The position numbers and the translations under genes are program-made. Source: Candidatus Aenigmatarchaeota archaeon (GTDB lineage: Archaea; Aenigmatarchaeota; Aenigmatarchaeia; QMZP01; QMZT01). Taken from it: a DNA stretch of 55,598 bases. The notes beneath the pieces were generated by a model. The model was not told the origin of the DNA and did not search any database. It saw nothing but the letters and a program-made list of their open reading frames with translations. The stretch spans positions 1 through 55,598 of the forward strand of contig JAFGDH010000010.1 in NCBI GenBank assembly GCA_016932215.1, given 5' to 3'. Shown here piece after piece: positions 1-55,598 of the stretch. The stretch's first letter is position 1. Each line of letters begins with the position of its first letter.

Positions 1-2
1 AT

Positions 3-14
3 AAAAAATTTAAG
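3..14 (+). promoter_or_regulatory. TATA-like box for the Lrp-type gene
   Basis: An A/T run centred about 27 bases before the ATG at 37 matches the usual archaeal TATA-to-start distance. No Shine-Dalgarno site lies between it and the ATG, so the transcript is probably leaderless. The upstream side is cut by the window edge. Confidence 0.45.
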
Positions 15-36
15 CTTATTTGTTATATTTTTACAT

Positions 37-1005
37 ATGATGACTGACAAACTCGACATGAAGATACTTCATGAGCTGGACATGAACGCCAGGCAAAGCG
101 TTAAGAGGATGGCAAAGAACCTGAGGAAGAACCGCGATGTTGTGGCTTACCGCATAAAACAGATGGAAAAATCCGGTATAATAGCGGGTTATTACTCTGT
201 GATCGACTTTTCGAAACTCGGATACATGCTTGTCAGGGTGTATGTAAAGCTCTGCAATGTCTCACCTGCGAAGGAGAAGGAAATATTAGGGTACCTAAAG
301 AGGGCGGGTTTCACTTTCTGGGTCGCGAAAACAGAAGGGGAATGGGATATTGTGATAGGGTGCATTTCAGGGAATTTCAGGGAATTCGAAAGGGACTGGG
401 AGGATTTTGAAAGGCTATACAGGAAGAACATCCACGAGAAGGATATTGCCGTATTTTCCGCGTTCGTCCACTTCACCAAGGATTACCTCGCATGCGGGAA
501 ACATGGAATAAGGAAACCTATTGTAACAGGAACCGGGAAGAAAACAAAGCTTGACCGGATGGACCTGAAACTGCTAAATGAGATTTCCTCGAATGCCAAA
601 ATATCACTTCTGGAACTTTCCGGAAAACTCGGCATGACATCCATGGCAGCCCGCTATCGCATAAAAAGACTTGAGAGGATGGGTGTGATACTCGGATACA
701 GGCCGGTCATAAGCAACGAGAAGCTCGGGATAAAATATTACAAACTGGATATGGAGCTGGAAGACATCCGAGTGAAGGAGAAACTGAGACAGTTCGTTTC
801 ATCCATACCCAACGTGATATACGAAGACCGAACCATAGGAGGGAGCGACTTCGAGTTTGATCTGGAAACTTTCAGCCACGAGGAGTTCATGGAAATATTG
901 AACAAGATAAGGTCGATGTTCCCGGGGAAGATCAGGACATACAAATACTATCTAACGACAAAGATACACAAGATACTCTACATTCCGAAGAAAATCAGCA
1001 AATGA
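37..1005 (+). CDS. Tandem Lrp/AsnC-type transcriptional regulator
   Basis: This 322-residue protein contains two consecutive Lrp-like halves. Each starts with a winged helix-turn-helix (residues about 5-55 and 175-225) with the family pattern 'LD..IL..L..NAR.S...MA..L' and 'YRIK.ME..GII.GY', followed by a ligand-binding-like alpha/beta segment. Ordinary Lrp/AsnC proteins are about 150 residues with one such unit, so this is a fused duplication that could bind DNA as an intramolecular dimer (inference). The target is unknown. ATG at 37 is chosen because it fits a leaderless start; ATG at 40 is equally possible. It converges on the small gene ending at 1008, only 2 bases away. Confidence 0.85.
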   Translation: MMTDKLDMKILHELDMNARQSVKRMAKNLRKNRDVVAYRIKQMEKSGIIAGYYSVIDFSKLGYMLVRVYVKLCNVSPAKEKEILGYLKRAGFTFWVAKTEGEWDIVIGCISGNFREFERDWEDFERLYRKNIHEKDIAVFSAFVHFTKDYLACGKHGIRKPIVTGTGKKTKLDRMDLKLLNEISSNAKISLLELSGKLGMTSMAARYRIKRLERMGVILGYRPVISNEKLGIKYYKLDMELEDIRVKEKLRQFVSSIPNVIYEDRTIGGSDFEFDLETFSHEEFMEILNKIRSMFPGKIRTYKYYLTTKIHKILYIPKKISK

Positions 1006-1007
1006 GA

Positions 1008-1262
1008 TCAGTCAAAAGGGTTGAAATTCCCTGCCCTGGATTCAAATTTCAGGTGATCATCCATGGCTTGGCCCGTATCGCCTTCTATATTACCAAGAAT
1101 AATATTATCAAACCTTTGCAGTGCCTGCTCCGCTTTGTAATTGTTATAACCCACGTTCCCGACCAGAAACATAGTGTACAGACCAACCCCTAACAAGAAC
1201 CTCTCTGACAGCACGTATTTCAGCGGCCGTAGCCTGTCGTATTTCCTGAGACATCTTCTCAT
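1008..1262 (-). CDS. Small single-pass membrane protein, unknown function
   Basis: An 84-residue protein with a basic N-terminus (about residues 1-20), one hydrophobic segment at about 22-40 and a hydrophilic acidic C-terminus, suggesting an inner-membrane protein with a short exposed domain. I do not recognise a family. A GGTGATC Shine-Dalgarno-like site (complement of 1265-1271) sits just upstream of the ATG, and the gene fits exactly between the stop of the Lrp-type gene and the DRG gene on the same strand, which supports it being real. It lies 50 bases downstream of the DRG stop and may be co-transcribed with it. Confidence 0.6.
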   Translation of the reverse strand: MRRCLRKYDRLRPLKYVLSERFLLGVGLYTMFLVGNVGYNNYKAEQALQRFDNIILGNIEGDTGQAMDDHLKFESRAGNFNPFD

Positions 1263-1312
1263 CCGATCACCAATTCGAAGAATTAGAATATGTGGTTCCT
1301 ACGTTTAAATGC

Positions 1313-2386
1313 TTATTCCAGGTGGAACTCCACTATGTCCATGTCCTGGAGTTCCTTGGAAGGGGAGACCCTCTGGCCCTCGAACTTCGACGACGGCCCC
1401 CATATCCTGGCGAACTCTACCTTCCACTCGTTGTGTATCTTGGAAGCGACCTTCTCTATGGTCGACCCCTTCTTCATTATCATCGGTTCGTTCATGTCCG
1501 GATCCTTCCCTATCCTCTTCATGTACACACGAATGAGACGCAGGTCGTCCCATATCATCTCCTTCAGGACGTCCAGGTTTTTCCCGTCCTTGGCCGAGAT
1601 GGGCAGCCATCCCTTCGTTTTGATCCTCTTCTTTTCGTCTTCGTCCAGAAGATCGGCCTTGTTGAAAACAACTATGGACGGGATGTAAACCCTGTTGCTG
1701 CAGAGGGAATCTATGAAACGGTCCACGTTCACGTTCTCGCGGATCAGGACTTCAGCATTATGGATTTTGTATTCGTTGAGTATGCTCTTGATCATCCGGT
1801 GATCGATGTACTTCAGTTTGACTGTCGATGAGATTCGCAGTCCTCCGCTTATCTCCCTTTTCACGAGGATGTCCGGTCTCCTCTGGTTCAGACGGAAGCC
1901 GGCGTTGTAAAGCTCCTTGTCCAGCATGCCTATCTGCTCGAATTTGTCCACCATTATGACTATGAGATCGGCGTTCCTCATTACGGACAGTATCTCCTTA
2001 CCCCTACCCTTCCCCGAAGAAGCGCCCTCGACTAATCCCGGGACGTCGAGAACCTGTATCTTCGCGGATTTGTATTCGAGAACACCTGGAATGACCTCCA
2101 GTGTGGTGAAATCATAATCCCCGATCTTGGAATCGACGTTGGTTATCTTGTTTATGAGCGTGGATTTGCCGACCGAAGGGAATCCTACGAGCAGTACGGT
2201 CGCGTCCCCGGATTTCTTGACAGAGTACTGCTTCCCGCCGACGCCTATTCCTTTCCTCCCCTCTTTGTCTTCTTTAAGCCTGGCCAGCTTCGCCTTCAGC
2301 TGGCCCACATGGTACTGCGTATGCTTGTTGTATTTGGTTTTCTGTATCTCCTCTTCCAGTGCCTTTATTTCCTCAGCCCTGTCCAT
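1313..2386 (-). CDS. DRG/Rbg-family developmentally regulated GTPase with TGS domain
   Basis: A 357-residue Obg-superfamily GTPase. Visible motifs are G1 GFPSVGKST (68-76), G3 DVPGL (114-118) and G4 NKAD (242-245), with the DRG-specific inserted helical domain between G3 and G4 and a C-terminal TGS domain (about 285-357). The basic N-terminal helix is also typical of the archaeal/eukaryotic DRG family, whose members associate with ribosomes and act in translation. Length matches the family. It is divergent from the antiporter gene; both promoters must lie in the AT-rich stretch 2400-2445. Confidence 0.93.
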   Translation of the reverse strand: MDRAEEIKALEEEIQKTKYNKHTQYHVGQLKAKLARLKEDKEGRKGIGVGGKQYSVKKSGDATVLLVGFPSVGKSTLINKITNVDSKIGDYDFTTLEVIPGVLEYKSAKIQVLDVPGLVEGASSGKGRGKEILSVMRNADLIVIMVDKFEQIGMLDKELYNAGFRLNQRRPDILVKREISGGLRISSTVKLKYIDHRMIKSILNEYKIHNAEVLIRENVNVDRFIDSLCSNRVYIPSIVVFNKADLLDEDEKKRIKTKGWLPISAKDGKNLDVLKEMIWDDLRLIRVYMKRIGKDPDMNEPMIMKKGSTIEKVASKIHNEWKVEFARIWGPSSKFEGQRVSPSKELQDMDIVEFHLE

Positions 2387-2455
2387 AAGACCGCCATATA
2401 CTGCTCTGAATAAGTCTTATTTATTGGAAAGAATAAATAATTATTAGGGATTTGC

Positions 2456-4108
2456 ATGGCATTACCGTTGCTTTTCGACGTCGGGGTGATAATATTCGTA
2501 TCAGCCATACTCGCGTACGCCGCCAGGATATTCAAGCAGCCGATAATAATCGCCTACGTCATCGCCGGCGTCATAATCGGTCCGGTGGGGCTCGGTTTCA
2601 TAACTAACGTCGAGGAAATCAACCTCCTTTCGGAACTGGGAATAGTATTCCTTCTTTTTTCGGTGGGTCTGGAGATAGACTTCCGTAAATTCAAGAACGT
2701 GGGTTTCGCCGCTATGACAGGCGGGGGAATACAGGTTCTCATTACCTTCCTCATAGGACTCGGGATAGCGGCGCTTTTCGGAATGGATATGATGCTCGGG
2801 GTTTATATCGGGCTGCTTCTCGCCTTCTCTTCAACCATGATAGTGACCAAGATGCTGGTCGACAGGGACGAGATAAGCACGCTGCACGGAAGGATAATGC
2901 TCGGGGTCCTACTTCTGCAGGACGTTGTGGCGGTGGTCGCCCTTCCGATGCTGAGCAACGCCACCAACATGCTTTCCATCGAATTCGTAGGCTCGATAAT
3001 AATGAAGGGCGTTGGTCTTTTCGCGATAGCCATAATACTGAACAAGTTCTTTTTCCCGAGAATACTCGATTACGCGGCCCAGAGGCATGACATATTCTTC
3101 ATAACCGCCATAGCCAACTGCTTCTTCTTCATAGGCGCGGCATACGTTCTGGATTTCTCGATAGCCATAGGCGGCTTTATCGCCGGGCTTTCCATGGCAA
3201 ATTTCCCGTACAATATCGAAATAGAGGGTGAGACGCACGCGTTAAGGGATTTCTTTTCGATAATATTCTTTTCCACGCTCGGGATGCAGCTGAACGTATG
3301 GATAATACAGAGCCAGCTGGCGCTTTTCATCGCCCTTCTCTTTATTATATTACTGATCAAGCCGGTGATACTCGGGCTGATCTACCTGTTCATGGGATAC
3401 GGCGGACGGACCTCGACGTACATAGGCCTCGGCCTGGGACAGGCAAGCGAGTTCATGTTCATAATAGCGGCGGAAGAGCTCAAGCTGGGAAACATGTCCC
3501 AGGACTTTTACTCCTTTTTGATCAGCCTTGTGGTAGTCTCGATAATGCTGACTCCGTACATGATGAAGGCCAAGGACGGACTGTACCAGTTCATTTCAAG
3601 GATAAGGTTTCCCATTTTCCACAGGAGTAAATGGACCCGCCCGAGCAGCATACACGAGATAGAGAACCCGCCGGAAAAGGAGATGAAGAATCATATTGTA
3701 ATATTCGGGGCCCACAGGATGGGGCAGAGGGTGGTTGAATATCTCAAGGAGAAGGAAGAAAAGTTCATAGTCGTCGAAAGGGACCCGGAGGTAGTTAAGT
3801 ACCTCGGAAGGAGGGGAGTGTACTGCGTGTACGGGGACGCTAACAACGAGGACATTCTCAAGAAAATATTTCTGAACGAGTCCAAGCTGGTAATACTGAC
3901 CATCCCTTACGCGGACATATCGTCCTTCGTCATAAGGAAGGCGAAAAGGGGAAACGAAAAGGTTAAGATACTCGCCCGCGCGCATTCGGAAATCGATTCG
4001 GAACGCCTGTACAAGGCCGGTGCAGACGTTGTGATAATACCGGAATTCGTTTCCGCCGAAAAGATTGTAAAGAAGATCGATCATTTCCTTCACGGTAAGG
4101 GGTTATAA
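2456..4108 (+). CDS. Kef-type cation:proton antiporter with RCK/TrkA-N domain
   Basis: A 550-residue membrane protein. Residues about 5-385 form the CPA2 transporter domain with roughly a dozen hydrophobic segments and the family's early 'YVIAG...GP.GLG' pattern. Residues about 415-550 form a cytoplasmic Rossmann-type RCK (TrkA-N) domain starting HIVIFGAHRMGQ, which in relatives binds nucleotides and gates K+/H+ or Na+/H+ exchange. An AGGGAT Shine-Dalgarno-like site precedes ATG 2456. The stop codon TAA shares one base with the ATG of the next gene (4108), so translation is likely coupled to the rRNA methylase. Confidence 0.93.
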   Translation: MALPLLFDVGVIIFVSAILAYAARIFKQPIIIAYVIAGVIIGPVGLGFITNVEEINLLSELGIVFLLFSVGLEIDFRKFKNVGFAAMTGGGIQVLITFLIGLGIAALFGMDMMLGVYIGLLLAFSSTMIVTKMLVDRDEISTLHGRIMLGVLLLQDVVAVVALPMLSNATNMLSIEFVGSIIMKGVGLFAIAIILNKFFFPRILDYAAQRHDIFFITAIANCFFFIGAAYVLDFSIAIGGFIAGLSMANFPYNIEIEGETHALRDFFSIIFFSTLGMQLNVWIIQSQLALFIALLFIILLIKPVILGLIYLFMGYGGRTSTYIGLGLGQASEFMFIIAAEELKLGNMSQDFYSFLISLVVVSIMLTPYMMKAKDGLYQFISRIRFPIFHRSKWTRPSSIHEIENPPEKEMKNHIVIFGAHRMGQRVVEYLKEKEEKFIVVERDPEVVKYLGRRGVYCVYGDANNEDILKKIFLNESKLVILTIPYADISSFVIRKAKRGNEKVKILARAHSEIDSERLYKAGADVVIIPEFVSAEKIVKKIDHFLHGKGL

Positions 4109-4938
4109 TGGACCTGCTTTCTCTGACAAAGGGCATTCTGGAAAATCACGGAATAAAACCAAACACGGAACTGGACCAGCATTTCATGGTAAACGAGAAC
4201 GTGCTGGAAAAGATTGTTAAAGAGGCGGACATAAAGACCGGAGAAAACGTGCTCGAGATCGGCCCGGGAACAGGCAATCTCACCAGGCTGTTATCGAAGG
4301 AGAAGGGAAATGTCACGATTATAGAAACCGACAAGGTCCTTTTCACCCTTTTACAGACATGGTTCAGCGGAAAGAAGATCCACCTGATAAACGGCAACGG
4401 GCTTGAATACGTCAGGAAGAACGATTTCGATAAACTTGTGAGCAACATCCCTTACGCCATATGCGAACCGCTGATAAAGGAACTCGTAAAGAAGGATTTC
4501 GGCAAGGCCGTCCTGACGATACCCAGCAGATTTTTCGCCAGGCTTACGGAAAGGGGCACTATGCTTTCACTGATTACAAGATGCTTTTTCTCGGCAGAAC
4601 TGGTATGCAGCGTGGGGAGGGACGATTTTTACCCGCAACCGGAAACCGATTCGGTGGTTGTCAGCATAAGGAAACTTGACCTGGATGATTACAGGGAAAA
4701 ACCCCTGGAATTCCTTTTCAGGGAGATAATGCTGCAGAGGACAAAGAAACTGGGTAACGCCCTGATGGAGGCGATAATCAATCTGAAGATGTTCCAGGGA
4801 TCCCCGACAACGAAAAGGAAAGCCAGATCCGCAATAAAAACTATGGGAATCAAGAGGTCACTCAGCGAGAAGAAGGTAAGGGATATGGATCACTGGGATT
4901 TCGAACTGCTGGAGAAAAAGCTGGACTTCGTTTTCTGA
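4108..4938 (+). CDS. ksgA: 16S rRNA adenine N6-dimethyltransferase (KsgA/Dim1)
   Basis: A 276-residue SAM-dependent methylase that dimethylates two adjacent adenosines in the 3' terminal hairpin of small-subunit rRNA. SAM-binding motif I is EIGPGTGN (50-57) and the catalytic motif IV is NIPY (113-116, the family's N(L/I)PY). The QHFMV segment near residue 24 is the usual N-terminal QNFL-like signature. The C-terminal helical RNA-binding domain is present, so the length is normal. It is the second gene of an operon with the antiporter (one-base overlap), a pairing without obvious functional logic. It converges on the KaiC-like gene with one base between stops. Confidence 0.95.
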   Translation: MDLLSLTKGILENHGIKPNTELDQHFMVNENVLEKIVKEADIKTGENVLEIGPGTGNLTRLLSKEKGNVTIIETDKVLFTLLQTWFSGKKIHLINGNGLEYVRKNDFDKLVSNIPYAICEPLIKELVKKDFGKAVLTIPSRFFARLTERGTMLSLITRCFFSAELVCSVGRDDFYPQPETDSVVVSIRKLDLDDYREKPLEFLFREIMLQRTKKLGNALMEAIINLKMFQGSPTTKRKARSAIKTMGIKRSLSEKKVRDMDHWDFELLEKKLDFVF

Positions 4939-4939
4939 G

Positions 4940-5632
4940 TCATTCCTTGAAATAAGCCTCTTCAGCCGGGTTTATTTTCACGCCGTTTTCGGTGATCTTG
5001 TACGGGTGGAGCTTGTTGGAATGGTTGGACGACTTCATTTTCCATACCTGGACCGCACGGTTGAACGCCAGGTTGTTCCTTTCGTAATAGAGAACCACCA
5101 CGCCGTCAGCAACGAATTCCTCCACACCGTGCCTGGATATCCCCTTGGTCCCGGGAACTATCTCGGAGACCATAAGTGTCGTGCAGTCGAGATTCCTCAA
5201 TATGGTGGAAAGGTTGAAGATCATCCTCCTAAGCTCCGCTTTGTCCCTTACATAAAGGCCGAGGGCAGAAATGGAGTCGATAACCACCCTGTGAGCGCCG
5301 GTATCCCTGATTTTTGATTCAAGAAGGTCGAATATCTCCTCCACGTGGTAAGGATCGTATTTGACGAAACTGAATTTGTTCATCCTCTCGAACTCCTCGA
5401 AATTCCACCCGAATTCCGCGGATGTCTTCCTTATGCTTTCCGATGTCTCTTCGAAGGAAAGGAATATGCCGTTCTCGTTGTGGCTCTTAAGGCCCTCGTA
5501 AACGTACTGGGTGCACATGGTCGTTTTGCCGGTACCAGGAGCACCGGAAAGGAGAATAATCTGCCCCTTGGGGATTCCTCCGCCTGAAATCTCGTCGAAA
5601 CCTGGAATTCCAGACTTAAGTCTTTTTATCAA
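4940..5632 (-). CDS. KaiC-like single-domain RecA-superfamily ATPase
   Basis: A 230-residue protein of the archaeal KaiC-like (PF06745-type) family. Walker A is GAPGTGKTT (30-38), paired catalytic glutamates follow at 61-62 in SFEE, and Walker B is RVVIDS (115-120). The C-terminal 'KM.SS.HS' segment matches the conserved 'R.S.H' region. Such single-domain proteins occur in many archaeal copies as signalling or regulatory ATPases; the partner here is unknown. The start is TTG at 5632, supported by a GGTGATCC Shine-Dalgarno-like site just upstream; no ATG start is available nearby. A second family member lies at 44127-44801. Confidence 0.88.
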   Translation of the reverse strand: MIKRLKSGIPGFDEISGGGIPKGQIILLSGAPGTGKTTMCTQYVYEGLKSHNENGIFLSFEETSESIRKTSAEFGWNFEEFERMNKFSFVKYDPYHVEEIFDLLESKIRDTGAHRVVIDSISALGLYVRDKAELRRMIFNLSTILRNLDCTTLMVSEIVPGTKGISRHGVEEFVADGVVVLYYERNNLAFNRAVQVWKMKSSNHSNKLHPYKITENGVKINPAEEAYFKE

Positions 5633-5705
5633 AGGATCACCCGCAATATTAATTTATTCTCCCTGTTCTTTTTATGCTTTCGAATAGCGGCGCATCTGTA
5701 TGAAG

Positions 5706-5987
5706 TTAAACCAGGCTCAGAAACAGGACAGCTATCATCGCTATCCCGACAACTACCAGAAGAAGTATGGTTTTTGCCGACTTGAAGAAGAATTTCGCCA
5801 GGAAGAAAACAACCAGCCCGATAATAACAACGGAGAATATGAACGTGGGCATTCCTCCTGCCTCCGATATTCCCATCAACCCGCCGAAGAATTCCTGGAA
5901 CAGAACGAAAAGGGACTGTATGGTTCCGATTGTATTATCTAAAAGGAGGAATATCATATCTATCAGCACGCTTAACGGGGAAGCCAT
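5706..5987 (-). CDS. Small membrane protein, unknown function
   Basis: A 93-residue hydrophobic protein with two or three probable transmembrane segments (about 5-35, 47-68, 73-92) and no recognisable domain. ATG at 5987 is preferred over the TTG one codon upstream because an AGGTGA Shine-Dalgarno-like site sits at the right distance; that site overlaps the TGA stop of the FEN1 gene. It is therefore the last gene of an operon with FEN1 and the Mth938-like protein. Function unknown. Confidence 0.7.
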   Translation of the reverse strand: MASPLSVLIDMIFLLLDNTIGTIQSLFVLFQEFFGGLMGISEAGGMPTFIFSVVIIGLVVFFLAKFFFKSAKTILLLVVVGIAMIAVLFLSLV

Positions 5988-5991
5988 CAAA

Positions 5992-7014
5992 TCACCTTAA
6001 CCACCTGTCCAGGCTGGAGCCTGTCCTTTCCCTTGCCTTTTTAATTTTGTCCAGCGTGGAATTTATCCTTTCCTCTGAAAAATCATGATCAACCAAGAAC
6101 TGCTTCGCTTTTTCCCAGTCCGGCTTCACGTCCGGAATGGAACAGCTTTCCGTGGGGGGATTCATGAAGAAGTCGTATATTTCCGACGGGGAGGCATCGA
6201 ATTCCCATTCTATCCCTCTCATAACGCCGTCAAGCGTCCGGTGTTCCTTAACCAGCTTAAGCGCGTTCTTCGGACCGATTCCCCTGACACCACCAGGGTT
6301 GTAATCCGTGCCGATGAGGATGCCCATTATTATCAGCTGTTCCCTGGTTATCCCAAGACCGGAAAGCACTGACTGGAGCTCCAGCAGCTCCGGCTTAACC
6401 TCTACGTACGCTTCCTTCCTGGCCACCTTCCTCTTTCCGGTTATCGAGAGGTTCCTTATCAATCTTGGTGACCCGAACATCAGGGAATCCCAGTCCTGGC
6501 TCGCCCCGGCCCATAAGCAATTTTCCTTCACTGTCCTTGCCATCTGCGCCTCGCCCTCGGAAGGGGCCTGAACACAAGCGACTCCCATGAAACCAAGAAG
6601 CTCTTTAACGCCTTCCCTCATCTCCATGGTAAACTTGGAGGTCGCCTGGGCGTAAAGCCTTATCTTTTCCTTGTCCCCTTCCTCTCTAGCCCTTTCCAGC
6701 TTCCCCATCGCCTCTTCCTTGATCACCCTGCGGGATTCGATTGTCCTGCTCTTGAAAGCCGGCGGGGTCCCGTCGAACACGTAGACAGGGGTTATCCCCG
6801 CTTCCATAAGTTTTGCGGTCCTGTAGAAGAATCCGGAATAGGCCGACGTTATTCTCCCTTTGGAATCCTTTAGCGGTTCTCCGGTGAACCTGTCCCGGAT
6901 TATGGAAAGGAACTGGTATGCCCAGTTGTATGCGTCTATCGCTATTTTTTTTCCGGAAAGCTGGCTGACATCGAAGTCTCTTCCCTTCATTATCTCGGTG
7001 ATCTGCACGCCCAT
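5992..7014 (-). CDS. fen: Flap endonuclease 1 (FEN1)
   Basis: A 340-residue structure-specific nuclease that removes 5' flaps during Okazaki-fragment maturation and repair. The metal-binding acidic residues of the XPG family are visible: D27 (AIDAYNW), D81 (VFDGTPP), E153 and E155 (PSEGEAQ), D174 and D176 (ASQDWDS) and D237 (IGTDYNPGG). Length and domain order (N region, I region, helix-hairpin-helix near residues 215-260) are typical of archaea. The C-terminus SSLDRWLR resembles a PCNA-interacting peptide but lacks the usual leading glutamine. It lies 12 bases downstream of the Mth938-like gene, in an operon. Confidence 0.97.
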   Translation of the reverse strand: MGVQITEIMKGRDFDVSQLSGKKIAIDAYNWAYQFLSIIRDRFTGEPLKDSKGRITSAYSGFFYRTAKLMEAGITPVYVFDGTPPAFKSRTIESRRVIKEEAMGKLERAREEGDKEKIRLYAQATSKFTMEMREGVKELLGFMGVACVQAPSEGEAQMARTVKENCLWAGASQDWDSLMFGSPRLIRNLSITGKRKVARKEAYVEVKPELLELQSVLSGLGITREQLIIMGILIGTDYNPGGVRGIGPKNALKLVKEHRTLDGVMRGIEWEFDASPSEIYDFFMNPPTESCSIPDVKPDWEKAKQFLVDHDFSEERINSTLDKIKKARERTGSSLDRWLR

Positions 7015-7026
7015 ATTACCACTAAA

Positions 7027-7368
7027 TTAGCAGGTTGAGTGTATTACGGCAACGACCTTTTTGCCTTCGTTCTGGAAGGCATTGAACATTTCTATCGCCT
7101 TCGGAGAGGTGTCAACAAAAACCTGGATGTTTTTCTCGTTTGCCAGTGCCTCCATGTCTTCGGAGACATTAACCACGCCTTCCACACCTGTTCCAATAAC
7201 GACCATCTCCGGATTTTTCGCTGCAATCTTGGAGAATTCCTCAACCCCGAACACGTGGGACTTTTCCCTGTATTCAATCCTTCCGTCCCACCAGACTGTC
7301 ATGTCCGAATAGTAAGTCTTGTTGTCTATCGTTATCTCACCGAACTTCATCGAGTTTATCTTAACCAT
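7027..7368 (-). CDS. Mth938/NDUFAF3-like domain protein
   Basis: A 113-residue protein matching the small alpha/beta Mth938 family (DUF498): 'G.I.I....Y..D..V' near the start, VIGTG.EG (about 58-65) and a C-terminal 'G..V.A.IH.TC' strand. Prokaryotic members are uncharacterised; mitochondrial relatives help assemble complex I, which says little about this one. It heads the FEN1 operon. An A/T box at about 7389-7398 sits 21-30 bases upstream of the ATG, consistent with a leaderless transcript. Confidence 0.85.
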   Translation of the reverse strand: MVKINSMKFGEITIDNKTYYSDMTVWWDGRIEYREKSHVFGVEEFSKIAAKNPEMVVIGTGVEGVVNVSEDMEALANEKNIQVFVDTSPKAIEMFNAFQNEGKKVVAVIHSTC

Positions 7369-7402
7369 GAGAATATCTTGTAGAACAAGAAATAAAATTC
7401 TT

Positions 7403-9706
7403 TTACACCGTTATGCTGCCGGATGTTTCTGAGTTGCTCCCGGAATCGTAAGTCCAGCCGGTTTTAGTGATTATGTCAACCGTCAGCGTGAACGTCCCGG
7501 AAGGGTTGGTTGCCCAATTGGAGTAAATAGTTGCTTTGCCTTCGCTGTTTGTCCAGGCGGCATCCATGTCCTGGGTGAGACCTGACCATGTTCCTCTGAC
7601 GATAGCCTTGTTAACAGGTTCCCCCAAAGCGTTGACCACTTCCACGGTAGCGACCGCACGCCTTCTCTCGGAATTCGGCGGCCAGCTATACCAGTTCACC
7701 AAGGTGGTCATCCCTATGGATCTGATGTGCATGACGTTCGGTTCGCACATAGCACTATATTCACAGGTAAGTCCGCATGGATTATTTTCACATGTTCCTA
7801 AATTCCCATTAACTATGCATTGGTTAGGGACGCTTTGGTATGTTCCCATCTCGTTTTCAGCACAAGATCCCGCCCCGCAAGCATCTTCTTCGCATAAAGT
7901 GTAGTCACAAACATTGCCCGGGACACAAACAGGTGCTCCTGCCCCTGTGCATTCCATCACAGCGCATCCCTCGCATGGATCAGGACATCCGTTACAGTCC
8001 TTCCCGAATGTCTGGGGACATGCATCCTCGGAATCCGGGAAGCCGTCGTCATCATCGTCCTGGTCGCATGACTGATCGTAAACGCATTCCGGAACGCATT
8101 CTCCCTCGCAGATTCCCTGGATGCACGTCTGCTGCTGGACCGGAGGGTACGATCCGTATTCGTCCCCTTCGCATGGACCGACACCGCAACCGTCCTGCTG
8201 ATTGCAAACGATCTCCTGACACGCGTTCCCGCAGTTTCCGCAGTTGTTCTGGTCAGCCCATAGGTTTATCTCGCATCCGTTGTTCCAGTTGCCGTCACAG
8301 TCACCGAAGCCCGGGTTGCAGAGGAAGGAACACGATCCGTCCGTGCATGTTCCCCCCGCGTTAGCTGCTACGCACAATGAATTGTCATCAATACAAACGG
8401 GCATGATTCCCTCTCCCTGGCAATATGGAGACTGGCATCCGGAGCACGTCGGTTCTGGACAGCCGCTACACGATTCTGTTCCTCTTTCGTCAGGGCACAG
8501 ATCAACCGAATCTAAGGTTCCGTCCCCGTCGCTGTCCTTCACCGTGCTTTTGACGTAAAGGTAAGCTTTATACGCATTAACGATGCCCCATCCCCTTACA
8601 GTATGGTCGCAATACTGCGTACCTTTGACAGTATAACAAGATCCCTTGTAACATACCAGTCTTTCGCACGTATCTATCGGGTCGGCCGTCCTCTCTGTGG
8701 CTATCCTGATGTCCCTGATCGGGGCATTCGGGTTGAAATCCAGAAGCTGGGCGACAACGCCCGAAACGTGGGGCGTGGCCATGGATGTTCCCGAACCGTA
8801 AGCCAGTGAATTTCCTTTGTATGTGGAGATTATGTTCACTCCCGGAGCAACAATATCAAGCTCTGTACCCTTGCTCGACCACAACGGGACGTTCTTGTTG
8901 TCATCAATAGCTCCCACTGATATAGCCTTAGAGGCGCAGCCGGGTGCGTTCATTCCTGCATATCCATCGTTGCCAGCAGCCACGACTACTATAACGCCCT
9001 GGTCAACCGCGTTGTTCACAGCAGCGGATATCGGGACATAATCGCAAGTTCCGGTGAAAATTCCGCCACCCAGGCTCAGCGAAAGAACATCAGCCCCGTT
9101 CTGGACGCACCACTCTATGCCTTCGATCACGTCGTAGTCCCATCCGCTTCCGTCGGCATCAAGTACCTTCGCCGCCATAATGGAAGCCCCCGGAGCGACC
9201 CCTCCGTAGGTGGGATGCGTGGAAGCGATGATTCCCGCTACGTGGGTTCCGTGTCCGTGGTCGTCCGTCGCATCATTATCCTCGTTAACGAAGTCGTATT
9301 CAGCGACCACCGGATTTAGATAATCATGATCGTCATCGACTCCTGTGTCCAGCACGCATACCTTCACCCCTGTCCCGTCAAATCCCTTGTTCTGGACGTC
9401 GTCAGCGCTTATGAGCGGGACGGAAACGTCCAGAAGCATCTTCATCTCCATTGCCTGGAAGACCTCGATCCCCTGATCAGCCAAGGCGTTCGCTTCTTCT
9501 TCCGTCAGTTCTGTCACGGCGCCGTCGATTATGTCCAAATTCCTTTTCGGCGTTCCATATTTGCGGATGGCTTCCTCGTCAATAATATTTTTGAACATCA
9601 CGATGTAATCCTTTTTCGTGGGAACCTGGGACTGGGCCGTATGCACGAATACAGTGGACACCAGAAATACAGTTATAATTACCGCTAACAGATGCCTGTT
9701 ATTCAT
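7403..9706 (-). CDS. Secreted subtilisin-like serine protease with Cys-rich tail
   Basis: A 767-residue exported S8-family protease. Residues 1-27 are a Sec-type signal peptide ending near AQS. A short I9-like propeptide follows (about 30-98). The catalytic triad is D120 (VLDTGVD), H152 (HGHGTHVAG) and S308 (GTSMATPHVSG), with oxyanion-hole N246 (AAGNDG). After the catalytic domain (about 100-390) come two thrombospondin type 3-like calcium loops, D-S-D-G-D-G-T near 395 and a run of aspartates near 555, separated and followed by about 250 cysteine-rich residues. The end (about 675-767) is an Ig-like beta domain. Probably cell-surface or extracellular. A TATA-like box at 9727-9737 fits a leaderless start at 9706. 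Confidence 0.95.
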   Translation of the reverse strand: MNNRHLLAVIITVFLVSTVFVHTAQSQVPTKKDYIVMFKNIIDEEAIRKYGTPKRNLDIIDGAVTELTEEEANALADQGIEVFQAMEMKMLLDVSVPLISADDVQNKGFDGTGVKVCVLDTGVDDDHDYLNPVVAEYDFVNEDNDATDDHGHGTHVAGIIASTHPTYGGVAPGASIMAAKVLDADGSGWDYDVIEGIEWCVQNGADVLSLSLGGGIFTGTCDYVPISAAVNNAVDQGVIVVVAAGNDGYAGMNAPGCASKAISVGAIDDNKNVPLWSSKGTELDIVAPGVNIISTYKGNSLAYGSGTSMATPHVSGVVAQLLDFNPNAPIRDIRIATERTADPIDTCERLVCYKGSCYTVKGTQYCDHTVRGWGIVNAYKAYLYVKSTVKDSDGDGTLDSVDLCPDERGTESCSGCPEPTCSGCQSPYCQGEGIMPVCIDDNSLCVAANAGGTCTDGSCSFLCNPGFGDCDGNWNNGCEINLWADQNNCGNCGNACQEIVCNQQDGCGVGPCEGDEYGSYPPVQQQTCIQGICEGECVPECVYDQSCDQDDDDDGFPDSEDACPQTFGKDCNGCPDPCEGCAVMECTGAGAPVCVPGNVCDYTLCEEDACGAGSCAENEMGTYQSVPNQCIVNGNLGTCENNPCGLTCEYSAMCEPNVMHIRSIGMTTLVNWYSWPPNSERRRAVATVEVVNALGEPVNKAIVRGTWSGLTQDMDAAWTNSEGKATIYSNWATNPSGTFTLTVDIITKTGWTYDSGSNSETSGSITV

Positions 9707-9726
9707 ATTAACTAAGTTAATACTAA

Positions 9727-9737
9727 GTTTAAAAAAA
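9727..9737 (-). promoter_or_regulatory. TATA-like box of the subtilase gene
   Basis: The minus-strand A/T run is centred about 26 bases upstream of the ATG at 9706, with no Shine-Dalgarno site between, indicating a leaderless transcript separate from the upstream translation-factor-like gene. Confidence 0.5.
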
Positions 9738-9744
9738 GGTATTG

Positions 9745-10716
9745 TTACACGGAAGGGGAATTCATCATTTTTCCCTTTCCGACCAGATGCATCTTTTTAG
9801 CGTTCAGGTCGAAGAACAAGAAAACATCGTCTTCTTTGTATACGAAAGTCTGCTCGGTGCTTATCGTTATTGTCCCATCGGTTGTTTCTTCAATATTAAC
9901 CGGCATTGTCTGCATACCGACAAGCAAATGGAACGTCCCCTTTTCGATCTCCTGCGAATAGAATTTATTCTTCTCGAATTTCAATTTTAATTCTTTGCCG
10001 GTTTTATGGGTTTCAGGAACGCATAGCACCGAACCCCTCTTGAGTTCCTCGACGCTCGCTCCCTTTATCGCCACACCGACCCTTGAACCGACCGGAGCCT
10101 CGTCAAAATCCTTGTCGTGCATCTGTATGGAACGGACAACTATCTCTTTACCAGCTGGCAGGAGTGTCAGCTTGTCATGCTTCCTCAGGGTCCCGCTCTT
10201 TACAAAACCTAGCAACACTTCGCCGAGACCCTTGACGTTGAAAGAATGGTCGATAACGACCGATACAGGAGATTCATTGTTTCTGTTAGTTTCTATTTCC
10301 TCGAGCTTTTGGATGATCTCTCCTGGATCGTTTTCCACTATTGGGAATTCCTTCAGTATCGTGTTCCTGACCAGCCCCTCCACCGCGCCAGCGTCGGAAT
10401 ACGGGGGGTTTATGATGATACCCCTCGATACACCCAAAGAATCCAGCATCAGTATGGTTTCCCCGAGTCCGGGACTGACCTCCCTGAAAGACACTATGGC
10501 CGCGTCTATCGCTGACATTATCTGGGCCTTTGCCAAAAGCTTGTCTTCGACCGGCTGCATGAAAGTGAAAATGACGTCATCCGTTTTCCTGTTGAAAAAG
10601 GAGATATCGCTCACGGTACCCTTTTTTCCGAGTTCCTTCCCTATTCCATCGTCGTGGAAAATTCCAACGTTAAGGCTTTTCATAAGAACATTCCTCGCTG
10701 AGATTACATAGCCCAT
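9745..10716 (-). CDS. EF-Tu/SelB-like protein with degenerate G domain
   Basis: A 323-residue protein that resembles the translational GTPase family in its beta-barrel domain 2 (about 140-220: 'GLGEVLLGFV..G.L...D.L...P', then 'G.RVGVAIKG') and a following barrel. The N-terminal 130 residues occupy the place of the G domain, but I see no intact Walker A (a GIGKELGKKGT segment near residue 30 has Glu instead of Ser/Thr), no DxxG and no NKxD. It is therefore unlikely to hydrolyse GTP. Archaea are known to carry such SelB/EF1A-like paralogs of unclear role. ATG 10716 is preferred to the adjoining upstream TTG. Confidence 0.75.
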   Translation of the reverse strand: MGYVISARNVLMKSLNVGIFHDDGIGKELGKKGTVSDISFFNRKTDDVIFTFMQPVEDKLLAKAQIMSAIDAAIVSFREVSPGLGETILMLDSLGVSRGIIINPPYSDAGAVEGLVRNTILKEFPIVENDPGEIIQKLEEIETNRNNESPVSVVIDHSFNVKGLGEVLLGFVKSGTLRKHDKLTLLPAGKEIVVRSIQMHDKDFDEAPVGSRVGVAIKGASVEELKRGSVLCVPETHKTGKELKLKFEKNKFYSQEIEKGTFHLLVGMQTMPVNIEETTDGTITISTEQTFVYKEDDVFLFFDLNAKKMHLVGKGKMMNSPSV

Positions 10717-10761
10717 CAAGGCTTATAATATTTTAGGGCTGGCCCGCCCGAATAAATGTTT

Positions 10762-11241
10762 TCAATCACCAATAATTAGAAATATATTCTTGAAGAATAT
10801 TTCAGCGTTTCTTAGACTTTCTTCAGCGGGTATCTTATTTGCTTGCGGAAGCTTCTGATAAGTGAAGTGTCCTCTTTTCTTCTTTTCGGTTCTGAAAATT
10901 CCAAGAAGTTCATCTGCCCTTACCGATATAGTTTTGTAAATCTTCAGTAGTTCGACATCAATGATGCCTTTTGAGACACATCTTTCGAATTCTTCATAAG
11001 TCTTTCTATGTTCTTCGGGTGCTTCCGTTTTAATGCCTTCCTTCATTAGGAATGCCTTTGCAGAGTAAAAGACACAATAATAACAAGCATTAATAACATT
11101 ACTGTAAAACGTAGTTGCAGGTTTCAGTTCCAGTTCATCCTTCAGATCGGCATCATCAGAAATTCTGAATAAAGACTTTGCAAGGTTAAGTTCGTTCTCC
11201 GCTCTTTGAAGATAAAGCTTTTCTCTATCCATCGAACCCAT
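10762..11241 (-). CDS. HEPN domain protein (UPF0332-like), putative toxin of HEPN/MNT pair
   Basis: A 159-residue all-helical protein with the HEPN pattern: an N-terminal 'A..EL..AK.LF' helix, the Y-x-N-V-I-N-A-C-Y-Y-C-V-F-Y-S-A-K helix near 48-65, and a late RGHFTY segment (about 122-127). HEPN proteins of such pairs are usually RNases. ATG 11241 overlaps the upstream nucleotidyltransferase gene by 17 bases and has a GGAGG site at the right distance. The region is more AT-rich than the rest of the window (17 G+C in 60 at 11581-11640), suggesting acquisition. Whether it is toxic is inference from the family. Confidence 0.8.
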   Translation of the reverse strand: MGSMDREKLYLQRAENELNLAKSLFRISDDADLKDELELKPATTFYSNVINACYYCVFYSAKAFLMKEGIKTEAPEEHRKTYEEFERCVSKGIIDVELLKIYKTISVRADELLGIFRTEKKKRGHFTYQKLPQANKIPAEESLRNAEIFFKNIFLIIGD

Positions 11242-11872
11242 GCTTGTTTGCCTCCTTCACAAGTTCATAAAATATCCCACCATTGAATGCTAATATGTGA
11301 TTCTTGTATATCTGCTTCCCAAGATTCTCTTCATCGTTTAGAAGCATTTCCACAAATTCTTCGAATGTTATTATATGGTCATGGATTGTAATACGAGATT
11401 TAATTTTTACATCATTAATGTATGGTTTTAATTTCTTAGAATTGTTAATAGATTCAACAAGAACACAAATATCAATGTCAGAGTCTTTTTTTTCCTTTCC
11501 TTCGGCATAACTTCCAAAGACTACAAGACAGTAGTTTTTCATGGGTATTTTTTCAATAAAATTTGACATTATTTCATTTTTTTTCATTTTCTGAAGCTTA
11601 AGTGATTCTAAAAAAATGAAATGATTCACAAGCGATGGATTTTTCATTGCGGCTTTGTATAAATTCATATTTCCTTTGGACCTTTTTACAAGAAGACCAT
11701 TATTTTCAAATTTAGAGAGTGTATTAAAGACCCACGGTTTTGACTTCTTTCCAGAAAGCATCATAATTTCAGAAATCCCGAATTCGTAGAATGGTTTATA
11801 TTTGAAATTGGATAATATTTCGAATTCTTCAGTAGACGGAATTTTAAATGAAATTTTATTTTTATTCGCCAT
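11225..11872 (-). CDS. HTH-nucleotidyltransferase (MNT), partner of HEPN protein
   Basis: A 215-residue protein. Residues about 20-90 look like a winged helix-turn-helix; residues about 110-200 form a minimal nucleotidyltransferase with the pattern GS-x10-D-x-D (VVFGSYAEG...DSDIDI). MNT proteins in such pairs act as antitoxins, in studied cases by AMPylating the HEPN partner; the HTH may autoregulate (inference). It overlaps the HEPN gene by 17 bases, the same overlap length as the raw reading frames of the second pair at 48685-49510. AT-rich composition. The tRNA-Gln gene lies 55 bases upstream. Confidence 0.8.
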   Translation of the reverse strand: MANKNKISFKIPSTEEFEILSNFKYKPFYEFGISEIMMLSGKKSKPWVFNTLSKFENNGLLVKRSKGNMNLYKAAMKNPSLVNHFIFLESLKLQKMKKNEIMSNFIEKIPMKNYCLVVFGSYAEGKEKKDSDIDICVLVESINNSKKLKPYINDVKIKSRITIHDHIITFEEFVEMLLNDEENLGKQIYKNHILAFNGGIFYELVKEANKHGFDG

Positions 11873-11926
11873 GAAAATATGTTATATTACTTATATAAAT
11901 AACTATCGTTACTTTTTAAAGTATAA

Positions 11927-11999
11927 TAGCCCCGCCAGGATTCGAACCTGGGTCACGAGGTCCAGAGCCTCGTATCCTTGGCCGCTAGACTACAGGGCT
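11927..11999 (-). tRNA. tRNA-Gln (anticodon CTG)
   Basis: The minus strand folds as a 73-nt tRNA. The acceptor stem pairs AGCCCTG (11999-11993) with CGGGGCT (11934-11928, one G-T pair), followed by discriminator A at 11927. The T-arm is CCAGG-TTCGAAT-CCTGG, the anticodon stem is CGAGG/CCTCG with loop CTCTGGA, and the D-arm region contains AGCGG. The anticodon CTG occupies 11963-11965 (minus strand), decoding CAG. The variable loop is four bases. CCA is not encoded and there is no intron. The 3' end faces the AT-rich HEPN/MNT pair. Confidence 0.95.
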
Positions 12000-12056
12000 A
12001 ATTCAACTAAAGAAGCACATGCCTTTCGTAAGTCACATATGCTTCAAACATTACTT

Positions 12057-12086
12057 GACGACTTGAACAGGTTAAATAAAGTCGTC
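12057..12086. promoter_or_regulatory. Inverted repeat upstream of the propeller array
   Basis: GACGACTT (12057-12064) and AAGTCGTC (12079-12086) form a perfect 8-bp inverted repeat with a 14-base spacer, 65-94 bases before the first propeller start and upstream of its TATA-like box. It could be a regulator-binding site or a hairpin. The spacing of arm centres (22 bp) is about two helical turns, which fits a dimeric DNA-binding protein (inference). Confidence 0.35.
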
Positions 12087-12122
12087 TTTCGATGTATTAT
12101 CTATATTTACACGTGTTTTAAG

Positions 12123-12134
12123 TTTTTAAAATTT
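12123..12134 (+). promoter_or_regulatory. TATA-like box of propeller gene 1
   Basis: The run TTTTTAAAATTT is centred about 23 bases before ATG 12151. No Shine-Dalgarno site lies between, so the first propeller mRNA is probably leaderless, unlike all downstream genes of the array, which have purine-rich Shine-Dalgarno sites. Confidence 0.5.
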
Positions 12135-12150
12135 ATTTCGAATCTTAAAT

Positions 12151-13557
12151 ATGGATTTCGGTTTTGGCGGCTTCGATTCCGGGTTCTCGGATTTCGACGT
12201 GGATGTCGAGGAATTCGAGGTGAAGAAGGTAGGAAAGCACGAGAGGATGTTCAAGTTCGGGTTCGGCGGGAGCATAGCCGGAGAGGCAACTATTTACGGT
12301 AACCTTTTGATTTTCACGGCAATGGACGGTTACGTCTATTGCATAGACAAAAGAACTTCTGAAACGTTATGGACGAGAAAGACAGGAGGGTCTATGCATT
12401 TCGCGCCTGTAGTCGAAAACGAAAGAATAATAGTAGGGTCATACGACGGTTACGTCTACTGCATGGACACGGAAGGGAAGGAATTGTGGAAGTTCAAAAC
12501 AGGCGGCGAAATAGCCGGTTCAGGGAACACGGACGGCTCATTGGTCTTCGTGGGTTCGAGGGACGGCCACATGTATGCGATCGGACTGGAAACCGGGGAA
12601 GAGAAATGGAGGTTCAAGTGCGGGGACATGGTCGTCTCATCGGTTACAATTGCCGGGGAACATGTTTTTTTCGGGTCATTCGACGGCAACTTCTACTGCG
12701 TGGTCAAGGGGACGGGGAAGGAAGTCTGGAGGTTCAGGACCGGGGCGGAGGTGGCATTCAGGTTCAACGCGCCTGTTTTGGGTAACAGAATTTATTTCCC
12801 TTCCTTCGACAACTATCTTTACTGCGTTGATTTGAAAACCGGAAAAGAGATATGGAGGTTCAGCACTGGAAAATACGGAAGCACCGGAGGACCTTCATTG
12901 TACGACGGAAGGATATATCACGGATCCAGGGACGGGATATTTTACGCGATTGACGCCATCACAGGGAAAGAGATATGGAAAACTTTGATTTCGGATCCCG
13001 AGAATCCGATAAGCACGAAACCTCTCGTTTTTGGCGACAGGATATATTTCGGGACGGACGACCAGAACGTATACTGCATGGATATCGAAGGGAACGTTAT
13101 TTGGAGATACCATACAGGACACCAGATCGGATGCCCCCCGGTGTACAGCGAAGGAAGGATATACATCGGATCATTCGACTGCAACATGTACGCGATAGAT
13201 GCGGAAACCGGGGAGGAGTTATGGAGATACGCTACCAGCATTTCCACCCCATCCTACGCTCCGTCACCGATGGAGGCCTTCAGGGTGGAAGTGAAAAAGG
13301 AGATGGAAGAGGAACCTTTGGAGGAGAAGTATTCCGACAGGTCGCATGAAGCGTCAATGGACAGCGAATATTCATTCAAGTCGGAATATACGACAAAGTC
13401 TGAATACCAGACCAAGTCGGATTACCAGGTAAATTTCGTGGTTTTTGATGATAATATGACGCAGCTATTGCCTGCTTTAACGGGAATGGAGGAGTTTTTA
13501 TGGATTTCGATTTCGGAGGGTTTGATTCAGGATTCGATAATTTCGAGGCTGAGATAG
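12151..13557 (+). CDS. Beta-propeller array protein 1
   Basis: 468 residues, first gene of the first sub-operon, probably leaderless. The N-terminal segment (1-30) is a textbook copy of the FG/acidic motif. Eight blades occupy about 30-375, the last with Asp-Cys in GSFDCNMY. A short Asp-Pro-rich insertion (SDPENP) sits between blades 6 and 7. The tail has the most regular hexapeptides of the array: SEYSFK, SEYTTK, SEYQTK, SDYQVN (about 410-433), with Glu favoured over Asp. The sequence after the hexads diverges from the VIFEE motif seen in the other copies. Its last 58 bases overlap gene 2. Confidence 0.93.
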   Translation: MDFGFGGFDSGFSDFDVDVEEFEVKKVGKHERMFKFGFGGSIAGEATIYGNLLIFTAMDGYVYCIDKRTSETLWTRKTGGSMHFAPVVENERIIVGSYDGYVYCMDTEGKELWKFKTGGEIAGSGNTDGSLVFVGSRDGHMYAIGLETGEEKWRFKCGDMVVSSVTIAGEHVFFGSFDGNFYCVVKGTGKEVWRFRTGAEVAFRFNAPVLGNRIYFPSFDNYLYCVDLKTGKEIWRFSTGKYGSTGGPSLYDGRIYHGSRDGIFYAIDAITGKEIWKTLISDPENPISTKPLVFGDRIYFGTDDQNVYCMDIEGNVIWRYHTGHQIGCPPVYSEGRIYIGSFDCNMYAIDAETGEELWRYATSISTPSYAPSPMEAFRVEVKKEMEEEPLEEKYSDRSHEASMDSEYSFKSEYTTKSEYQTKSDYQVNFVVFDDNMTQLLPALTGMEEFLWISISEGLIQDSIISRLR

Positions 13558-14882
13558 AGGATTTCCAGCTGGTGAAGATAAAGAAGATGGACCGCCATCT
13601 CAGGGGAGGGGAGGGCGGAAGCATTCTGGCCACCCCCATGCTGAACAACGGGATGGTATATTTCACCAGCGCGGATCATTATGTTTACGCGGTGGACGTC
13701 GAAACCGGAGAGGAAAAATGGAGATTCCGGACGGACGGCAAGATGTTCTGCACGCCTGCGGTTTACGGTAATCTCGTTATCGTGGGGGCATACGACAGGA
13801 ACGTGTATGCGATAAATGAAAACGGTGAAGAAGTGTGGAGGTTCCAGACGGGCGGGGAGATCGCTTCGTCGCCTTTCGTGAATGATGGTATGGTTTTCAT
13901 CGGGTCGAACGACGGATACATGTATTGTATAAATGCAGAAACAGGGGAAGAGAAATGGAGGTTCAGGACCGGTGACTGGATTGGATCAAGCCCGGCTGTA
14001 TGGAATGAAAGACTGTACTTCGGTTCATATGACGGTTACATATACTGCCTTTCCCTCGGAGGCAAAGAGTTCTGGAGGTTCAAGATGGGAGCGGAAATAT
14101 GGGCCCTTCACGAATCACCCAGTGTTTGGGAGGGCGTCGTCTACTTCGCATCGATGGACGGATACCTTTACGCCATTGACGCTTACACCGGTCGGGAGGT
14201 ATGGAAGGTTAAAACGGGAAAATACGGCAATGCCATACAGCCATTCGTAAATGACGAATTCGTTCTGCAGCCTTCAAGGGACGGCATCCTTTTCGCGTTC
14301 GGAAGGGACGGGAAGGAGAAGTGGAGGTTCGATCTCGGGAACCTTCCGGCAGGGACGGTCGTTCACGGGGACAGGATATACCTGGGAAACGAGAGCGGAT
14401 ACTTCAGGTGCCTTAATCTGGAAGGGAAGGAGATATGGGGCTTCCAGACCGGAAACAAGATATTCGGAGGGCCTTTGTTCTACAAAGACATGATAATATT
14501 CGGCTCTTACGACTGCCATCTTTATTCCGTCAGTTTGTCGGGGGAAGAGAAATGGAGGTTCACGACTTCCAATCAGCAGCCAATCGAACTGCCGCCAGCG
14601 CATGATGCCTTCAGGCTGGAAGTCAAGAAGGAGCAAACCATAGACGAAACTTTTGAGGAAGACAAATACAAATCAAAGAAGGAGGCATCGGCTTCCTTGT
14701 CAGATTACAAAATAGAGAGTGAATACGCCTCAACATCCGATTACAAGGCAAAAAGTGATTATGACGTAAGCGTGGTCGTGTTTGAAGAGTTATTCGAGGG
14801 CGAAAGTTTATGGACATCTCATTCGGAGGTATTGATTCAGGCTTCGAAAACTTCGACGCTGAACTCGAGGATTTCGAGGTAA
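13500..14882 (+). CDS. Beta-propeller array protein 2
   Basis: 460 residues. The start at 13500 lies inside gene 1, 7 bases after GGAGG (13488-13492), and begins MDFDFGGFDSGF. Eight blades; blade 5 reads ASMDGYLY and is followed by the shared TGKYGN connector. Blade 8 carries GSYDCHLY. Tail hexads are SDYKIE, SEYAST, SDYKAK, SDYDVS. Phe/Trp-rich strands are otherwise conventional. The last 73 bases, the longest overlap of the array, double as the start of gene 3. Confidence 0.93.
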   Translation: MDFDFGGFDSGFDNFEAEIEDFQLVKIKKMDRHLRGGEGGSILATPMLNNGMVYFTSADHYVYAVDVETGEEKWRFRTDGKMFCTPAVYGNLVIVGAYDRNVYAINENGEEVWRFQTGGEIASSPFVNDGMVFIGSNDGYMYCINAETGEEKWRFRTGDWIGSSPAVWNERLYFGSYDGYIYCLSLGGKEFWRFKMGAEIWALHESPSVWEGVVYFASMDGYLYAIDAYTGREVWKVKTGKYGNAIQPFVNDEFVLQPSRDGILFAFGRDGKEKWRFDLGNLPAGTVVHGDRIYLGNESGYFRCLNLEGKEIWGFQTGNKIFGGPLFYKDMIIFGSYDCHLYSVSLSGEEKWRFTTSNQQPIELPPAHDAFRLEVKKEQTIDETFEEDKYKSKKEASASLSDYKIESEYASTSDYKAKSDYDVSVVVFEELFEGESLWTSHSEVLIQASKTSTLNSRISR

Positions 14883-16162
14883 AGCAAATAAAGAAGTTCG
14901 ACAGGATGTGGAAGTTCGGTTATGGAGGAAGCATAGCCACACCACCGGTCATTCATGAAGATAGGGTATATTTCGGTGCCCTCGACGGGTACATATATTG
15001 CGTGAGCATGGAAACGCACGAAGAGATATGGAAATTCAGGACCGACGGGGCGATAGACGCTGCGATAATGATTGACGAGAAAAATCTTTACGTCGGATCT
15101 TTCGACAAAAATTTCTATGCCATAAACCTGAAAACTGGGAAAGAGGTCTGGAGATTCCGGACTGGCGGGGAGATGTACAGTTCATGTTGCCTGAACAACG
15201 GGATGATTTATTTCGGCAACAGGGACGGTTACGTTTACGCACTGAACAAGACGGGGGAAATGGTCTGGAAATTCAGGACTGGAGACGAGGTAGCTTCTGC
15301 GCCTGCCATAAACGAAGGGAAACTCTACATAGGTTCTCACGACAAGTATCTTTATTGCCTAAACGCAGATACAGGGAAGGAGCTATGGAAGTCCAGGACC
15401 GGTGGAGAAGTGGTCAACAAAATTCCTATTCTTGTTCACAAAAATGTCGTTTATTTCGCATCATTCGATAATTATTTGTACGCATTGGACGAAAAAAGTG
15501 GTAGGGAGTTGTGGAGGTTCAAGACCGGTAAATACGGGAATTCCGGCGTTCCTGCGGTACATGGTGATGTCCTGTATTACGGGACGAGGGACGGTATATT
15601 TTATGCCATTTCATTGGAGGGAAAAGAGTTGTGGAGATTCGAGGTTGATGGCGAAATAAGAAGCCAGCCACCGGTCATTTACAAGGACATGATTTATTTC
15701 GGGGCGGGCGATAACTACCTGCATTGTCTAACTCTGGACGGCAAAGAGATGTGGAATTTCAGGACAGACGGTTATGTTTATCCGACAATGGGCATTAAAG
15801 ACGATGTGGTTCTGATTGGGTCGTGGGACTGCCACATGTACGCACTGGATGCGAATGAAGGGAAGGAACTATGGAGGTTCGCTACATCCACCATGGTACA
15901 GTCTTATATACCGCCCGCTTACGAGATATTCAAACTGGAGGTAAGAAAGTCAGAGGATTCGGAAAACGCAGATACAGGGATCAAGTATAAGGAGAAAAGG
16001 GAAAGGAGTGTATCACTTTCAGATTACCAGATCGAGACTGAATACACGACTACTTCGGATTACAAGACTGAAAGCGACTACGACGTCCAATGGGTGATTT
16101 TCGAATGGCTGACCGGATTTTCAGCACTTTCACGGAAGGGGTTAATCCGTCAAAAAATATAA
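14810..16162 (+). CDS. Beta-propeller array protein 3, end of first sub-operon
   Basis: 450 residues, the shortest copy. It starts inside gene 2 after a GAGGG site (14796-14800). Eight blades; a vicinal Cys-Cys occurs in blade 3 (SSCCLNNG) but is not shared by most paralogs. Blade 8 is GSWDCHMY. Tail hexads are SDYQIE, TEYTTT, SDYKTE, SDYDVQ. This copy does not overlap a next gene: it ends at 16162, 82 bases before gene 4. Its final residues, SRKGLIRQKI, still resemble the S-E-G-L-I-Q read-through tail of gene 1, hinting that an overlapping start once lay here. Confidence 0.93.
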   Translation: MDISFGGIDSGFENFDAELEDFEVKQIKKFDRMWKFGYGGSIATPPVIHEDRVYFGALDGYIYCVSMETHEEIWKFRTDGAIDAAIMIDEKNLYVGSFDKNFYAINLKTGKEVWRFRTGGEMYSSCCLNNGMIYFGNRDGYVYALNKTGEMVWKFRTGDEVASAPAINEGKLYIGSHDKYLYCLNADTGKELWKSRTGGEVVNKIPILVHKNVVYFASFDNYLYALDEKSGRELWRFKTGKYGNSGVPAVHGDVLYYGTRDGIFYAISLEGKELWRFEVDGEIRSQPPVIYKDMIYFGAGDNYLHCLTLDGKEMWNFRTDGYVYPTMGIKDDVVLIGSWDCHMYALDANEGKELWRFATSTMVQSYIPPAYEIFKLEVRKSEDSENADTGIKYKEKRERSVSLSDYQIETEYTTTSDYKTESDYDVQWVIFEWLTGFSALSRKGLIRQKI

Positions 16163-16193
16163 TAAAATTAAGCACTTTTAGGTAGTAAAAACA

Positions 16194-16237
16194 TTTATAA
16201 ATCAATAATTTAACTATTAACAGTTATATGGGGGAGG
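16194..16237 (+). promoter_or_regulatory. Internal promoter and ribosome binding site for genes 4-11
   Basis: The only non-overlapping junction holds TTTATAAAT (16194-16202), a strong TATA-like box; transcription would start about 16222-16226. GGGGGAGG (16230-16237) then provides a Shine-Dalgarno site 7 bases before ATG 16245. The 82-base gap is AT-rich. Genes 4-11 therefore form a second transcription unit. Confidence 0.65.
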
Positions 16238-16244
16238 CGATGCT

Positions 16245-17645
16245 ATGGAGTTTGGTTTCGGTGGTTTCGAAACGTCAGATTTCGGGGATTTTGACATAGA
16301 CATCGAGGATGTTGCTGTAAAGAAGACACGGAAATACGACAGGATATGGAAGGTCGGTTTCGGAGGCAGCATTTGCGGGAAGCCATTGTTCCATAACGGT
16401 TTTGTTATTTTCGGGTCCATGGATCATTATGTTTACGCCGTGGATATGGCAACCAGGGAGATCGTATGGAGGTTCAAGGGTAACGACATATTCCTGGATT
16501 CTTCCCCAATTCTTTTTGAGAACAGAGTATTCATAGGATCGTTCGACGGTTACATGTACTGCCTTGACGTCGATACAGGGCAGGAAATATGGAAGTTCAG
16601 GACCGGGGACAAGGTAAACACGACCGCATTCCCTGACCAGGGAAGAGTTTACTTCGGATCCAAGGATGGTTATACCTACTGCGTGGAACTGGAGAGCGGG
16701 AAGCTTATCTGGAGATTCGCCACCGGGGAACCTGTTACCTCATCGCCGGTAATAGTCGGTGAAAAAATACTGTTCGGCTCCTTTTCCGGCTACGTATACT
16801 GCCTGAACAAGGAAAACGGGCAGGAAACGTGGAGATTCAGGACAGGAGCGGAGATAGAGAACGATTATCCGTTACTGGTGAAAAACGGGATTCTCTACGT
16901 GGGATCATTCGACAATTATCTTTATGCCATCGGGATCGAAAAGGGCAACGAGATATGGAGGTTCAAGACCGGTAAGTATGGGAACTGCGGTATTCCAAAG
17001 TTACATAATAAAGTGCTTTACTATGGTTCAAGGGACGGGATTCTTTATGCCTTGACCATGGAAGGGAAGGAGCTATGGAGGTTCCAGACCGAGAAGGAAA
17101 TAATAGACAAGGGTCCTTTGGTTTACAACGAAAAGATTTATTTCGGAGCGGGAGACGGAAATGTCTACTGTTTGTCAACGAACGGGAAGGAGCTATGGAG
17201 GTTCCATACCCATGGTGGGGTATATACTTCGGTTGTAATGAATGACGGGGTTATATACTTCGGTTCATGGGACTGCCACTTTTACGCGGTTGACCCGGAC
17301 ACCGGAGAAGAGTTATGGAGGTTCCAGACTTCCACAAGCACGCAGGCTTTCATCCCGAATCCCTTCGAGTGCTTCAAGGTTGAGGTCACGAAGGATGCAA
17401 TTATCGAGGAAAGCATAACAGAGGAAAAATACAAGGATAAAAAAGAAGCGAGTGCCTCTTTGTCTGATTACCAGATAGAGACGGAATACGCTTCTACATC
17501 AGATTACAAAACGAAGAGCGACTATGACGTTAATATGGTGATATTCGAGGAATGCAGATTAATGGAGGAATTGATATGGAAATCGGGTTCGGTGGATTTG
17601 ATTCCACAAATTTCGGGGACTTCGACGTGGACGTTGAGGAAGTAA
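16245..17645 (+). CDS. Beta-propeller array protein 4, first of second sub-operon
   Basis: 466 residues. The N-terminus MEFGFGGFETSDFGDF has two extra residues in the aromatic/acidic segment, a form shared with genes 5 and 6, which suggests these three are closest relatives. Eight blades run about 30-375: GSMDHYVY, GSFDGYMY, GSKDGYTY, GSFSGYVY, GSFDNYLY, GSRDGILY, GAGDGNVY, GSWDCHFY. Tail hexads are SDYQIE, TEYAST, SDYKTK, SDYDVN, followed by MVIFEE. It has its own promoter. The last 70 bases overlap gene 5. Confidence 0.94.
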   Translation: MEFGFGGFETSDFGDFDIDIEDVAVKKTRKYDRIWKVGFGGSICGKPLFHNGFVIFGSMDHYVYAVDMATREIVWRFKGNDIFLDSSPILFENRVFIGSFDGYMYCLDVDTGQEIWKFRTGDKVNTTAFPDQGRVYFGSKDGYTYCVELESGKLIWRFATGEPVTSSPVIVGEKILFGSFSGYVYCLNKENGQETWRFRTGAEIENDYPLLVKNGILYVGSFDNYLYAIGIEKGNEIWRFKTGKYGNCGIPKLHNKVLYYGSRDGILYALTMEGKELWRFQTEKEIIDKGPLVYNEKIYFGAGDGNVYCLSTNGKELWRFHTHGGVYTSVVMNDGVIYFGSWDCHFYAVDPDTGEELWRFQTSTSTQAFIPNPFECFKVEVTKDAIIEESITEEKYKDKKEASASLSDYQIETEYASTSDYKTKSDYDVNMVIFEECRLMEELIWKSGSVDLIPQISGTSTWTLRK

Positions 17646-18967
17646 CTGTAAGGAAGAAGAAGACTTACGACAGGGTCTGGAGAACGGGCGTTGGCGGAAG
17701 TATCGACAACAACATCCTGATACACGAAGGCATACTTTATTACGGAGCACAGGACGGATATCTGTACGCAACGGATTCCGTAACTGGGAAAGTGATATGG
17801 ACTTTCAAAACCAATGACCGGATTCTTGGATCATCACCGACCATAGAAGGGGATACCCTCGTAATAGGATCATTTGACGGTTATCTTTATGCGATTGACA
17901 TACGTAACCACCAGGAAATATGGAAGTTCAGGACAGGCGCGGAGATTTTCTCATCTCCTTTCATTTATGAACATAAGATATATTTCGGCAGCAAGGACAG
18001 TTTCGTTTACTGTTTAGACATGGAGGGGAAGGAAATGTGGAGGTTCAAGACAGGAAACCCGGTTGCTTCTGCTCCGACCGTAAAGGACGGAAGAGTATTC
18101 ATCTCTTCATACGACCATAACATGTATTGCTTGGATTCTGAAACCGGGAAGGAGATATGGAGATTCGTAACAGGGGAAGAGATGATAAACAATCTCCCGT
18201 TCCTCGTGCATGAAGGTGTCGTTTATTTCGGGAGCCATGACTGCAACATGTACGCTGTAAGTGTTATAGATGGAAAAGAACTCTGGAGGTTCAGGGCGGG
18301 AAAGTATGGCATAGGAGGAAGCAATCCTACCATATACAAGGGAGTCATTTATTTCGGAGACAGGGAAGGGACGCTGTTCGCTTTGACCATGGAAGGGAAA
18401 GAAATATGGAGGTTCGAAACCGGAGAACCTATAATCGCACAGCTTCCGCAGATTTACAAAGACAAGATAGTATTCGGGTGCGAGGATAACAATCTTTACA
18501 TTTTGGATCTGAACGGGAAGGAAATCTGGAGGTTCAGGACCGGAGGCAAGCTTCTCGGAAAGGCGCTGATTCATGAAGGGAGGATTTACTTCGGTTCATG
18601 GGACTGCAACCTTTACTGCGTTGACCTCGAAACCAAGGAAGAGGTATTTCGAACGCCAACATCCACTATGGTCCAGTCGTTCATCCCGCCTGCTCACGAA
18701 TCTTTCGAAATCGAGGTTAAGAAGGAGACTCATGTAGAGGACGCGATTTCGGAAGACAGGTACAAGTCGAAGAACGAGCAGTCGGCATCTTTATCGAACT
18801 ACGCAATTGAGACTGAGTACACGACAAAATCCGATTACAAGAATAAATCCGATTACGATGTCAGCATGGTGATTTTTGAAGAGAATAAACTTATGGAGGA
18901 ATTGGTATGGAAATCGGATTCGGTGGATTTGATTCCGCAAGCTTCGGGGATTTTGAGACGGAACTAG
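17576..18967 (+). CDS. Beta-propeller array protein 5
   Basis: 463 residues from ATG 17576, which follows a GGAGG site inside gene 4; an in-frame ATG at 17552 exists but precedes the Shine-Dalgarno site and the family N-terminus MEIGFGGFDST, so it is rejected. Eight blades. Blade 5 departs from the usual DNYLY form (GSHDCNMY), so this copy has Asp-Cys in both blade 5 and blade 8 (GSWDCNLY). Tail hexads are SNYAIE, TEYTTK, SDYKNK, SDYDVS. The last 61 bases overlap gene 6. Confidence 0.94.
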   Translation: MEIGFGGFDSTNFGDFDVDVEEVTVRKKKTYDRVWRTGVGGSIDNNILIHEGILYYGAQDGYLYATDSVTGKVIWTFKTNDRILGSSPTIEGDTLVIGSFDGYLYAIDIRNHQEIWKFRTGAEIFSSPFIYEHKIYFGSKDSFVYCLDMEGKEMWRFKTGNPVASAPTVKDGRVFISSYDHNMYCLDSETGKEIWRFVTGEEMINNLPFLVHEGVVYFGSHDCNMYAVSVIDGKELWRFRAGKYGIGGSNPTIYKGVIYFGDREGTLFALTMEGKEIWRFETGEPIIAQLPQIYKDKIVFGCEDNNLYILDLNGKEIWRFRTGGKLLGKALIHEGRIYFGSWDCNLYCVDLETKEEVFRTPTSTMVQSFIPPAHESFEIEVKKETHVEDAISEDRYKSKNEQSASLSNYAIETEYTTKSDYKNKSDYDVSMVIFEENKLMEELVWKSDSVDLIPQASGILRRN

Positions 18968-20292
18968 AAGATGTGGAAGTGAAGAAGACCGGGAGGTTCG
19001 ACCGGATGTGGGAAGTGGGTTTCGGCGGAAGCATAAACAACACGCCCACAGTTGTCGGCAATATTGCATATTTCGGAGCCATGGACGGTTATTTATACGC
19101 AATAGATTTGGAAAATCAGGAGGAAGTGTGGAGGTTCAAGGCCAGCCACGGGATTGAGGAATCCAGTCCAATGTATTCGGAAGGTATGCTTTATTTCGGG
19201 ACGTTCGACGGGAACTTCTATGCGGTGGATGTAAACACGGGCAAGGAAGTGTGGAGGTTCCGCGCTTCAGACCAGATAGACGTTGCGTCATTCGTCCACA
19301 AAGATTTCGTGATATTCGGGGCGAAAGACGGGGCATTCTACTGCCTTGACAAACGCACCGGAATAGAAAAATGGAGATTCAGAACCGGCCAGCCGATAAT
19401 ATCCGCTCCAAGCGCGTTCGATAACCTCGTTCTCGGGGGTTCGGCTGACGGGCACATGTACTGCATTGATTTGGAGACCGGCAAAGAGGTCTGGAGATTC
19501 AGGACAGGGGCAGAGATACATAATGACAACAACATGCTTATACATGAAGGGATTGCTTACTTTGCGTCATTCGACAATTATCTTTATGCAGTGGATGCAA
19601 GGACAGGGAAGGAGATATGGAGGTTCAGGACAGGGAAATACGGAAATGCGAGCACGCCTGCCGTTCATGCTGACATGGTTTATCACACGTCAAGAGACGG
19701 GTATCTTCACTGCATAGACAAGGAAACCGGGAAGGAAGTATGGAGGTTCAGGATAAGGGGGGATGACAGTATAGACTCGAAGCCTCTTATATTCAGGAAC
19801 AGGATATACTTCGGTGCTGGTGATTCATACCTATATTGTATTGACCTGCAGGGAAAACTCGTTTGGGAATTCAAGACTTCCAGCCACATATACACTTCCC
19901 CAGTGCTCTGGAAGGATATGCTGCTGGTCGGTGCATGGGACTGCCACCTGTATGTTCTGGACTGCGAAACGGGCCATGAAATCTGGAGGTTCGCGACTTC
20001 CACGTTGACCCAGTCGCCTGTTCCATCCGCTTTCGAAAACTTCAGGGTGGAGGTAAAGAAGGAAACCAATATTGAAGATGCGGTTCCAGAGGATAAGTAC
20101 AAATCAAAAAAGGAATCGAGCGTTTCGCTTTCGGATTATCAGATAGAGACGGAATACTCCTCTACATCAGACTACAAAACAAAGAGCGACTACGATGTCA
20201 AGTGGATAATTTTCGAAAACAATGAATTGATGGAGGAACCTTTATGTCATTCGAATTCGGATCTGAAAGCGAATTTTCAGACTTCGATGTAG
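18907..20292 (+). CDS. Beta-propeller array protein 6
   Basis: 461 residues. ATG 18907 lies 8-9 bases after GGAGG within gene 5. The N-terminus MEIGFGGFDSASFGDF is nearly identical to gene 5. Eight blades; blade 8 is GAWDCHLY, with an extra Cys two strands later (VLDCETG). Tail hexads are SDYQIE, TEYSST, SDYKTK, SDYDVK, then WIIFEN. The last 49 bases overlap gene 7. Confidence 0.94.
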   Translation: MEIGFGGFDSASFGDFETELEDVEVKKTGRFDRMWEVGFGGSINNTPTVVGNIAYFGAMDGYLYAIDLENQEEVWRFKASHGIEESSPMYSEGMLYFGTFDGNFYAVDVNTGKEVWRFRASDQIDVASFVHKDFVIFGAKDGAFYCLDKRTGIEKWRFRTGQPIISAPSAFDNLVLGGSADGHMYCIDLETGKEVWRFRTGAEIHNDNNMLIHEGIAYFASFDNYLYAVDARTGKEIWRFRTGKYGNASTPAVHADMVYHTSRDGYLHCIDKETGKEVWRFRIRGDDSIDSKPLIFRNRIYFGAGDSYLYCIDLQGKLVWEFKTSSHIYTSPVLWKDMLLVGAWDCHLYVLDCETGHEIWRFATSTLTQSPVPSAFENFRVEVKKETNIEDAVPEDKYKSKKESSVSLSDYQIETEYSSTSDYKTKSDYDVKWIIFENNELMEEPLCHSNSDLKANFQTSM

Positions 20293-21611
20293 ACGTTGAA
20301 GATACCCAGATAAAGAAGGTTGCGAAATACGACCGGGTCTTTAGCGTTGAGCAGGGCGGGGGAAGCATATTCATTACCCCTAAGATTGTTAATGGCATCG
20401 TTTACTTCGGTGCGTCTGACAGTTATTTTTACGCCGTCAGCATAGACACCAACGAGACGCTGTGGAAATTCAGGACGGGCGGACCGATACTGATAGGCGC
20501 GGAATACAGCGATGGCATCGTATATTTCGGTTCTTATGACGGATATCTATATGTGCTGAATGCTTCCAGCGGGGAAATGCTCTGGAGGTTCAGAACGAAC
20601 GACAAGATATGCTCGATGCCGCTGGTGATTGAAAATTCGGTATTATTCGGTTCAAGGGACGGCTATTTTTACAGGATCTCCCTTGAAGGGAAGGAGATCT
20701 GGAGGTTCAAGACAGGTGACGACACTTCCTTTTCCCCGGTTTCGGACGGGAAAAACGTTTTCGTTGGATCATATGACCATTATCTTTATTGCATTGATTT
20801 GGAAACCGGCAGGGAGGTATGGAGATTCGGGACCGGCGGCGAAATAGTCTGCCTTAACAGATGCGTTATAGAAAACGGAATCATATTCATCAACTCCATG
20901 GACAACTATTGCTATGCCATAGAAACGGAAAGCGGGAAAGAGATGTGGAGGTTCAATTTCGGGAAACATGGGACCGGCGGATCGGCTCCGAGATTATACA
21001 ACAACAAGGTTTACATCGGATCCAGGGATAATTACGCGATATGCATTGATGCTGAAAGCGGGAAAGAGATGTGGAGGTTCAGGGCAGGATCCGTTATAGA
21101 CGGGTGCACGGTCCAGGAAGGGATATGCTACTTCGGTTCCGACGATTACATGGTTTATGCGGTTGATTCTGAAAGCGGGAAAGAGATGTGGAGGTTCCGG
21201 ACAGGTGGTGAATGTTTCATGACACCTGCATTTTACGAAGGAAAGATATTTTTCGGTTCGGCTGACTGCAGGCTTTACTGCCTGGACGCGTACAAAGGGA
21301 AGGAGATATGGTCATTCCAGACCAGCAGCAACGCAAAATCAAAATTCGCTCCCCTTTACGAGGAATTCAAAGTCGAAATAAAACACGAATCTTTTGTCGA
21401 GGATTCTGTAAAAGAAGACAAATACAATGAAAATACTGTTTCCCTTTCCAATTACAAAATAGAGAGTGAATATTCTACAACGTCGGATTACAAGACCAAA
21501 TCTGATTACGACGTGAGCATGGTCATGTTTGAAGAAAACGAATTAACGGAGGTGCTTTTATGGACTTCGAGTTCGGTAGTTTTGATTCCGGATTTTCTGA
21601 CTTCGATGTAG
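20244..21611 (+). CDS. Beta-propeller array protein 7
   Basis: 455 residues. The N-terminus MSFEFGSESEFSDFDVDVED lacks the GGFDS core but keeps the aromatic/acidic pattern, and a G-G-G-S-I replaces G-G-S-I at the first blade. Eight blades. The ends of three consecutive blades share an identical 27-base segment (20928-20954, 21054-21080, 21171-21197) coding for E-S-G-K-E-M-W-R-F, evidence of recent within-gene duplication or conversion. Blade 8 is GSADCRLY. Tail hexads are SNYKIE, SEYSTT, SDYKTK, SDYDVS. The last 52 bases overlap gene 8. Confidence 0.94.
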   Translation: MSFEFGSESEFSDFDVDVEDTQIKKVAKYDRVFSVEQGGGSIFITPKIVNGIVYFGASDSYFYAVSIDTNETLWKFRTGGPILIGAEYSDGIVYFGSYDGYLYVLNASSGEMLWRFRTNDKICSMPLVIENSVLFGSRDGYFYRISLEGKEIWRFKTGDDTSFSPVSDGKNVFVGSYDHYLYCIDLETGREVWRFGTGGEIVCLNRCVIENGIIFINSMDNYCYAIETESGKEMWRFNFGKHGTGGSAPRLYNNKVYIGSRDNYAICIDAESGKEMWRFRAGSVIDGCTVQEGICYFGSDDYMVYAVDSESGKEMWRFRTGGECFMTPAFYEGKIFFGSADCRLYCLDAYKGKEIWSFQTSSNAKSKFAPLYEEFKVEIKHESFVEDSVKEDKYNENTVSLSNYKIESEYSTTSDYKTKSDYDVSMVMFEENELTEVLLWTSSSVVLIPDFLTSM

Positions 21612-22924
21612 ATGTTGAAAAAATAACTGTCACCAAAATAAAAACCTACGACAGGATATGGAAAATTGGAATGGGGGGTAGTATTGACAGTAGTCCAGTT
21701 ATTAAAAATGGTGTAGTTTATTTTGGTTGTTGCGATCATCATGTTTACGCCGTTGAAATAAAAACCGGAAAAGAATTATGGAGAATCAAATTAGACGGAG
21801 TGATTGCAGATTCTACTCCAATTTTTAATGACGATATATTTTTCATTGGATCATTCGATGGTAAAATCTACGCTATCAATTCCATATCCGGTAAAATAGA
21901 ATGGACATTCCAAACAGGAGACAGTATTTTTGTTTCGGGAGCACTGGAAAATGGAAAATTCTATTTTGGGTCTAAAGACAAAAACGTATATTGTATTTCT
22001 CTCGAAGGTAAGGAGATATGGAGATTCGGAACAGGTGGACCAGTGGCTTCAATGCCTAGACTTTTTGAAGGAAGGATATATGTAACATCATACGATCATA
22101 ACATGTACTGTTTGGATGCAGAAACGGGGAAAGAAATATGGAGATTTAGAACTGGGGATGAAATGGTTAATGATATACCATTTTCTATACATGATGATAT
22201 CATATACTTCGCTAGCATGGACAGCTTTGTTTATGCAGTAGATGTAAACAATGGAAAACTTATCTGGAGGAAAAAAACAGGCAATCATGGTAATTCCGGA
22301 GGAACACCCACAATAAGAAATGGAATTCTATACCATGGTTCAAGAGATGGAATATTATATTCACTAAACCCTAAAACAGGGGAAGAGTTCTGGCAGTTCA
22401 ACGCCGGAAGTGCAATAATAGATCAGAGTTATGTTCTCTATGAAGATCAGATCATATTTGGCAGTGAGGATGGAAATCTATTTTCCGTGAGCACGGAGGG
22501 GAAGGAGTTATGGAGGTTTAGAACAGGAGGGAAAATATACAACGAACCTTTGATATATGAGGGTAAGATATATTTCGGATCTTGGGATTGCCATTTGTAT
22601 TGTTTAGATATTAAAACAAGAAAATTGATTTGGAGATTCGCAACATCTATACAAGTACCTTCTTCAAAGCCGCCATTAAATGAGGTGTTCAAAACAGAGG
22701 TTAAAATTGATACTAGAGTTGATGATTTTGCAAGTAAAGAAAGATACAAAGAGAAAACAGTTTCTGTTACTAATTATCAGATTGAAAGTGAATATTCCAC
22801 AACTTCGGAATACAAAACAGAAAGCGACTATGATGTCCAGTGGGTAGTTCTGGAGGAAAATATATTAATGGAGGAACTCATATGGACTTCGAAAACGTCT
22901 CAATGGATTTTTCAACAGAGATGA
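21560..22924 (+). CDS. Beta-propeller array protein 8, AT-rich copy
   Basis: 454 residues; GGAGG at 21548-21552 precedes the ATG. Protein features are typical: MDFEFGSFDSGFSDFDVDVE, eight blades, blade 8 GSWDCHLY, tail hexads TNYQIE, SEYSTT, SEYKTE, SDYDVQ. Base composition is not: 22141-22200 has 18 G+C in 60, against 31 in 60 at 20701-20760 in gene 7. Codons shift accordingly (AGA for Arg, AAA, AAT, TTT). The change begins shortly after the start and ends near the stop. A vicinal Cys-Cys occurs in blade 1 (FGCCDHH). The last 43 bases overlap gene 9. Confidence 0.93.
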   Translation: MDFEFGSFDSGFSDFDVDVEKITVTKIKTYDRIWKIGMGGSIDSSPVIKNGVVYFGCCDHHVYAVEIKTGKELWRIKLDGVIADSTPIFNDDIFFIGSFDGKIYAINSISGKIEWTFQTGDSIFVSGALENGKFYFGSKDKNVYCISLEGKEIWRFGTGGPVASMPRLFEGRIYVTSYDHNMYCLDAETGKEIWRFRTGDEMVNDIPFSIHDDIIYFASMDSFVYAVDVNNGKLIWRKKTGNHGNSGGTPTIRNGILYHGSRDGILYSLNPKTGEEFWQFNAGSAIIDQSYVLYEDQIIFGSEDGNLFSVSTEGKELWRFRTGGKIYNEPLIYEGKIYFGSWDCHLYCLDIKTRKLIWRFATSIQVPSSKPPLNEVFKTEVKIDTRVDDFASKERYKEKTVSVTNYQIESEYSTTSEYKTESDYDVQWVVLEENILMEELIWTSKTSQWIFQQR

Positions 22925-24249
22925 CCGATCTGATTGTAGAGAAGCCGAAGTTTTACACAGGCACGTGGACTGTCGGCTTCGGGGGCAGCATTTCCTCGGT
23001 CGGCGTAATAAAGGATGACGTACTCTATTTCGGCTCCTGCGACTATTACATCTACGCGATCGACCTCAATTCGAGGGAGGTTGCCTGGAGGTTCAGGGGG
23101 AACGGGAGCTTTGTCGAGGCGAGACCTGTGATAGAAAACGGACATCTTTATCTGGGGTGTTACGACGGCAACATGTACAAGATAGACATAAGCAACGGGG
23201 AAATGGTATGGAAATTCAAGACGGGCGACAGGATAACATCCAACGCTTACGTTTACGAGGGAAAGGTGTATTTCGGTTCATTTGACAATCATGCTTACTG
23301 CATCGACGCCGGTACGGGGAAGGAGATATGGAGGTTCAAGACGGGCGACTGGGTAGGGTCCGGATGCGTAGTCCACGACAAAGAGCTTTATGTCGGGTCA
23401 CATGACGGTAACCTTTACTGCCTGAACCCGGAAACGGGGCAGGAGATATGGAGGTTCAGGGCAGGGGGGTGCATTCTTCATTATTATCCTTTTTCGATAC
23501 ATGATAACGTGCTTTTCTTGACATCATACGACAAGAAGATTTATGCCATAGACCTCAATGAAAGGAGAGAGTTGTGGAGGTTCGAGACCGGGCGGGCGGT
23601 GGAAACCAATCCTCTCATATATGAAGGAAAGGTGTATTTCGGTTCATGGGACGGGAACTTTTACGTGCTTGACGCCGCTACCGGGAAGGAAGTGTGGAGG
23701 TTCAGGACCAACAATAGGGTAGGTGACATGAAGCCGTTAATACACAGCGGAACAATATACTTCGGATCGACCGATGGTCACATGTATGCTCTGACGACGG
23801 ATGGGAAGATCGTTTGGAAATTCAGAACAGAGGGGGAAGTTTGGAGTGACGCTCTAGAATGGAACGGCCTTATAATTTTCGGCTCTTGGGACTGTAACCT
23901 TTACATCGTAGACGCCAAGACCGGCAAAGAGGAGTGGAGGTTCCAGACGTCCACAAAGGTTCAGGCCCCACTTGATATAATTGAAAAGGTGATCATCAAG
24001 CCTGAACTCAAGGAGACCCAGCTGAATATCGACATCGGGAAGGATTTCTACACCAGCAGGGACCAGAACGTTTCTCTCGATCAGTACGAGATCAAGTCGG
24101 AATACGCTACGACCAGTGATTATAAAACTAAATCAGACTATGATGTCAGGCTGGTAATTTTTGATGATAATGAAATTATGGAGGAACTAGTATGGATTTC
24201 GGATTTGGAGAATTCGATTCAGGGTTTGATGACCTCAGCGTCGAGATAG
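22882..24249 (+). CDS. Beta-propeller array protein 9
   Basis: 455 residues from ATG 22882, which follows GGAGG; the in-frame ATG at 22840 is rejected because it precedes that site. This copy has the most divergent ends: the N-terminus MDFENVSMDFSTEM lacks the FGGFDS motif, and the linker after the propeller (KVIIKPELKETQLNI) lacks the usual VEVKKE. Blade 5 is TSYDKKIY rather than DNYLY and the GKYGN connector is missing. Eight blades remain, ending GSWDCNLY. Tail hexads are DQYEIK, SEYATT, SDYKTK, SDYDVR. The last 58 bases overlap gene 10. Confidence 0.93.
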   Translation: MDFENVSMDFSTEMTDLIVEKPKFYTGTWTVGFGGSISSVGVIKDDVLYFGSCDYYIYAIDLNSREVAWRFRGNGSFVEARPVIENGHLYLGCYDGNMYKIDISNGEMVWKFKTGDRITSNAYVYEGKVYFGSFDNHAYCIDAGTGKEIWRFKTGDWVGSGCVVHDKELYVGSHDGNLYCLNPETGQEIWRFRAGGCILHYYPFSIHDNVLFLTSYDKKIYAIDLNERRELWRFETGRAVETNPLIYEGKVYFGSWDGNFYVLDAATGKEVWRFRTNNRVGDMKPLIHSGTIYFGSTDGHMYALTTDGKIVWKFRTEGEVWSDALEWNGLIIFGSWDCNLYIVDAKTGKEEWRFQTSTKVQAPLDIIEKVIIKPELKETQLNIDIGKDFYTSRDQNVSLDQYEIKSEYATTSDYKTKSDYDVRLVIFDDNEIMEELVWISDLENSIQGLMTSASR

Positions 24250-25559
24250 AGGAATTCGAACTAAAGAAGACGAAGAAATTCACGAGAATTTTCGACCTTG
24301 GCAACGGAGGAAGCATCGCATACTGCAGCGTAAATGGCGGGAAGTTATTTTTCGGTGACTGTGACGGATACGTATACTGCGTTGACATGGAAGGTAATGA
24401 AATCTGGAAATTCAGGACCGGAGGAATAATAGTCGATTCCCCGAAATTTCACGGTAAATTCATGTATGTCGGATGTTTTGACGGAAACCTTTACTGCATA
24501 GATTCTGAAACGGGTGAAGAGGTCTGGAGGTTCAGGACGTCTGACAAGGTGTACGGTTCCGGTATTACCGGGGATGGTGTAGTGTATTTCGGATCCCTGG
24601 ATAATTATTTTTACGCGGTTAACGCTATCACCGGAGAGGAGATCTGGAGGTTCAGGACCGGAGGGGAAATCGTATCCACACCAAACATTCATGAGAATTT
24701 TGTAATGTTCGGGTGCTATGACGGTAATTTTTACTGCCTCGACAAGAACACAGGAAAGGAGATCTGGAGATTCCATACAGACGATCACATCCAGTCAGAA
24801 CAGACGCCACCGGTCGTTGATGGTATTGTTTACTTCACCTCGTGGGATAATTACCTTTATGGAATAAGGACTGATGATGGGAAGGAGATTATGAGGTTCA
24901 AAGCAGGCAAGCTTGGACTTTCAGGTGCACCTGTTATGAATGGTAACCTTCTGATTTTCGGAAGCAGGGAAGGAATTCTTTATGCCATTGACAAAAACAC
25001 TTCCAAGGAGGTATGGAGGTTCACGTTCGGGAAAATAACGATAGGGGCAAGCGTAATGAACGGTAAGGTATACTTCGGCTCGGAGGACTACAATTTCTAC
25101 TGCCTGGATGCTGACACCGGGAAGGAAATCTGGAGGTTCAGGACCGGATCTTACACTTACGGGAGACCTGTCTTTTGTAATGGATTGGTGTTCGTGGCGT
25201 CGTGGGACTGCCACGTATACGCGCTGAATTCTGAAACCGGGGAAGAGGTATGGAGATTCGCCGCAAGCTCCCAGGAAAGGGCGTACCAGCCGCCGCCACA
25301 CAGGGAGTTCGAGATGGTCGTTAAGAAGGAAATGCATATAGAGGATGCCATTTCGGAAGACAGGTACAAGTCGAAGAACGAACATTCAGTATCGTTGTCG
25401 GACTACCAGATAGAGACGGAATATTCGACCACTTCGGATTACAAAACAAAAAGTGACTATGACGTAAACATGGTCATTTTCGAGGGTTTTATTGGAGGTA
25501 ATGACTTATGGATTTCGGATTCGGTGACTTTGACTCCGGCTTCTCTGATTTCGATGTAG
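24192..25559 (+). CDS. Beta-propeller array protein 10
   Basis: 455 residues; ATG 24192 follows GGAGG inside gene 9. N-terminus MDFGFGEFDSGFDDLSVEIE. Eight blades; blade 5 is TSWDNYLY, blade 8 ASWDCHVY. The post-propeller linker contains an unusual Q-P-P-P-H-R segment. The tail stretch E-D-A-I-S-E-D-R-Y-K-S-K-N-E is shared exactly with gene 5, and hexads are SDYQIE, TEYSTT, SDYKTK, SDYDVN. The last 52 bases overlap gene 11. Confidence 0.94.
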   Translation: MDFGFGEFDSGFDDLSVEIEEFELKKTKKFTRIFDLGNGGSIAYCSVNGGKLFFGDCDGYVYCVDMEGNEIWKFRTGGIIVDSPKFHGKFMYVGCFDGNLYCIDSETGEEVWRFRTSDKVYGSGITGDGVVYFGSLDNYFYAVNAITGEEIWRFRTGGEIVSTPNIHENFVMFGCYDGNFYCLDKNTGKEIWRFHTDDHIQSEQTPPVVDGIVYFTSWDNYLYGIRTDDGKEIMRFKAGKLGLSGAPVMNGNLLIFGSREGILYAIDKNTSKEVWRFTFGKITIGASVMNGKVYFGSEDYNFYCLDADTGKEIWRFRTGSYTYGRPVFCNGLVFVASWDCHVYALNSETGEEVWRFAASSQERAYQPPPHREFEMVVKKEMHIEDAISEDRYKSKNEHSVSLSDYQIETEYSTTSDYKTKSDYDVNMVIFEGFIGGNDLWISDSVTLTPASLISM

Positions 25560-26902
25560 AGGTGGAGGAGATAAAGGTAAAGAAGATAAAGAAGTTCGAC
25601 AGGATATGGTCTGCCACCCCCGGTGGTTCAATAGTCAGGACGACCCTCATTGACGGAATATTGTATTACGGATCCTTCGACGGATATCTTTATGCACTCG
25701 ATATTGAAAATAGAAAAATTATCTGGACTATAAAACTGGGGGATATTATTGATTCTTCCCCTGTTTGTTCGGAAGGGATGCTATATCTCGGCGGGAGGGA
25801 TGGTAACTTCTATTGCGTCGATTCACGAAACGGGGAAATAATGTGGAAATACAGGCTCGGCGGGGCAATGGCAGGATATGCTGGAGTGAGGAACGGCATC
25901 GTATACACTTCATCTCAGGATAATTATTTTTACGCCATTGACTCAAAAACCGGGGAACTTGTATGGAGGTTCAGGACCGGGGATGATATGTGCTGCGCTC
26001 CCGGGATCCATGGGGACAATGTCATATTCGGTTCGTTTGACGGTTATGCTTACTGTGCGAACGGAAGAACAGGGAAGGAAGTCTGGATGTTCAAAACTGG
26101 AGCAGAGGTGTTCTGCCCAACACATCTCACCGTTCATGGCAATATAGTTTACGTACCGTCTTTCGACAGCTATCTTTATGCTCTCGATGCCGATACCGGA
26201 AGAATGGTCTGGAAAACAAAACTGGGAGAATATGGAGTGGCAATATCACCGACAATACATGAAGGGAGGATATACATCGGTGCAAGGGACGGGAATCTCT
26301 TCTGCTTGGACATGAAAGGTAGGGAGATATGGAAATTCAGGACAGGAAAGGTGATCGAATCCAAGGTCTCGATAAATAACGGGAAAATATATTTCGGCTC
26401 GGAGGACGGGAATATTTATTGTTTGACAGCAGAAGGGAAGGAGATATGGAGACACAGGATCGACGGTGAAATATGGGACGAGCCCAAGATATTCAAAGGA
26501 AACCTGGTGTTCGGGGGTGTCGATTGCATGGTTCATTATCTTGACCCGGAAAATGGTGACGAGATGTGGAACGTCCAGACGAGCACTTCCAGGAAATCGG
26601 TATGGTCCAGCCCGTACGAGATGTTCAGAGTTGAAGTCAAGAAGGAGACTTCCCTTGAAAGTTCCGACGAAAGTAAATACAAGTCTAAAAAGGAATGTAC
26701 GGTTTCCCTTACCGATTATCACATTGAAAGCGAGTATTCGGCATGTTCGGACTACAAAACGAAGAGCGATTATGATATTAGTATGGTCATCTTTGAGGAA
26801 AGTAATATAAAATTAACCGAACAATTACCTATCATGAACTCCGTTACAACCGCGACAACGGGCAGCAAAACGACAACGACAGGCACCACTACATCCTTGT
26901 AG
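25508..26902 (+). CDS. Beta-propeller array protein 11, last of the array
   Basis: 464 residues; GGAGGT at 25494-25499 precedes ATG 25508. N-terminus MDFGFGDFDSGFSDFDVEVE, very close to genes 1 and 8. Eight blades; the last is the most diverged (GGVDCMVHYLD) yet keeps the Asp-Cys pair. A vicinal Cys-Cys lies in blade 4 (DDMCCAPG). Tail hexads are TDYHIE, SEYSAC, SDYKTK, SDYDIS, then MVIFEE. With no following gene to overlap, the protein ends in about 20 mostly Thr, Gly and Ser residues, a tail not seen in any other copy. Confidence 0.93.
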   Translation: MDFGFGDFDSGFSDFDVEVEEIKVKKIKKFDRIWSATPGGSIVRTTLIDGILYYGSFDGYLYALDIENRKIIWTIKLGDIIDSSPVCSEGMLYLGGRDGNFYCVDSRNGEIMWKYRLGGAMAGYAGVRNGIVYTSSQDNYFYAIDSKTGELVWRFRTGDDMCCAPGIHGDNVIFGSFDGYAYCANGRTGKEVWMFKTGAEVFCPTHLTVHGNIVYVPSFDSYLYALDADTGRMVWKTKLGEYGVAISPTIHEGRIYIGARDGNLFCLDMKGREIWKFRTGKVIESKVSINNGKIYFGSEDGNIYCLTAEGKEIWRHRIDGEIWDEPKIFKGNLVFGGVDCMVHYLDPENGDEMWNVQTSTSRKSVWSSPYEMFRVEVKKETSLESSDESKYKSKKECTVSLTDYHIESEYSACSDYKTKSDYDISMVIFEESNIKLTEQLPIMNSVTTATTGSKTTTTGTTTSL

Positions 26903-26938
26903 TGTGCACTGGCTTCTTCTGGGGTTCTGGCTTATAAT

Positions 26939-26954
26939 CCCAGCGGAAGCTGGG
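26939..26954. other. Short perfect hairpin after the propeller array
   Basis: CCCAGC (26939-26944), loop GGAA, GCTGGG (26949-26954) forms a perfect 6-bp stem with a GNRA-type tetraloop, 37 bases after the stop of gene 11 and just before the thrS TATA-like box. No T-run follows, so it is not a classical terminator. It might stabilise the 3' end of the array transcript or be a protein site (inference). Confidence 0.4.
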
Positions 26955-26958
26955 CTGC

Positions 26959-26968
26959 AAATATATTA
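26959..26968 (+). promoter_or_regulatory. TATA-like box of thrS
   Basis: AAATATATTA lies 38-47 bases before ATG 27006. The predicted transcript would carry a short leader containing GAGGTGG (26994-27000) as Shine-Dalgarno site, so thrS is transcribed separately from the propeller array. Confidence 0.5.
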
Positions 26969-27005
26969 GCCGGAGTCCAAAAATCTAATAAGAGAGGTGG
27001 ATTGA

Positions 27006-28721
27006 ATGAAGATACTCTGTTTGCACTCGGACTTCATCGAATGGGAGCCCAAGAAAAAGGCGATGAAGGACGCGGAGGAGATTGAGAAGAAATTATACAG
27101 AGCGGAAGAAACGCTGGTCGTGTTTTCTTCGGTAGAAAAGAACGACGAAGGGAAGGAAAAGTCGATAATCGAAAAGACCGTGAATGAAATAATTAAAGTT
27201 TATGATCAGGTAAAGGCAACCAGTGTAGTTGTCTACCCGTACGTCCACCTCTCCACCACACCATCCAATCCCAAGACCGCTCTAAAGGTTCTCGTTGGTA
27301 TAGAAAAGTCCCTGGCTGACAGGAAACTGAAAGTATACAGGGCCCCGTTCGGATGGTACAAGATGTTCAACGTCAAATGTAAAGGCCATCCCCTTTCCGA
27401 GCTTAGCAGGAGCATCGTCATCGACGAGGCTGAGAAGGCTTCCAAGAAAGAGGAGGAAGTCGAAACCTACGACATCAAGCATCTTCTCAGGGAGATATCC
27501 AAGACCAGGCTGGACAGGGAAAACCTCAAGGAGAACGACCACAGGATTCTCGGGCAGAGGATGGACCTATTCAGCTTCTCCGAGACGGCGCCGGGAATGG
27601 TGTTCTGGCACGACAAGGGATGGAAAATCTGTAACGAACTGATCAAGTTCTGGAGGGAAGAGCACAGGAAGGCCGGTTACCAGGAGATTTCCACTCCTCT
27701 GGTCCTGGACAAGAAACTGTGGCAGATATCGGGCCACTGGGAGAAGTACAGGGAAAACATATTCCTCTCTAATTACGAAGACAGAGAGTTCGCAGTCAAA
27801 CCGATGAACTGTCCTGGAGGGATATTAGTATACAAATCCAGGCCAAGATCGTACAGGGATCTTCCCCTGAGGGTGGGGGAGCTCGGAATAGTCCACAGGC
27901 AGGAACTGTCCGGGGTGCTCACCGGACTGTTCAGGGTCGTCAAGTTTACACAGGACGACGCCCATATATACTGCACCGAAGAACAGCTGGAGTCCGAGAT
28001 AAGCGCGATAATAGAAATGGTGGACATGTTCTACAGGAAGTTCGGGTTCAGCTACGACGTCGAACTCTCCACGAGACCGGAAAAGAGGATAGGCAGCGAC
28101 AAGATATGGGACAAGGCTGAAAAGGTGCTGGACAATGTGCTGAAGAAAAGGAAGATGAAATTCAAGCTGAACAAGGGGGATGGCGCCTTTTACGGGCCGA
28201 AGATAGACTTCCACATCAAGGATTCCCTGGGAAGGACGTGGCAGTGCGCAACCATACAGCTTGACTTCTCCATGCCGGAAAGGTTCGAGCTTACGTATAC
28301 GGGAGAGGATAATTCACCGCACAGACCGGCAATGCTGCACAGGACGGTTTACGGTGCGATGGAAAGGTTCATCGGCATCCTCTTGGAACACCTTAACGGG
28401 AACCTTCCCGTCTGGCTTTCTCCGGTGCAGGTCAAGGTGATGTCTTTCACGGATAGGAACATAAAGGCCACGAAAAAAATCCACGAAAGGCTTCTTTCTG
28501 AAGGCATACTCTCCGAGATTGACATCGACAACAACACGGTGGATTACAAGGTCCGTGACGCGGAACTGCAGAAAATACCGTACATGATAGTTATCGGTGA
28601 CAAGGAAGAGGAGAAAGGGACTATTGCCCTCAGGAAGCGCGGGGACAGGAAGGTGGAGTTCGGCGTCAAACTCGATGATTTCGTCAAAAAGGTACGGAAG
28701 GAAATTGAAAACAGGACCTAA
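27006..28721 (+). CDS. thrS: Threonyl-tRNA synthetase, archaeal type
   Basis: 571 residues. The N-terminal domain (about 1-140) starts MKILCLHSDFIEWEP, characteristic of the archaeal D-aminoacyl-tRNA-deacylase-like editing domain, instead of the bacterial TGS/editing module. The class II catalytic core (about 185-470) includes the zinc-site Cys in MNCPGG near residue 268, motif 2 around FTQDDAHIYC and motif 3 HRTVYGAMERFIGIL. The anticodon-binding domain occupies about 475-571. The length is slightly short of typical archaeal ThrS. Charges tRNA-Thr and edits mischarged Ser in this family. Confidence 0.96.
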   Translation: MKILCLHSDFIEWEPKKKAMKDAEEIEKKLYRAEETLVVFSSVEKNDEGKEKSIIEKTVNEIIKVYDQVKATSVVVYPYVHLSTTPSNPKTALKVLVGIEKSLADRKLKVYRAPFGWYKMFNVKCKGHPLSELSRSIVIDEAEKASKKEEEVETYDIKHLLREISKTRLDRENLKENDHRILGQRMDLFSFSETAPGMVFWHDKGWKICNELIKFWREEHRKAGYQEISTPLVLDKKLWQISGHWEKYRENIFLSNYEDREFAVKPMNCPGGILVYKSRPRSYRDLPLRVGELGIVHRQELSGVLTGLFRVVKFTQDDAHIYCTEEQLESEISAIIEMVDMFYRKFGFSYDVELSTRPEKRIGSDKIWDKAEKVLDNVLKKRKMKFKLNKGDGAFYGPKIDFHIKDSLGRTWQCATIQLDFSMPERFELTYTGEDNSPHRPAMLHRTVYGAMERFIGILLEHLNGNLPVWLSPVQVKVMSFTDRNIKATKKIHERLLSEGILSEIDIDNNTVDYKVRDAELQKIPYMIVIGDKEEEKGTIALRKRGDRKVEFGVKLDDFVKKVRKEIENRT

Positions 28722-28762
28722 GCTCGGGGCAAGTTTTTATTTCAGCCGGACAAATTAGATTT

Positions 28763-29914
28763 ATGGACAGAAAGACCATTCTCGACGGGAATGGGGCGGC
28801 TGCATGGGGTGCTAGACTTTCGAGGGTTCAGGTGGTCCCGAATTTCCCGGTGACACCTCAGACCGAGATAATCGAGAACATTGCCCAGTGGAAGGCTAAC
28901 GGTGAATTCCCGGGTGAATTCGTCCCCGTCGAATCCGAACATTCGGTTATGTCCGCTGCAGTGGCTTCACAGGCCACGGGAGCGAGGACGTTCACCGGAA
29001 GTTCCAGCCAAGGCACGCTGTTAATGCACGAAGTGTTGTATATCGCTTCCGGGCTTCGCCTGCCAATCGTCATGGTGAACGTTTCCAGGGGTCTGTCGGC
29101 CCCGATAACTTTGTGGCCAGACCACAACGACATCCTTGACCAGAGGGATGCGGGATGGCTTATTTTCTTCTGCGAGACGAACCAGGAAGTTCTCGATTCC
29201 ATTATAATGGCGTACAAGGTATGCGAGGATACCCGAGTCATGCTTCCAGCATTCATCAACATGGAAGGCTTCTTTTTGTCATTTACGAGGGAACCGGTCA
29301 TCATACCGGACCAGAAAAAGGTCGATAAGTTCCTCCCTCCATATCAGCCTAAGGTGTTTCTGGACCCTAAAAAGCCCATGGCGGAGGGGATTGGAGTGAT
29401 GGCAGAATACCCGTACTTCCGACAGCAGGTCCATCTGGCACAAAAGAACGCGCTGAACGTGATAGACGAGGTCCAGAAGGATTTCGCTAAGATTTTCAGG
29501 AGGAAATACGAAATCATCGAATCATTCATGATGGACGACGCCGAATCAGCTTTCATTATTTTAGGTTCCAATACCACAATAGCCAAGGCGGCCGTTCGAA
29601 ACCTTCGGAAGAAGGGGAAGAAAATGGGGCTGCTTCGAATTAGAGTCTTCCGGCCGTTCCCGTGGGACGAGCTGAAAAGACTGACTAAAGGTCTGAAAGC
29701 AATCGGGGTGATCGACCAGAACCTCGCCCCTGGTTCAGGGGGGATAGTGTTCAACGAGGTGAGATCGGCTCTCCACGAGATGACCTGTCCTATCTCCGAT
29801 TTCATCATCTCCCTCGGCGGCAAGCCGATCGCTCCGAAGGAATTCGAGGAGTTCGGGAATTTCGTCATTGATTCTATAAAAACCGGCAAAGCAAACGTTT
29901 TCTTCCAGGATTAA
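28763..29914 (+). CDS. porA: 2-oxoacid (pyruvate):ferredoxin oxidoreductase alpha subunit
   Basis: 383 residues matching the PorA subunit: an N-terminal 'GN.AAAWG.R.....V...FP.TPQTEI.E' segment, an E-S-E-H-S-V-M-S-A segment near 54-62, a 'RTFTGSSSQGTLLMHEVLY' stretch and a C-terminal transketolase-like domain with VFRPFPW. The holoenzyme oxidatively decarboxylates pyruvate to acetyl-CoA, reducing ferredoxin, and needs beta (TPP-binding), gamma and delta subunits. None of these is adjacent; the next gene is adenylate kinase. Partners must be elsewhere or missing. A TATA-like run about 28732-28741 fits a leaderless start. Confidence 0.9.
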   Translation: MDRKTILDGNGAAAWGARLSRVQVVPNFPVTPQTEIIENIAQWKANGEFPGEFVPVESEHSVMSAAVASQATGARTFTGSSSQGTLLMHEVLYIASGLRLPIVMVNVSRGLSAPITLWPDHNDILDQRDAGWLIFFCETNQEVLDSIIMAYKVCEDTRVMLPAFINMEGFFLSFTREPVIIPDQKKVDKFLPPYQPKVFLDPKKPMAEGIGVMAEYPYFRQQVHLAQKNALNVIDEVQKDFAKIFRRKYEIIESFMMDDAESAFIILGSNTTIAKAAVRNLRKKGKKMGLLRIRVFRPFPWDELKRLTKGLKAIGVIDQNLAPGSGGIVFNEVRSALHEMTCPISDFIISLGGKPIAPKEFEEFGNFVIDSIKTGKANVFFQD

Positions 29915-29970
29915 AACCTCTGGAATATATTTAAATGTTGCGTTCCATACAATTACAATACGCGATGATT

Positions 29971-30630
29971 ATGAGAATAATATTCCTCGGACCACCGGGA
30001 GCCGGAAAGGGGACATACGCTTCCCGTCTCAGCCCGATACTGAAGATACCCCATATTTCTACGGGAGACATGTTCAGGGCGGAGGCTGCAAGCGGTTCCG
30101 AACTGGGAAAGAAACTGCACGACATAATGACATCAGGGGCGCTTGTCCCGGACGAGCTCACGGTGGAGATTCTCAAGGAAAGAATACAAAAAGACGACTG
30201 CAAGGAAGGCTTTATTCTGGACGGATTCCCGAGGACGATAAAACAGGCGGAGATGCTTGACCAGGCAACCAGCATAGACGTGGTCCTTAACGTGAAACTC
30301 GACCAGGAAATTCTCATCAAGAAGATGACCGCGCGCAGGGTATGCAAGGACTGCGGGAACATCTACAACATTGCCGACATCCGGATAGGCGACCTGCACA
30401 TGCCACCGCTCCTCCCCGAAAAGGAAGGGGTATGCGACAAGTGCGGCGGGAATCTTATTCATAGGAAGGACGACACGAAGGAAGTGATAGAGGACCGGTT
30501 AAAGGAGTATGAGAAGAAGACCGCTCCTCTGATCGATTACTACACGAAAAAGGGCCTTCTGAAAGACGTGGTCGTGGCCGGCGGTCCGGACATGATGATC
30601 CCGAGAATACTGGAAATGATTGGGAAGTAA
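29971..30630 (+). CDS. adk: Adenylate kinase with zinc-type LID domain
   Basis: 219 residues from ATG 29971. Walker A GPPGAGKGT begins at residue 7; the NMP-binding segment HISTGDMFR and the DGFPRT motif follow. The LID domain has two Cys-x2-Cys pairs (CKDC and CDKC), a structural zinc site of long-form bacterial-type adenylate kinases, so this is not the short archaeal AdkA type. Earlier in-frame ATGs at 29935 and 29965 are less likely: a TATA-like box at about 29925-29933 would place the transcript start after 29950, and homologues begin at M-R-I-I-F-L-G. Converts AMP + ATP to 2 ADP. Confidence 0.95.
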   Translation: MRIIFLGPPGAGKGTYASRLSPILKIPHISTGDMFRAEAASGSELGKKLHDIMTSGALVPDELTVEILKERIQKDDCKEGFILDGFPRTIKQAEMLDQATSIDVVLNVKLDQEILIKKMTARRVCKDCGNIYNIADIRIGDLHMPPLLPEKEGVCDKCGGNLIHRKDDTKEVIEDRLKEYEKKTAPLIDYYTKKGLLKDVVVAGGPDMMIPRILEMIGK

Positions 30631-30716
30631 TGAGCAGGCTGCTTCCTTTTTCTGGAAAACATAATTTTTAACCTTGCTAGGCTAATTAATTAATATTGAG
30701 ATAACTGGGGATTTAC

Positions 30717-33700
30717 TTGGCTTCGGATAAATGTCCTGTTTGTAAAAATGGGAAGCTGGAAAAGCAGAACTACAAACGCCTAGGCGAAGATGTTTATTAT
30801 TGTCCCGTATGCCATCAGGAAGGCACTATAAAGGGCCTGAAGATGATAGCGGAACAGAACCCTCTCGTGAGAGAAAGGAAGATAAGAAAAAAAGAACCCG
30901 CTCCTTGGAATCCTGTACCTGCCCAGGGCGATGTCGTATGGAGGGACAGGGGAGAGGATTACGGCGGGGAAGAATACAAAACCCGCACACGGGGAGGTTC
31001 ATTAGAAATCCGGGCTTACCTGAACGAAAAGAAGAACGAGAACGAAATAGTCGCGATAGTAACCAGCCCGTTCCTTTTCGACGGGGAAAGGAAGACTCCT
31101 TGCGTTCTGGCCGGGAGTCCCGGGAAATACAGTGTTCAAGTGGTCTATGGTAACCACACCGCTGAAAAAAAAATAGAAATAAAGAAGGGGAAAAACAGAA
31201 GGGCCAACTTCGTTTTCAAGGAAATTGGAAGTACTGGAAAAATCGGGAGCGTAGAGGTTGAGAATGTCAACGTTTCATCCTTCAAGGGCGGGGGTGGGAG
31301 AGCACCAAAGGTAGATGTCCACGTGGACGCTCCTGAAATAAACATGCCCGCACAGGAACCGCCAAATGTTACCTTTAAAGGGGGAGATGTTAATGTCGAA
31401 GGCCCGACGATCCAGAACGAAATAAACATGCCCGACGAAATAAAGATAAAAAGCGGGGAAACACCATGCCCGAACTGCATGCACCTCTTCCAGAGACCAT
31501 ACCCACTGACCAGAGTAAGAAATGCACACGGTCCGTTCCACCATGGAAACTTGTGGCACTGCAGGTCATGCAGGCTTTATTTTGAAGAACATGATCACAG
31601 GCTAATACCAATAATACACGAATACTGCGAGGAGTGCAGCCGGCAAGGTGAAACGACAAAAAAGGTAAAAAGGGTTGCCAACGCTCCGAACAGGGAGACA
31701 GGGAGAATACACACCTTTTTCTGTCCCAGGCATCACAATCATCTTGGTTGTCACGCAGGTGAAATGATGGGTGTTGACGGCCAGGTCATTGCAGACGAGT
31801 GCTACAGGGAATGGCTTCACATGAGGGGCGAGCAGATTGCACAAAGAGTGCAGGTTCTAAGGCACCAGGTTTATCAGGAACTGGCAACAAGGGGAGGGGG
31901 GACCCTCGCTTATAATCCTGCAACAGGGCAGTTCACCGGAAGGGCTGCTGTCGGTAACAGGCAAAGGTTCGAAACCTCCTTCAGGAAACTAAAAAGAGTG
32001 TTCACCGTATGGGAAAGGACAGGAAGAGATTCCGGAATGCTTAACGCTGATGTTGACGATGCAAACCTTGATGAAAGGGATGACCTACTGACTGCCGCGG
32101 ATATCAATCCTCTTAGGGACGCGGCTGATCTCGATGCAAACGATATTAATACGTTTTCGGAGGAGGAAAGAGCGGCATACAATGAAAGGCTTGGGAGAGA
32201 AAGAACCGGTGATGAAGCAAGAAGGGAGACCGCCTCCAGAAGGGCTTCAAGAAGAGAGCATGATGAAATAAGATACAGAAGGGGTTTCGGTTTCGTGAAC
32301 AGGCTGGCCGACAGGACCGGTCATCACGTCGAGACCGTGATCTTCAGTGTTTTCCTGATCATTATCGGTGTTGCCATAGCCGCCACGACCGGCATATGGC
32401 AGTTCATCGTATCATTCGCTTGCGCGGCATTCTACATGATAATACCCAATCCGCAGAACATAAGGCTGATAGATCATGAAGACGCCCAGCATTTAGCTTT
32501 CGGCAGCATGTTCGCGAACAGGGAGAACTCGTACAATACGGGTTTCGGGGCACTCAGGCAGATAACCAAAGGGTCGGCAATAATATTCTTCGGTCTCGGT
32601 CTTCACAGCACATTCTTCCCGCTCTCCAACCTGATCCTTCTGATATTCGTGTTCGCAGCGTACTTCTCGTTTCCCATAGAATACGACCCCACCCACCCTG
32701 ACCAGATAATAGGGTCTCTGATGAGGGTGATTGTCGCACTCTACATGGGGATATGGATTTTCGGAGCGTTCGGTGGAGGGATATTCCAGTCGCCAGCGCT
32801 AGGATGGTTATCCATAGCCTTCTTCCTCGTGCTTCCGGTTCCTGCAGACAGAGAGAATCTGGTAAGGGCAATAGGAAGGGCGATGGGAGGGATCACGGCA
32901 AATTACGAGAACATAGACAAGATCCTTTTCCTCGTAATAATGCTCCTTATCGGGGGATTCACTCTGTTCGGGGCCGGAGGCCTCGGGATCACCCTCTTCT
33001 CCGGGACGGCCGGCATCGTCTTCGGTGTGGTATGGCTGATCGCGTTCTTCTCGGGTATAATGACACCCGCGTCCAGCCGGCCTTACATGGGATTAATGGT
33101 CCTTTTTGTGGCGTTCTTCATATTCGGGATAGGTGTCGGGGAGCAGAACATAGGAACCGCCTTCTTCGGACAGTGGTGGCCGGGGATACACAACTCTGTC
33201 TCGGATTTCATTGAGCCAATGGGCGGCCTTTTCGAGCAGTTTTCCAACACATTCGGACAATCTTGGCTTCTTTTCACGAATCCTGTGGGTTACGCCCAGC
33301 AAATCACATCCGGACAGTACGTGGGCAGCGACCAGACGGCTGCCGCTCCCGTAGGACTCGAGATCGAGAACTTTCAGGCGGCGGGTATCTATCTCGGTGA
33401 GCCCTTCTCCATACGATTCGAGATGAACAACCGGGGGGATTTCCTCGCGAAGAACGCCGCTTTCAAACTCTATACATATATCGAAGGCCTTACTATCAGC
33501 CCTGATCCGATAATCCCCGGAAGAACTGCCTTTGAACCAATGCAGCTGAGCCCGGAAAAGGACCAGTTCAAGAGGAAGCTGTATGAATACGGGCTTACCA
33601 AAGCGGATTACGGGGAGATGATCAGGATAGAGCAGAAGGACATCATACCCGTAAACCTGCACGGTATGATAGGATGTGATGCCATACTGAAACAGAGGGG

Positions 33701-34628
33701 ATTGTTCGGAATAGACAAGCTAAGCAAGGACCAGGATATAAATAAATTACGGGAATATTACATCCCTCTGACGCTGAAGGTGGATTATGATTATAATGTC
33801 GATTCCACGATGCAGGTGGACGTCATAAGCGAGGAGGAGTGGAAGCGGCTGACCAGGGACAATCTCCTCGTTAGGATGCAGAAACAGTCACTGATTTCCC
33901 CGTCCCCTGTCAAGCTTTCCATAGGGGTGATGGACCAGCCGATAAAGGAAAACGAGAAGATATTCTTCGGCCTGAACCTTTCGACCACCGAGAGGGAGGA
34001 CGAGATAATGGAGGTCGGGCTGCTTCATCTGGAGATACCAAAAGAATGGGTCAAGGACAACCTGGAGATGAAGTGCACCAAGGAACCCGTAAAGACCCAG
34101 ACCGCGAATTATTACGTACTTGACTGGGAATTCAAGGACACCAAGGCCTTCCAGGTATTCTGCTACCCGCAGACCCCGGAAATAGGAGACACGCCGAAGA
34201 AGACGTTCACCTTCAAGGCCTCCGCCAATTACACATTAAGAACGACGAAAACAGAGAACACTCTGATCAATTTTGCCGACTCCTGCGAGAACTCGGGAAG
34301 GCATCCGGAAACCCAGCAGTTCTACAACATCCTCTTCCCCGAACCGAACGATCCGGGAGGGGAAGATTATTGTGCAACATACGGATGTGACATTGGTGCG
34401 GGAGGGTGTAATAACAATTCGCAATGCAAAAACATCCAGTACATACCAAACCCCCCGGTAGCCGGAAGCCCGAACACGGCAAATGACTTGGTGTGCAATA
34501 CTAACGTCCAGCCGACCGGGGCATGCTGTCCTGACGGGTCGAAGGATGAGGCATGCCAGGCCGCATTCGAAGAGTGGATTTTATCCAGGGACAGTGCGAA
34601 GGCGAAACTGGCTCATGACAATGCTTAG
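30717..34628 (+). CDS. 1303-residue zinc-ribbon multi-pass membrane protein, unknown function
   Basis: I do not recognise this protein. Residues 6-32 form a zinc ribbon (C6-x2-C9, C29-x2-C32). Residues about 105-180 look like a beta-sandwich, followed by a low-complexity segment with alternating Val/Asp and Asn-Met-Pro repeats (about 185-245). A second set of Cys/His pairs lies at about 250-345 (CPNC, HCRSC, CEEC, FFCPRHHNH). A charged Arg/Asp/Glu region precedes 8 or 9 transmembrane segments between about 534 and 858. The C-terminal 440 residues appear extracytoplasmic, with a beta-rich region and a final Cys-rich stretch. The start is TTG 30717 after a GGGGAT site; no ATG fits. It may be a surface assembly component (inference). 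Confidence 0.8.
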   Translation: MASDKCPVCKNGKLEKQNYKRLGEDVYYCPVCHQEGTIKGLKMIAEQNPLVRERKIRKKEPAPWNPVPAQGDVVWRDRGEDYGGEEYKTRTRGGSLEIRAYLNEKKNENEIVAIVTSPFLFDGERKTPCVLAGSPGKYSVQVVYGNHTAEKKIEIKKGKNRRANFVFKEIGSTGKIGSVEVENVNVSSFKGGGGRAPKVDVHVDAPEINMPAQEPPNVTFKGGDVNVEGPTIQNEINMPDEIKIKSGETPCPNCMHLFQRPYPLTRVRNAHGPFHHGNLWHCRSCRLYFEEHDHRLIPIIHEYCEECSRQGETTKKVKRVANAPNRETGRIHTFFCPRHHNHLGCHAGEMMGVDGQVIADECYREWLHMRGEQIAQRVQVLRHQVYQELATRGGGTLAYNPATGQFTGRAAVGNRQRFETSFRKLKRVFTVWERTGRDSGMLNADVDDANLDERDDLLTAADINPLRDAADLDANDINTFSEEERAAYNERLGRERTGDEARRETASRRASRREHDEIRYRRGFGFVNRLADRTGHHVETVIFSVFLIIIGVAIAATTGIWQFIVSFACAAFYMIIPNPQNIRLIDHEDAQHLAFGSMFANRENSYNTGFGALRQITKGSAIIFFGLGLHSTFFPLSNLILLIFVFAAYFSFPIEYDPTHPDQIIGSLMRVIVALYMGIWIFGAFGGGIFQSPALGWLSIAFFLVLPVPADRENLVRAIGRAMGGITANYENIDKILFLVIMLLIGGFTLFGAGGLGITLFSGTAGIVFGVVWLIAFFSGIMTPASSRPYMGLMVLFVAFFIFGIGVGEQNIGTAFFGQWWPGIHNSVSDFIEPMGGLFEQFSNTFGQSWLLFTNPVGYAQQITSGQYVGSDQTAAAPVGLEIENFQAAGIYLGEPFSIRFEMNNRGDFLAKNAAFKLYTYIEGLTISPDPIIPGRTAFEPMQLSPEKDQFKRKLYEYGLTKADYGEMIRIEQKDIIPVNLHGMIGCDAILKQRGLFGIDKLSKDQDINKLREYYIPLTLKVDYDYNVDSTMQVDVISEEEWKRLTRDNLLVRMQKQSLISPSPVKLSIGVMDQPIKENEKIFFGLNLSTTEREDEIMEVGLLHLEIPKEWVKDNLEMKCTKEPVKTQTANYYVLDWEFKDTKAFQVFCYPQTPEIGDTPKKTFTFKASANYTLRTTKTENTLINFADSCENSGRHPETQQFYNILFPEPNDPGGEDYCATYGCDIGAGGCNNNSQCKNIQYIPNPPVAGSPNTANDLVCNTNVQPTGACCPDGSKDEACQAAFEEWILSRDSAKAKLAHDNA

Positions 34629-34630
34629 TT

Positions 34631-35470
34631 CTAAACCCCTGCTCCCAGCCTTATAACGTTCCTCAGTCCGGGAGCCAGACCAAGTATGAGAATCACGATC
34701 TTTAGGAAGTTCCTGAAGTTCCCTTCCTCGGTGTAATGATCTATAATGTAGAGGACGGGAATGACCACGACGAGCTTGAGGAAGAACATCGATGCGGGTC
34801 CCATGACCGGCATGAACATCCTGGGCACGACATGCTGCTCGATGTATCCGAAGAAGGAAAGGGCTGTCCATGTCGCTGATGCATCCAGCATGTGAGCCGT
34901 CATTAAAATCGAGTTCTCGTTCGAAAACAGTTTGGCCAAAAATTTGTTTCCCGCTCTATTCGAAAGTAAGCCTATTGCAAAGAACAGCAGGCCCCACAAT
35001 GCCGTGAGGCCGAGTATTACGGCCGGTCCGAAGGCATCGGAGAAGGGTGTAATGAATATGTTGATCGCTGTCAGGACGAAACCGGCCAAGAACATGACCT
35101 TCCAGTAGGGGGATTTGGTGTATTTCTGTATTACAAGAGAGAACAGCAGAACCACCAGCGCCAGGAGGAAGGTGATCATGTAGCTCCCCGGGGTCGGGAA
35201 GATCGGGAGGGAGTAGAATTCTCCCAGCGCTCCCGTGAGCGTCCCGGCGAAGGCCGCATCATGAAGGACTCTGGTTGATGATCCCCAGAATATGAAAGGC
35301 GTTACGGCGATGGCGAAATAACGGTCTATCTTCACGTCCAGTTTCCTGAGAAGCCGGAAGACTAGGTAAACAGCCACGACCAGTATGACCCCGTAGACCA
35401 GAGTGTTGACCGGGTTGAACCATCCGTTCCGGAGGATGGGATCAAGAAAATATTCGTTCAGCCAGCTCAT
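34631..35470 (-). CDS. DUF63 family archaeal membrane protein
   Basis: 279 residues with about seven or eight hydrophobic segments. The N-terminal W-F-N-P-V-N-T segment, 'R...LDVKIDRYFAIA..PFI..GS..RVL.DA' and a mid-protein H-M-L-D-A-S-A-T segment match the archaea-specific DUF63 family, which has no known function. Its stop is two bases from that of the 1303-residue protein on the opposite strand. No operon partner is evident. Confidence 0.85.
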   Translation of the reverse strand: MSWLNEYFLDPILRNGWFNPVNTLVYGVILVVAVYLVFRLLRKLDVKIDRYFAIAVTPFIFWGSSTRVLHDAAFAGTLTGALGEFYSLPIFPTPGSYMITFLLALVVLLFSLVIQKYTKSPYWKVMFLAGFVLTAINIFITPFSDAFGPAVILGLTALWGLLFFAIGLLSNRAGNKFLAKLFSNENSILMTAHMLDASATWTALSFFGYIEQHVVPRMFMPVMGPASMFFLKLVVVIPVLYIIDHYTEEGNFRNFLKIVILILGLAPGLRNVIRLGAGV

Positions 35471-35552
35471 AGTTCTTTATTTTGTTTTATCACGTTAAAA
35501 AATTAATCCAAATTGACCGGAAACTTGACACAATTTTAAGAGTGTCCATTCC

Positions 35553-36497
35553 TTATACTGGCAACAGGTTCGCCTGGATCAGGAACGCGAATATCATCAG
35601 AGACGATGCAAGCATGATCATGGAATGCTTGATTCCTGCGGTTACGGAATTCTCCCCCACCTGTCCCGCTATGAGCCCCATGAATATCGCCTGCATCACG
35701 AGTATGGTGACGAACAGCGCAACGTAATAGCATCCGATTCCCTGGCTTACCCCGAATGAAGCGCAGAGCACATTGAAGTACTCGCACGGGAAGAAGTACG
35801 GCGTCAGCTCGCATGGGTCCTTGAAGGAGAGCACGAGTCCCCCTGATCCGGCAGAGCTCATGGTGTCGGCCTGGGACGTCATCATCGGGACAAGGACGTA
35901 GATGATAGCGACGGATATCCCGACGAACATGAAGAATATGCCGTACATAACCATTACGTGCTGCCTCACCATGCTCTTCCGCTCCTCGTCAACGTCTTTC
36001 AGCGTGAGCAGGTCCTTGGAAAGGGAGTCGAGCGTTACCGAGATGTCGGCACCGGACAAATAGGCCTCTTTCATGATGTCGATGGATTCCTTTATGACCC
36101 GGGATCCCTTGAATTTCTTCCCGAATATTTCAAGCGACCTGAGGAAGTCGGTACCCCACGTAAGGCGGTTGGAGAACTTCTTCACCTCCGGCGTGAGCTT
36201 CCCGTAATTGGTCTTCGACGCCATCTTGACCGACTCCGTCAGGCTCATCCCGCTCTGCTTGAGATTCGCGAGGTCCCTCACGAAATTCGGGAACTCCTTC
36301 TCTATCCCCTTCAGCCACATGAACTGGAGATACCTGTGGATGAATATCGGTCCGATGACTATGAACAGCGCCATGACCCCGACGTTGATTATTACCCCTA
36401 TGTCCTGGGTTAGGACGCTGAAGAAGAGGAGGAATATCAGTCCGACTATTAACGAAATCAGCATCAGCTTCTTTTCCGGGTCTAGGGTCATGTTCAT
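35553..36497 (-). CDS. Pilus platform protein, T2SSF/TadC-like
   Basis: 314 residues with hydrophobic segments near the N-terminus (about 10-50), around 190-215, and at the C-terminal end, flanking a cytoplasmic helical domain. It contains the T2SSF pattern 'F..DLA...QSG.SL..S......NYG.L..E' at about 65-110. Such proteins form the membrane platform through which the ATPase drives pilin assembly. Last gene of the minus-strand pilus operon, 4 bases after the preceding platform gene. Archaeal FlaJ usually holds two such domains in one chain; here they are separate genes, as in TadB/TadC. Confidence 0.85.
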   Translation of the reverse strand: MNMTLDPEKKLMLISLIVGLIFLLFFSVLTQDIGVIINVGVMALFIVIGPIFIHRYLQFMWLKGIEKEFPNFVRDLANLKQSGMSLTESVKMASKTNYGKLTPEVKKFSNRLTWGTDFLRSLEIFGKKFKGSRVIKESIDIMKEAYLSGADISVTLDSLSKDLLTLKDVDEERKSMVRQHVMVMYGIFFMFVGISVAIIYVLVPMMTSQADTMSSAGSGGLVLSFKDPCELTPYFFPCEYFNVLCASFGVSQGIGCYYVALFVTILVMQAIFMGLIAGQVGENSVTAGIKHSMIMLASSLMIFAFLIQANLLPV

Positions 36498-36501
36498 GCT
36501 A

Positions 36502-37350
36502 TCAGTCCGAAGGATATATGCTCCTCAGTAAAACTATGAATCCGGCCGAGATCAGCGGTATGAAGAAGAACACCAGGAACGTCTGCAGCAGAAGCGTGTT
36601 CCCCCCGACCATCGGTGACATTATCGAGGTCATGACGAGGAAGAAAAGGGTCCCGACGATTATGAGCGTGACGTATATCTCGGTGTAGAAAGTCACCTGC
36701 TTGGAATAATCGTTGAGCATCCTCCTGTAATGGTTCATGAACTCCTTGGATTTCTCCGTGAGGTAGGCCGCGAGATTGCCTCCGCGCTCGACCACCGAGA
36801 GAACCCCCCAGAGAAGTTCCGCGAACATGGGTGATGGTGTCCTGTTTGCCGCCTTGGTGATGGCCGTGACCGGGTCCATCCCCAGCATCTTTATGTCCCG
36901 GTAGATTCGGCGGCACTCCATCCCTATCTCTCCCCCGCGCATGGACGTCGTTTTGAAAAGGTCGGCGATGGTTATGTTAGCCGAAGCTGCGGTGGACATG
37001 TAAACGACCGTGAAAGGGAGGGATCGCTCGATCTTGGTTTTGATGTTCTTTCCCCTTATGTTCGGGTAATAGTATCCCATGAGGAAAACGACGAAACTAA
37101 ACACTGCGGAAATAACCAGAGAAAGCGTGTAGGCATAGGTTGCGGAGCCCGTGGTGATGGTGATCAGGACTACCATCCCCATCACCGAGATCATGAATGC
37201 GATGAAGGACCCGAATATCAGGGTAGACAGGTACTCCTCCACGGTGTATTTGATCCTCGCCTGCTTCAGCGAAAACTTCAGCGGGTCGAAATAGTCGGCA
37301 TAAGGCCTTATCAGATCCCCAAACAACCTCTGAGATATTTTTTTTAACAT
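36502..37350 (-). CDS. Pilus platform protein, T2SSF/TadB-like
   Basis: 282 residues from ATG 37350. Two hydrophobic segments lie at about 40-90 and two near the C-terminus, with a cytoplasmic T2SSF domain between ('LPF.VVYMST.A.A...IADLF' and 'ELLWG.LSVVERGGNL..YL'). ATG 37350 is preferred over 37392, which would overlap the ATPase gene by 17 bases; the preferred start leaves a 25-base gap containing a GGAAAG site. Partner of the next platform gene in the operon. Confidence 0.85.
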   Translation of the reverse strand: MLKKISQRLFGDLIRPYADYFDPLKFSLKQARIKYTVEEYLSTLIFGSFIAFMISVMGMVVLITITTGSATYAYTLSLVISAVFSFVVFLMGYYYPNIRGKNIKTKIERSLPFTVVYMSTAASANITIADLFKTTSMRGGEIGMECRRIYRDIKMLGMDPVTAITKAANRTPSPMFAELLWGVLSVVERGGNLAAYLTEKSKEFMNHYRRMLNDYSKQVTFYTEIYVTLIIVGTLFFLVMTSIMSPMVGGNTLLLQTFLVFFFIPLISAGFIVLLRSIYPSD

Positions 37351-37375
37351 AATCTTTCCGGTGAGTTCCAGCCTC

Positions 37376-39202
37376 CTACATTCCCTGGACAAGATTTATT
37401 ATCCTGTCAGGATCAGAATAATAACCGTTTATGATTCTGGCAACATCCCTGTAGTCGTAAATCTTTCGTTCCCTCATCCATTCAAGTATGCTCTTGCGGA
37501 CGGTGAGCTCGTCCCTGATGCTCTTCTCAGTAAAGCCCAGCATGTTCGATATGTTTTCCATGAGAACGGACTTCCCGACGGGCTCGAAGACGTCCTGGAC
37601 GGGCTTCCACTTGAATATCGCTTCGGTCGCCGGCCTGTCCCCCTTCATTCCCTTTATCTCGATTATCTCGTTCATCCTCCTGACGTATTTGTCCTTGATC
37701 TTCACCTGGGTTAGGAACAGGATTATGTCTATGTTCTCGAGAAGCGTTGGCGGGAGGGATATGGGCGGAGTGGTAAGCCTGTCGATCAGCTGCGGCAGGG
37801 ATGCGGCGTGAATGGTTGCCAGACCGGCATGGCCTGTAGCTATCTGCTGGAAAAGGACGTAAGTCTCCTTGCCCCTCACCTCACCCACTATTATGTAGTC
37901 GGGCCTCTGCCTCAGGGATTCCTTGAGCAGGTCGAAAAGGCTCACCTCGCCTGCCTTCTCGCTTATTGAGACTGGTGTCCTTGCGACCTCGGGTATCCAG
38001 TGCGGATGGGGCAGCCGGAGCTCCGGCGTGTCCTCTATCGAAACGATTTTCAGCGATGGTTTAATGAAAAGCGAAAGCGCGTTAAGCAATGACGTTTTCC
38101 CTGTTGCAGTCCCTCCCGAGATCAGGACGGATTTCCTGTTCTCTATGGCCAGCCACAAATAGGCCATCTGTGTGCTGTCGAGGGTCCCGTATTCCAGCAT
38201 GTGGACGGGCGTCAGGGGCATGGCGGTGAATTTTCGCACGGTGAAGTTAGATCCCCTTCTCGCGATGTCCGTTCCTAGGGTTGCCTGTACCCTGGAACCG
38301 TCCGGCAGCGCCCCGTCAACCAGTGGTTCGGCTACGGAAAGCGACTTGCTGCATTTCTGGGCAAGCTTCATCACGAAGGAGTCCAGTTCGTCGCTGTCCC
38401 TGAACATTATGTTGGTTATCATCGAGCCGAGCATGGGGTTCCTGTGGTAAATATAAATCGGTATGCCCTGGCCGTCGCAGGATATGTCCTCTATGTCATG
38501 ATCCCTCATGAGAGGCTCTATCCTCCCGAGGCCTATTATGTCCCTCTGGATGTAATATGAAAGCGTCTCCCTCTTGCTCCTGTCTATGTGCATGGAAGCA
38601 ATTATCCTCCCGACCTCCTCCATGACGAGTTCCTTTGCCTTTATCTCCCCGAGCTTGAAGAAATCAACGTCCAGCTTCTCCTCAAGCTCCCTTTTCACCG
38701 CTTCGACTGACTTGTAATCCTCAGGCGCAATGTAGGGCTCAACGACCTGATAAACGAGGGAATTCATTTTCTGGTCCCATCTTATCCTCGCGTAGGCAAA
38801 AACCTTTTCGTTCTTTTTCGGCTTGGACGGTATCAGGGGATACATCAGTTTTATGTTCTTGAGCATGTCCTTCTCTTCGGAAGACATCGGGCTCTCCAGA
38901 AGGGTGGGACTCTTCGGTATGGTTATGTCTATCCCGGCTTCCTTTATTGCAACGATTTCCTTCGTGGGTTCTCCTTCCCCTCCCTCGCCTGGTTTCTGCG
39001 CACCGGGAGGAACGTATCCCGGGTAACCACCCTTTCCGGAAAAAAGGAAGAAGCTCTGGTTGGAGGTTATGTTTGTCGGGTCTATGTCCCTGCGGGGAAC
39101 GCTTTTCTGGCGAAGGTAGTTCTCCTTCATTTTCCTGATGATTTTTCTCGAACTGGGCAGTTTAGCGACGGGTTTTTTGACGTTTATTTTCCTGATTTTC
39201 AT
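37376..39202 (-). CDS. Pilus assembly ATPase, FlaI/TadA/GspE type
   Basis: 608 residues. A basic and low-complexity N-terminus of about 100 residues (Gly/Pro/Glu-rich near 55-85) precedes the secretion-ATPase domain. Walker A is GGTATGKTS near residue 366, an Asp box with I-E-D-T-P-E-L follows, Walker B is around IIVGEVRGKE, and the His box GHAGLATIHA is present. In archaella and archaeal pili this hexameric ATPase powers filament assembly. Upstream come two pilin-like genes, downstream two platform proteins: a complete minimal assembly unit, without a visible prepilin peptidase. Confidence 0.95.
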   Translation of the reverse strand: MKIRKINVKKPVAKLPSSRKIIRKMKENYLRQKSVPRRDIDPTNITSNQSFFLFSGKGGYPGYVPPGAQKPGEGGEGEPTKEIVAIKEAGIDITIPKSPTLLESPMSSEEKDMLKNIKLMYPLIPSKPKKNEKVFAYARIRWDQKMNSLVYQVVEPYIAPEDYKSVEAVKRELEEKLDVDFFKLGEIKAKELVMEEVGRIIASMHIDRSKRETLSYYIQRDIIGLGRIEPLMRDHDIEDISCDGQGIPIYIYHRNPMLGSMITNIMFRDSDELDSFVMKLAQKCSKSLSVAEPLVDGALPDGSRVQATLGTDIARRGSNFTVRKFTAMPLTPVHMLEYGTLDSTQMAYLWLAIENRKSVLISGGTATGKTSLLNALSLFIKPSLKIVSIEDTPELRLPHPHWIPEVARTPVSISEKAGEVSLFDLLKESLRQRPDYIIVGEVRGKETYVLFQQIATGHAGLATIHAASLPQLIDRLTTPPISLPPTLLENIDIILFLTQVKIKDKYVRRMNEIIEIKGMKGDRPATEAIFKWKPVQDVFEPVGKSVLMENISNMLGFTEKSIRDELTVRKSILEWMRERKIYDYRDVARIINGYYSDPDRIINLVQGM

Positions 39203-39220
39203 AAATACCGACCAAAAGCC

Positions 39221-39643
39221 TTACATTAATAATATTTTGTCTCCTTTCTTATAAATTACAATAACGCCCAAATCACTAGACACCTGCCCACCGAAGGTGA
39301 ACGTATCGTTGAGCACGCCGAGACCGGAAAATTCGTATATGCCGCCCCCCGTCATGTTGACATAGAGACCATTGTTGTTAAGGTCAAGTATGTAAAGGCG
39401 GTTTGAAATCGTCCTTGGGATTTTAACGGTCAGTGATGAATTAAATCCCTCCTTCTTGGCAATGTCTATTATGTTCGACATCACATATTCCTTCACCCCG
39501 GCGAGATGGTCTCTCGTCGTGATAGACATGTACTGGGTCTGGTACATCGAGAAAAGGGTGAATGCGGCAATGAATATGGCCACGCTGATGGAAAATATCA
39601 GAACCTGTTCGAAAACGATTGTCTGGCCCTTCTTTTTCCTCAT
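39221..39643 (-). CDS. Pilin-like protein with class III signal peptide
   Basis: 140 residues. The N-terminus MRKKKGQTIVFEQVLIF has the basic stretch, the K-G-Q cleavage motif and a Glu a few residues later, followed by about 22 hydrophobic residues, as in archaeal class III (type IV pilin-like) signal peptides cleaved by a FlaK/EppA-type peptidase. The remainder is a small beta-rich extracellular domain. Probably a structural or minor pilin of the filament built by the downstream ATPase. Gap to the ATPase gene is 18 bases. Confidence 0.8.
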   Translation of the reverse strand: MRKKKGQTIVFEQVLIFSISVAIFIAAFTLFSMYQTQYMSITTRDHLAGVKEYVMSNIIDIAKKEGFNSSLTVKIPRTISNRLYILDLNNNGLYVNMTGGGIYEFSGLGVLNDTFTFGGQVSSDLGVIVIYKKGDKILLM

Positions 39644-39666
39644 CTTAATATATTAAACGTCTTTCT

Positions 39667-40281
39667 TTATAGAATTTTCACATTTACCTTTGAATTGACG
39701 AGGTCGCTGAGAAGATGACCGCCGCCGATCGATGTTTCCGTTCCTATGTAGTTAAGGACCACTGTGGTTCCTGCACCCTCCCCGCTGCCGACGAGGGTTA
39801 TGTTGAACGTCTTTCCCTGTTCGGCGTTGTACAGGCTCCTGTAGTGGAGGACGTACCTGAGCTTGTTCTGGCCGTTTATCTGGAGTCCCTCCATCGTGAC
39901 ATAGCCGGGATTCTGTACCTCCCCGTAATTTGCGACGTCGTCTGTGTTTCCGGGTGTAAGGTAGACCGGAGCGTCGGTGAGAAGGGGCTGGGAACTGTCT
40001 ATGAGATATATCATTGAATTTGAATCGTCATCGACCATAAGGGATCCCGGAACGGGTATCCTTATCCTCTCCTCGCAGCCGTCCTTTGTCGTGCACGTTC
40101 TTGCGATGTCCACTATTGTCTTGTCGAGATCTAGCATGAACTTCCCGGCTGACCCGTGCTGGCTGATCGTGCTCTGTTTCTCTACCATAGGTCCGGCGAA
40201 CATGTAGGAAGCCCCTATGAGGCTGACCACGAGAAAAGCGATAATAACGACAGAGATCACCGAAACCTGACCCTTAATCAT
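39667..40281 (-). CDS. Pilin-like protein, first gene of pilus operon
   Basis: 204 residues from ATG 40281. The N-terminus MIKGQVSVISVVIIAFLVV carries the K-G-Q motif and a long hydrophobic segment, then a roughly 165-residue extracytoplasmic beta-rich domain with one Cys pair near residues 65-71. The longer in-frame start at 40332 is rejected: it adds a hydrophilic stretch ahead of the signal, and a TATA-like box at 40303-40310 predicts a leaderless start at 40281. It lacks the Glu at +5 seen in major pilins, so it may be a minor or FlaF/FlaG-like subunit. Confidence 0.75.
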   Translation of the reverse strand: MIKGQVSVISVVIIAFLVVSLIGASYMFAGPMVEKQSTISQHGSAGKFMLDLDKTIVDIARTCTTKDGCEERIRIPVPGSLMVDDDSNSMIYLIDSSQPLLTDAPVYLTPGNTDDVANYGEVQNPGYVTMEGLQINGQNKLRYVLHYRSLYNAEQGKTFNITLVGSGEGAGTTVVLNYIGTETSIGGGHLLSDLVNSKVNVKIL

Positions 40282-40302
40282 AAATAATAATTGATTGAGG
40301 GT

Positions 40303-40310
40303 GTTTAAAT
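40303..40310 (-). promoter_or_regulatory. TATA-like box of the pilus operon
   Basis: ATTTAAAC on the minus strand is centred about 26 bases before the ATG at 40281, indicating a leaderless transcript for the five-gene pilus operon. Confidence 0.5.
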
Positions 40311-40373
40311 GTTTGGGAGAAGCGGGCGGCATTTCACTTTTTATGGATTGTTTCCCATTTTACCCATTTTTTT

Positions 40374-40442
40374 TGGAATATTCCAGAAATAATATATATA
40401 AATGATTAGGAATATTCTATAAATATGGAAGAAAATATTTTC
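40374..40442. promoter_or_regulatory. Palindromic operator-like sites around the HTH-V4R promoter
   Basis: TGGAATATTCCA (40374-40385) is a perfect 12-bp palindrome. A near copy, GGAATATTCT (40409-40418), and GAAAATATTTTC (40431-40442, overlapping the first codons) follow. The TATA-like run ATATATATAAAT (40391-40402) lies between the first two, about 28 bases before the ATG at 40425. Sites on both sides of the TATA box are the usual arrangement for repression. The gene immediately downstream encodes an HTH protein, so autoregulation is likely (inference). Confidence 0.6.
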
Positions 40443-40736
40443 GACATAACATCGCTGGAAGAGAAGGAAACCGGCGGGAAAATCGGCAATTCCACCATGA
40501 GGGTCTTCAGGACGATATGCAGCAGATGGCCCACCAACCCGCTTGAAGTGGCGAAAGAGCACGGTGACGAGGGGAAGGTGAAGACTCTCTCCGCGAAATA
40601 CCTGTACCACTTCAACAAGCTGCAGAAGGCGAACCTGATCAAGGTGAAGAAGATCGGGAACAGCTACGTTGCCTGGCCGGTTGACATGGAAAAGCTCAGG
40701 GTTGTCCACGAGATTCTCAGAATGGAAGGTGGATGA
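40425..40736 (+). CDS. Small winged-helix DNA-binding protein
   Basis: 103 residues. A winged helix-turn-helix fold is suggested by 'MRVFRTICSRWPTNPLEVAKEHG' (about 25-47), a recognition helix region with L-S-A-K-Y-L-Y-H-F-N-K-L (about 54-65) and a wing ending near SYVAWP. I cannot assign a named family. The transcript is probably leaderless. The stop overlaps the ATG of the V4R gene by four bases (ATGA), so the two proteins are likely made together: a DNA-binding part and a ligand-sensing part. Confidence 0.8.
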   Translation: MEENIFDITSLEEKETGGKIGNSTMRVFRTICSRWPTNPLEVAKEHGDEGKVKTLSAKYLYHFNKLQKANLIKVKKIGNSYVAWPVDMEKLRVVHEILRMEGG

Positions 40737-41356
40737 TGTTCGACATCGTGAAGAAGCTGATGTTCGCCAGGGAGATAGACTTCGAGGAGGGCAGTATCAA
40801 CCTTCTCGGTCATCCCATCGTGATGTGCCCTGTAGTAACGTTCGTAGAAATAAGGAAGATGCTGGAAACGGTGGATGCCACGGCCCTTCTTTACCAGGCC
40901 TCGAAAACCAGCGGGATAGACTACATGAAAAGCATAGGGAAAAAGTTCGGCATGAAGGAGCAGGACCTTCTAAAATGGGGAGTCAACACGATAAGCCTGG
41001 CCGGGTGGGGAAAGACGAAAATACTGAAGCTCGATCCCGAGGAAAAGATTTCGATAACCGTCCTGGAGGATTCCAGCTTCGTCCGTTGCTACGGAAAATC
41101 CAGGGAACCGGTGGATGACATATTCAGGGGGTATGCGGCAGCGACAGCGAGCATATGCTTCAAGACCGACATGGACGTGATAGAGGTAAAATGCAAGGCC
41201 ATGGGTGACAGGGTCTGCGAGATAGTGGCGAAGCCTTTTGGTTCGTTTGACATGAAAGACCCTTCCGTCAGAAAGCAGCTGGAGATACAGAACAAGAGCA
41301 TCGCCAAAATGTTAGAAAATAAACAGGCTATTTCTTCTTCAAAAGAGAGACAGTGA
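40733..41356 (+). CDS. V4R-domain (4-vinyl reductase-like) sensor protein
   Basis: 207 residues. The C-terminal half shows the V4R signature: 'D.F.GYAAA..S.CF..D..VIEVKC.A.GD.VCE...' (about 125-170). V4R domains bind small hydrophobic ligands, including chlorophyll precursors, aromatic compounds or lipids, in bacterial and archaeal regulators. Here the domain is uncoupled from DNA binding and paired with the preceding HTH gene (4-base overlap, AAGGTGG site at 40727-40733). The 3' end overlaps the convergent geranylgeranyl reductase gene by 29 bases. Confidence 0.8.
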   Translation: MMFDIVKKLMFAREIDFEEGSINLLGHPIVMCPVVTFVEIRKMLETVDATALLYQASKTSGIDYMKSIGKKFGMKEQDLLKWGVNTISLAGWGKTKILKLDPEEKISITVLEDSSFVRCYGKSREPVDDIFRGYAAATASICFKTDMDVIEVKCKAMGDRVCEIVAKPFGSFDMKDPSVRKQLEIQNKSIAKMLENKQAISSSKERQ

Positions 41357-42503
41357 CCTCAAAAATTATCTTAGCCAGAGATACGGGTATCTTTGCGAAA
41401 ATTAGCCTGTCGTAGCTTACCCTGGATGCGATCACGTCCGCGAGTATATCCCTCATGGTATCGCTCCTTTTCCCGATCTCTATCGCTATGTCTATCACCT
41501 TTGGTTTGTAGAAAAAGTTCTTCAGCCTGCTCCCCCAGTACATGTCCCCTCCGTATTCCTTTCTCCAGTATCTCTCGTATTTCTTGACGTCCCCCTCCAG
41601 ATACGCCTTTGCCGCCAGTTTTCCCCCCATCATTGCGTAATATATTCCTTCCCCCGTTATCGGGTTAACGTGGCCCGCGCTGTCGCCTATGAGGACCCAG
41701 TTCTTCCCGGAGGTGGGGAGATCGAAAAACCTCGGAGAGTTTGCGAGCGGGATCATGTGCGAATGGAGATCAACCTTGTCCGGCATTATTATCCTCCTTG
41801 CTGCAGGGTGGGTTCTCACGAATCTGTCAAGCGATCTCTTTATGTTCTTGGAGCCCAGGGCCGTCCCCATGCCGACCGTCACGTAGTCCAGTTTCGGGAA
41901 TATCCACACGTATCCCGTCTTGACATAAGGCTCTCCCAGAAAATAGAGCTCTATGGCATCCTCGAACCTTTTTTTCATGTGGACCGTGTCGTGTGGGATG
42001 TGATAGCCCGCCGCAAGAGCGAGCTGCTTTCTCGGAATCTCCCCCATTATGGTCCTTCTCACCAAAGAAGGATAACCGTCAGCCCCTACCAGAAGGTCGC
42101 ATTCATACGTTCCCTTCCCCGTCTTCACGATCCATCCGTCCTTTTCCTGGACAGAGATCACCCTTTCCTCGATGCAGACTGCCCCTGACTTCTTTGCTTT
42201 AAGGAAAAGGGAATGATCGAAATCCCTCCGCATTATCGTGACTCCGCCGAATTTCTGCGGGAGTTTCACCATGTGCCCGTGCTGGTCCTCGACGATGATC
42301 CAGTCTATAACCCTGCTGGGAACGTGTTCCGGGACCTCGAAATCATCGAAAAATCTTTTCGGTACTCCTCCCCCGCACGGCTTCTCCCTCGGGTGGGAGT
42401 CATCGAACAGAGCTACTTTGGCCCCGCTCTTAGCCAGATAGTAGGCGCACGTTGAGCCTGCCGGCCCTCCTCCGACGATAATTACATCGAATTTTTTGCC
42501 CAT
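41328..42503 (-). CDS. Geranylgeranyl reductase family FAD-dependent oxidoreductase
   Basis: 391 residues. The N-terminal FAD motif is DVIIVGGGPAGS (4-15); the middle LLVGADGYPSLVR and late IGDSAGHVNPITGEGIYYAM segments are the family signatures. In archaea these enzymes saturate geranylgeranyl chains of membrane ether lipids. The gene is divergent from UbiA with only 56 bases between starts and an apparently shared TATA region, consistent with joint control of lipid genes. Length is typical. Confidence 0.92.
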   Translation of the reverse strand: MGKKFDVIIVGGGPAGSTCAYYLAKSGAKVALFDDSHPREKPCGGGVPKRFFDDFEVPEHVPSRVIDWIIVEDQHGHMVKLPQKFGGVTIMRRDFDHSLFLKAKKSGAVCIEERVISVQEKDGWIVKTGKGTYECDLLVGADGYPSLVRRTIMGEIPRKQLALAAGYHIPHDTVHMKKRFEDAIELYFLGEPYVKTGYVWIFPKLDYVTVGMGTALGSKNIKRSLDRFVRTHPAARRIIMPDKVDLHSHMIPLANSPRFFDLPTSGKNWVLIGDSAGHVNPITGEGIYYAMMGGKLAAKAYLEGDVKKYERYWRKEYGGDMYWGSRLKNFFYKPKVIDIAIEIGKRSDTMRDILADVIASRVSYDRLIFAKIPVSLAKIIFEVTVSLLKKK

Positions 42504-42523
42504 TGAATAAAATTTGATTTAGG

Positions 42524-42535
42524 AAAAATATAAAC
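42524..42535. promoter_or_regulatory. Shared divergent TATA region, GGR and UbiA genes
   Basis: AAAAATATAAAC lies about 26 bases from the ATG of both flanking genes (42503 on the minus strand, 42560 on the plus strand). Each gene lacks a clear Shine-Dalgarno site. One A/T core may serve both leaderless transcripts, which would make their expression mutually exclusive or co-regulated. Confidence 0.5.
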
Positions 42536-42559
42536 AAAGGCAGCCATAATAAATTATAT

Positions 42560-43390
42560 ATGTACCTAAAGTACCTGAGGGTCACCGTTCCTTATTACAT
42601 GCCTATCGCCGTTCTCGGCCTTCTTCTTGGCGCCGTGCTGACGACCGGATCTGTTCCTGATATCAGGATACTTTACGCTGCGCTGAGCCTGTGCTTTCTC
42701 GTCGGTGGTTTCAACACATTCAACGGCGTTTACGACTACAGGATAGACAAGATAAACAAGCCGGACAGGCCGATAGCGAGCGGGAAGATGACACAAAGGG
42801 AAGGGCTCATCTATTCGATGGTCTTGTACGTCATCTCCTTCCTCCTTTCAGTGCCGGTAGGCATACACTTCATAATAATAGTCATCCTGTCCATCGTCAT
42901 CACTTCCTCCTATTCCATCCCGTCCGTCTTTCTCAGGGGGAAGTTCATAATCAACACGCTCACCGGTCTGGTGTTTTACGGCATACTCTGCCCGCTGGCC
43001 GGTTGGTCTTTATACCCGCACCTCCCGGTCCCGGTTCCGCTGATATTCTTCATATTCGTTTTCGGCTCTGGCATAGCGATAACCAAGGACTTCCAGGACA
43101 TCCACGGGGACAGCGTCTACAGGATAAAGACCGTCCCGACGGTAATGGGAATATCCAAGGCACTCGCCCTCATATCGTCCCTGATAGTTTTCTCGTTCGT
43201 TTACATGATTCTGGCGTATTTCGCCGGTATTGTCGATATAAAATACCTGAGCGTTTTCATATTCGTCCCGTGGGCGGTGTATGCTGTCCGCGGGCTCGAC
43301 TCTAAAAACAACGACAAGGTTTATTTCATGAAGAACATGCTGCTTGCGATATCTGTCGAGCTGCTTATAATAATCGTGACTTTGATCTAG
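42560..43390 (+). CDS. UbiA-family membrane prenyltransferase
   Basis: 276 residues with about eight transmembrane segments. The first Asp-rich motif is N-G-V-Y-D-Y-R-I-D (residues about 54-62) followed by K-P-D-R-P; the second is KDFQDIHGD (about 178-186). Archaeal members make digeranylgeranylglyceryl phosphate (membrane lipid), menaquinone precursors or bacterioruberin. The neighbourhood (GGR, isoprenyl diphosphate synthase) favours lipid synthesis, but the following gene resembles carotenoid membrane enzymes, so I leave the substrate open. 8-base gap to the next gene. Confidence 0.9.
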   Translation: MYLKYLRVTVPYYMPIAVLGLLLGAVLTTGSVPDIRILYAALSLCFLVGGFNTFNGVYDYRIDKINKPDRPIASGKMTQREGLIYSMVLYVISFLLSVPVGIHFIIIVILSIVITSSYSIPSVFLRGKFIINTLTGLVFYGILCPLAGWSLYPHLPVPVPLIFFIFVFGSGIAITKDFQDIHGDSVYRIKTVPTVMGISKALALISSLIVFSFVYMILAYFAGIVDIKYLSVFIFVPWAVYAVRGLDSKNNDKVYFMKNMLLAISVELLIIIVTLI

Positions 43391-43398
43391 GTGAAATC

Positions 43399-44121
43399 AT
43401 GAGGCTGACTGAAAGGATAAAGAAGGAGATACTGTTCGAACTGTTCATATTCTGGACAGGCATAACCTTTGCGTGCCTTCTTTTCTGGAACAACTATATC
43501 GTGCTGGCGTTCCTGTTCTTCCTTTCCGGTGTCACAATATACGTTCAGAAGAAAAAATACGACATATTGTTTTATTTCACGGCCGTTCTGGTCGGATCCT
43601 CTGCGGAAATAATATGCGTGAACTTCGGAGCGTGGTCATACACCAATCCCATGTTCTTGGGGGTACCGGTATGGATCGCTCTCGGGTGGGGACTCGTTCT
43701 GCTCCTGGTCAAAAGGATGAGCGAGACCTTCGTGAAGATGGAGAAGTCCGACTACAAGCTGATAGGGAGATTCCCGAGGTTCAAGAAGGGTTTCTGGACA
43801 GTGCTGCTGGTCTTCTTCCTGAGCATAATGTCGTTATCCTTCCACTGGACGAACAACACCTACGTCTTCATGATGCTGGCACTGTTAACGGTAATATCAC
43901 TGTTCTTCTGGAACAGCGGTTTCGACCGACTATTCTTCATAAACGGTGCAGTGATCGGGACCCTGATGGAGATCGTCTGCATAAGGTTCGGCATATGGGC
44001 ATACGCCAATCCCATGTTCCTGGGCATAACAATCTGGACACCCCTGATGTGGGGGCTGTGGATACTCATGATGAAGGGCATATGCGAAACTATAGTTAAA
44101 ATAGAAAAAATAAAGATCTGA
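43399..44121 (+). CDS. Internally duplicated integral membrane protein, carotenoid-enzyme-like
   Basis: 240 residues in two homologous halves. Each half ends in the same pattern: (A/M)-E-I-(I/V)-C-x2-F-G-x-W-(S/A)-Y-x-N-P-M-F-L-G at about 72-91 and 193-212, followed by W and Trp-Gly residues and a basic loop. There are about seven or eight membrane segments. The Glu plus F-G-x-W-x-Y signature recalls membrane lycopene-cyclase/CruF-like carotenoid proteins, but the resemblance is weak and function is open. It is co-transcribed with the UbiA gene (GGTGA site). Confidence 0.7.
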   Translation: MRLTERIKKEILFELFIFWTGITFACLLFWNNYIVLAFLFFLSGVTIYVQKKKYDILFYFTAVLVGSSAEIICVNFGAWSYTNPMFLGVPVWIALGWGLVLLLVKRMSETFVKMEKSDYKLIGRFPRFKKGFWTVLLVFFLSIMSLSFHWTNNTYVFMMLALLTVISLFFWNSGFDRLFFINGAVIGTLMEIVCIRFGIWAYANPMFLGITIWTPLMWGLWILMMKGICETIVKIEKIKI

Positions 44122-44126
44122 CGAAT

Positions 44127-44801
44127 TCAGAGCGAAACCTTTTTTATCGCAAGCCCCTTGTTTCCTATTTCCAGCTTGTATGCTTCCGTCCCGTGCTTCG
44201 TCCTTCTCATCTTCCTAACCATTACCGATCTGTCGGAGGCTTCCCCGAGTCCGAGGAACGTCAGTATCACTACGCCGTCAACCACGAACTCGATCACGCC
44301 ATCCCTTGACAGTGCCTTGGAATCCTCGAGTATCTCTGAAGTGATTATGGAGGTTACTCCGGCTTCCTTCAGTATCCTCGTGAGCTGGTAGAACTTCTTC
44401 CTGACGGCCGCCTCGTCCTTTATGTACAGTCCCATGAGGGATATCGGGTCTATGACCACGCGCTTGGCCTTTATTGCGCTCACCGTCTCCATCAGCTTGG
44501 CTGAGACGTCTGCAACCTCGAACGGGTTCTGGTACACTATCTTAAGCTTCTTGCTCTTCTCATACTTTTCCAGATCCCATCCGTAGACCTTCATGTCGTC
44601 CTTTATGTCCTCGGGGTCTTCCTCCATCGAGAGGTAGACGCCCGGCTCCCCCTTCTGAAGACCGTCCAGAAGGAACTGGCAGCAGAATGTTGTTTTTCCT
44701 GTCCCGGTCCCTCCGGTGATCAGCGTGGTGGAACCCTTGACGAATCCTCCGGAAATCAGCTTGTCAAGCCCGGGAATTCCTGATGTGACTCTTTCGATCA
44801 T
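44127..44801 (-). CDS. KaiC-like single-domain RecA-superfamily ATPase
   Basis: 224 residues; Walker A GGTGTGKTT (30-38), glutamates in SMEED (59-63), Walker B RVVIDP (114-119) and a C-terminal 'VRKMR.T.H' segment. Similar in length and layout to the copy at 4940-5632 but clearly divergent. A TATA-like CAATATAAGG (minus strand, about 44826-44835) sits 26 bases before the ATG at 44801, fitting a leaderless transcript. It is convergent with the UbiA operon (5-base gap), so no functional link is implied by position alone. Confidence 0.88.
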   Translation of the reverse strand: MIERVTSGIPGLDKLISGGFVKGSTTLITGGTGTGKTTFCCQFLLDGLQKGEPGVYLSMEEDPEDIKDDMKVYGWDLEKYEKSKKLKIVYQNPFEVADVSAKLMETVSAIKAKRVVIDPISLMGLYIKDEAAVRKKFYQLTRILKEAGVTSIITSEILEDSKALSRDGVIEFVVDGVVILTFLGLGEASDRSVMVRKMRRTKHGTEAYKLEIGNKGLAIKKVSL

Positions 44802-44841
44802 AATATTAATTTGTACTGTTTCCTTATATTGTTTTCAGAAA

Positions 44842-45837
44842 TTATTTTTTTCTCTCAATGAGATAGTCCGCGAACTGGTCAAGTATATTCTTCAGCTCTT
44901 CGGGGAGGTCGGATATTATCTCCTTCGCCTCGCTGACGAGGCTTCTTGCCTTCTCCGCCGCATAATCCATCGAGTCGTGCCTCTCGAAAAGCTCCTTCAC
45001 CCACAAAACGTCCTCTTTGGAGGTTTGTTCCCTCGGCTTGTTAAGAATCCGTATAAGGTTGTTGCGCTCATCGAGCGAGCATCTGTCGTAGCAGTTGACC
45101 GCCATCAGCGTGCGCTTTCCCTCCTTTATGTCGCAACCGATTTCGTCCCGTCCCTTACCCTCCGTAAGGTCGAGAAGGTCGTCGGCTATCTGGAAGGCCG
45201 GCCCTGCCCTGAGTCCGAACTCCCTGACCTTTTTGATGACGTCGTCCTTCGCCCCAGCCACTATGCACCCGCCTATTATGGGGTGCATGAAATAGTAGGC
45301 CGTCTTGCCCTCGATGGACTGGAAGTAGTCCCTTTCTGTCGGGCTGTCGTTCCTTCGCAGGTTCATGTCCATGGTCTGGCCTTCAGCTGTCCTGGAGCAA
45401 GTGAAAATGGTTTCCTCTATGAGCCGGATAACCGTACTCTCGTTCACACCTCTTTTAAGGCTTGAAAAAATGAGTGCATACACCTTTTCAGACATGTAGT
45501 CGCCGATATTTATGCCGTGGTCTTTTCCGAATCTTTTCCAAACGGCAGGCTGTCCCCTGCGAATCTCGTCACCGTCCTCTATGTCGTCGTGAACGAGGAA
45601 CCAGTTGTGCATTATCTCGCAGGAAGCCGCGAACGGCAGAACCTTATCGGTCTTTCCGCCCATCGCCTCGCACGCCATTATGGCCAGGACCGGGCGGATG
45701 CGTTTGCCTCCGGTTCCCATGTGATACCATATTGCATCGTGAAGATTGGGTATCCCCTTCCTAGGGATCACACCCTCGATTTCCTTCTCTATCAGCTTCC
45801 CCTTTTCCTTCAGCACCTTTTCGACACCATCGATCAT
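44842..45837 (-). CDS. Isoprenyl diphosphate synthase (GGPP synthase-like)
   Basis: 331 residues from ATG 45837. The first Asp-rich motif is DDIED within FLVHDDIEDGDEIRRG and the second is DDLLD; both coordinate Mg-diphosphate. The family condenses IPP with allylic diphosphates; in archaea the usual product is C20 geranylgeranyl or C25 for ether lipids. The longer in-frame start at 45879 is rejected because a TATA-like TTTTATAAAA at about 45857-45866 lies between it and ATG 45837. It is divergent from the PEP-synthase-like gene. Confidence 0.93.
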   Translation of the reverse strand: MIDGVEKVLKEKGKLIEKEIEGVIPRKGIPNLHDAIWYHMGTGGKRIRPVLAIMACEAMGGKTDKVLPFAASCEIMHNWFLVHDDIEDGDEIRRGQPAVWKRFGKDHGINIGDYMSEKVYALIFSSLKRGVNESTVIRLIEETIFTCSRTAEGQTMDMNLRRNDSPTERDYFQSIEGKTAYYFMHPIIGGCIVAGAKDDVIKKVREFGLRAGPAFQIADDLLDLTEGKGRDEIGCDIKEGKRTLMAVNCYDRCSLDERNNLIRILNKPREQTSKEDVLWVKELFERHDSMDYAAEKARSLVSEAKEIISDLPEELKNILDQFADYLIERKK

Positions 45838-45911
45838 AAGTATCTTTCCTATTTTTGTTTTATAAAATTTTAAAACCATATGTTCTTATAGCAGATTAAA
45901 GGGTGATTTAG

Positions 45912-48113
45912 CTGAACGTTGTCGGTTTGGAAAACATTGATTCCGGGAATCTGAGCGTGGGAAGCAAATCCATGCGGCTGTCCGAGGTGATGAGGAACCG
46001 CATTTCAGTCCCCCGAGCATTCGTCATTACGTCGGAAGCCCACCAGATGTTCCTGAATTACAACAAGCTGGGTGAAAGGCTGGACGGGATGACGAGGGAT
46101 CTGGACGTGGAAAACATAAACCAGCTGATAGAAACATCCAAGTCCATAAGGGAGCTTTTCATCAGCTCAAAGATACCGGATTCCCTGGAAAGGGAGATAA
46201 CCGACTCCTACAACAGGATGTTCGTAAGCATTGAAGCGAAGGAGGTCGGCGGGGCCGCACTCGACTTCATAAGGGCCGGGAGGGATCACGTAAGCGTTTC
46301 GCTTCGCCCTTCCCCGTTCGAAAGCAAGGGCTCGTCTTTTCCCGGAATACACGACCCGTTCCTCAATGTCGGCGGTGTGAGGAACCTGACGGATTACCTG
46401 AAGCTATGCTGGGCCTCTATGTATTCCCCCAAATCGCTCTATTACAGGAAGAAAAAGAACCTGGAAAATTCCAGGGTAATGGGCGTAATGGTCCAGAGGA
46501 TGGTCAACTGCGAAAAATCCGGTAACGTGTCCTTCCTCAACAACCGGATAATCATCGAAGGTTCGTGGGGTCTTGGAACCTCCCTTTCCGAGGGGAACGT
46601 TTCGCCGGACAGGTACGTGCTGGACCCGGCCGAGGGAATGGTTACGGAGAAGATGATAGGGAAAAAGCTGTACATGTACACCAGAGACCCGGTATCCGGG
46701 AAGACGAAAAAAGAACCGGTGCTGAAGGACCGCGTCTCGTCCCAGCTCCTGGACGAGGAGGAGATAAGGAAGATATTCCACACGTTCAGGAGGGTGCACG
46801 AGATATTCGGCAACCAGATATCGATGGACTGGGGAATGGAAAGGGGTAAAGTCCATGTGTTTCAGATAAGGCCAATATCATGGGAGCATCATGATGATGA
46901 GGTGGACGGCGAAATAAAGGGGTACGGCGTCTCTCCCGGGGAAGCGAACGGCGTATCCAGGATGCTGGAAAACCTGAACGACTTCGATTCGGTTAGCAGC
47001 GAGGACATAATCATCACAAAATCAATGAACTCAGATCTTTCGTTGCTGATGGGAAGGGTCGGCGGGATCGTATCCGAGTTCGGGGGGCTGGGCTCCAACG
47101 TTTCGTTCGTCTCCAGGGAGTTCGGAGTTCCCTGCACGGCCGGCATAGACATGAACTCGATAGAGCGGGGCAGGAGGATCATACTCAACGGCTCCAGCGG
47201 GACGGTTTCATTCCCTTCCGAGAGCGGTGTGCCTGATTCCGGCACGGAGGGCTACGAAATCGTTGAGAGCGGTGCACCTACGGCGACGGAAATATTCATG
47301 AACCTGGACTTCAGGAAGGACTTCGATCTGGACAGGGAATTCGACGGGGTCGCCTTGGAAGCGTCCGGTCTTTTCGGGGACAACAACCCGCTTCTCCTTC
47401 TGAGAAACAACCCGGAAGAGTTCGATGGCACGCTGGAAAGGATAGAATCCGTGGCCGGGAAGGTCTTTCCAAAGATGGTTTGGTACAGGCTGCTCTCCCC
47501 CGGAGGGGAGGACGAGCGGAATCCCATGCTGGGCTGCAGGGGCATACGGAGGGTCCTGGAAAACCGGGAGCTCTTCAGGAGGGAGATAGAGTTCGTCAAA
47601 AAAGCGCATGAAAACGGCAGCAAGAACATCGGAATCCTTCTGCCGTTCGTCAGCAGCATCCGGGAGCTGAGGATCATGAAAGACGTCATACCATCGTACA
47701 TAAAGATAGGCATCGAAGTTTCGGTCCCGTCCGCGGCATTGGAAATGGAAAGCTTCGTGAACGAAGGCGTTGATTTCGTCATGATCAACCTTCCCGAGCT
47801 ATCGAAGATCACGCTGGGGATCGATCCGGAAAACCCGAGAGTGTCCTCCCTTTATTCAGAAAGCAGCAGGGCCGTCATGAGGCTGATAGAAATGATAACC
47901 GATGCGTGCAGGGGGCAGGCCGACGTCTCGGTGAGGATAGGCAATTACGACCAGCGTCTCGTCGAAAGGCTCGTTAATTCCGGCGTGAATTCCATCTCCT
48001 TGGACCCAGAATTCGTGGACGCCGGGAAGAACGAAGTGTCGCGGCTCGAAAGGAAATTCCTCATAGAAAGGTTCAGAACAAGGGATTCTAATCCTTCTTC
48101 TTCTTTCCCCTGA
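45912..48113 (+). CDS. PEP synthase-like protein lacking catalytic residues
   Basis: About 733 residues in the PpsA/PPDK architecture: an N-terminal ATP-binding domain (VSLRPSPFES, WGLG, QIRP), a swivelling phosphohistidine domain and a C-terminal PEP-binding barrel. In the phosphohistidine domain the canonical G-G-x-T-C-H is G-G-L-G-S-N (47082-47099): the phosphorylated His is Asn. In the barrel, G-T-N-D-L-T-Q is I-N-L-P-E-L-S and the catalytic C-G-Q reads I-G-N. PEP synthesis by the normal mechanism is therefore unlikely. The start is unusual: only CTG 45912 (with GGTGA at 45902-45906) or TTG 45927 fit; residues V-V-G-L-E before TTG align with PpsA N-termini, favouring CTG. The 3' end overlaps the next gene by 26 bases. 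Confidence 0.8.
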   Translation: MNVVGLENIDSGNLSVGSKSMRLSEVMRNRISVPRAFVITSEAHQMFLNYNKLGERLDGMTRDLDVENINQLIETSKSIRELFISSKIPDSLEREITDSYNRMFVSIEAKEVGGAALDFIRAGRDHVSVSLRPSPFESKGSSFPGIHDPFLNVGGVRNLTDYLKLCWASMYSPKSLYYRKKKNLENSRVMGVMVQRMVNCEKSGNVSFLNNRIIIEGSWGLGTSLSEGNVSPDRYVLDPAEGMVTEKMIGKKLYMYTRDPVSGKTKKEPVLKDRVSSQLLDEEEIRKIFHTFRRVHEIFGNQISMDWGMERGKVHVFQIRPISWEHHDDEVDGEIKGYGVSPGEANGVSRMLENLNDFDSVSSEDIIITKSMNSDLSLLMGRVGGIVSEFGGLGSNVSFVSREFGVPCTAGIDMNSIERGRRIILNGSSGTVSFPSESGVPDSGTEGYEIVESGAPTATEIFMNLDFRKDFDLDREFDGVALEASGLFGDNNPLLLLRNNPEEFDGTLERIESVAGKVFPKMVWYRLLSPGGEDERNPMLGCRGIRRVLENRELFRREIEFVKKAHENGSKNIGILLPFVSSIRELRIMKDVIPSYIKIGIEVSVPSAALEMESFVNEGVDFVMINLPELSKITLGIDPENPRVSSLYSESSRAVMRLIEMITDACRGQADVSVRIGNYDQRLVERLVNSGVNSISLDPEFVDAGKNEVSRLERKFLIERFRTRDSNPSSSFP

Positions 48114-48408
48114 AAATGGCCTTGAATGGCGATAAAATCAGCCTGACAACCTTCCATCCTCCCCTGACCACGGAATAAACCAGGAACAGTCCTATCCCCG
48201 TGACTGCGAACCAGATTATGTTGTAGAGGGTGATGGGAATTTCGGTCCCCAGGAAGTAGTTGGCGAAAACCGGGAACAGCGCCGCCAGCAATCCTATTAT
48301 CGCCGCCTTCGCCAGCATCTTTACGATCTTGTAGGCGAGGAATATGAAAACTACCATTATCGCCAGCAGCGCCAGGATGAACGGGTCACCGAGAATCTCG
48401 AGAACCAT
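48088..48408 (-). CDS. Small membrane protein, unknown function
   Basis: 106 residues with three or four hydrophobic segments (about 8-27, 30-52, 58-82) and a strongly basic C-terminus ending in several lysines, so the tail is probably cytoplasmic. No family recognised. It is divergent from the DUF357 gene (28 bases between starts) and overlaps the 3' end of the PEP-synthase-like gene on the opposite strand. Confidence 0.7.
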   Translation of the reverse strand: MVLEILGDPFILALLAIMVVFIFLAYKIVKMLAKAAIIGLLAALFPVFANYFLGTEIPITLYNIIWFAVTGIGLFLVYSVVRGGWKVVRLILSPFKAIFRGKKKKD

Positions 48409-48436
48409 ATTAATAATTTCCCGGAATAATTAAATA

Positions 48437-48676
48437 ATGGATCTCGAAACCAGCCTGAAGGAGGAGACGGAAAAGTGGCTTTTCAAAGTAAAGGAAGAAG
48501 TCGCTTCCGTCAGGCTCCTCGACCAGAAGAGGAAGGACATTCTTACGAATATAAACGCCTACGTCAAGGATTCCGAATACTTCCTCGCGAAGAACGACCT
48601 CATCCGCGCATTCGAGGCCGTGATCTGGGCATGGGCGATCCTCGAGAACTCGAGGGAATTCGGGGCATTGGGATAG
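48437..48676 (+). CDS. DUF357 family protein
   Basis: 79 residues, two predicted helices. The C-terminal 'Y..DSEYFL.K.DLIRAFEAVIWAWA.LE' pattern is that of the archaeal DUF357 family, small helical proteins of unknown function. The 3' end is altered: the last 36 bases before the divergence point are repeated exactly at 49571-49606, where the frame would end A-I-K-stop instead of A-L-G-stop. The gene has apparently received a new end when the HepT-MntA module inserted here. Confidence 0.85.
   Translation: MDLETSLKEETEKWLFKVKEEVASVRLLDQKRKDILTNINAYVKDSEYFLAKNDLIRAFEAVIWAWAILENSREFGALG
48631..48666 (+). repeat. 36-bp direct repeat, copy 1 (within DUF357 gene)
   Basis: Identical over 36 bases to 49571-49606; similarity continues weakly about 10 bases upstream (48621-48630 against 49561-49570, 7 of 10 matching). 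It contains a 16-bp inverted repeat, CCTCGAG-AA-CTCGAGG (48640-48655), a plausible recombination or cleavage core. This copy codes for the end of the DUF357 protein. Confidence 0.95.
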
Positions 48677-48684
48677 CAGTCATT

Positions 48685-49110
48685 TCATTTTGATTTTTTA
48701 AGATATTTCAGAATCTCATCCGAAAATTCCCTGAAATCGCTCAGCTTGTTTTTCAGCAAATCAAAAATCGTCCTGTCGTCCGTATGGCCGTACCTGTGGA
48801 CCAGCACGTTCCTGAACGCCCTCATCTTCTTCAGTTTATCAGAAACCTTCCTTGAAATGATTTTATTTTTTTCAAGCTTTTCGAAAATGTCAACCTCGCT
48901 GTCTGGGAGCCCCATCTTCATCCCGACAACAACCATGTTGCAGATGTCTATCACGCACTCAACGGAGATGTGGAGAAGCCTTTCGCATGCCCTTTTCTTT
49001 TCTATAGACCTCTCGTAACTTTCGTAATTATCCGGGATTATCCCTTTCAACTCGCCTGAATACCCTTCCATCTCGTCAATCTTTGCAAGAATCCTTTCCT
49101 TATCTAGCAT
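48685..49110 (-). CDS. hepT: HepT-like HEPN RNase toxin (DUF86)
   Basis: 141 residues from ATG 49110. The DUF86/HepT active-site motif R-x4-H-x-Y is intact: RNVLVHRYG near residues 104-112. In studied HepT-MntA pairs HepT is an RNase and the Tyr of this motif is AMPylated by MntA. ATG 49110 is preferred over TTG 49116; a GGGAG site precedes it. The start overlaps the end of the MntA gene by 11 bases, the classic coupled arrangement. Part of the repeat-flanked module. Confidence 0.88.
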   Translation of the reverse strand: MLDKERILAKIDEMEGYSGELKGIIPDNYESYERSIEKKRACERLLHISVECVIDICNMVVVGMKMGLPDSEVDIFEKLEKNKIISRKVSDKLKKMRAFRNVLVHRYGHTDDRTIFDLLKNKLSDFREFSDEILKYLKKSK

Positions 49111-49510
49111 GGGCAACAGCTCCCAGATATTCGTAATAATATTTCTTGAATTCCTCGAATTCCTTTATCGTGCTGAAGGCGATATCATACAGCATTTCAT
49201 CGTTTTTGCTGAGCAGCACTTTCCCCTCCCTGAGGACCCTCGTTTTAATAAAAACGGGAAGCGTTTGGAAAAGGCTTATGTCCAGCTTATCGCTCTTAGC
49301 AATGCCTGTATATTTTAATTCTGTCCGGAAAAGGGACTCTCTATCCATTCTTCCTCGTTTAAGAACCAGACATACGTCAACATCAGAATCCTTTCTGGTC
49401 CCCCCCCTGACGCGGCTTCCAAACATGATAACGGCTATAACATTCTCATCCCTTCTCGCTTCCTCCATGAATTCCCTTCCAGGCATTTCCGAATTTTTCA
49501 TGTCTTTCAT
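49100..49510 (-). CDS. mntA: MntA-like nucleotidyltransferase antitoxin
   Basis: 136 residues. The minimal nucleotidyltransferase signature GS-x10-D-x-D is intact: FGSRVRGG...DSDVDV around residues 31-47. Family members neutralise HepT by transferring AMP residues from ATP. It is first in the two-gene operon. Composition is near that of the window, unlike the AT-rich pair at 10.8-11.9 kb. A second in-frame ATG lies at 49501; either start is possible. Confidence 0.87.
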   Translation of the reverse strand: MKDMKNSEMPGREFMEEARRDENVIAVIMFGSRVRGGTRKDSDVDVCLVLKRGRMDRESLFRTELKYTGIAKSDKLDISLFQTLPVFIKTRVLREGKVLLSKNDEMLYDIAFSTIKEFEEFKKYYYEYLGAVAHAR

Positions 49511-49570
49511 GCTATCTTTTTTGGTCCGTGTATTTAAAAATCAGTCTTTACCGGAAAGAATGATCCGGCT

Positions 49571-49606
49571 ATGGGCGATCCTCGAGAACTCGAGGGAATT
49601 CGGGGC
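49571..49606 (+). repeat. 36-bp direct repeat, copy 2 (orphan DUF357 3' end)
   Basis: Exact duplicate of 48631-48666, including the 16-bp inverted repeat (49580-49595). Read in the DUF357 frame it continues to A-I-K-stop (49613). It has no start codon or gene body attached and sits 6 bases from the stop of the giant protein gene on the opposite strand. Confidence 0.95.
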
Positions 49607-49619
49607 CATAAAGTAGATT

Positions 49620-52600
49620 TTACTTGTTAACTAAGCTGTAAGGCGCTGACGGGGGGATTCCTGAAAACACTACTTCAAACTGGATTCGGTTATTTGCATT
49701 CCAGTCCGTTACCGAGCATCCCTGCAGATAACCGGCCTGGCCAAGTGTGGCACTCATAGAAGCGGTATCCTGGCAGCTGGAATAACCGCTGTTATAGTTC
49801 TGGTACGGGTTGCTGCCTGCCTGGTAGTAAGGATTCTGGGCGCTGCTCCCGCCGCACGAAGCGCAACTGCCCTGGGTAACCATCATAATCCGGCCACATT
49901 CTACAAAAATGCCGTTTCCCCTGTCGATCTTTACCTGTATGTACGGATTGCTGTAACTCTGCCCCACAAGGCTGCATACGTTAGTCCATTTAAACTGGAT
50001 TGGGCTGCTGTATTTTACGGTTACGCTGCCTGAACTTCCGGTATTGCTGAGGAGCTCATTCCCGCCCTGCTTAATCGTCAGGCTGGGCTTCCCGAATGAA
50101 TCTTGAGCGGCGTTTTTTATCTCCCAGCCAAGCGCCATGGCGTCGCCCATTATGTTGTAGAAACGGCTGAAGCACTGCTGCATCTGGGTCATCATTCTCG
50201 ACGCTTCGCCGACCTGTGCCATGCTCTGCTGGTAGTCGGTCCCTCCGTATGCTCCGCTCTGCCTCGGCTGGGCCATCTTCATACATAATTGCAACTCAAG
50301 GAACTGCATGTATATCTTTAATGCAAGCATGATGATCTGCGGGAATTTCATTATGAACCTGCATACGGCCGTCGGACCCGCCGCGATTCCCCCGCCAATA
50401 TCCCTGGCCGTTTCACCAGCCTTCTCGGCGCCGGGAATGAGAACCACGAGCTCCGCCAGAAGCCTCGGGAGCAGGCATACTCCAAGACCCCAGACGAGGC
50501 CCTGCTGCATGGCGGCCTTATACTTGCTCTCCTCCTCGTCCTTGTCGAACCAGTCGTAAAATCCTCCGGCCCCCCCTGTCGCAATTCCTCTGCCGTCATC
50601 ATCAGACTGGGAAGCAATCGCATCAATGATGAATATCACCAGGAATATGATAAGCGCGACAACGATAAGAATACCAATACCTTCTATGATGTTCCCGACC
50701 GTTGTGTCCCAGAATGACTTCTTAAATTCCGGTGGTTTAATATCATCACCGAAGTCAAGATCGACAGCTTTTATAACTTCATCTTCTGGAAGAATTTCAT
50801 CTTCTGAAGCGATGGGAGGTTCGTAACGGCATTCATCATAACATGCGCCTTCTGAATCATATTTACCGCCTTCCTTTTCAACACATTTCCAATCAGGTTC
50901 TTCGCTGCAGTCCCATTTCGTTCCTCCGCCTCCGGTTCCTCCAGCCACAGCGCAATAGCATGTTGATCCGCTTCCATAGCATTTCTCGCATGTTACCCCT
51001 ATTCCCTCTGATTTTTTGTGGTATGTGTATGTTTCTCCACCGGCTTGAATTTCATAACCTTCCATGTTGGATGACCAGCACATTGCCTTGTAATACCCTC
51101 CACTGAGAGGTTCATTCACCAAACTCCCGCAGGCTGTAGAGCATGCGGTAGCCCATTCAGCTCCAGCGTTTGGCTGATCGCAAGTTGTCGCAAATCCAAC
51201 TCCTTCAGTCTCCGGCATGTAGTCGTTCTCGTTGTAAGGGATTCCTATTGATTCGGCTTCCTGTTGTGTGATTGGTGCTGTTACGCCGGGCATGGGCGTT
51301 TGTCCTGAAGGGGTATTAATAGGACTGTCTACAATTGTCCCTGTTCCTTGTCCGCCCGGTGTGCGGTCCGGCGGGTCAATTACCTTGTCCCAGAAGAAAT
51401 CCGTCCCCAGGCAGACCGTGCAGAACGCGGCTATCCTGATCAGCCAAAGGAAGATGTCCTCCATCGCCTTGTACATCTTTTCCGCTTCCTTCTGCTGGGC
51501 GAACATGGACCTCAGGTTGTCGTCCAGCTCCGGCTGGACCGTAAGGGAGCCCAGGCCGACCGACCTGGTCTCGTAAACGAGGTTGTTGGCGTACTTGTAG
51601 TAGACGGTAAGATTCGACTGGCCGAGCTGGACGTCGGCGAACGTCTGGTCCGGGTCTTGGGTGACCTCCTCAGCCAGCGTTATCGAGGCGGGTATCCTGA
51701 ATGAACATAAATATCTGGACTGGGACGGGGAACGCTGTGTGCTTATCTCCTGGCATCTCGGGCTGTAGACGGTGACCGCGGTTCCGGTCATGTCGATTGT
51801 TGAATCATAAACCGTGAGATCGGAGATGTCGCCGGTTCCCCTGTTCTTGATCGTGACGGTAGCATTGAACATGGAATACTCCATGCCGCACGTCCCTCTT
51901 GGCGAGTTGACGTGGCATTTGAAGACGGAAGGGATTATCTCGCTGCTCTTAACCAGCTCTATGTCGAAATTGTCGGTCCCCTTCCTGACGTAGACGCTGA
52001 AGCTACCCTTCGCCATCTTCCCGTTGGAGGGGTTGGTCGCGACAAGCTCTATGGTACCGGTCCCGTCGGCGCACCTCTGGAAGAACGAGGCGTCGATGTA
52101 GAAGGAGCACTGGTACTGCTCCTCCCTGTGGGCGCCAACGACGGCGGAGCTCTTGAACTCGCAGTACGTCGAGTTGTCGGAAGGTGAATAGCCTCTTCCC
52201 TGGGTGAGCTTCCCGGAAGTGTCGTAGGCGTTGAAGTTGAAGGACCACGTGATCGCGTCATCGGTGGTCGGGTGGAGCAGGTCGGCATTATAGACTGTGA
52301 TCGTGTTTCCCGCGTCGCCGAGTGTTATAGTGTTCATCTCGAGGCAGTTCACGTTGAAATCATAAACCCCGTTCTCGTTGATCTTATCGTCATTGAATTC
52401 GATGTAAGGCGCGAGCGGGGGGGCTTCGACCCTGTAATAATAGGTATCCACTTTCGTGCTCACCGGAGTTTCGTCAGGAAGCTTCACGTTGAACTTTATG
52501 TCGAGCGGGTAATTCCTCACCTCGCCGTCCACCAGCTCCCCCTGGCCGCATGCGACCGCCTCCAGGAACCTGTCGGGCGGTATGGTACAGGTTATGGATG

Positions 52601-55595
52601 AGCCCTGTGAGGTGCAGTAGCGGGCAGTCCCCGATATGGTTTGGCTGTTGAATTTGATCTCCTCGCTGACTATTGTCGGGTTCTGGTTGGTCGCCGTCGT
52701 GGCGCGCATGTTTATGGTCACCTGGGCAGGATTGGAAGACGGGTGATCAGGGCAGTAGACGCTCGCCGGCGTGACCGACTGTATCGTGATTTCGACGGGC
52801 GAATAGTCGACGTCAACCGTAAGGGTTTCCGAAAGGTCGTGACTGTTCGTCCCGTCGGACGCGAGAAGCTTGAAGGTCTGCTGGTTTTCCCCCGAGGCGG
52901 TGGACGGTATGTTCACCTTTACCGGACACTTGAAATAATTCGCCTGCAGGTGCTCGCAGGTCCCGGACGCGATCCAGCCGGAAGGCTTTACCGTGACCGT
53001 GGAAAGGCCGAGCTCGTCGAAGTTCTCGGTCTTCACGAAGATTTCAGTGTCCGTCGTGTTGCCGGCGTCCCCTTCTATCCTCTCCGGGATTATCTCGAGT
53101 ATGTTTGGCTGCGGACCTGCGGTCGGCTCGATGACGTTGACCTGGTAAAGCTCGGACACCATGTCCGTGCCGGTAACCCTGGCAACGACCGGGAAGTTCG
53201 CATTCGCATAATCGGAAGGTATCTGGAAGGACGCGGAACAGGTGTAGAAGTCCTTGTCAGCGCTCCCGGAGTCCTGGTCCTTGGAACAGCTAAGGGTCTC
53301 CTCGGCGTTGTCCATGTACGCGAACTTGAAGGAGGGCGTGGACGAGATGTATGAAGGGTACCTTATGTATGAAACGATCGTTCCGCTGGTAGTGGTTCCC
53401 TTTGTCATGGGATCAGGCTGTATGTATAGTATGTGGAAGCTTGGTTTGGGAAGGTCCACGTAAGCATCATAGAAATTCGAAACCAATCCGGTAGTGATGG
53501 AAGGATAGGTGAATTTAAGGTTCATCGTGACCTTTTCCTTCTTTATCTGGCACATGTCGCTGGCCGGTATGGTGCATGTGTAGATGTAATCGGATTTGGT
53601 GCACGTCAGCGTCTTGTAAGACCCGCCGTCCGTCGCATACTCGTATTTCGTCGGTGTGCCCGCTATGTTGGACGTTGTCGCCGTCAGCGTGAGCGAGGTG
53701 TCGGCTATGCAGTCCAGCCTCTTCGCATGTGTAAGGGCGAGAGACGGTCCCGGCGGGGGAGAACGGACCTCTACGAATGTGTTGGCCTGCAGGGTTCTCG
53801 GGTTGCCGCTGCCGTCGAAGGCGTTGAGCCTGAACTGGACCGGATAGACGCCGGGATTCTGGGCTTCCGGTATGTCCATCGTAATAGAACATTCGTAGTG
53901 GTTCACGTCAGGGAATATCTCCTTTGCCGTGCAGGAAGGGGATCCCCACGGGCTGTCAAGGTATTTGTACTGGAAGCCCGAGGTCTGGTAGGTTATCGAG
54001 TCCGGATAATTTACGTGGAGGTTGACCGTAACCGAATCGGAGTCACCGGCCGTGAACAGCTGGTTCGAGATATGATCGATCGCTATGCTGGGAGGGGGGA
54101 AAGTAACGTGGAGGTTGACCTTGCTTGTGTTCACGGATGTCTGGTCGAAGGTGAACCTGAAATAAAGATCAAGGTCCCCGCTCATCATGTCGCATATGTT
54201 GCTCTCTGTTATCCTGCAGCGATACGCGTTACCGACAGGAGCGTCGCAGGAAAGGGACTTGTAAGTGGTCCCGTCCAGCGTATACTCCTTGGTTGGGGAC
54301 GAGGAGGTCGGGTTCTGGACTATTATCGTGGCGGAGAGCTGGGTGTCTATCCCGCAGTCGAACGGATTCGGGCTGAGATCGGAAAGTATTATGGATGACG
54401 GGGGCTTCTTGACCGTTACCGGGAAGCCCGCGAAAACGGTCGTCGCGTCGTCATAGGTGAAGTGGACGGTTACCGTGGATGTCCCGGGCGCGTCGCATAC
54501 AGGGAAGTTGTCAACAGGTATCTCGCATTCGTATTCGTACGTTCCGGTTATGAGGCACGTCATGCGGTTCTCGGAAGGGCTGACGTCGTCAACGTCATAA
54601 TAGAATGATTTGTAATAGCATTCGTTCTGGCCGCAGTTGATGTATGAGGAATTCTCAACGTGGACCTTAACAGTTATTACGTCGTCGCTCTCGCAGGTAA
54701 CTATCTGCGGGTCGAAGGAATCGATCACCAGTTTCGCGCCGCCAGCTCCGGGCTCGCCGTCCGCCGGGGGAAGCTCGCCGGTGGAGTAGAAAACCACAGG
54801 GTTCGATGTCTTCGCTCCGCTGCCGTAGACGAAGCTCCACTGCTTGGAATAGGAAGCGAATGCGTTCCCGGAATCGATGTTGGTCGAGAACAGCGGATCA
54901 CCGGTCCCGGATGGATCGATGTCGGCCGTGTTCCCCATCAGCTCGTAAAGCTTGTCCACCGTGGAAGACGACACCAAAGCGAAAACGCTCTTGTTCACGT
55001 AGTTGGATGGTATCCTCTCGTAGCTTTCGATGTAGTTCTTGACCGCGGCCGGGTTCACGCCGGGATTGAGGTAAAGGTTCAGCCGTTCCACGTCGAAGTT
55101 GTCATGCCTGAAGTTCTCAGGACCGAGACCCGATCCGGACTTCTCGACGTGGTCCCAGCTGCCTGTCCAGTATGTCTTCCCAGCCACGTCCAGTTTGATT
55201 ATTATCATGAAATTTGCCATCCCGGATGTCGAGACATCCGACCACTTCAGCTCTTCTTCATACTGCGGGATGTACCCGGTCGGGCTGGTCCCTATGTGCG
55301 GAGGATCCCCCCTCAGGACACACTGTACCGGATTATAATCCCTGCACACGTAAAAATAAACCTTCCTCATCTGTATGCTGTCGTTCTTGGTCTCGAGGGA
55401 AAGTGTCGTAAAATGAGCGTTTCTCGCGTAATCATACTCGAAGGTGAAGTCCTTGTTTATGAAATCGGAGAATGAAGAAAGCTCGGCAACTGCCTGGTCG
55501 CTGTCCCCGAATATGTTTATCTGGAACGCGCTGACGAACGTAAGGGATAGCATCAAATATGAGGCTACGACTGCAAATATCTGCAGCACCAGCAT
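49620..55595 (-). CDS. Giant exported multi-Ig-like surface protein (possibly 5'-truncated)
   Basis: At least 1991 residues. Residues 1-24 are hydrophobic and end in VSAFQ, like a signal peptide or anchor, but there is no basic N-terminus and only three bases remain before the window edge, so the true start may lie outside. Residues about 280-1340 hold a string of roughly 100-residue Ig-like beta domains, many with a paired-Cys pattern S-C...Y-x-C and Pro-rich linkers. Around 1380-1400 there is a hydrophobic segment, then a Cys-rich insert (about 1460-1590), a strong transmembrane helix near 1635-1660, further hydrophobic stretches to about 1770 and a Gly/Ser/Tyr/Gln-rich end. Probably a large cell-surface protein; function unknown. 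Confidence 0.85.
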   Translation of the reverse strand: MLVLQIFAVVASYLMLSLTFVSAFQINIFGDSDQAVAELSSFSDFINKDFTFEYDYARNAHFTTLSLETKNDSIQMRKVYFYVCRDYNPVQCVLRGDPPHIGTSPTGYIPQYEEELKWSDVSTSGMANFMIIIKLDVAGKTYWTGSWDHVEKSGSGLGPENFRHDNFDVERLNLYLNPGVNPAAVKNYIESYERIPSNYVNKSVFALVSSSTVDKLYELMGNTADIDPSGTGDPLFSTNIDSGNAFASYSKQWSFVYGSGAKTSNPVVFYSTGELPPADGEPGAGGAKLVIDSFDPQIVTCESDDVITVKVHVENSSYINCGQNECYYKSFYYDVDDVSPSENRMTCLITGTYEYECEIPVDNFPVCDAPGTSTVTVHFTYDDATTVFAGFPVTVKKPPSSIILSDLSPNPFDCGIDTQLSATIIVQNPTSSSPTKEYTLDGTTYKSLSCDAPVGNAYRCRITESNICDMMSGDLDLYFRFTFDQTSVNTSKVNLHVTFPPPSIAIDHISNQLFTAGDSDSVTVNLHVNYPDSITYQTSGFQYKYLDSPWGSPSCTAKEIFPDVNHYECSITMDIPEAQNPGVYPVQFRLNAFDGSGNPRTLQANTFVEVRSPPPGPSLALTHAKRLDCIADTSLTLTATTSNIAGTPTKYEYATDGGSYKTLTCTKSDYIYTCTIPASDMCQIKKEKVTMNLKFTYPSITTGLVSNFYDAYVDLPKPSFHILYIQPDPMTKGTTTSGTIVSYIRYPSYISSTPSFKFAYMDNAEETLSCSKDQDSGSADKDFYTCSASFQIPSDYANANFPVVARVTGTDMVSELYQVNVIEPTAGPQPNILEIIPERIEGDAGNTTDTEIFVKTENFDELGLSTVTVKPSGWIASGTCEHLQANYFKCPVKVNIPSTASGENQQTFKLLASDGTNSHDLSETLTVDVDYSPVEITIQSVTPASVYCPDHPSSNPAQVTINMRATTATNQNPTIVSEEIKFNSQTISGTARYCTSQGSSITCTIPPDRFLEAVACGQGELVDGEVRNYPLDIKFNVKLPDETPVSTKVDTYYYRVEAPPLAPYIEFNDDKINENGVYDFNVNCLEMNTITLGDAGNTITVYNADLLHPTTDDAITWSFNFNAYDTSGKLTQGRGYSPSDNSTYCEFKSSAVVGAHREEQYQCSFYIDASFFQRCADGTGTIELVATNPSNGKMAKGSFSVYVRKGTDNFDIELVKSSEIIPSVFKCHVNSPRGTCGMEYSMFNATVTIKNRGTGDISDLTVYDSTIDMTGTAVTVYSPRCQEISTQRSPSQSRYLCSFRIPASITLAEEVTQDPDQTFADVQLGQSNLTVYYKYANNLVYETRSVGLGSLTVQPELDDNLRSMFAQQKEAEKMYKAMEDIFLWLIRIAAFCTVCLGTDFFWDKVIDPPDRTPGGQGTGTIVDSPINTPSGQTPMPGVTAPITQQEAESIGIPYNENDYMPETEGVGFATTCDQPNAGAEWATACSTACGSLVNEPLSGGYYKAMCWSSNMEGYEIQAGGETYTYHKKSEGIGVTCEKCYGSGSTCYCAVAGGTGGGGTKWDCSEEPDWKCVEKEGGKYDSEGACYDECRYEPPIASEDEILPEDEVIKAVDLDFGDDIKPPEFKKSFWDTTVGNIIEGIGILIVVALIIFLVIFIIDAIASQSDDDGRGIATGGAGGFYDWFDKDEEESKYKAAMQQGLVWGLGVCLLPRLLAELVVLIPGAEKAGETARDIGGGIAAGPTAVCRFIMKFPQIIMLALKIYMQFLELQLCMKMAQPRQSGAYGGTDYQQSMAQVGEASRMMTQMQQCFSRFYNIMGDAMALGWEIKNAAQDSFGKPSLTIKQGGNELLSNTGSSGSVTVKYSSPIQFKWTNVCSLVGQSYSNPYIQVKIDRGNGIFVECGRIMMVTQGSCASCGGSSAQNPYYQAGSNPYQNYNSGYSSCQDTASMSATLGQAGYLQGCSVTDWNANNRIQFEVVFSGIPPSAPYSLVNK

Positions 55596-55598
55596 TTC

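Follow-up and report, generated by a model that had tools for sequence, protein, structure and literature searches.

A tandem array of eight-bladed propellers with a shared tyrosine-hexad tail in Candidatus Aenigmatarchaeota, possible cytoplasmic recognition modules

Introduction

Members of the PQQ-type propeller superfamily (PF13360, PF13570; the designs Cake8 and v31Bagel8; and 3hxj, a protein deposited under the name 'Pyrrolo-quinoline quinone') share a blade sequence and an eight-bladed fold. BamB (YfgL) is likewise eight-bladed and non-catalytic and has a protein-interaction role; it is an exported lipoprotein and usually present in single copy. The C-terminal domain (CTD) of RNA polymerase II and similar tyrosine-repeat tails may offer a functional analogy to the tails described below: they too are disordered, C-terminal, short tyrosine repeats found on all members, although the RNA polymerase II repeat differs from the one described here and the sequences are unrelated. 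Propellers in a small host-dependent archaeon have been described in ARMAN Mia14, whose surface proteins include secreted propellers of the Kelch/YVTN type that carry fused CARDB/PKD modules (PMC5498576).

Here we analyzed a window of 55,598 nt from a member of Candidatus Aenigmatarchaeota (genome 1.14 Mb), a phylum inferred to consist of symbionts (PMC8407114). To the blades and fold of the PQQ-type superfamily, the family found in this window adds a disordered N-terminal motif, a C-terminal tyrosine-hexad tail, overlapping multi-copy arrays and paralog-specific faces. In contrast to the propellers of ARMAN Mia14, those in the window are stand-alone, PQQ-type and without an export signal. With the search terms used, we found no open-access paper on Aenigmatarchaeota propellers, and no mention of propellers or PQQ in the phylum paper (PMC8407114); to judge from the open-access literature covered, the tyrosine-tailed family appears not to have been described before. 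Our working model, which we hold with middling confidence, is that these proteins are predicted cytoplasmic, non-catalytic recognition modules with fixed, distinct specificities, gathered by their common tail.

Results

Eleven tandem propeller genes overlap at nine junctions in a fixed phase

Eleven same-strand open reading frames in tandem, each encoding an eight-bladed PQQ-type propeller, fill positions 12151-26902 of the forward strand (Table 1). The first-pass annotation had described eleven paralogs of near-constant length (450-468 aa), and this holds when the starts of genes 5 and 9 are corrected to 17576 (from 17552) and 22882 (from 22840). About eight further copies lie outside the window on contigs C13, C26, C34 and C43; about 20 genes of this genome encode propellers, of which 11 form a single overlapping row, and about 2% of the genome is given to the family.

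Table 1. Features of the propeller array, in window positions.
Feature	Coordinates	Strand	Remarks
Propeller gene 1	12151..13557	+	468 aa
N-terminal motif, gene 1	12151..12231	+	MDFGFGGFDSGFSDFDVDVEEFEVKK, the type example; the other genes start with a similar motif, gene 9 with part of it
Tyrosine-hexad tail, gene 1	13351..13449	+	
Gene 1/2 overlap (example)	13500..13557	+	58 nt; gene 2 start within gene 1 3' end; GGAGGAG just upstream
Propeller gene 2	13500..14882	+	460 aa; ortholog in G001
Tyrosine-hexad tail, gene 2	14673..14789	+	
Propeller gene 3	14810..16162	+	450 aa; sole gene without overlap into its successor
Tyrosine-hexad tail, gene 3	15995..16105	+	
Gap before gene 4	16163..16244	+	82 nt; TATA-like TTTATAAAT plus GGGGGAGG, from sequence inspection only
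Propeller gene 4	16245..17645	+	466 aa; orthologs in four other genera; AlphaFold model
Tyrosine-hexad tail, gene 4	17439..17552	+	
Propeller gene 5	17576..18967	+	463 aa; orthologs in four other genera; AlphaFold model
Tyrosine-hexad tail, gene 5	18767..18883	+	
Propeller gene 6	18907..20292	+	461 aa; orthologs in four other genera
Tyrosine-hexad tail, gene 6	20104..20217	+	
Propeller gene 7	20244..21611	+	455 aa
Tyrosine-hexad tail, gene 7	21429..21536	+	
Propeller gene 8	21560..22924	+	454 aa; orthologs in G004 and G034
Tyrosine-hexad tail, gene 8	22748..22858	+	
Propeller gene 9	22882..24249	+	455 aa; N end divergent
Tyrosine-hexad tail, gene 9	24058..24165	+	
Propeller gene 10	24192..25559	+	455 aa
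Tyrosine-hexad tail, gene 10	25371..25484	+	
Propeller gene 11	25508..26902	+	464 aa; ortholog in G001
Tyrosine-hexad tail, gene 11	26684..26800	+	

At nine of the ten window junctions we found out-of-frame overlaps of 43-73 nt, missed in the first-pass annotation, and all nine have the same phase. Across the arrays of the family, 35 of 36 junctions show one and the same phase, with the upstream frame running past the start codon that follows; the spacers there have eight different lengths between 11 and 134 nt, each of them 2 mod 3. Such fixed-phase read-through over the next start codon implies translational coupling between neighboring propeller genes, and neutral inheritance of one array layout could account for part of the phase conservation. 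Selection of the nearest stop does not explain the phase, since the third frame would stop earlier (median 23 nt, against 49 nt for the upstream frame). The fixed phase had first suggested programmed frameshifting; production of polyproteins in this way was rejected because no slippery site was seen by eye at the junctions and the frames share no slip position. By inspection, gene 1 has a TATA-like TTTAAAATTTAT directly upstream and no Shine-Dalgarno sequence, and is probably leaderless; the gap before gene 4 is a probable second promoter and ribosome-binding site serving genes 4-11.

In AlphaFold models of genes 4 and 5, eight four-stranded blades, mostly with pLDDT >90, are flanked by a disordered N end (residues ~1-20) and a disordered C end (~384 onward). 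The remaining nine window proteins align to the modeled ones with few gaps, in agreement with the eight blades per protein counted earlier.

The tail is a signature of the family and follows the genome

The disordered C-terminal tail is built of S-[ED]-Y-x-x-K hexads. The pattern Y-x5-Y-x5-Y is present in 104 of the 110 family members and in all 11 window genes; shuffled tails have it at a rate of 2.5%, and it occurs in 1 of 209 windows taken from the body. The tyrosine-hexad tail is the real signature of the propeller family. Similar tyrosine tails are found class-wide, and in the nine genomes searched they are restricted to propellers, with none on other proteins; two apparent exceptions proved to be a remnant of a propeller end (L189, a decayed copy in G002) and propellers at a contig end (L192). 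The tail that all copies had been said to share is conserved up to about 'VIFEE'. The next ~20-30 residues are not conserved as protein; they are read-through over the start of the next gene in a different frame, so that part of the 'shared end' exists because of read-through.

When we compared paralogs within a genome to orthologs across genomes, tail similarity was 0.74 for paralogs and 0.59 for orthologs, with the paralog higher in 82 of 92 comparisons, which are not independent because G001, G004, G006 and G007 have one tail type, leaving about three tail types. The propeller body shows the reverse (0.44 for paralogs and 0.59 for orthologs; paralog higher in only 3 of 92). That the tail evolves with the genome and not with the ortholog adds to the evidence for the shared partner or co-assembly by common ends that the first-pass annotation had proposed. 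At identical tail residues, the fraction of identical codons is 0.43 where 0.42 is expected at random; synonymous codons are saturated, which indicates that there was no recent DNA copying among tails and leaves recent gene conversion unsupported. Saturated codons would equally result if gene conversion took place long ago and purifying selection acted afterwards. In both AlphaFold monomer models the tail is unordered and undocked, and no docking onto its own propeller was seen with 22 or 66 aligned sequences.

At the other end of the protein, the N-terminal motif is F/D-rich and ends in E-x(2-3)-[VIM]-[KR]. It is present in ten of the 11 window genes; gene 9, described earlier as lacking it, retains its second half, and the orthologs of gene 9 in G001 and G005 have the same divergent N end. 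The motif is widespread in families f1 and f5, and another N end replaces it in f4. The genome effect is missing here (46 of 88 comparisons). Conservation of both end motifs reaches beyond genera and families to the class, and neither is specific to one genome.

The propellers are predicted to be cytoplasmic

By hydropathy, a crude test, we found no signal peptide, lipobox or transmembrane segment in the members examined, and no lipobox is present in the first 40 residues of any of the 110 members. A loose hydropathy threshold is passed by 4 of the 110, one of which has a real hydrophobic stretch ahead of a plausible internal start. The propellers are thus predicted to be cytoplasmic, and the earlier proposal of intracellular proteins with neither signal peptide nor membrane anchor is borne out as far as sequence can tell; homologues also have no export signals.

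The chief rival to cytoplasmic recognition is that the propellers leave the cell by a non-classical route and act at its surface, for example in attachment to a host archaeon, with the tyrosine tail serving as an export or anchoring signal that co-evolves with its exporter or anchor. Such a role would suit a common, disordered, C-terminal tail that follows the genome, as well as the many dispersed copies whose sequence ends with the last hexad; a symbiotic life is inferred for Aenigmatarchaeota (PMC8407114), and secreted propellers have been reported for another DPANN archaeon (PMC5498576). However, no exporter gene adjoins the arrays and the members examined have no N-terminal signal, lipobox or transmembrane segment, apart from the four that pass the loose threshold. 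Archaeal Sec and Tat export, as known, relies on N-terminal signals. We consider export unlikely, though it is the strongest of the rival explanations.

Paralogs are old and differ on one conserved face

Many window paralogs have well-supported orthologs in other genera in collinear order; none was found for genes 1, 3, 7 and 10. The ortholog of gene 4 is the first gene of the array in G004, G005 and G007. Ortholog bodies are ~0.6 identical across genera, and the positions at which paralogs differ but orthologs agree lie clustered on a single face of the propeller: the paralog-over-ortholog excess difference is 0.253 for the DA+BC loops and 0.065 for the AB+CD loops (Mann-Whitney p = 5e-10). 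The suggestion of distinct propeller faces is supported, with the differences concentrated on the DA/BC loops, and since orthologs conserve this paralog-specific face, the ligand or partner is probably fixed and different for each paralog. Between genera, there is a tendency to low amino-acid diversity on the DA/BC face.

The same data bear on the earlier idea of a variable repertoire, which in its adaptive sense did not survive. A diversifying recognition repertoire, serving for example immunity or the recognition of hosts and shaped by selection that favors change in new paralogs and variable faces, would fit a copy number that ranges from 0 to 21 across genera within one family, and the four genes without a well-supported ortholog. 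In contrast, old, collinear paralogs with orthologs across genera do not form a fast-diversifying repertoire, and the positions that distinguish them are kept in other genera. No PADLOC defence model matched in the scan of 10 of the 11 window proteins, and we rejected a defence system; no viral relatives were found. The neighbors of the arrays are housekeeping genes (XPG/FEN1 nuclease, ThrRS, aRF1, NadC, thymidylate kinase and similar), with no dedicated partner gene beside them. We regard a diversifying repertoire as improbable.

Neutral tandem expansion without specific roles is very improbable: unequal crossing-over readily enlarges tandem arrays and one copy end has decayed (L189), but all 11 frames are open, ortholog bodies are constrained across genera in a face-specific manner and tails are kept at the protein level though synonymous codons are saturated.

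No enzyme signature is present and BamB scores stay below the cut-off

All 11 window proteins far exceed the Pfam gathering cut-offs of PF13360 (PQQ_2) and PF13570 (Beta-prop_ACSF4), and the best Foldseek matches are eight- to ten-bladed PQQ-type designs. None of the five genes tested reaches any NCBIfam cut-off: TIGR03075 scores at most ~120 bits where 480 are required, TIGR03074 and TIGR04528 are likewise far below, and TIGR03300 (BamB) gives 161-181 bits against a cut-off of 285.2. Quinoprotein signatures, with patterns after PROSITE, occur in 0 of 110 members, in line with the claim that there is no catalytic domain. That these are ordinary PQQ-dependent dehydrogenases or BamB-type assembly factors whose signals were missed is hardly credible: the Pfam matches, the sub-threshold TIGR03300 match and the place of BamB among the nearest folds (TM-score ~0.75 by target) are outweighed by the low dehydrogenase and BamB scores, the missing quinoprotein signature and the absence of signal and lipobox, and BamB serves an outer membrane, which archaea of the Aenigmatarchaeota kind are not known to possess.

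Discussion

In the cytoplasmic recognition model, each propeller would recognize its own fixed ligand or partner through the DA/BC face, and the tail would dock all members of one genome onto a common element. This element could be the tails of the other members, in a hetero-assembly where extended tails present S-Y-x along one side and E-x-K along the opposite one, or it could be a single hub protein particular to the genome; a second contact may come from the N-terminal motif. Translational coupling would help the co-production of members, and together they would form a scaffold or recognition assembly of several specificities within the cell. A more specific version is tentative and in our judgment rather unlikely: same-genome tails would attach to one another, or all to a single dedicated hub, and up to ~20 propellers would join in a common heteromeric body inside the cell. 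Translational coupling would have them made in register, and the body would give a host-dependent archaeon of minimal genome a modular scaffold with many specificities.

Large paralog families are rarely retained by DPANN archaea that have ~1 Mb of DNA, and here one non-enzymatic family is conserved at the level of the class. In this uncultured lineage, binding studies can aim precisely at the tail and face positions. If the model is correct, the family would be a directly testable case of old paralogs whose binding faces stay separate while their common docking tail changes in concert. It would also be one of the rare multi-propeller systems predicted to act inside archaeal cells.

Results

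The eleven propeller genes of the window encode proteins of 450–468 residues after start correction in two genes, guided by the conserved N-terminal motif and a ribosome-binding site. All eleven match PQQ-type propeller families far above the cut-off and belong to that superfamily. The AlphaFold models of genes 5 and 4 (22 and 66 aligned relatives, respectively) agree on eight four-stranded blades, with pLDDT mostly >90, and on disordered ends (residues 1 to ~20, and ~384 to the C-terminus). Among solved folds, BamB and designed PQQ-type propellers with eight to ten blades come closest; tested for membership, the window propellers grouped with neither PQQ dehydrogenases nor BamB. We looked in the window propellers for four things, a hydrophobic N-terminal stretch, a lipobox, a quinoprotein signature and a match to a curated family, and found none. 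Because these signals are absent, the proteins are predicted to be cytoplasmic and non-catalytic. A blade 8 cysteine (C344 of gene 5; GSWDC) is invariant across 22 diverse aligned members.

Coordinates of features in the window and of two loci in other genomes
Feature	Position	Strand	Remarks
Propeller genes 1–11 (eleven ORFs)	12151-26902	+	
Gene 5, corrected start	17576	+	
Gene 9, corrected start	22882	+	
Gene 11, threonine-rich end past conserved tail	26840-26902	+	TTATTGSKTTTTGTTTSL
Subtilase (Peptidase_S8)	7403-9706	-	767 aa; between XPG-like nuclease and array
Nucleotidyltransferase-domain and HEPN-like proteins	10762-11872	-	215 and 159 aa; overlapping; adjoin array
tRNA-Gln (CTG)	11926-12000	-	between HEPN/MNT pair and array
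Very long ORF	30717-34628	+	1303 aa; no confident Pfam match
Very long ORF	49620-55595	-	1991 aa; no confident Pfam match
L089, short f1-type propeller array	G034:C1:446346-448855		in a family f4 genome
L189, intact tyrosine tail	G002:C9:36384-36446		55-aa open frame

The window's genome (1,137,756 bases, 43 contigs) carries about eight further propeller copies on contigs C13, C26, C34 and C43. Eight of the nine genomes of the same GTDB family have 4 to 21 strong matches each, the exception being G003 (92% complete), without any; weaker though still strong matches occur throughout the order and extend to further families within the class. Among named records with an array, the nearest are all Candidatus Aenigmatarchaeota MAGs, bar one Thermotogae MAG match (L076), probably misbinned. 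Array L089 lies alongside its genome's own f4-type copies, is nearest to window gene 8 and that gene's G004 ortholog, and has one interrupted member and one tail masked by N; horizontal transfer is possible. Two dispersed propellers (L133 and L148, on G004:C44 and G006:C93) come from different genera yet are almost identical, with branch lengths of 0.019 and 0.006, in contrast to the ~60% identity of other orthologs, and reflect either recent transfer or MAG cross-contamination.

Nine of the ten window junctions are overlaps of 43–73 nt; at the remaining one, an 82-nt gap carries its own TATA-like box. Across six genomes, the next start lies in one constant phase at 35 of 36 junctions, with spacers of eight different lengths (11 to 134 nt) at phase-sharing junctions, and a 4-nt ATGA overlap has the same phase at two junctions. 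Family f5 arrays lack gene overlap. We rejected the nearest stop as an explanation of the phase. Duplication-borne inheritance of one layout explains part of its constancy; we read the phase as translational coupling, for which an ATGA overlap may have been the ancestral state.

The C-terminal tail consists of hexads with the consensus S-[ED]-Y-x-x-K. Y-x5-Y-x5-Y is present in 104 of 110 member tails (2.5% of shuffled tails), four such tyrosines in 91 of 110 (0.1% of shuffled tails) and three in just 1 of 209 body windows. In an extended tail, S-Y-x would face one way and E-x-K the opposite way. Family f5 tails read Y-K-S-R-I-T-Y-Q-V-S-T-Q-Y, f4 tails have a looser Y-x6-Y spacing, and relatives at class level, L200 for example, terminate in SPYKSENPYMNKPAYKMDTRYKS. 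In nine genomes, a tail profile matched only propellers besides short fragments; the one fragment read, L189, is a decayed propeller copy, a remnant of the 3' end. The common tail of the first-pass annotation holds as far as ~VIFEE; the last 20–30 residues of array proteins come from reading, in a different frame, through the ribosome-binding site and start of the following gene (MEELIWKSGSVDLIP corresponds to the out-of-frame MEIGFGGFDS start) and, with a difference of 0.78–0.80, are not conserved as protein. In two genomes the last array gene has a threonine-rich end after the conserved tail: gene 11 of the window and the final gene of array L086 (GRTTTTTTFC).

In a tree of 100 propeller bodies, window genes 2, 4, 5, 6, 8, 9 and 11 cluster with counterparts from other genera, support being near-full for most of them, and gene-4-, gene-5- and gene-6-like members are collinear in three genomes (G000, G005 and G007). 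Comparing paralog and ortholog differences per structural element, we found that the paralog-over-ortholog excess is 0.253 in the DA and BC loops, which are located on one propeller face, versus 0.065 in the AB/CD loops (p = 5e-10, Mann-Whitney). This face is thus paralog-specific and kept among orthologs, the pattern that specificity positions would be expected to give and the opposite of what a fast-diversifying repertoire would show.

Body similarity is 0.59 between orthologs and lower, 0.44, between paralogs of one genome, which scored higher in 3 of 92 comparisons. Tail similarity is reversed (0.59 versus 0.74; paralogs higher in 82 of 92), and the N-terminal motif gave no ortholog/paralog difference (46 of 88). 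The tail effect is present in most genome pairs and weak or absent among G001, G004, G006 and G007; these genomes have one tail type in common, so there are about three independent tail types. Recent DNA copying was rejected as the cause, since the fraction of identical codons at tail residues that are the same in the window is 0.43, versus 0.42 by chance.

Arrays are flanked by housekeeping genes: an XPG/FEN1-type nuclease upstream in five genomes and, downstream, ThrRS (window, G001), aRF1 (G004, G007) or NadC (G006). Dispersed copies likewise sit amid unrelated genes. The nucleotidyltransferase/HEPN-like pair looks like an MNT/HEPN toxin-antitoxin pair (the HEPN-like protein scores just below the Pfam cut-off), and no counterpart of the subtilase was seen in other genomes' array flanks. 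We found no partner gene linked to arrays or dispersed copies in the flanks examined; a partner would therefore be the propeller family itself or a gene elsewhere.

Discussion

Secreted propellers have been described in another DPANN archaeon (PMC5498576); they differ in kind from the tyrosine-tailed propellers, of which we found no description in the open-access literature searched, although this does not prove absence. Ligands, partners and assembly we infer throughout. Genome-specific tail uniformity would require tail-to-tail compatibility or one common receptor. The main rival is that the tail is a C-terminal export or anchoring signal, which predicts the same uniformity. The simplest account is that the propellers would be recognition modules with old, fixed, distinct specificities and a common docking tail.
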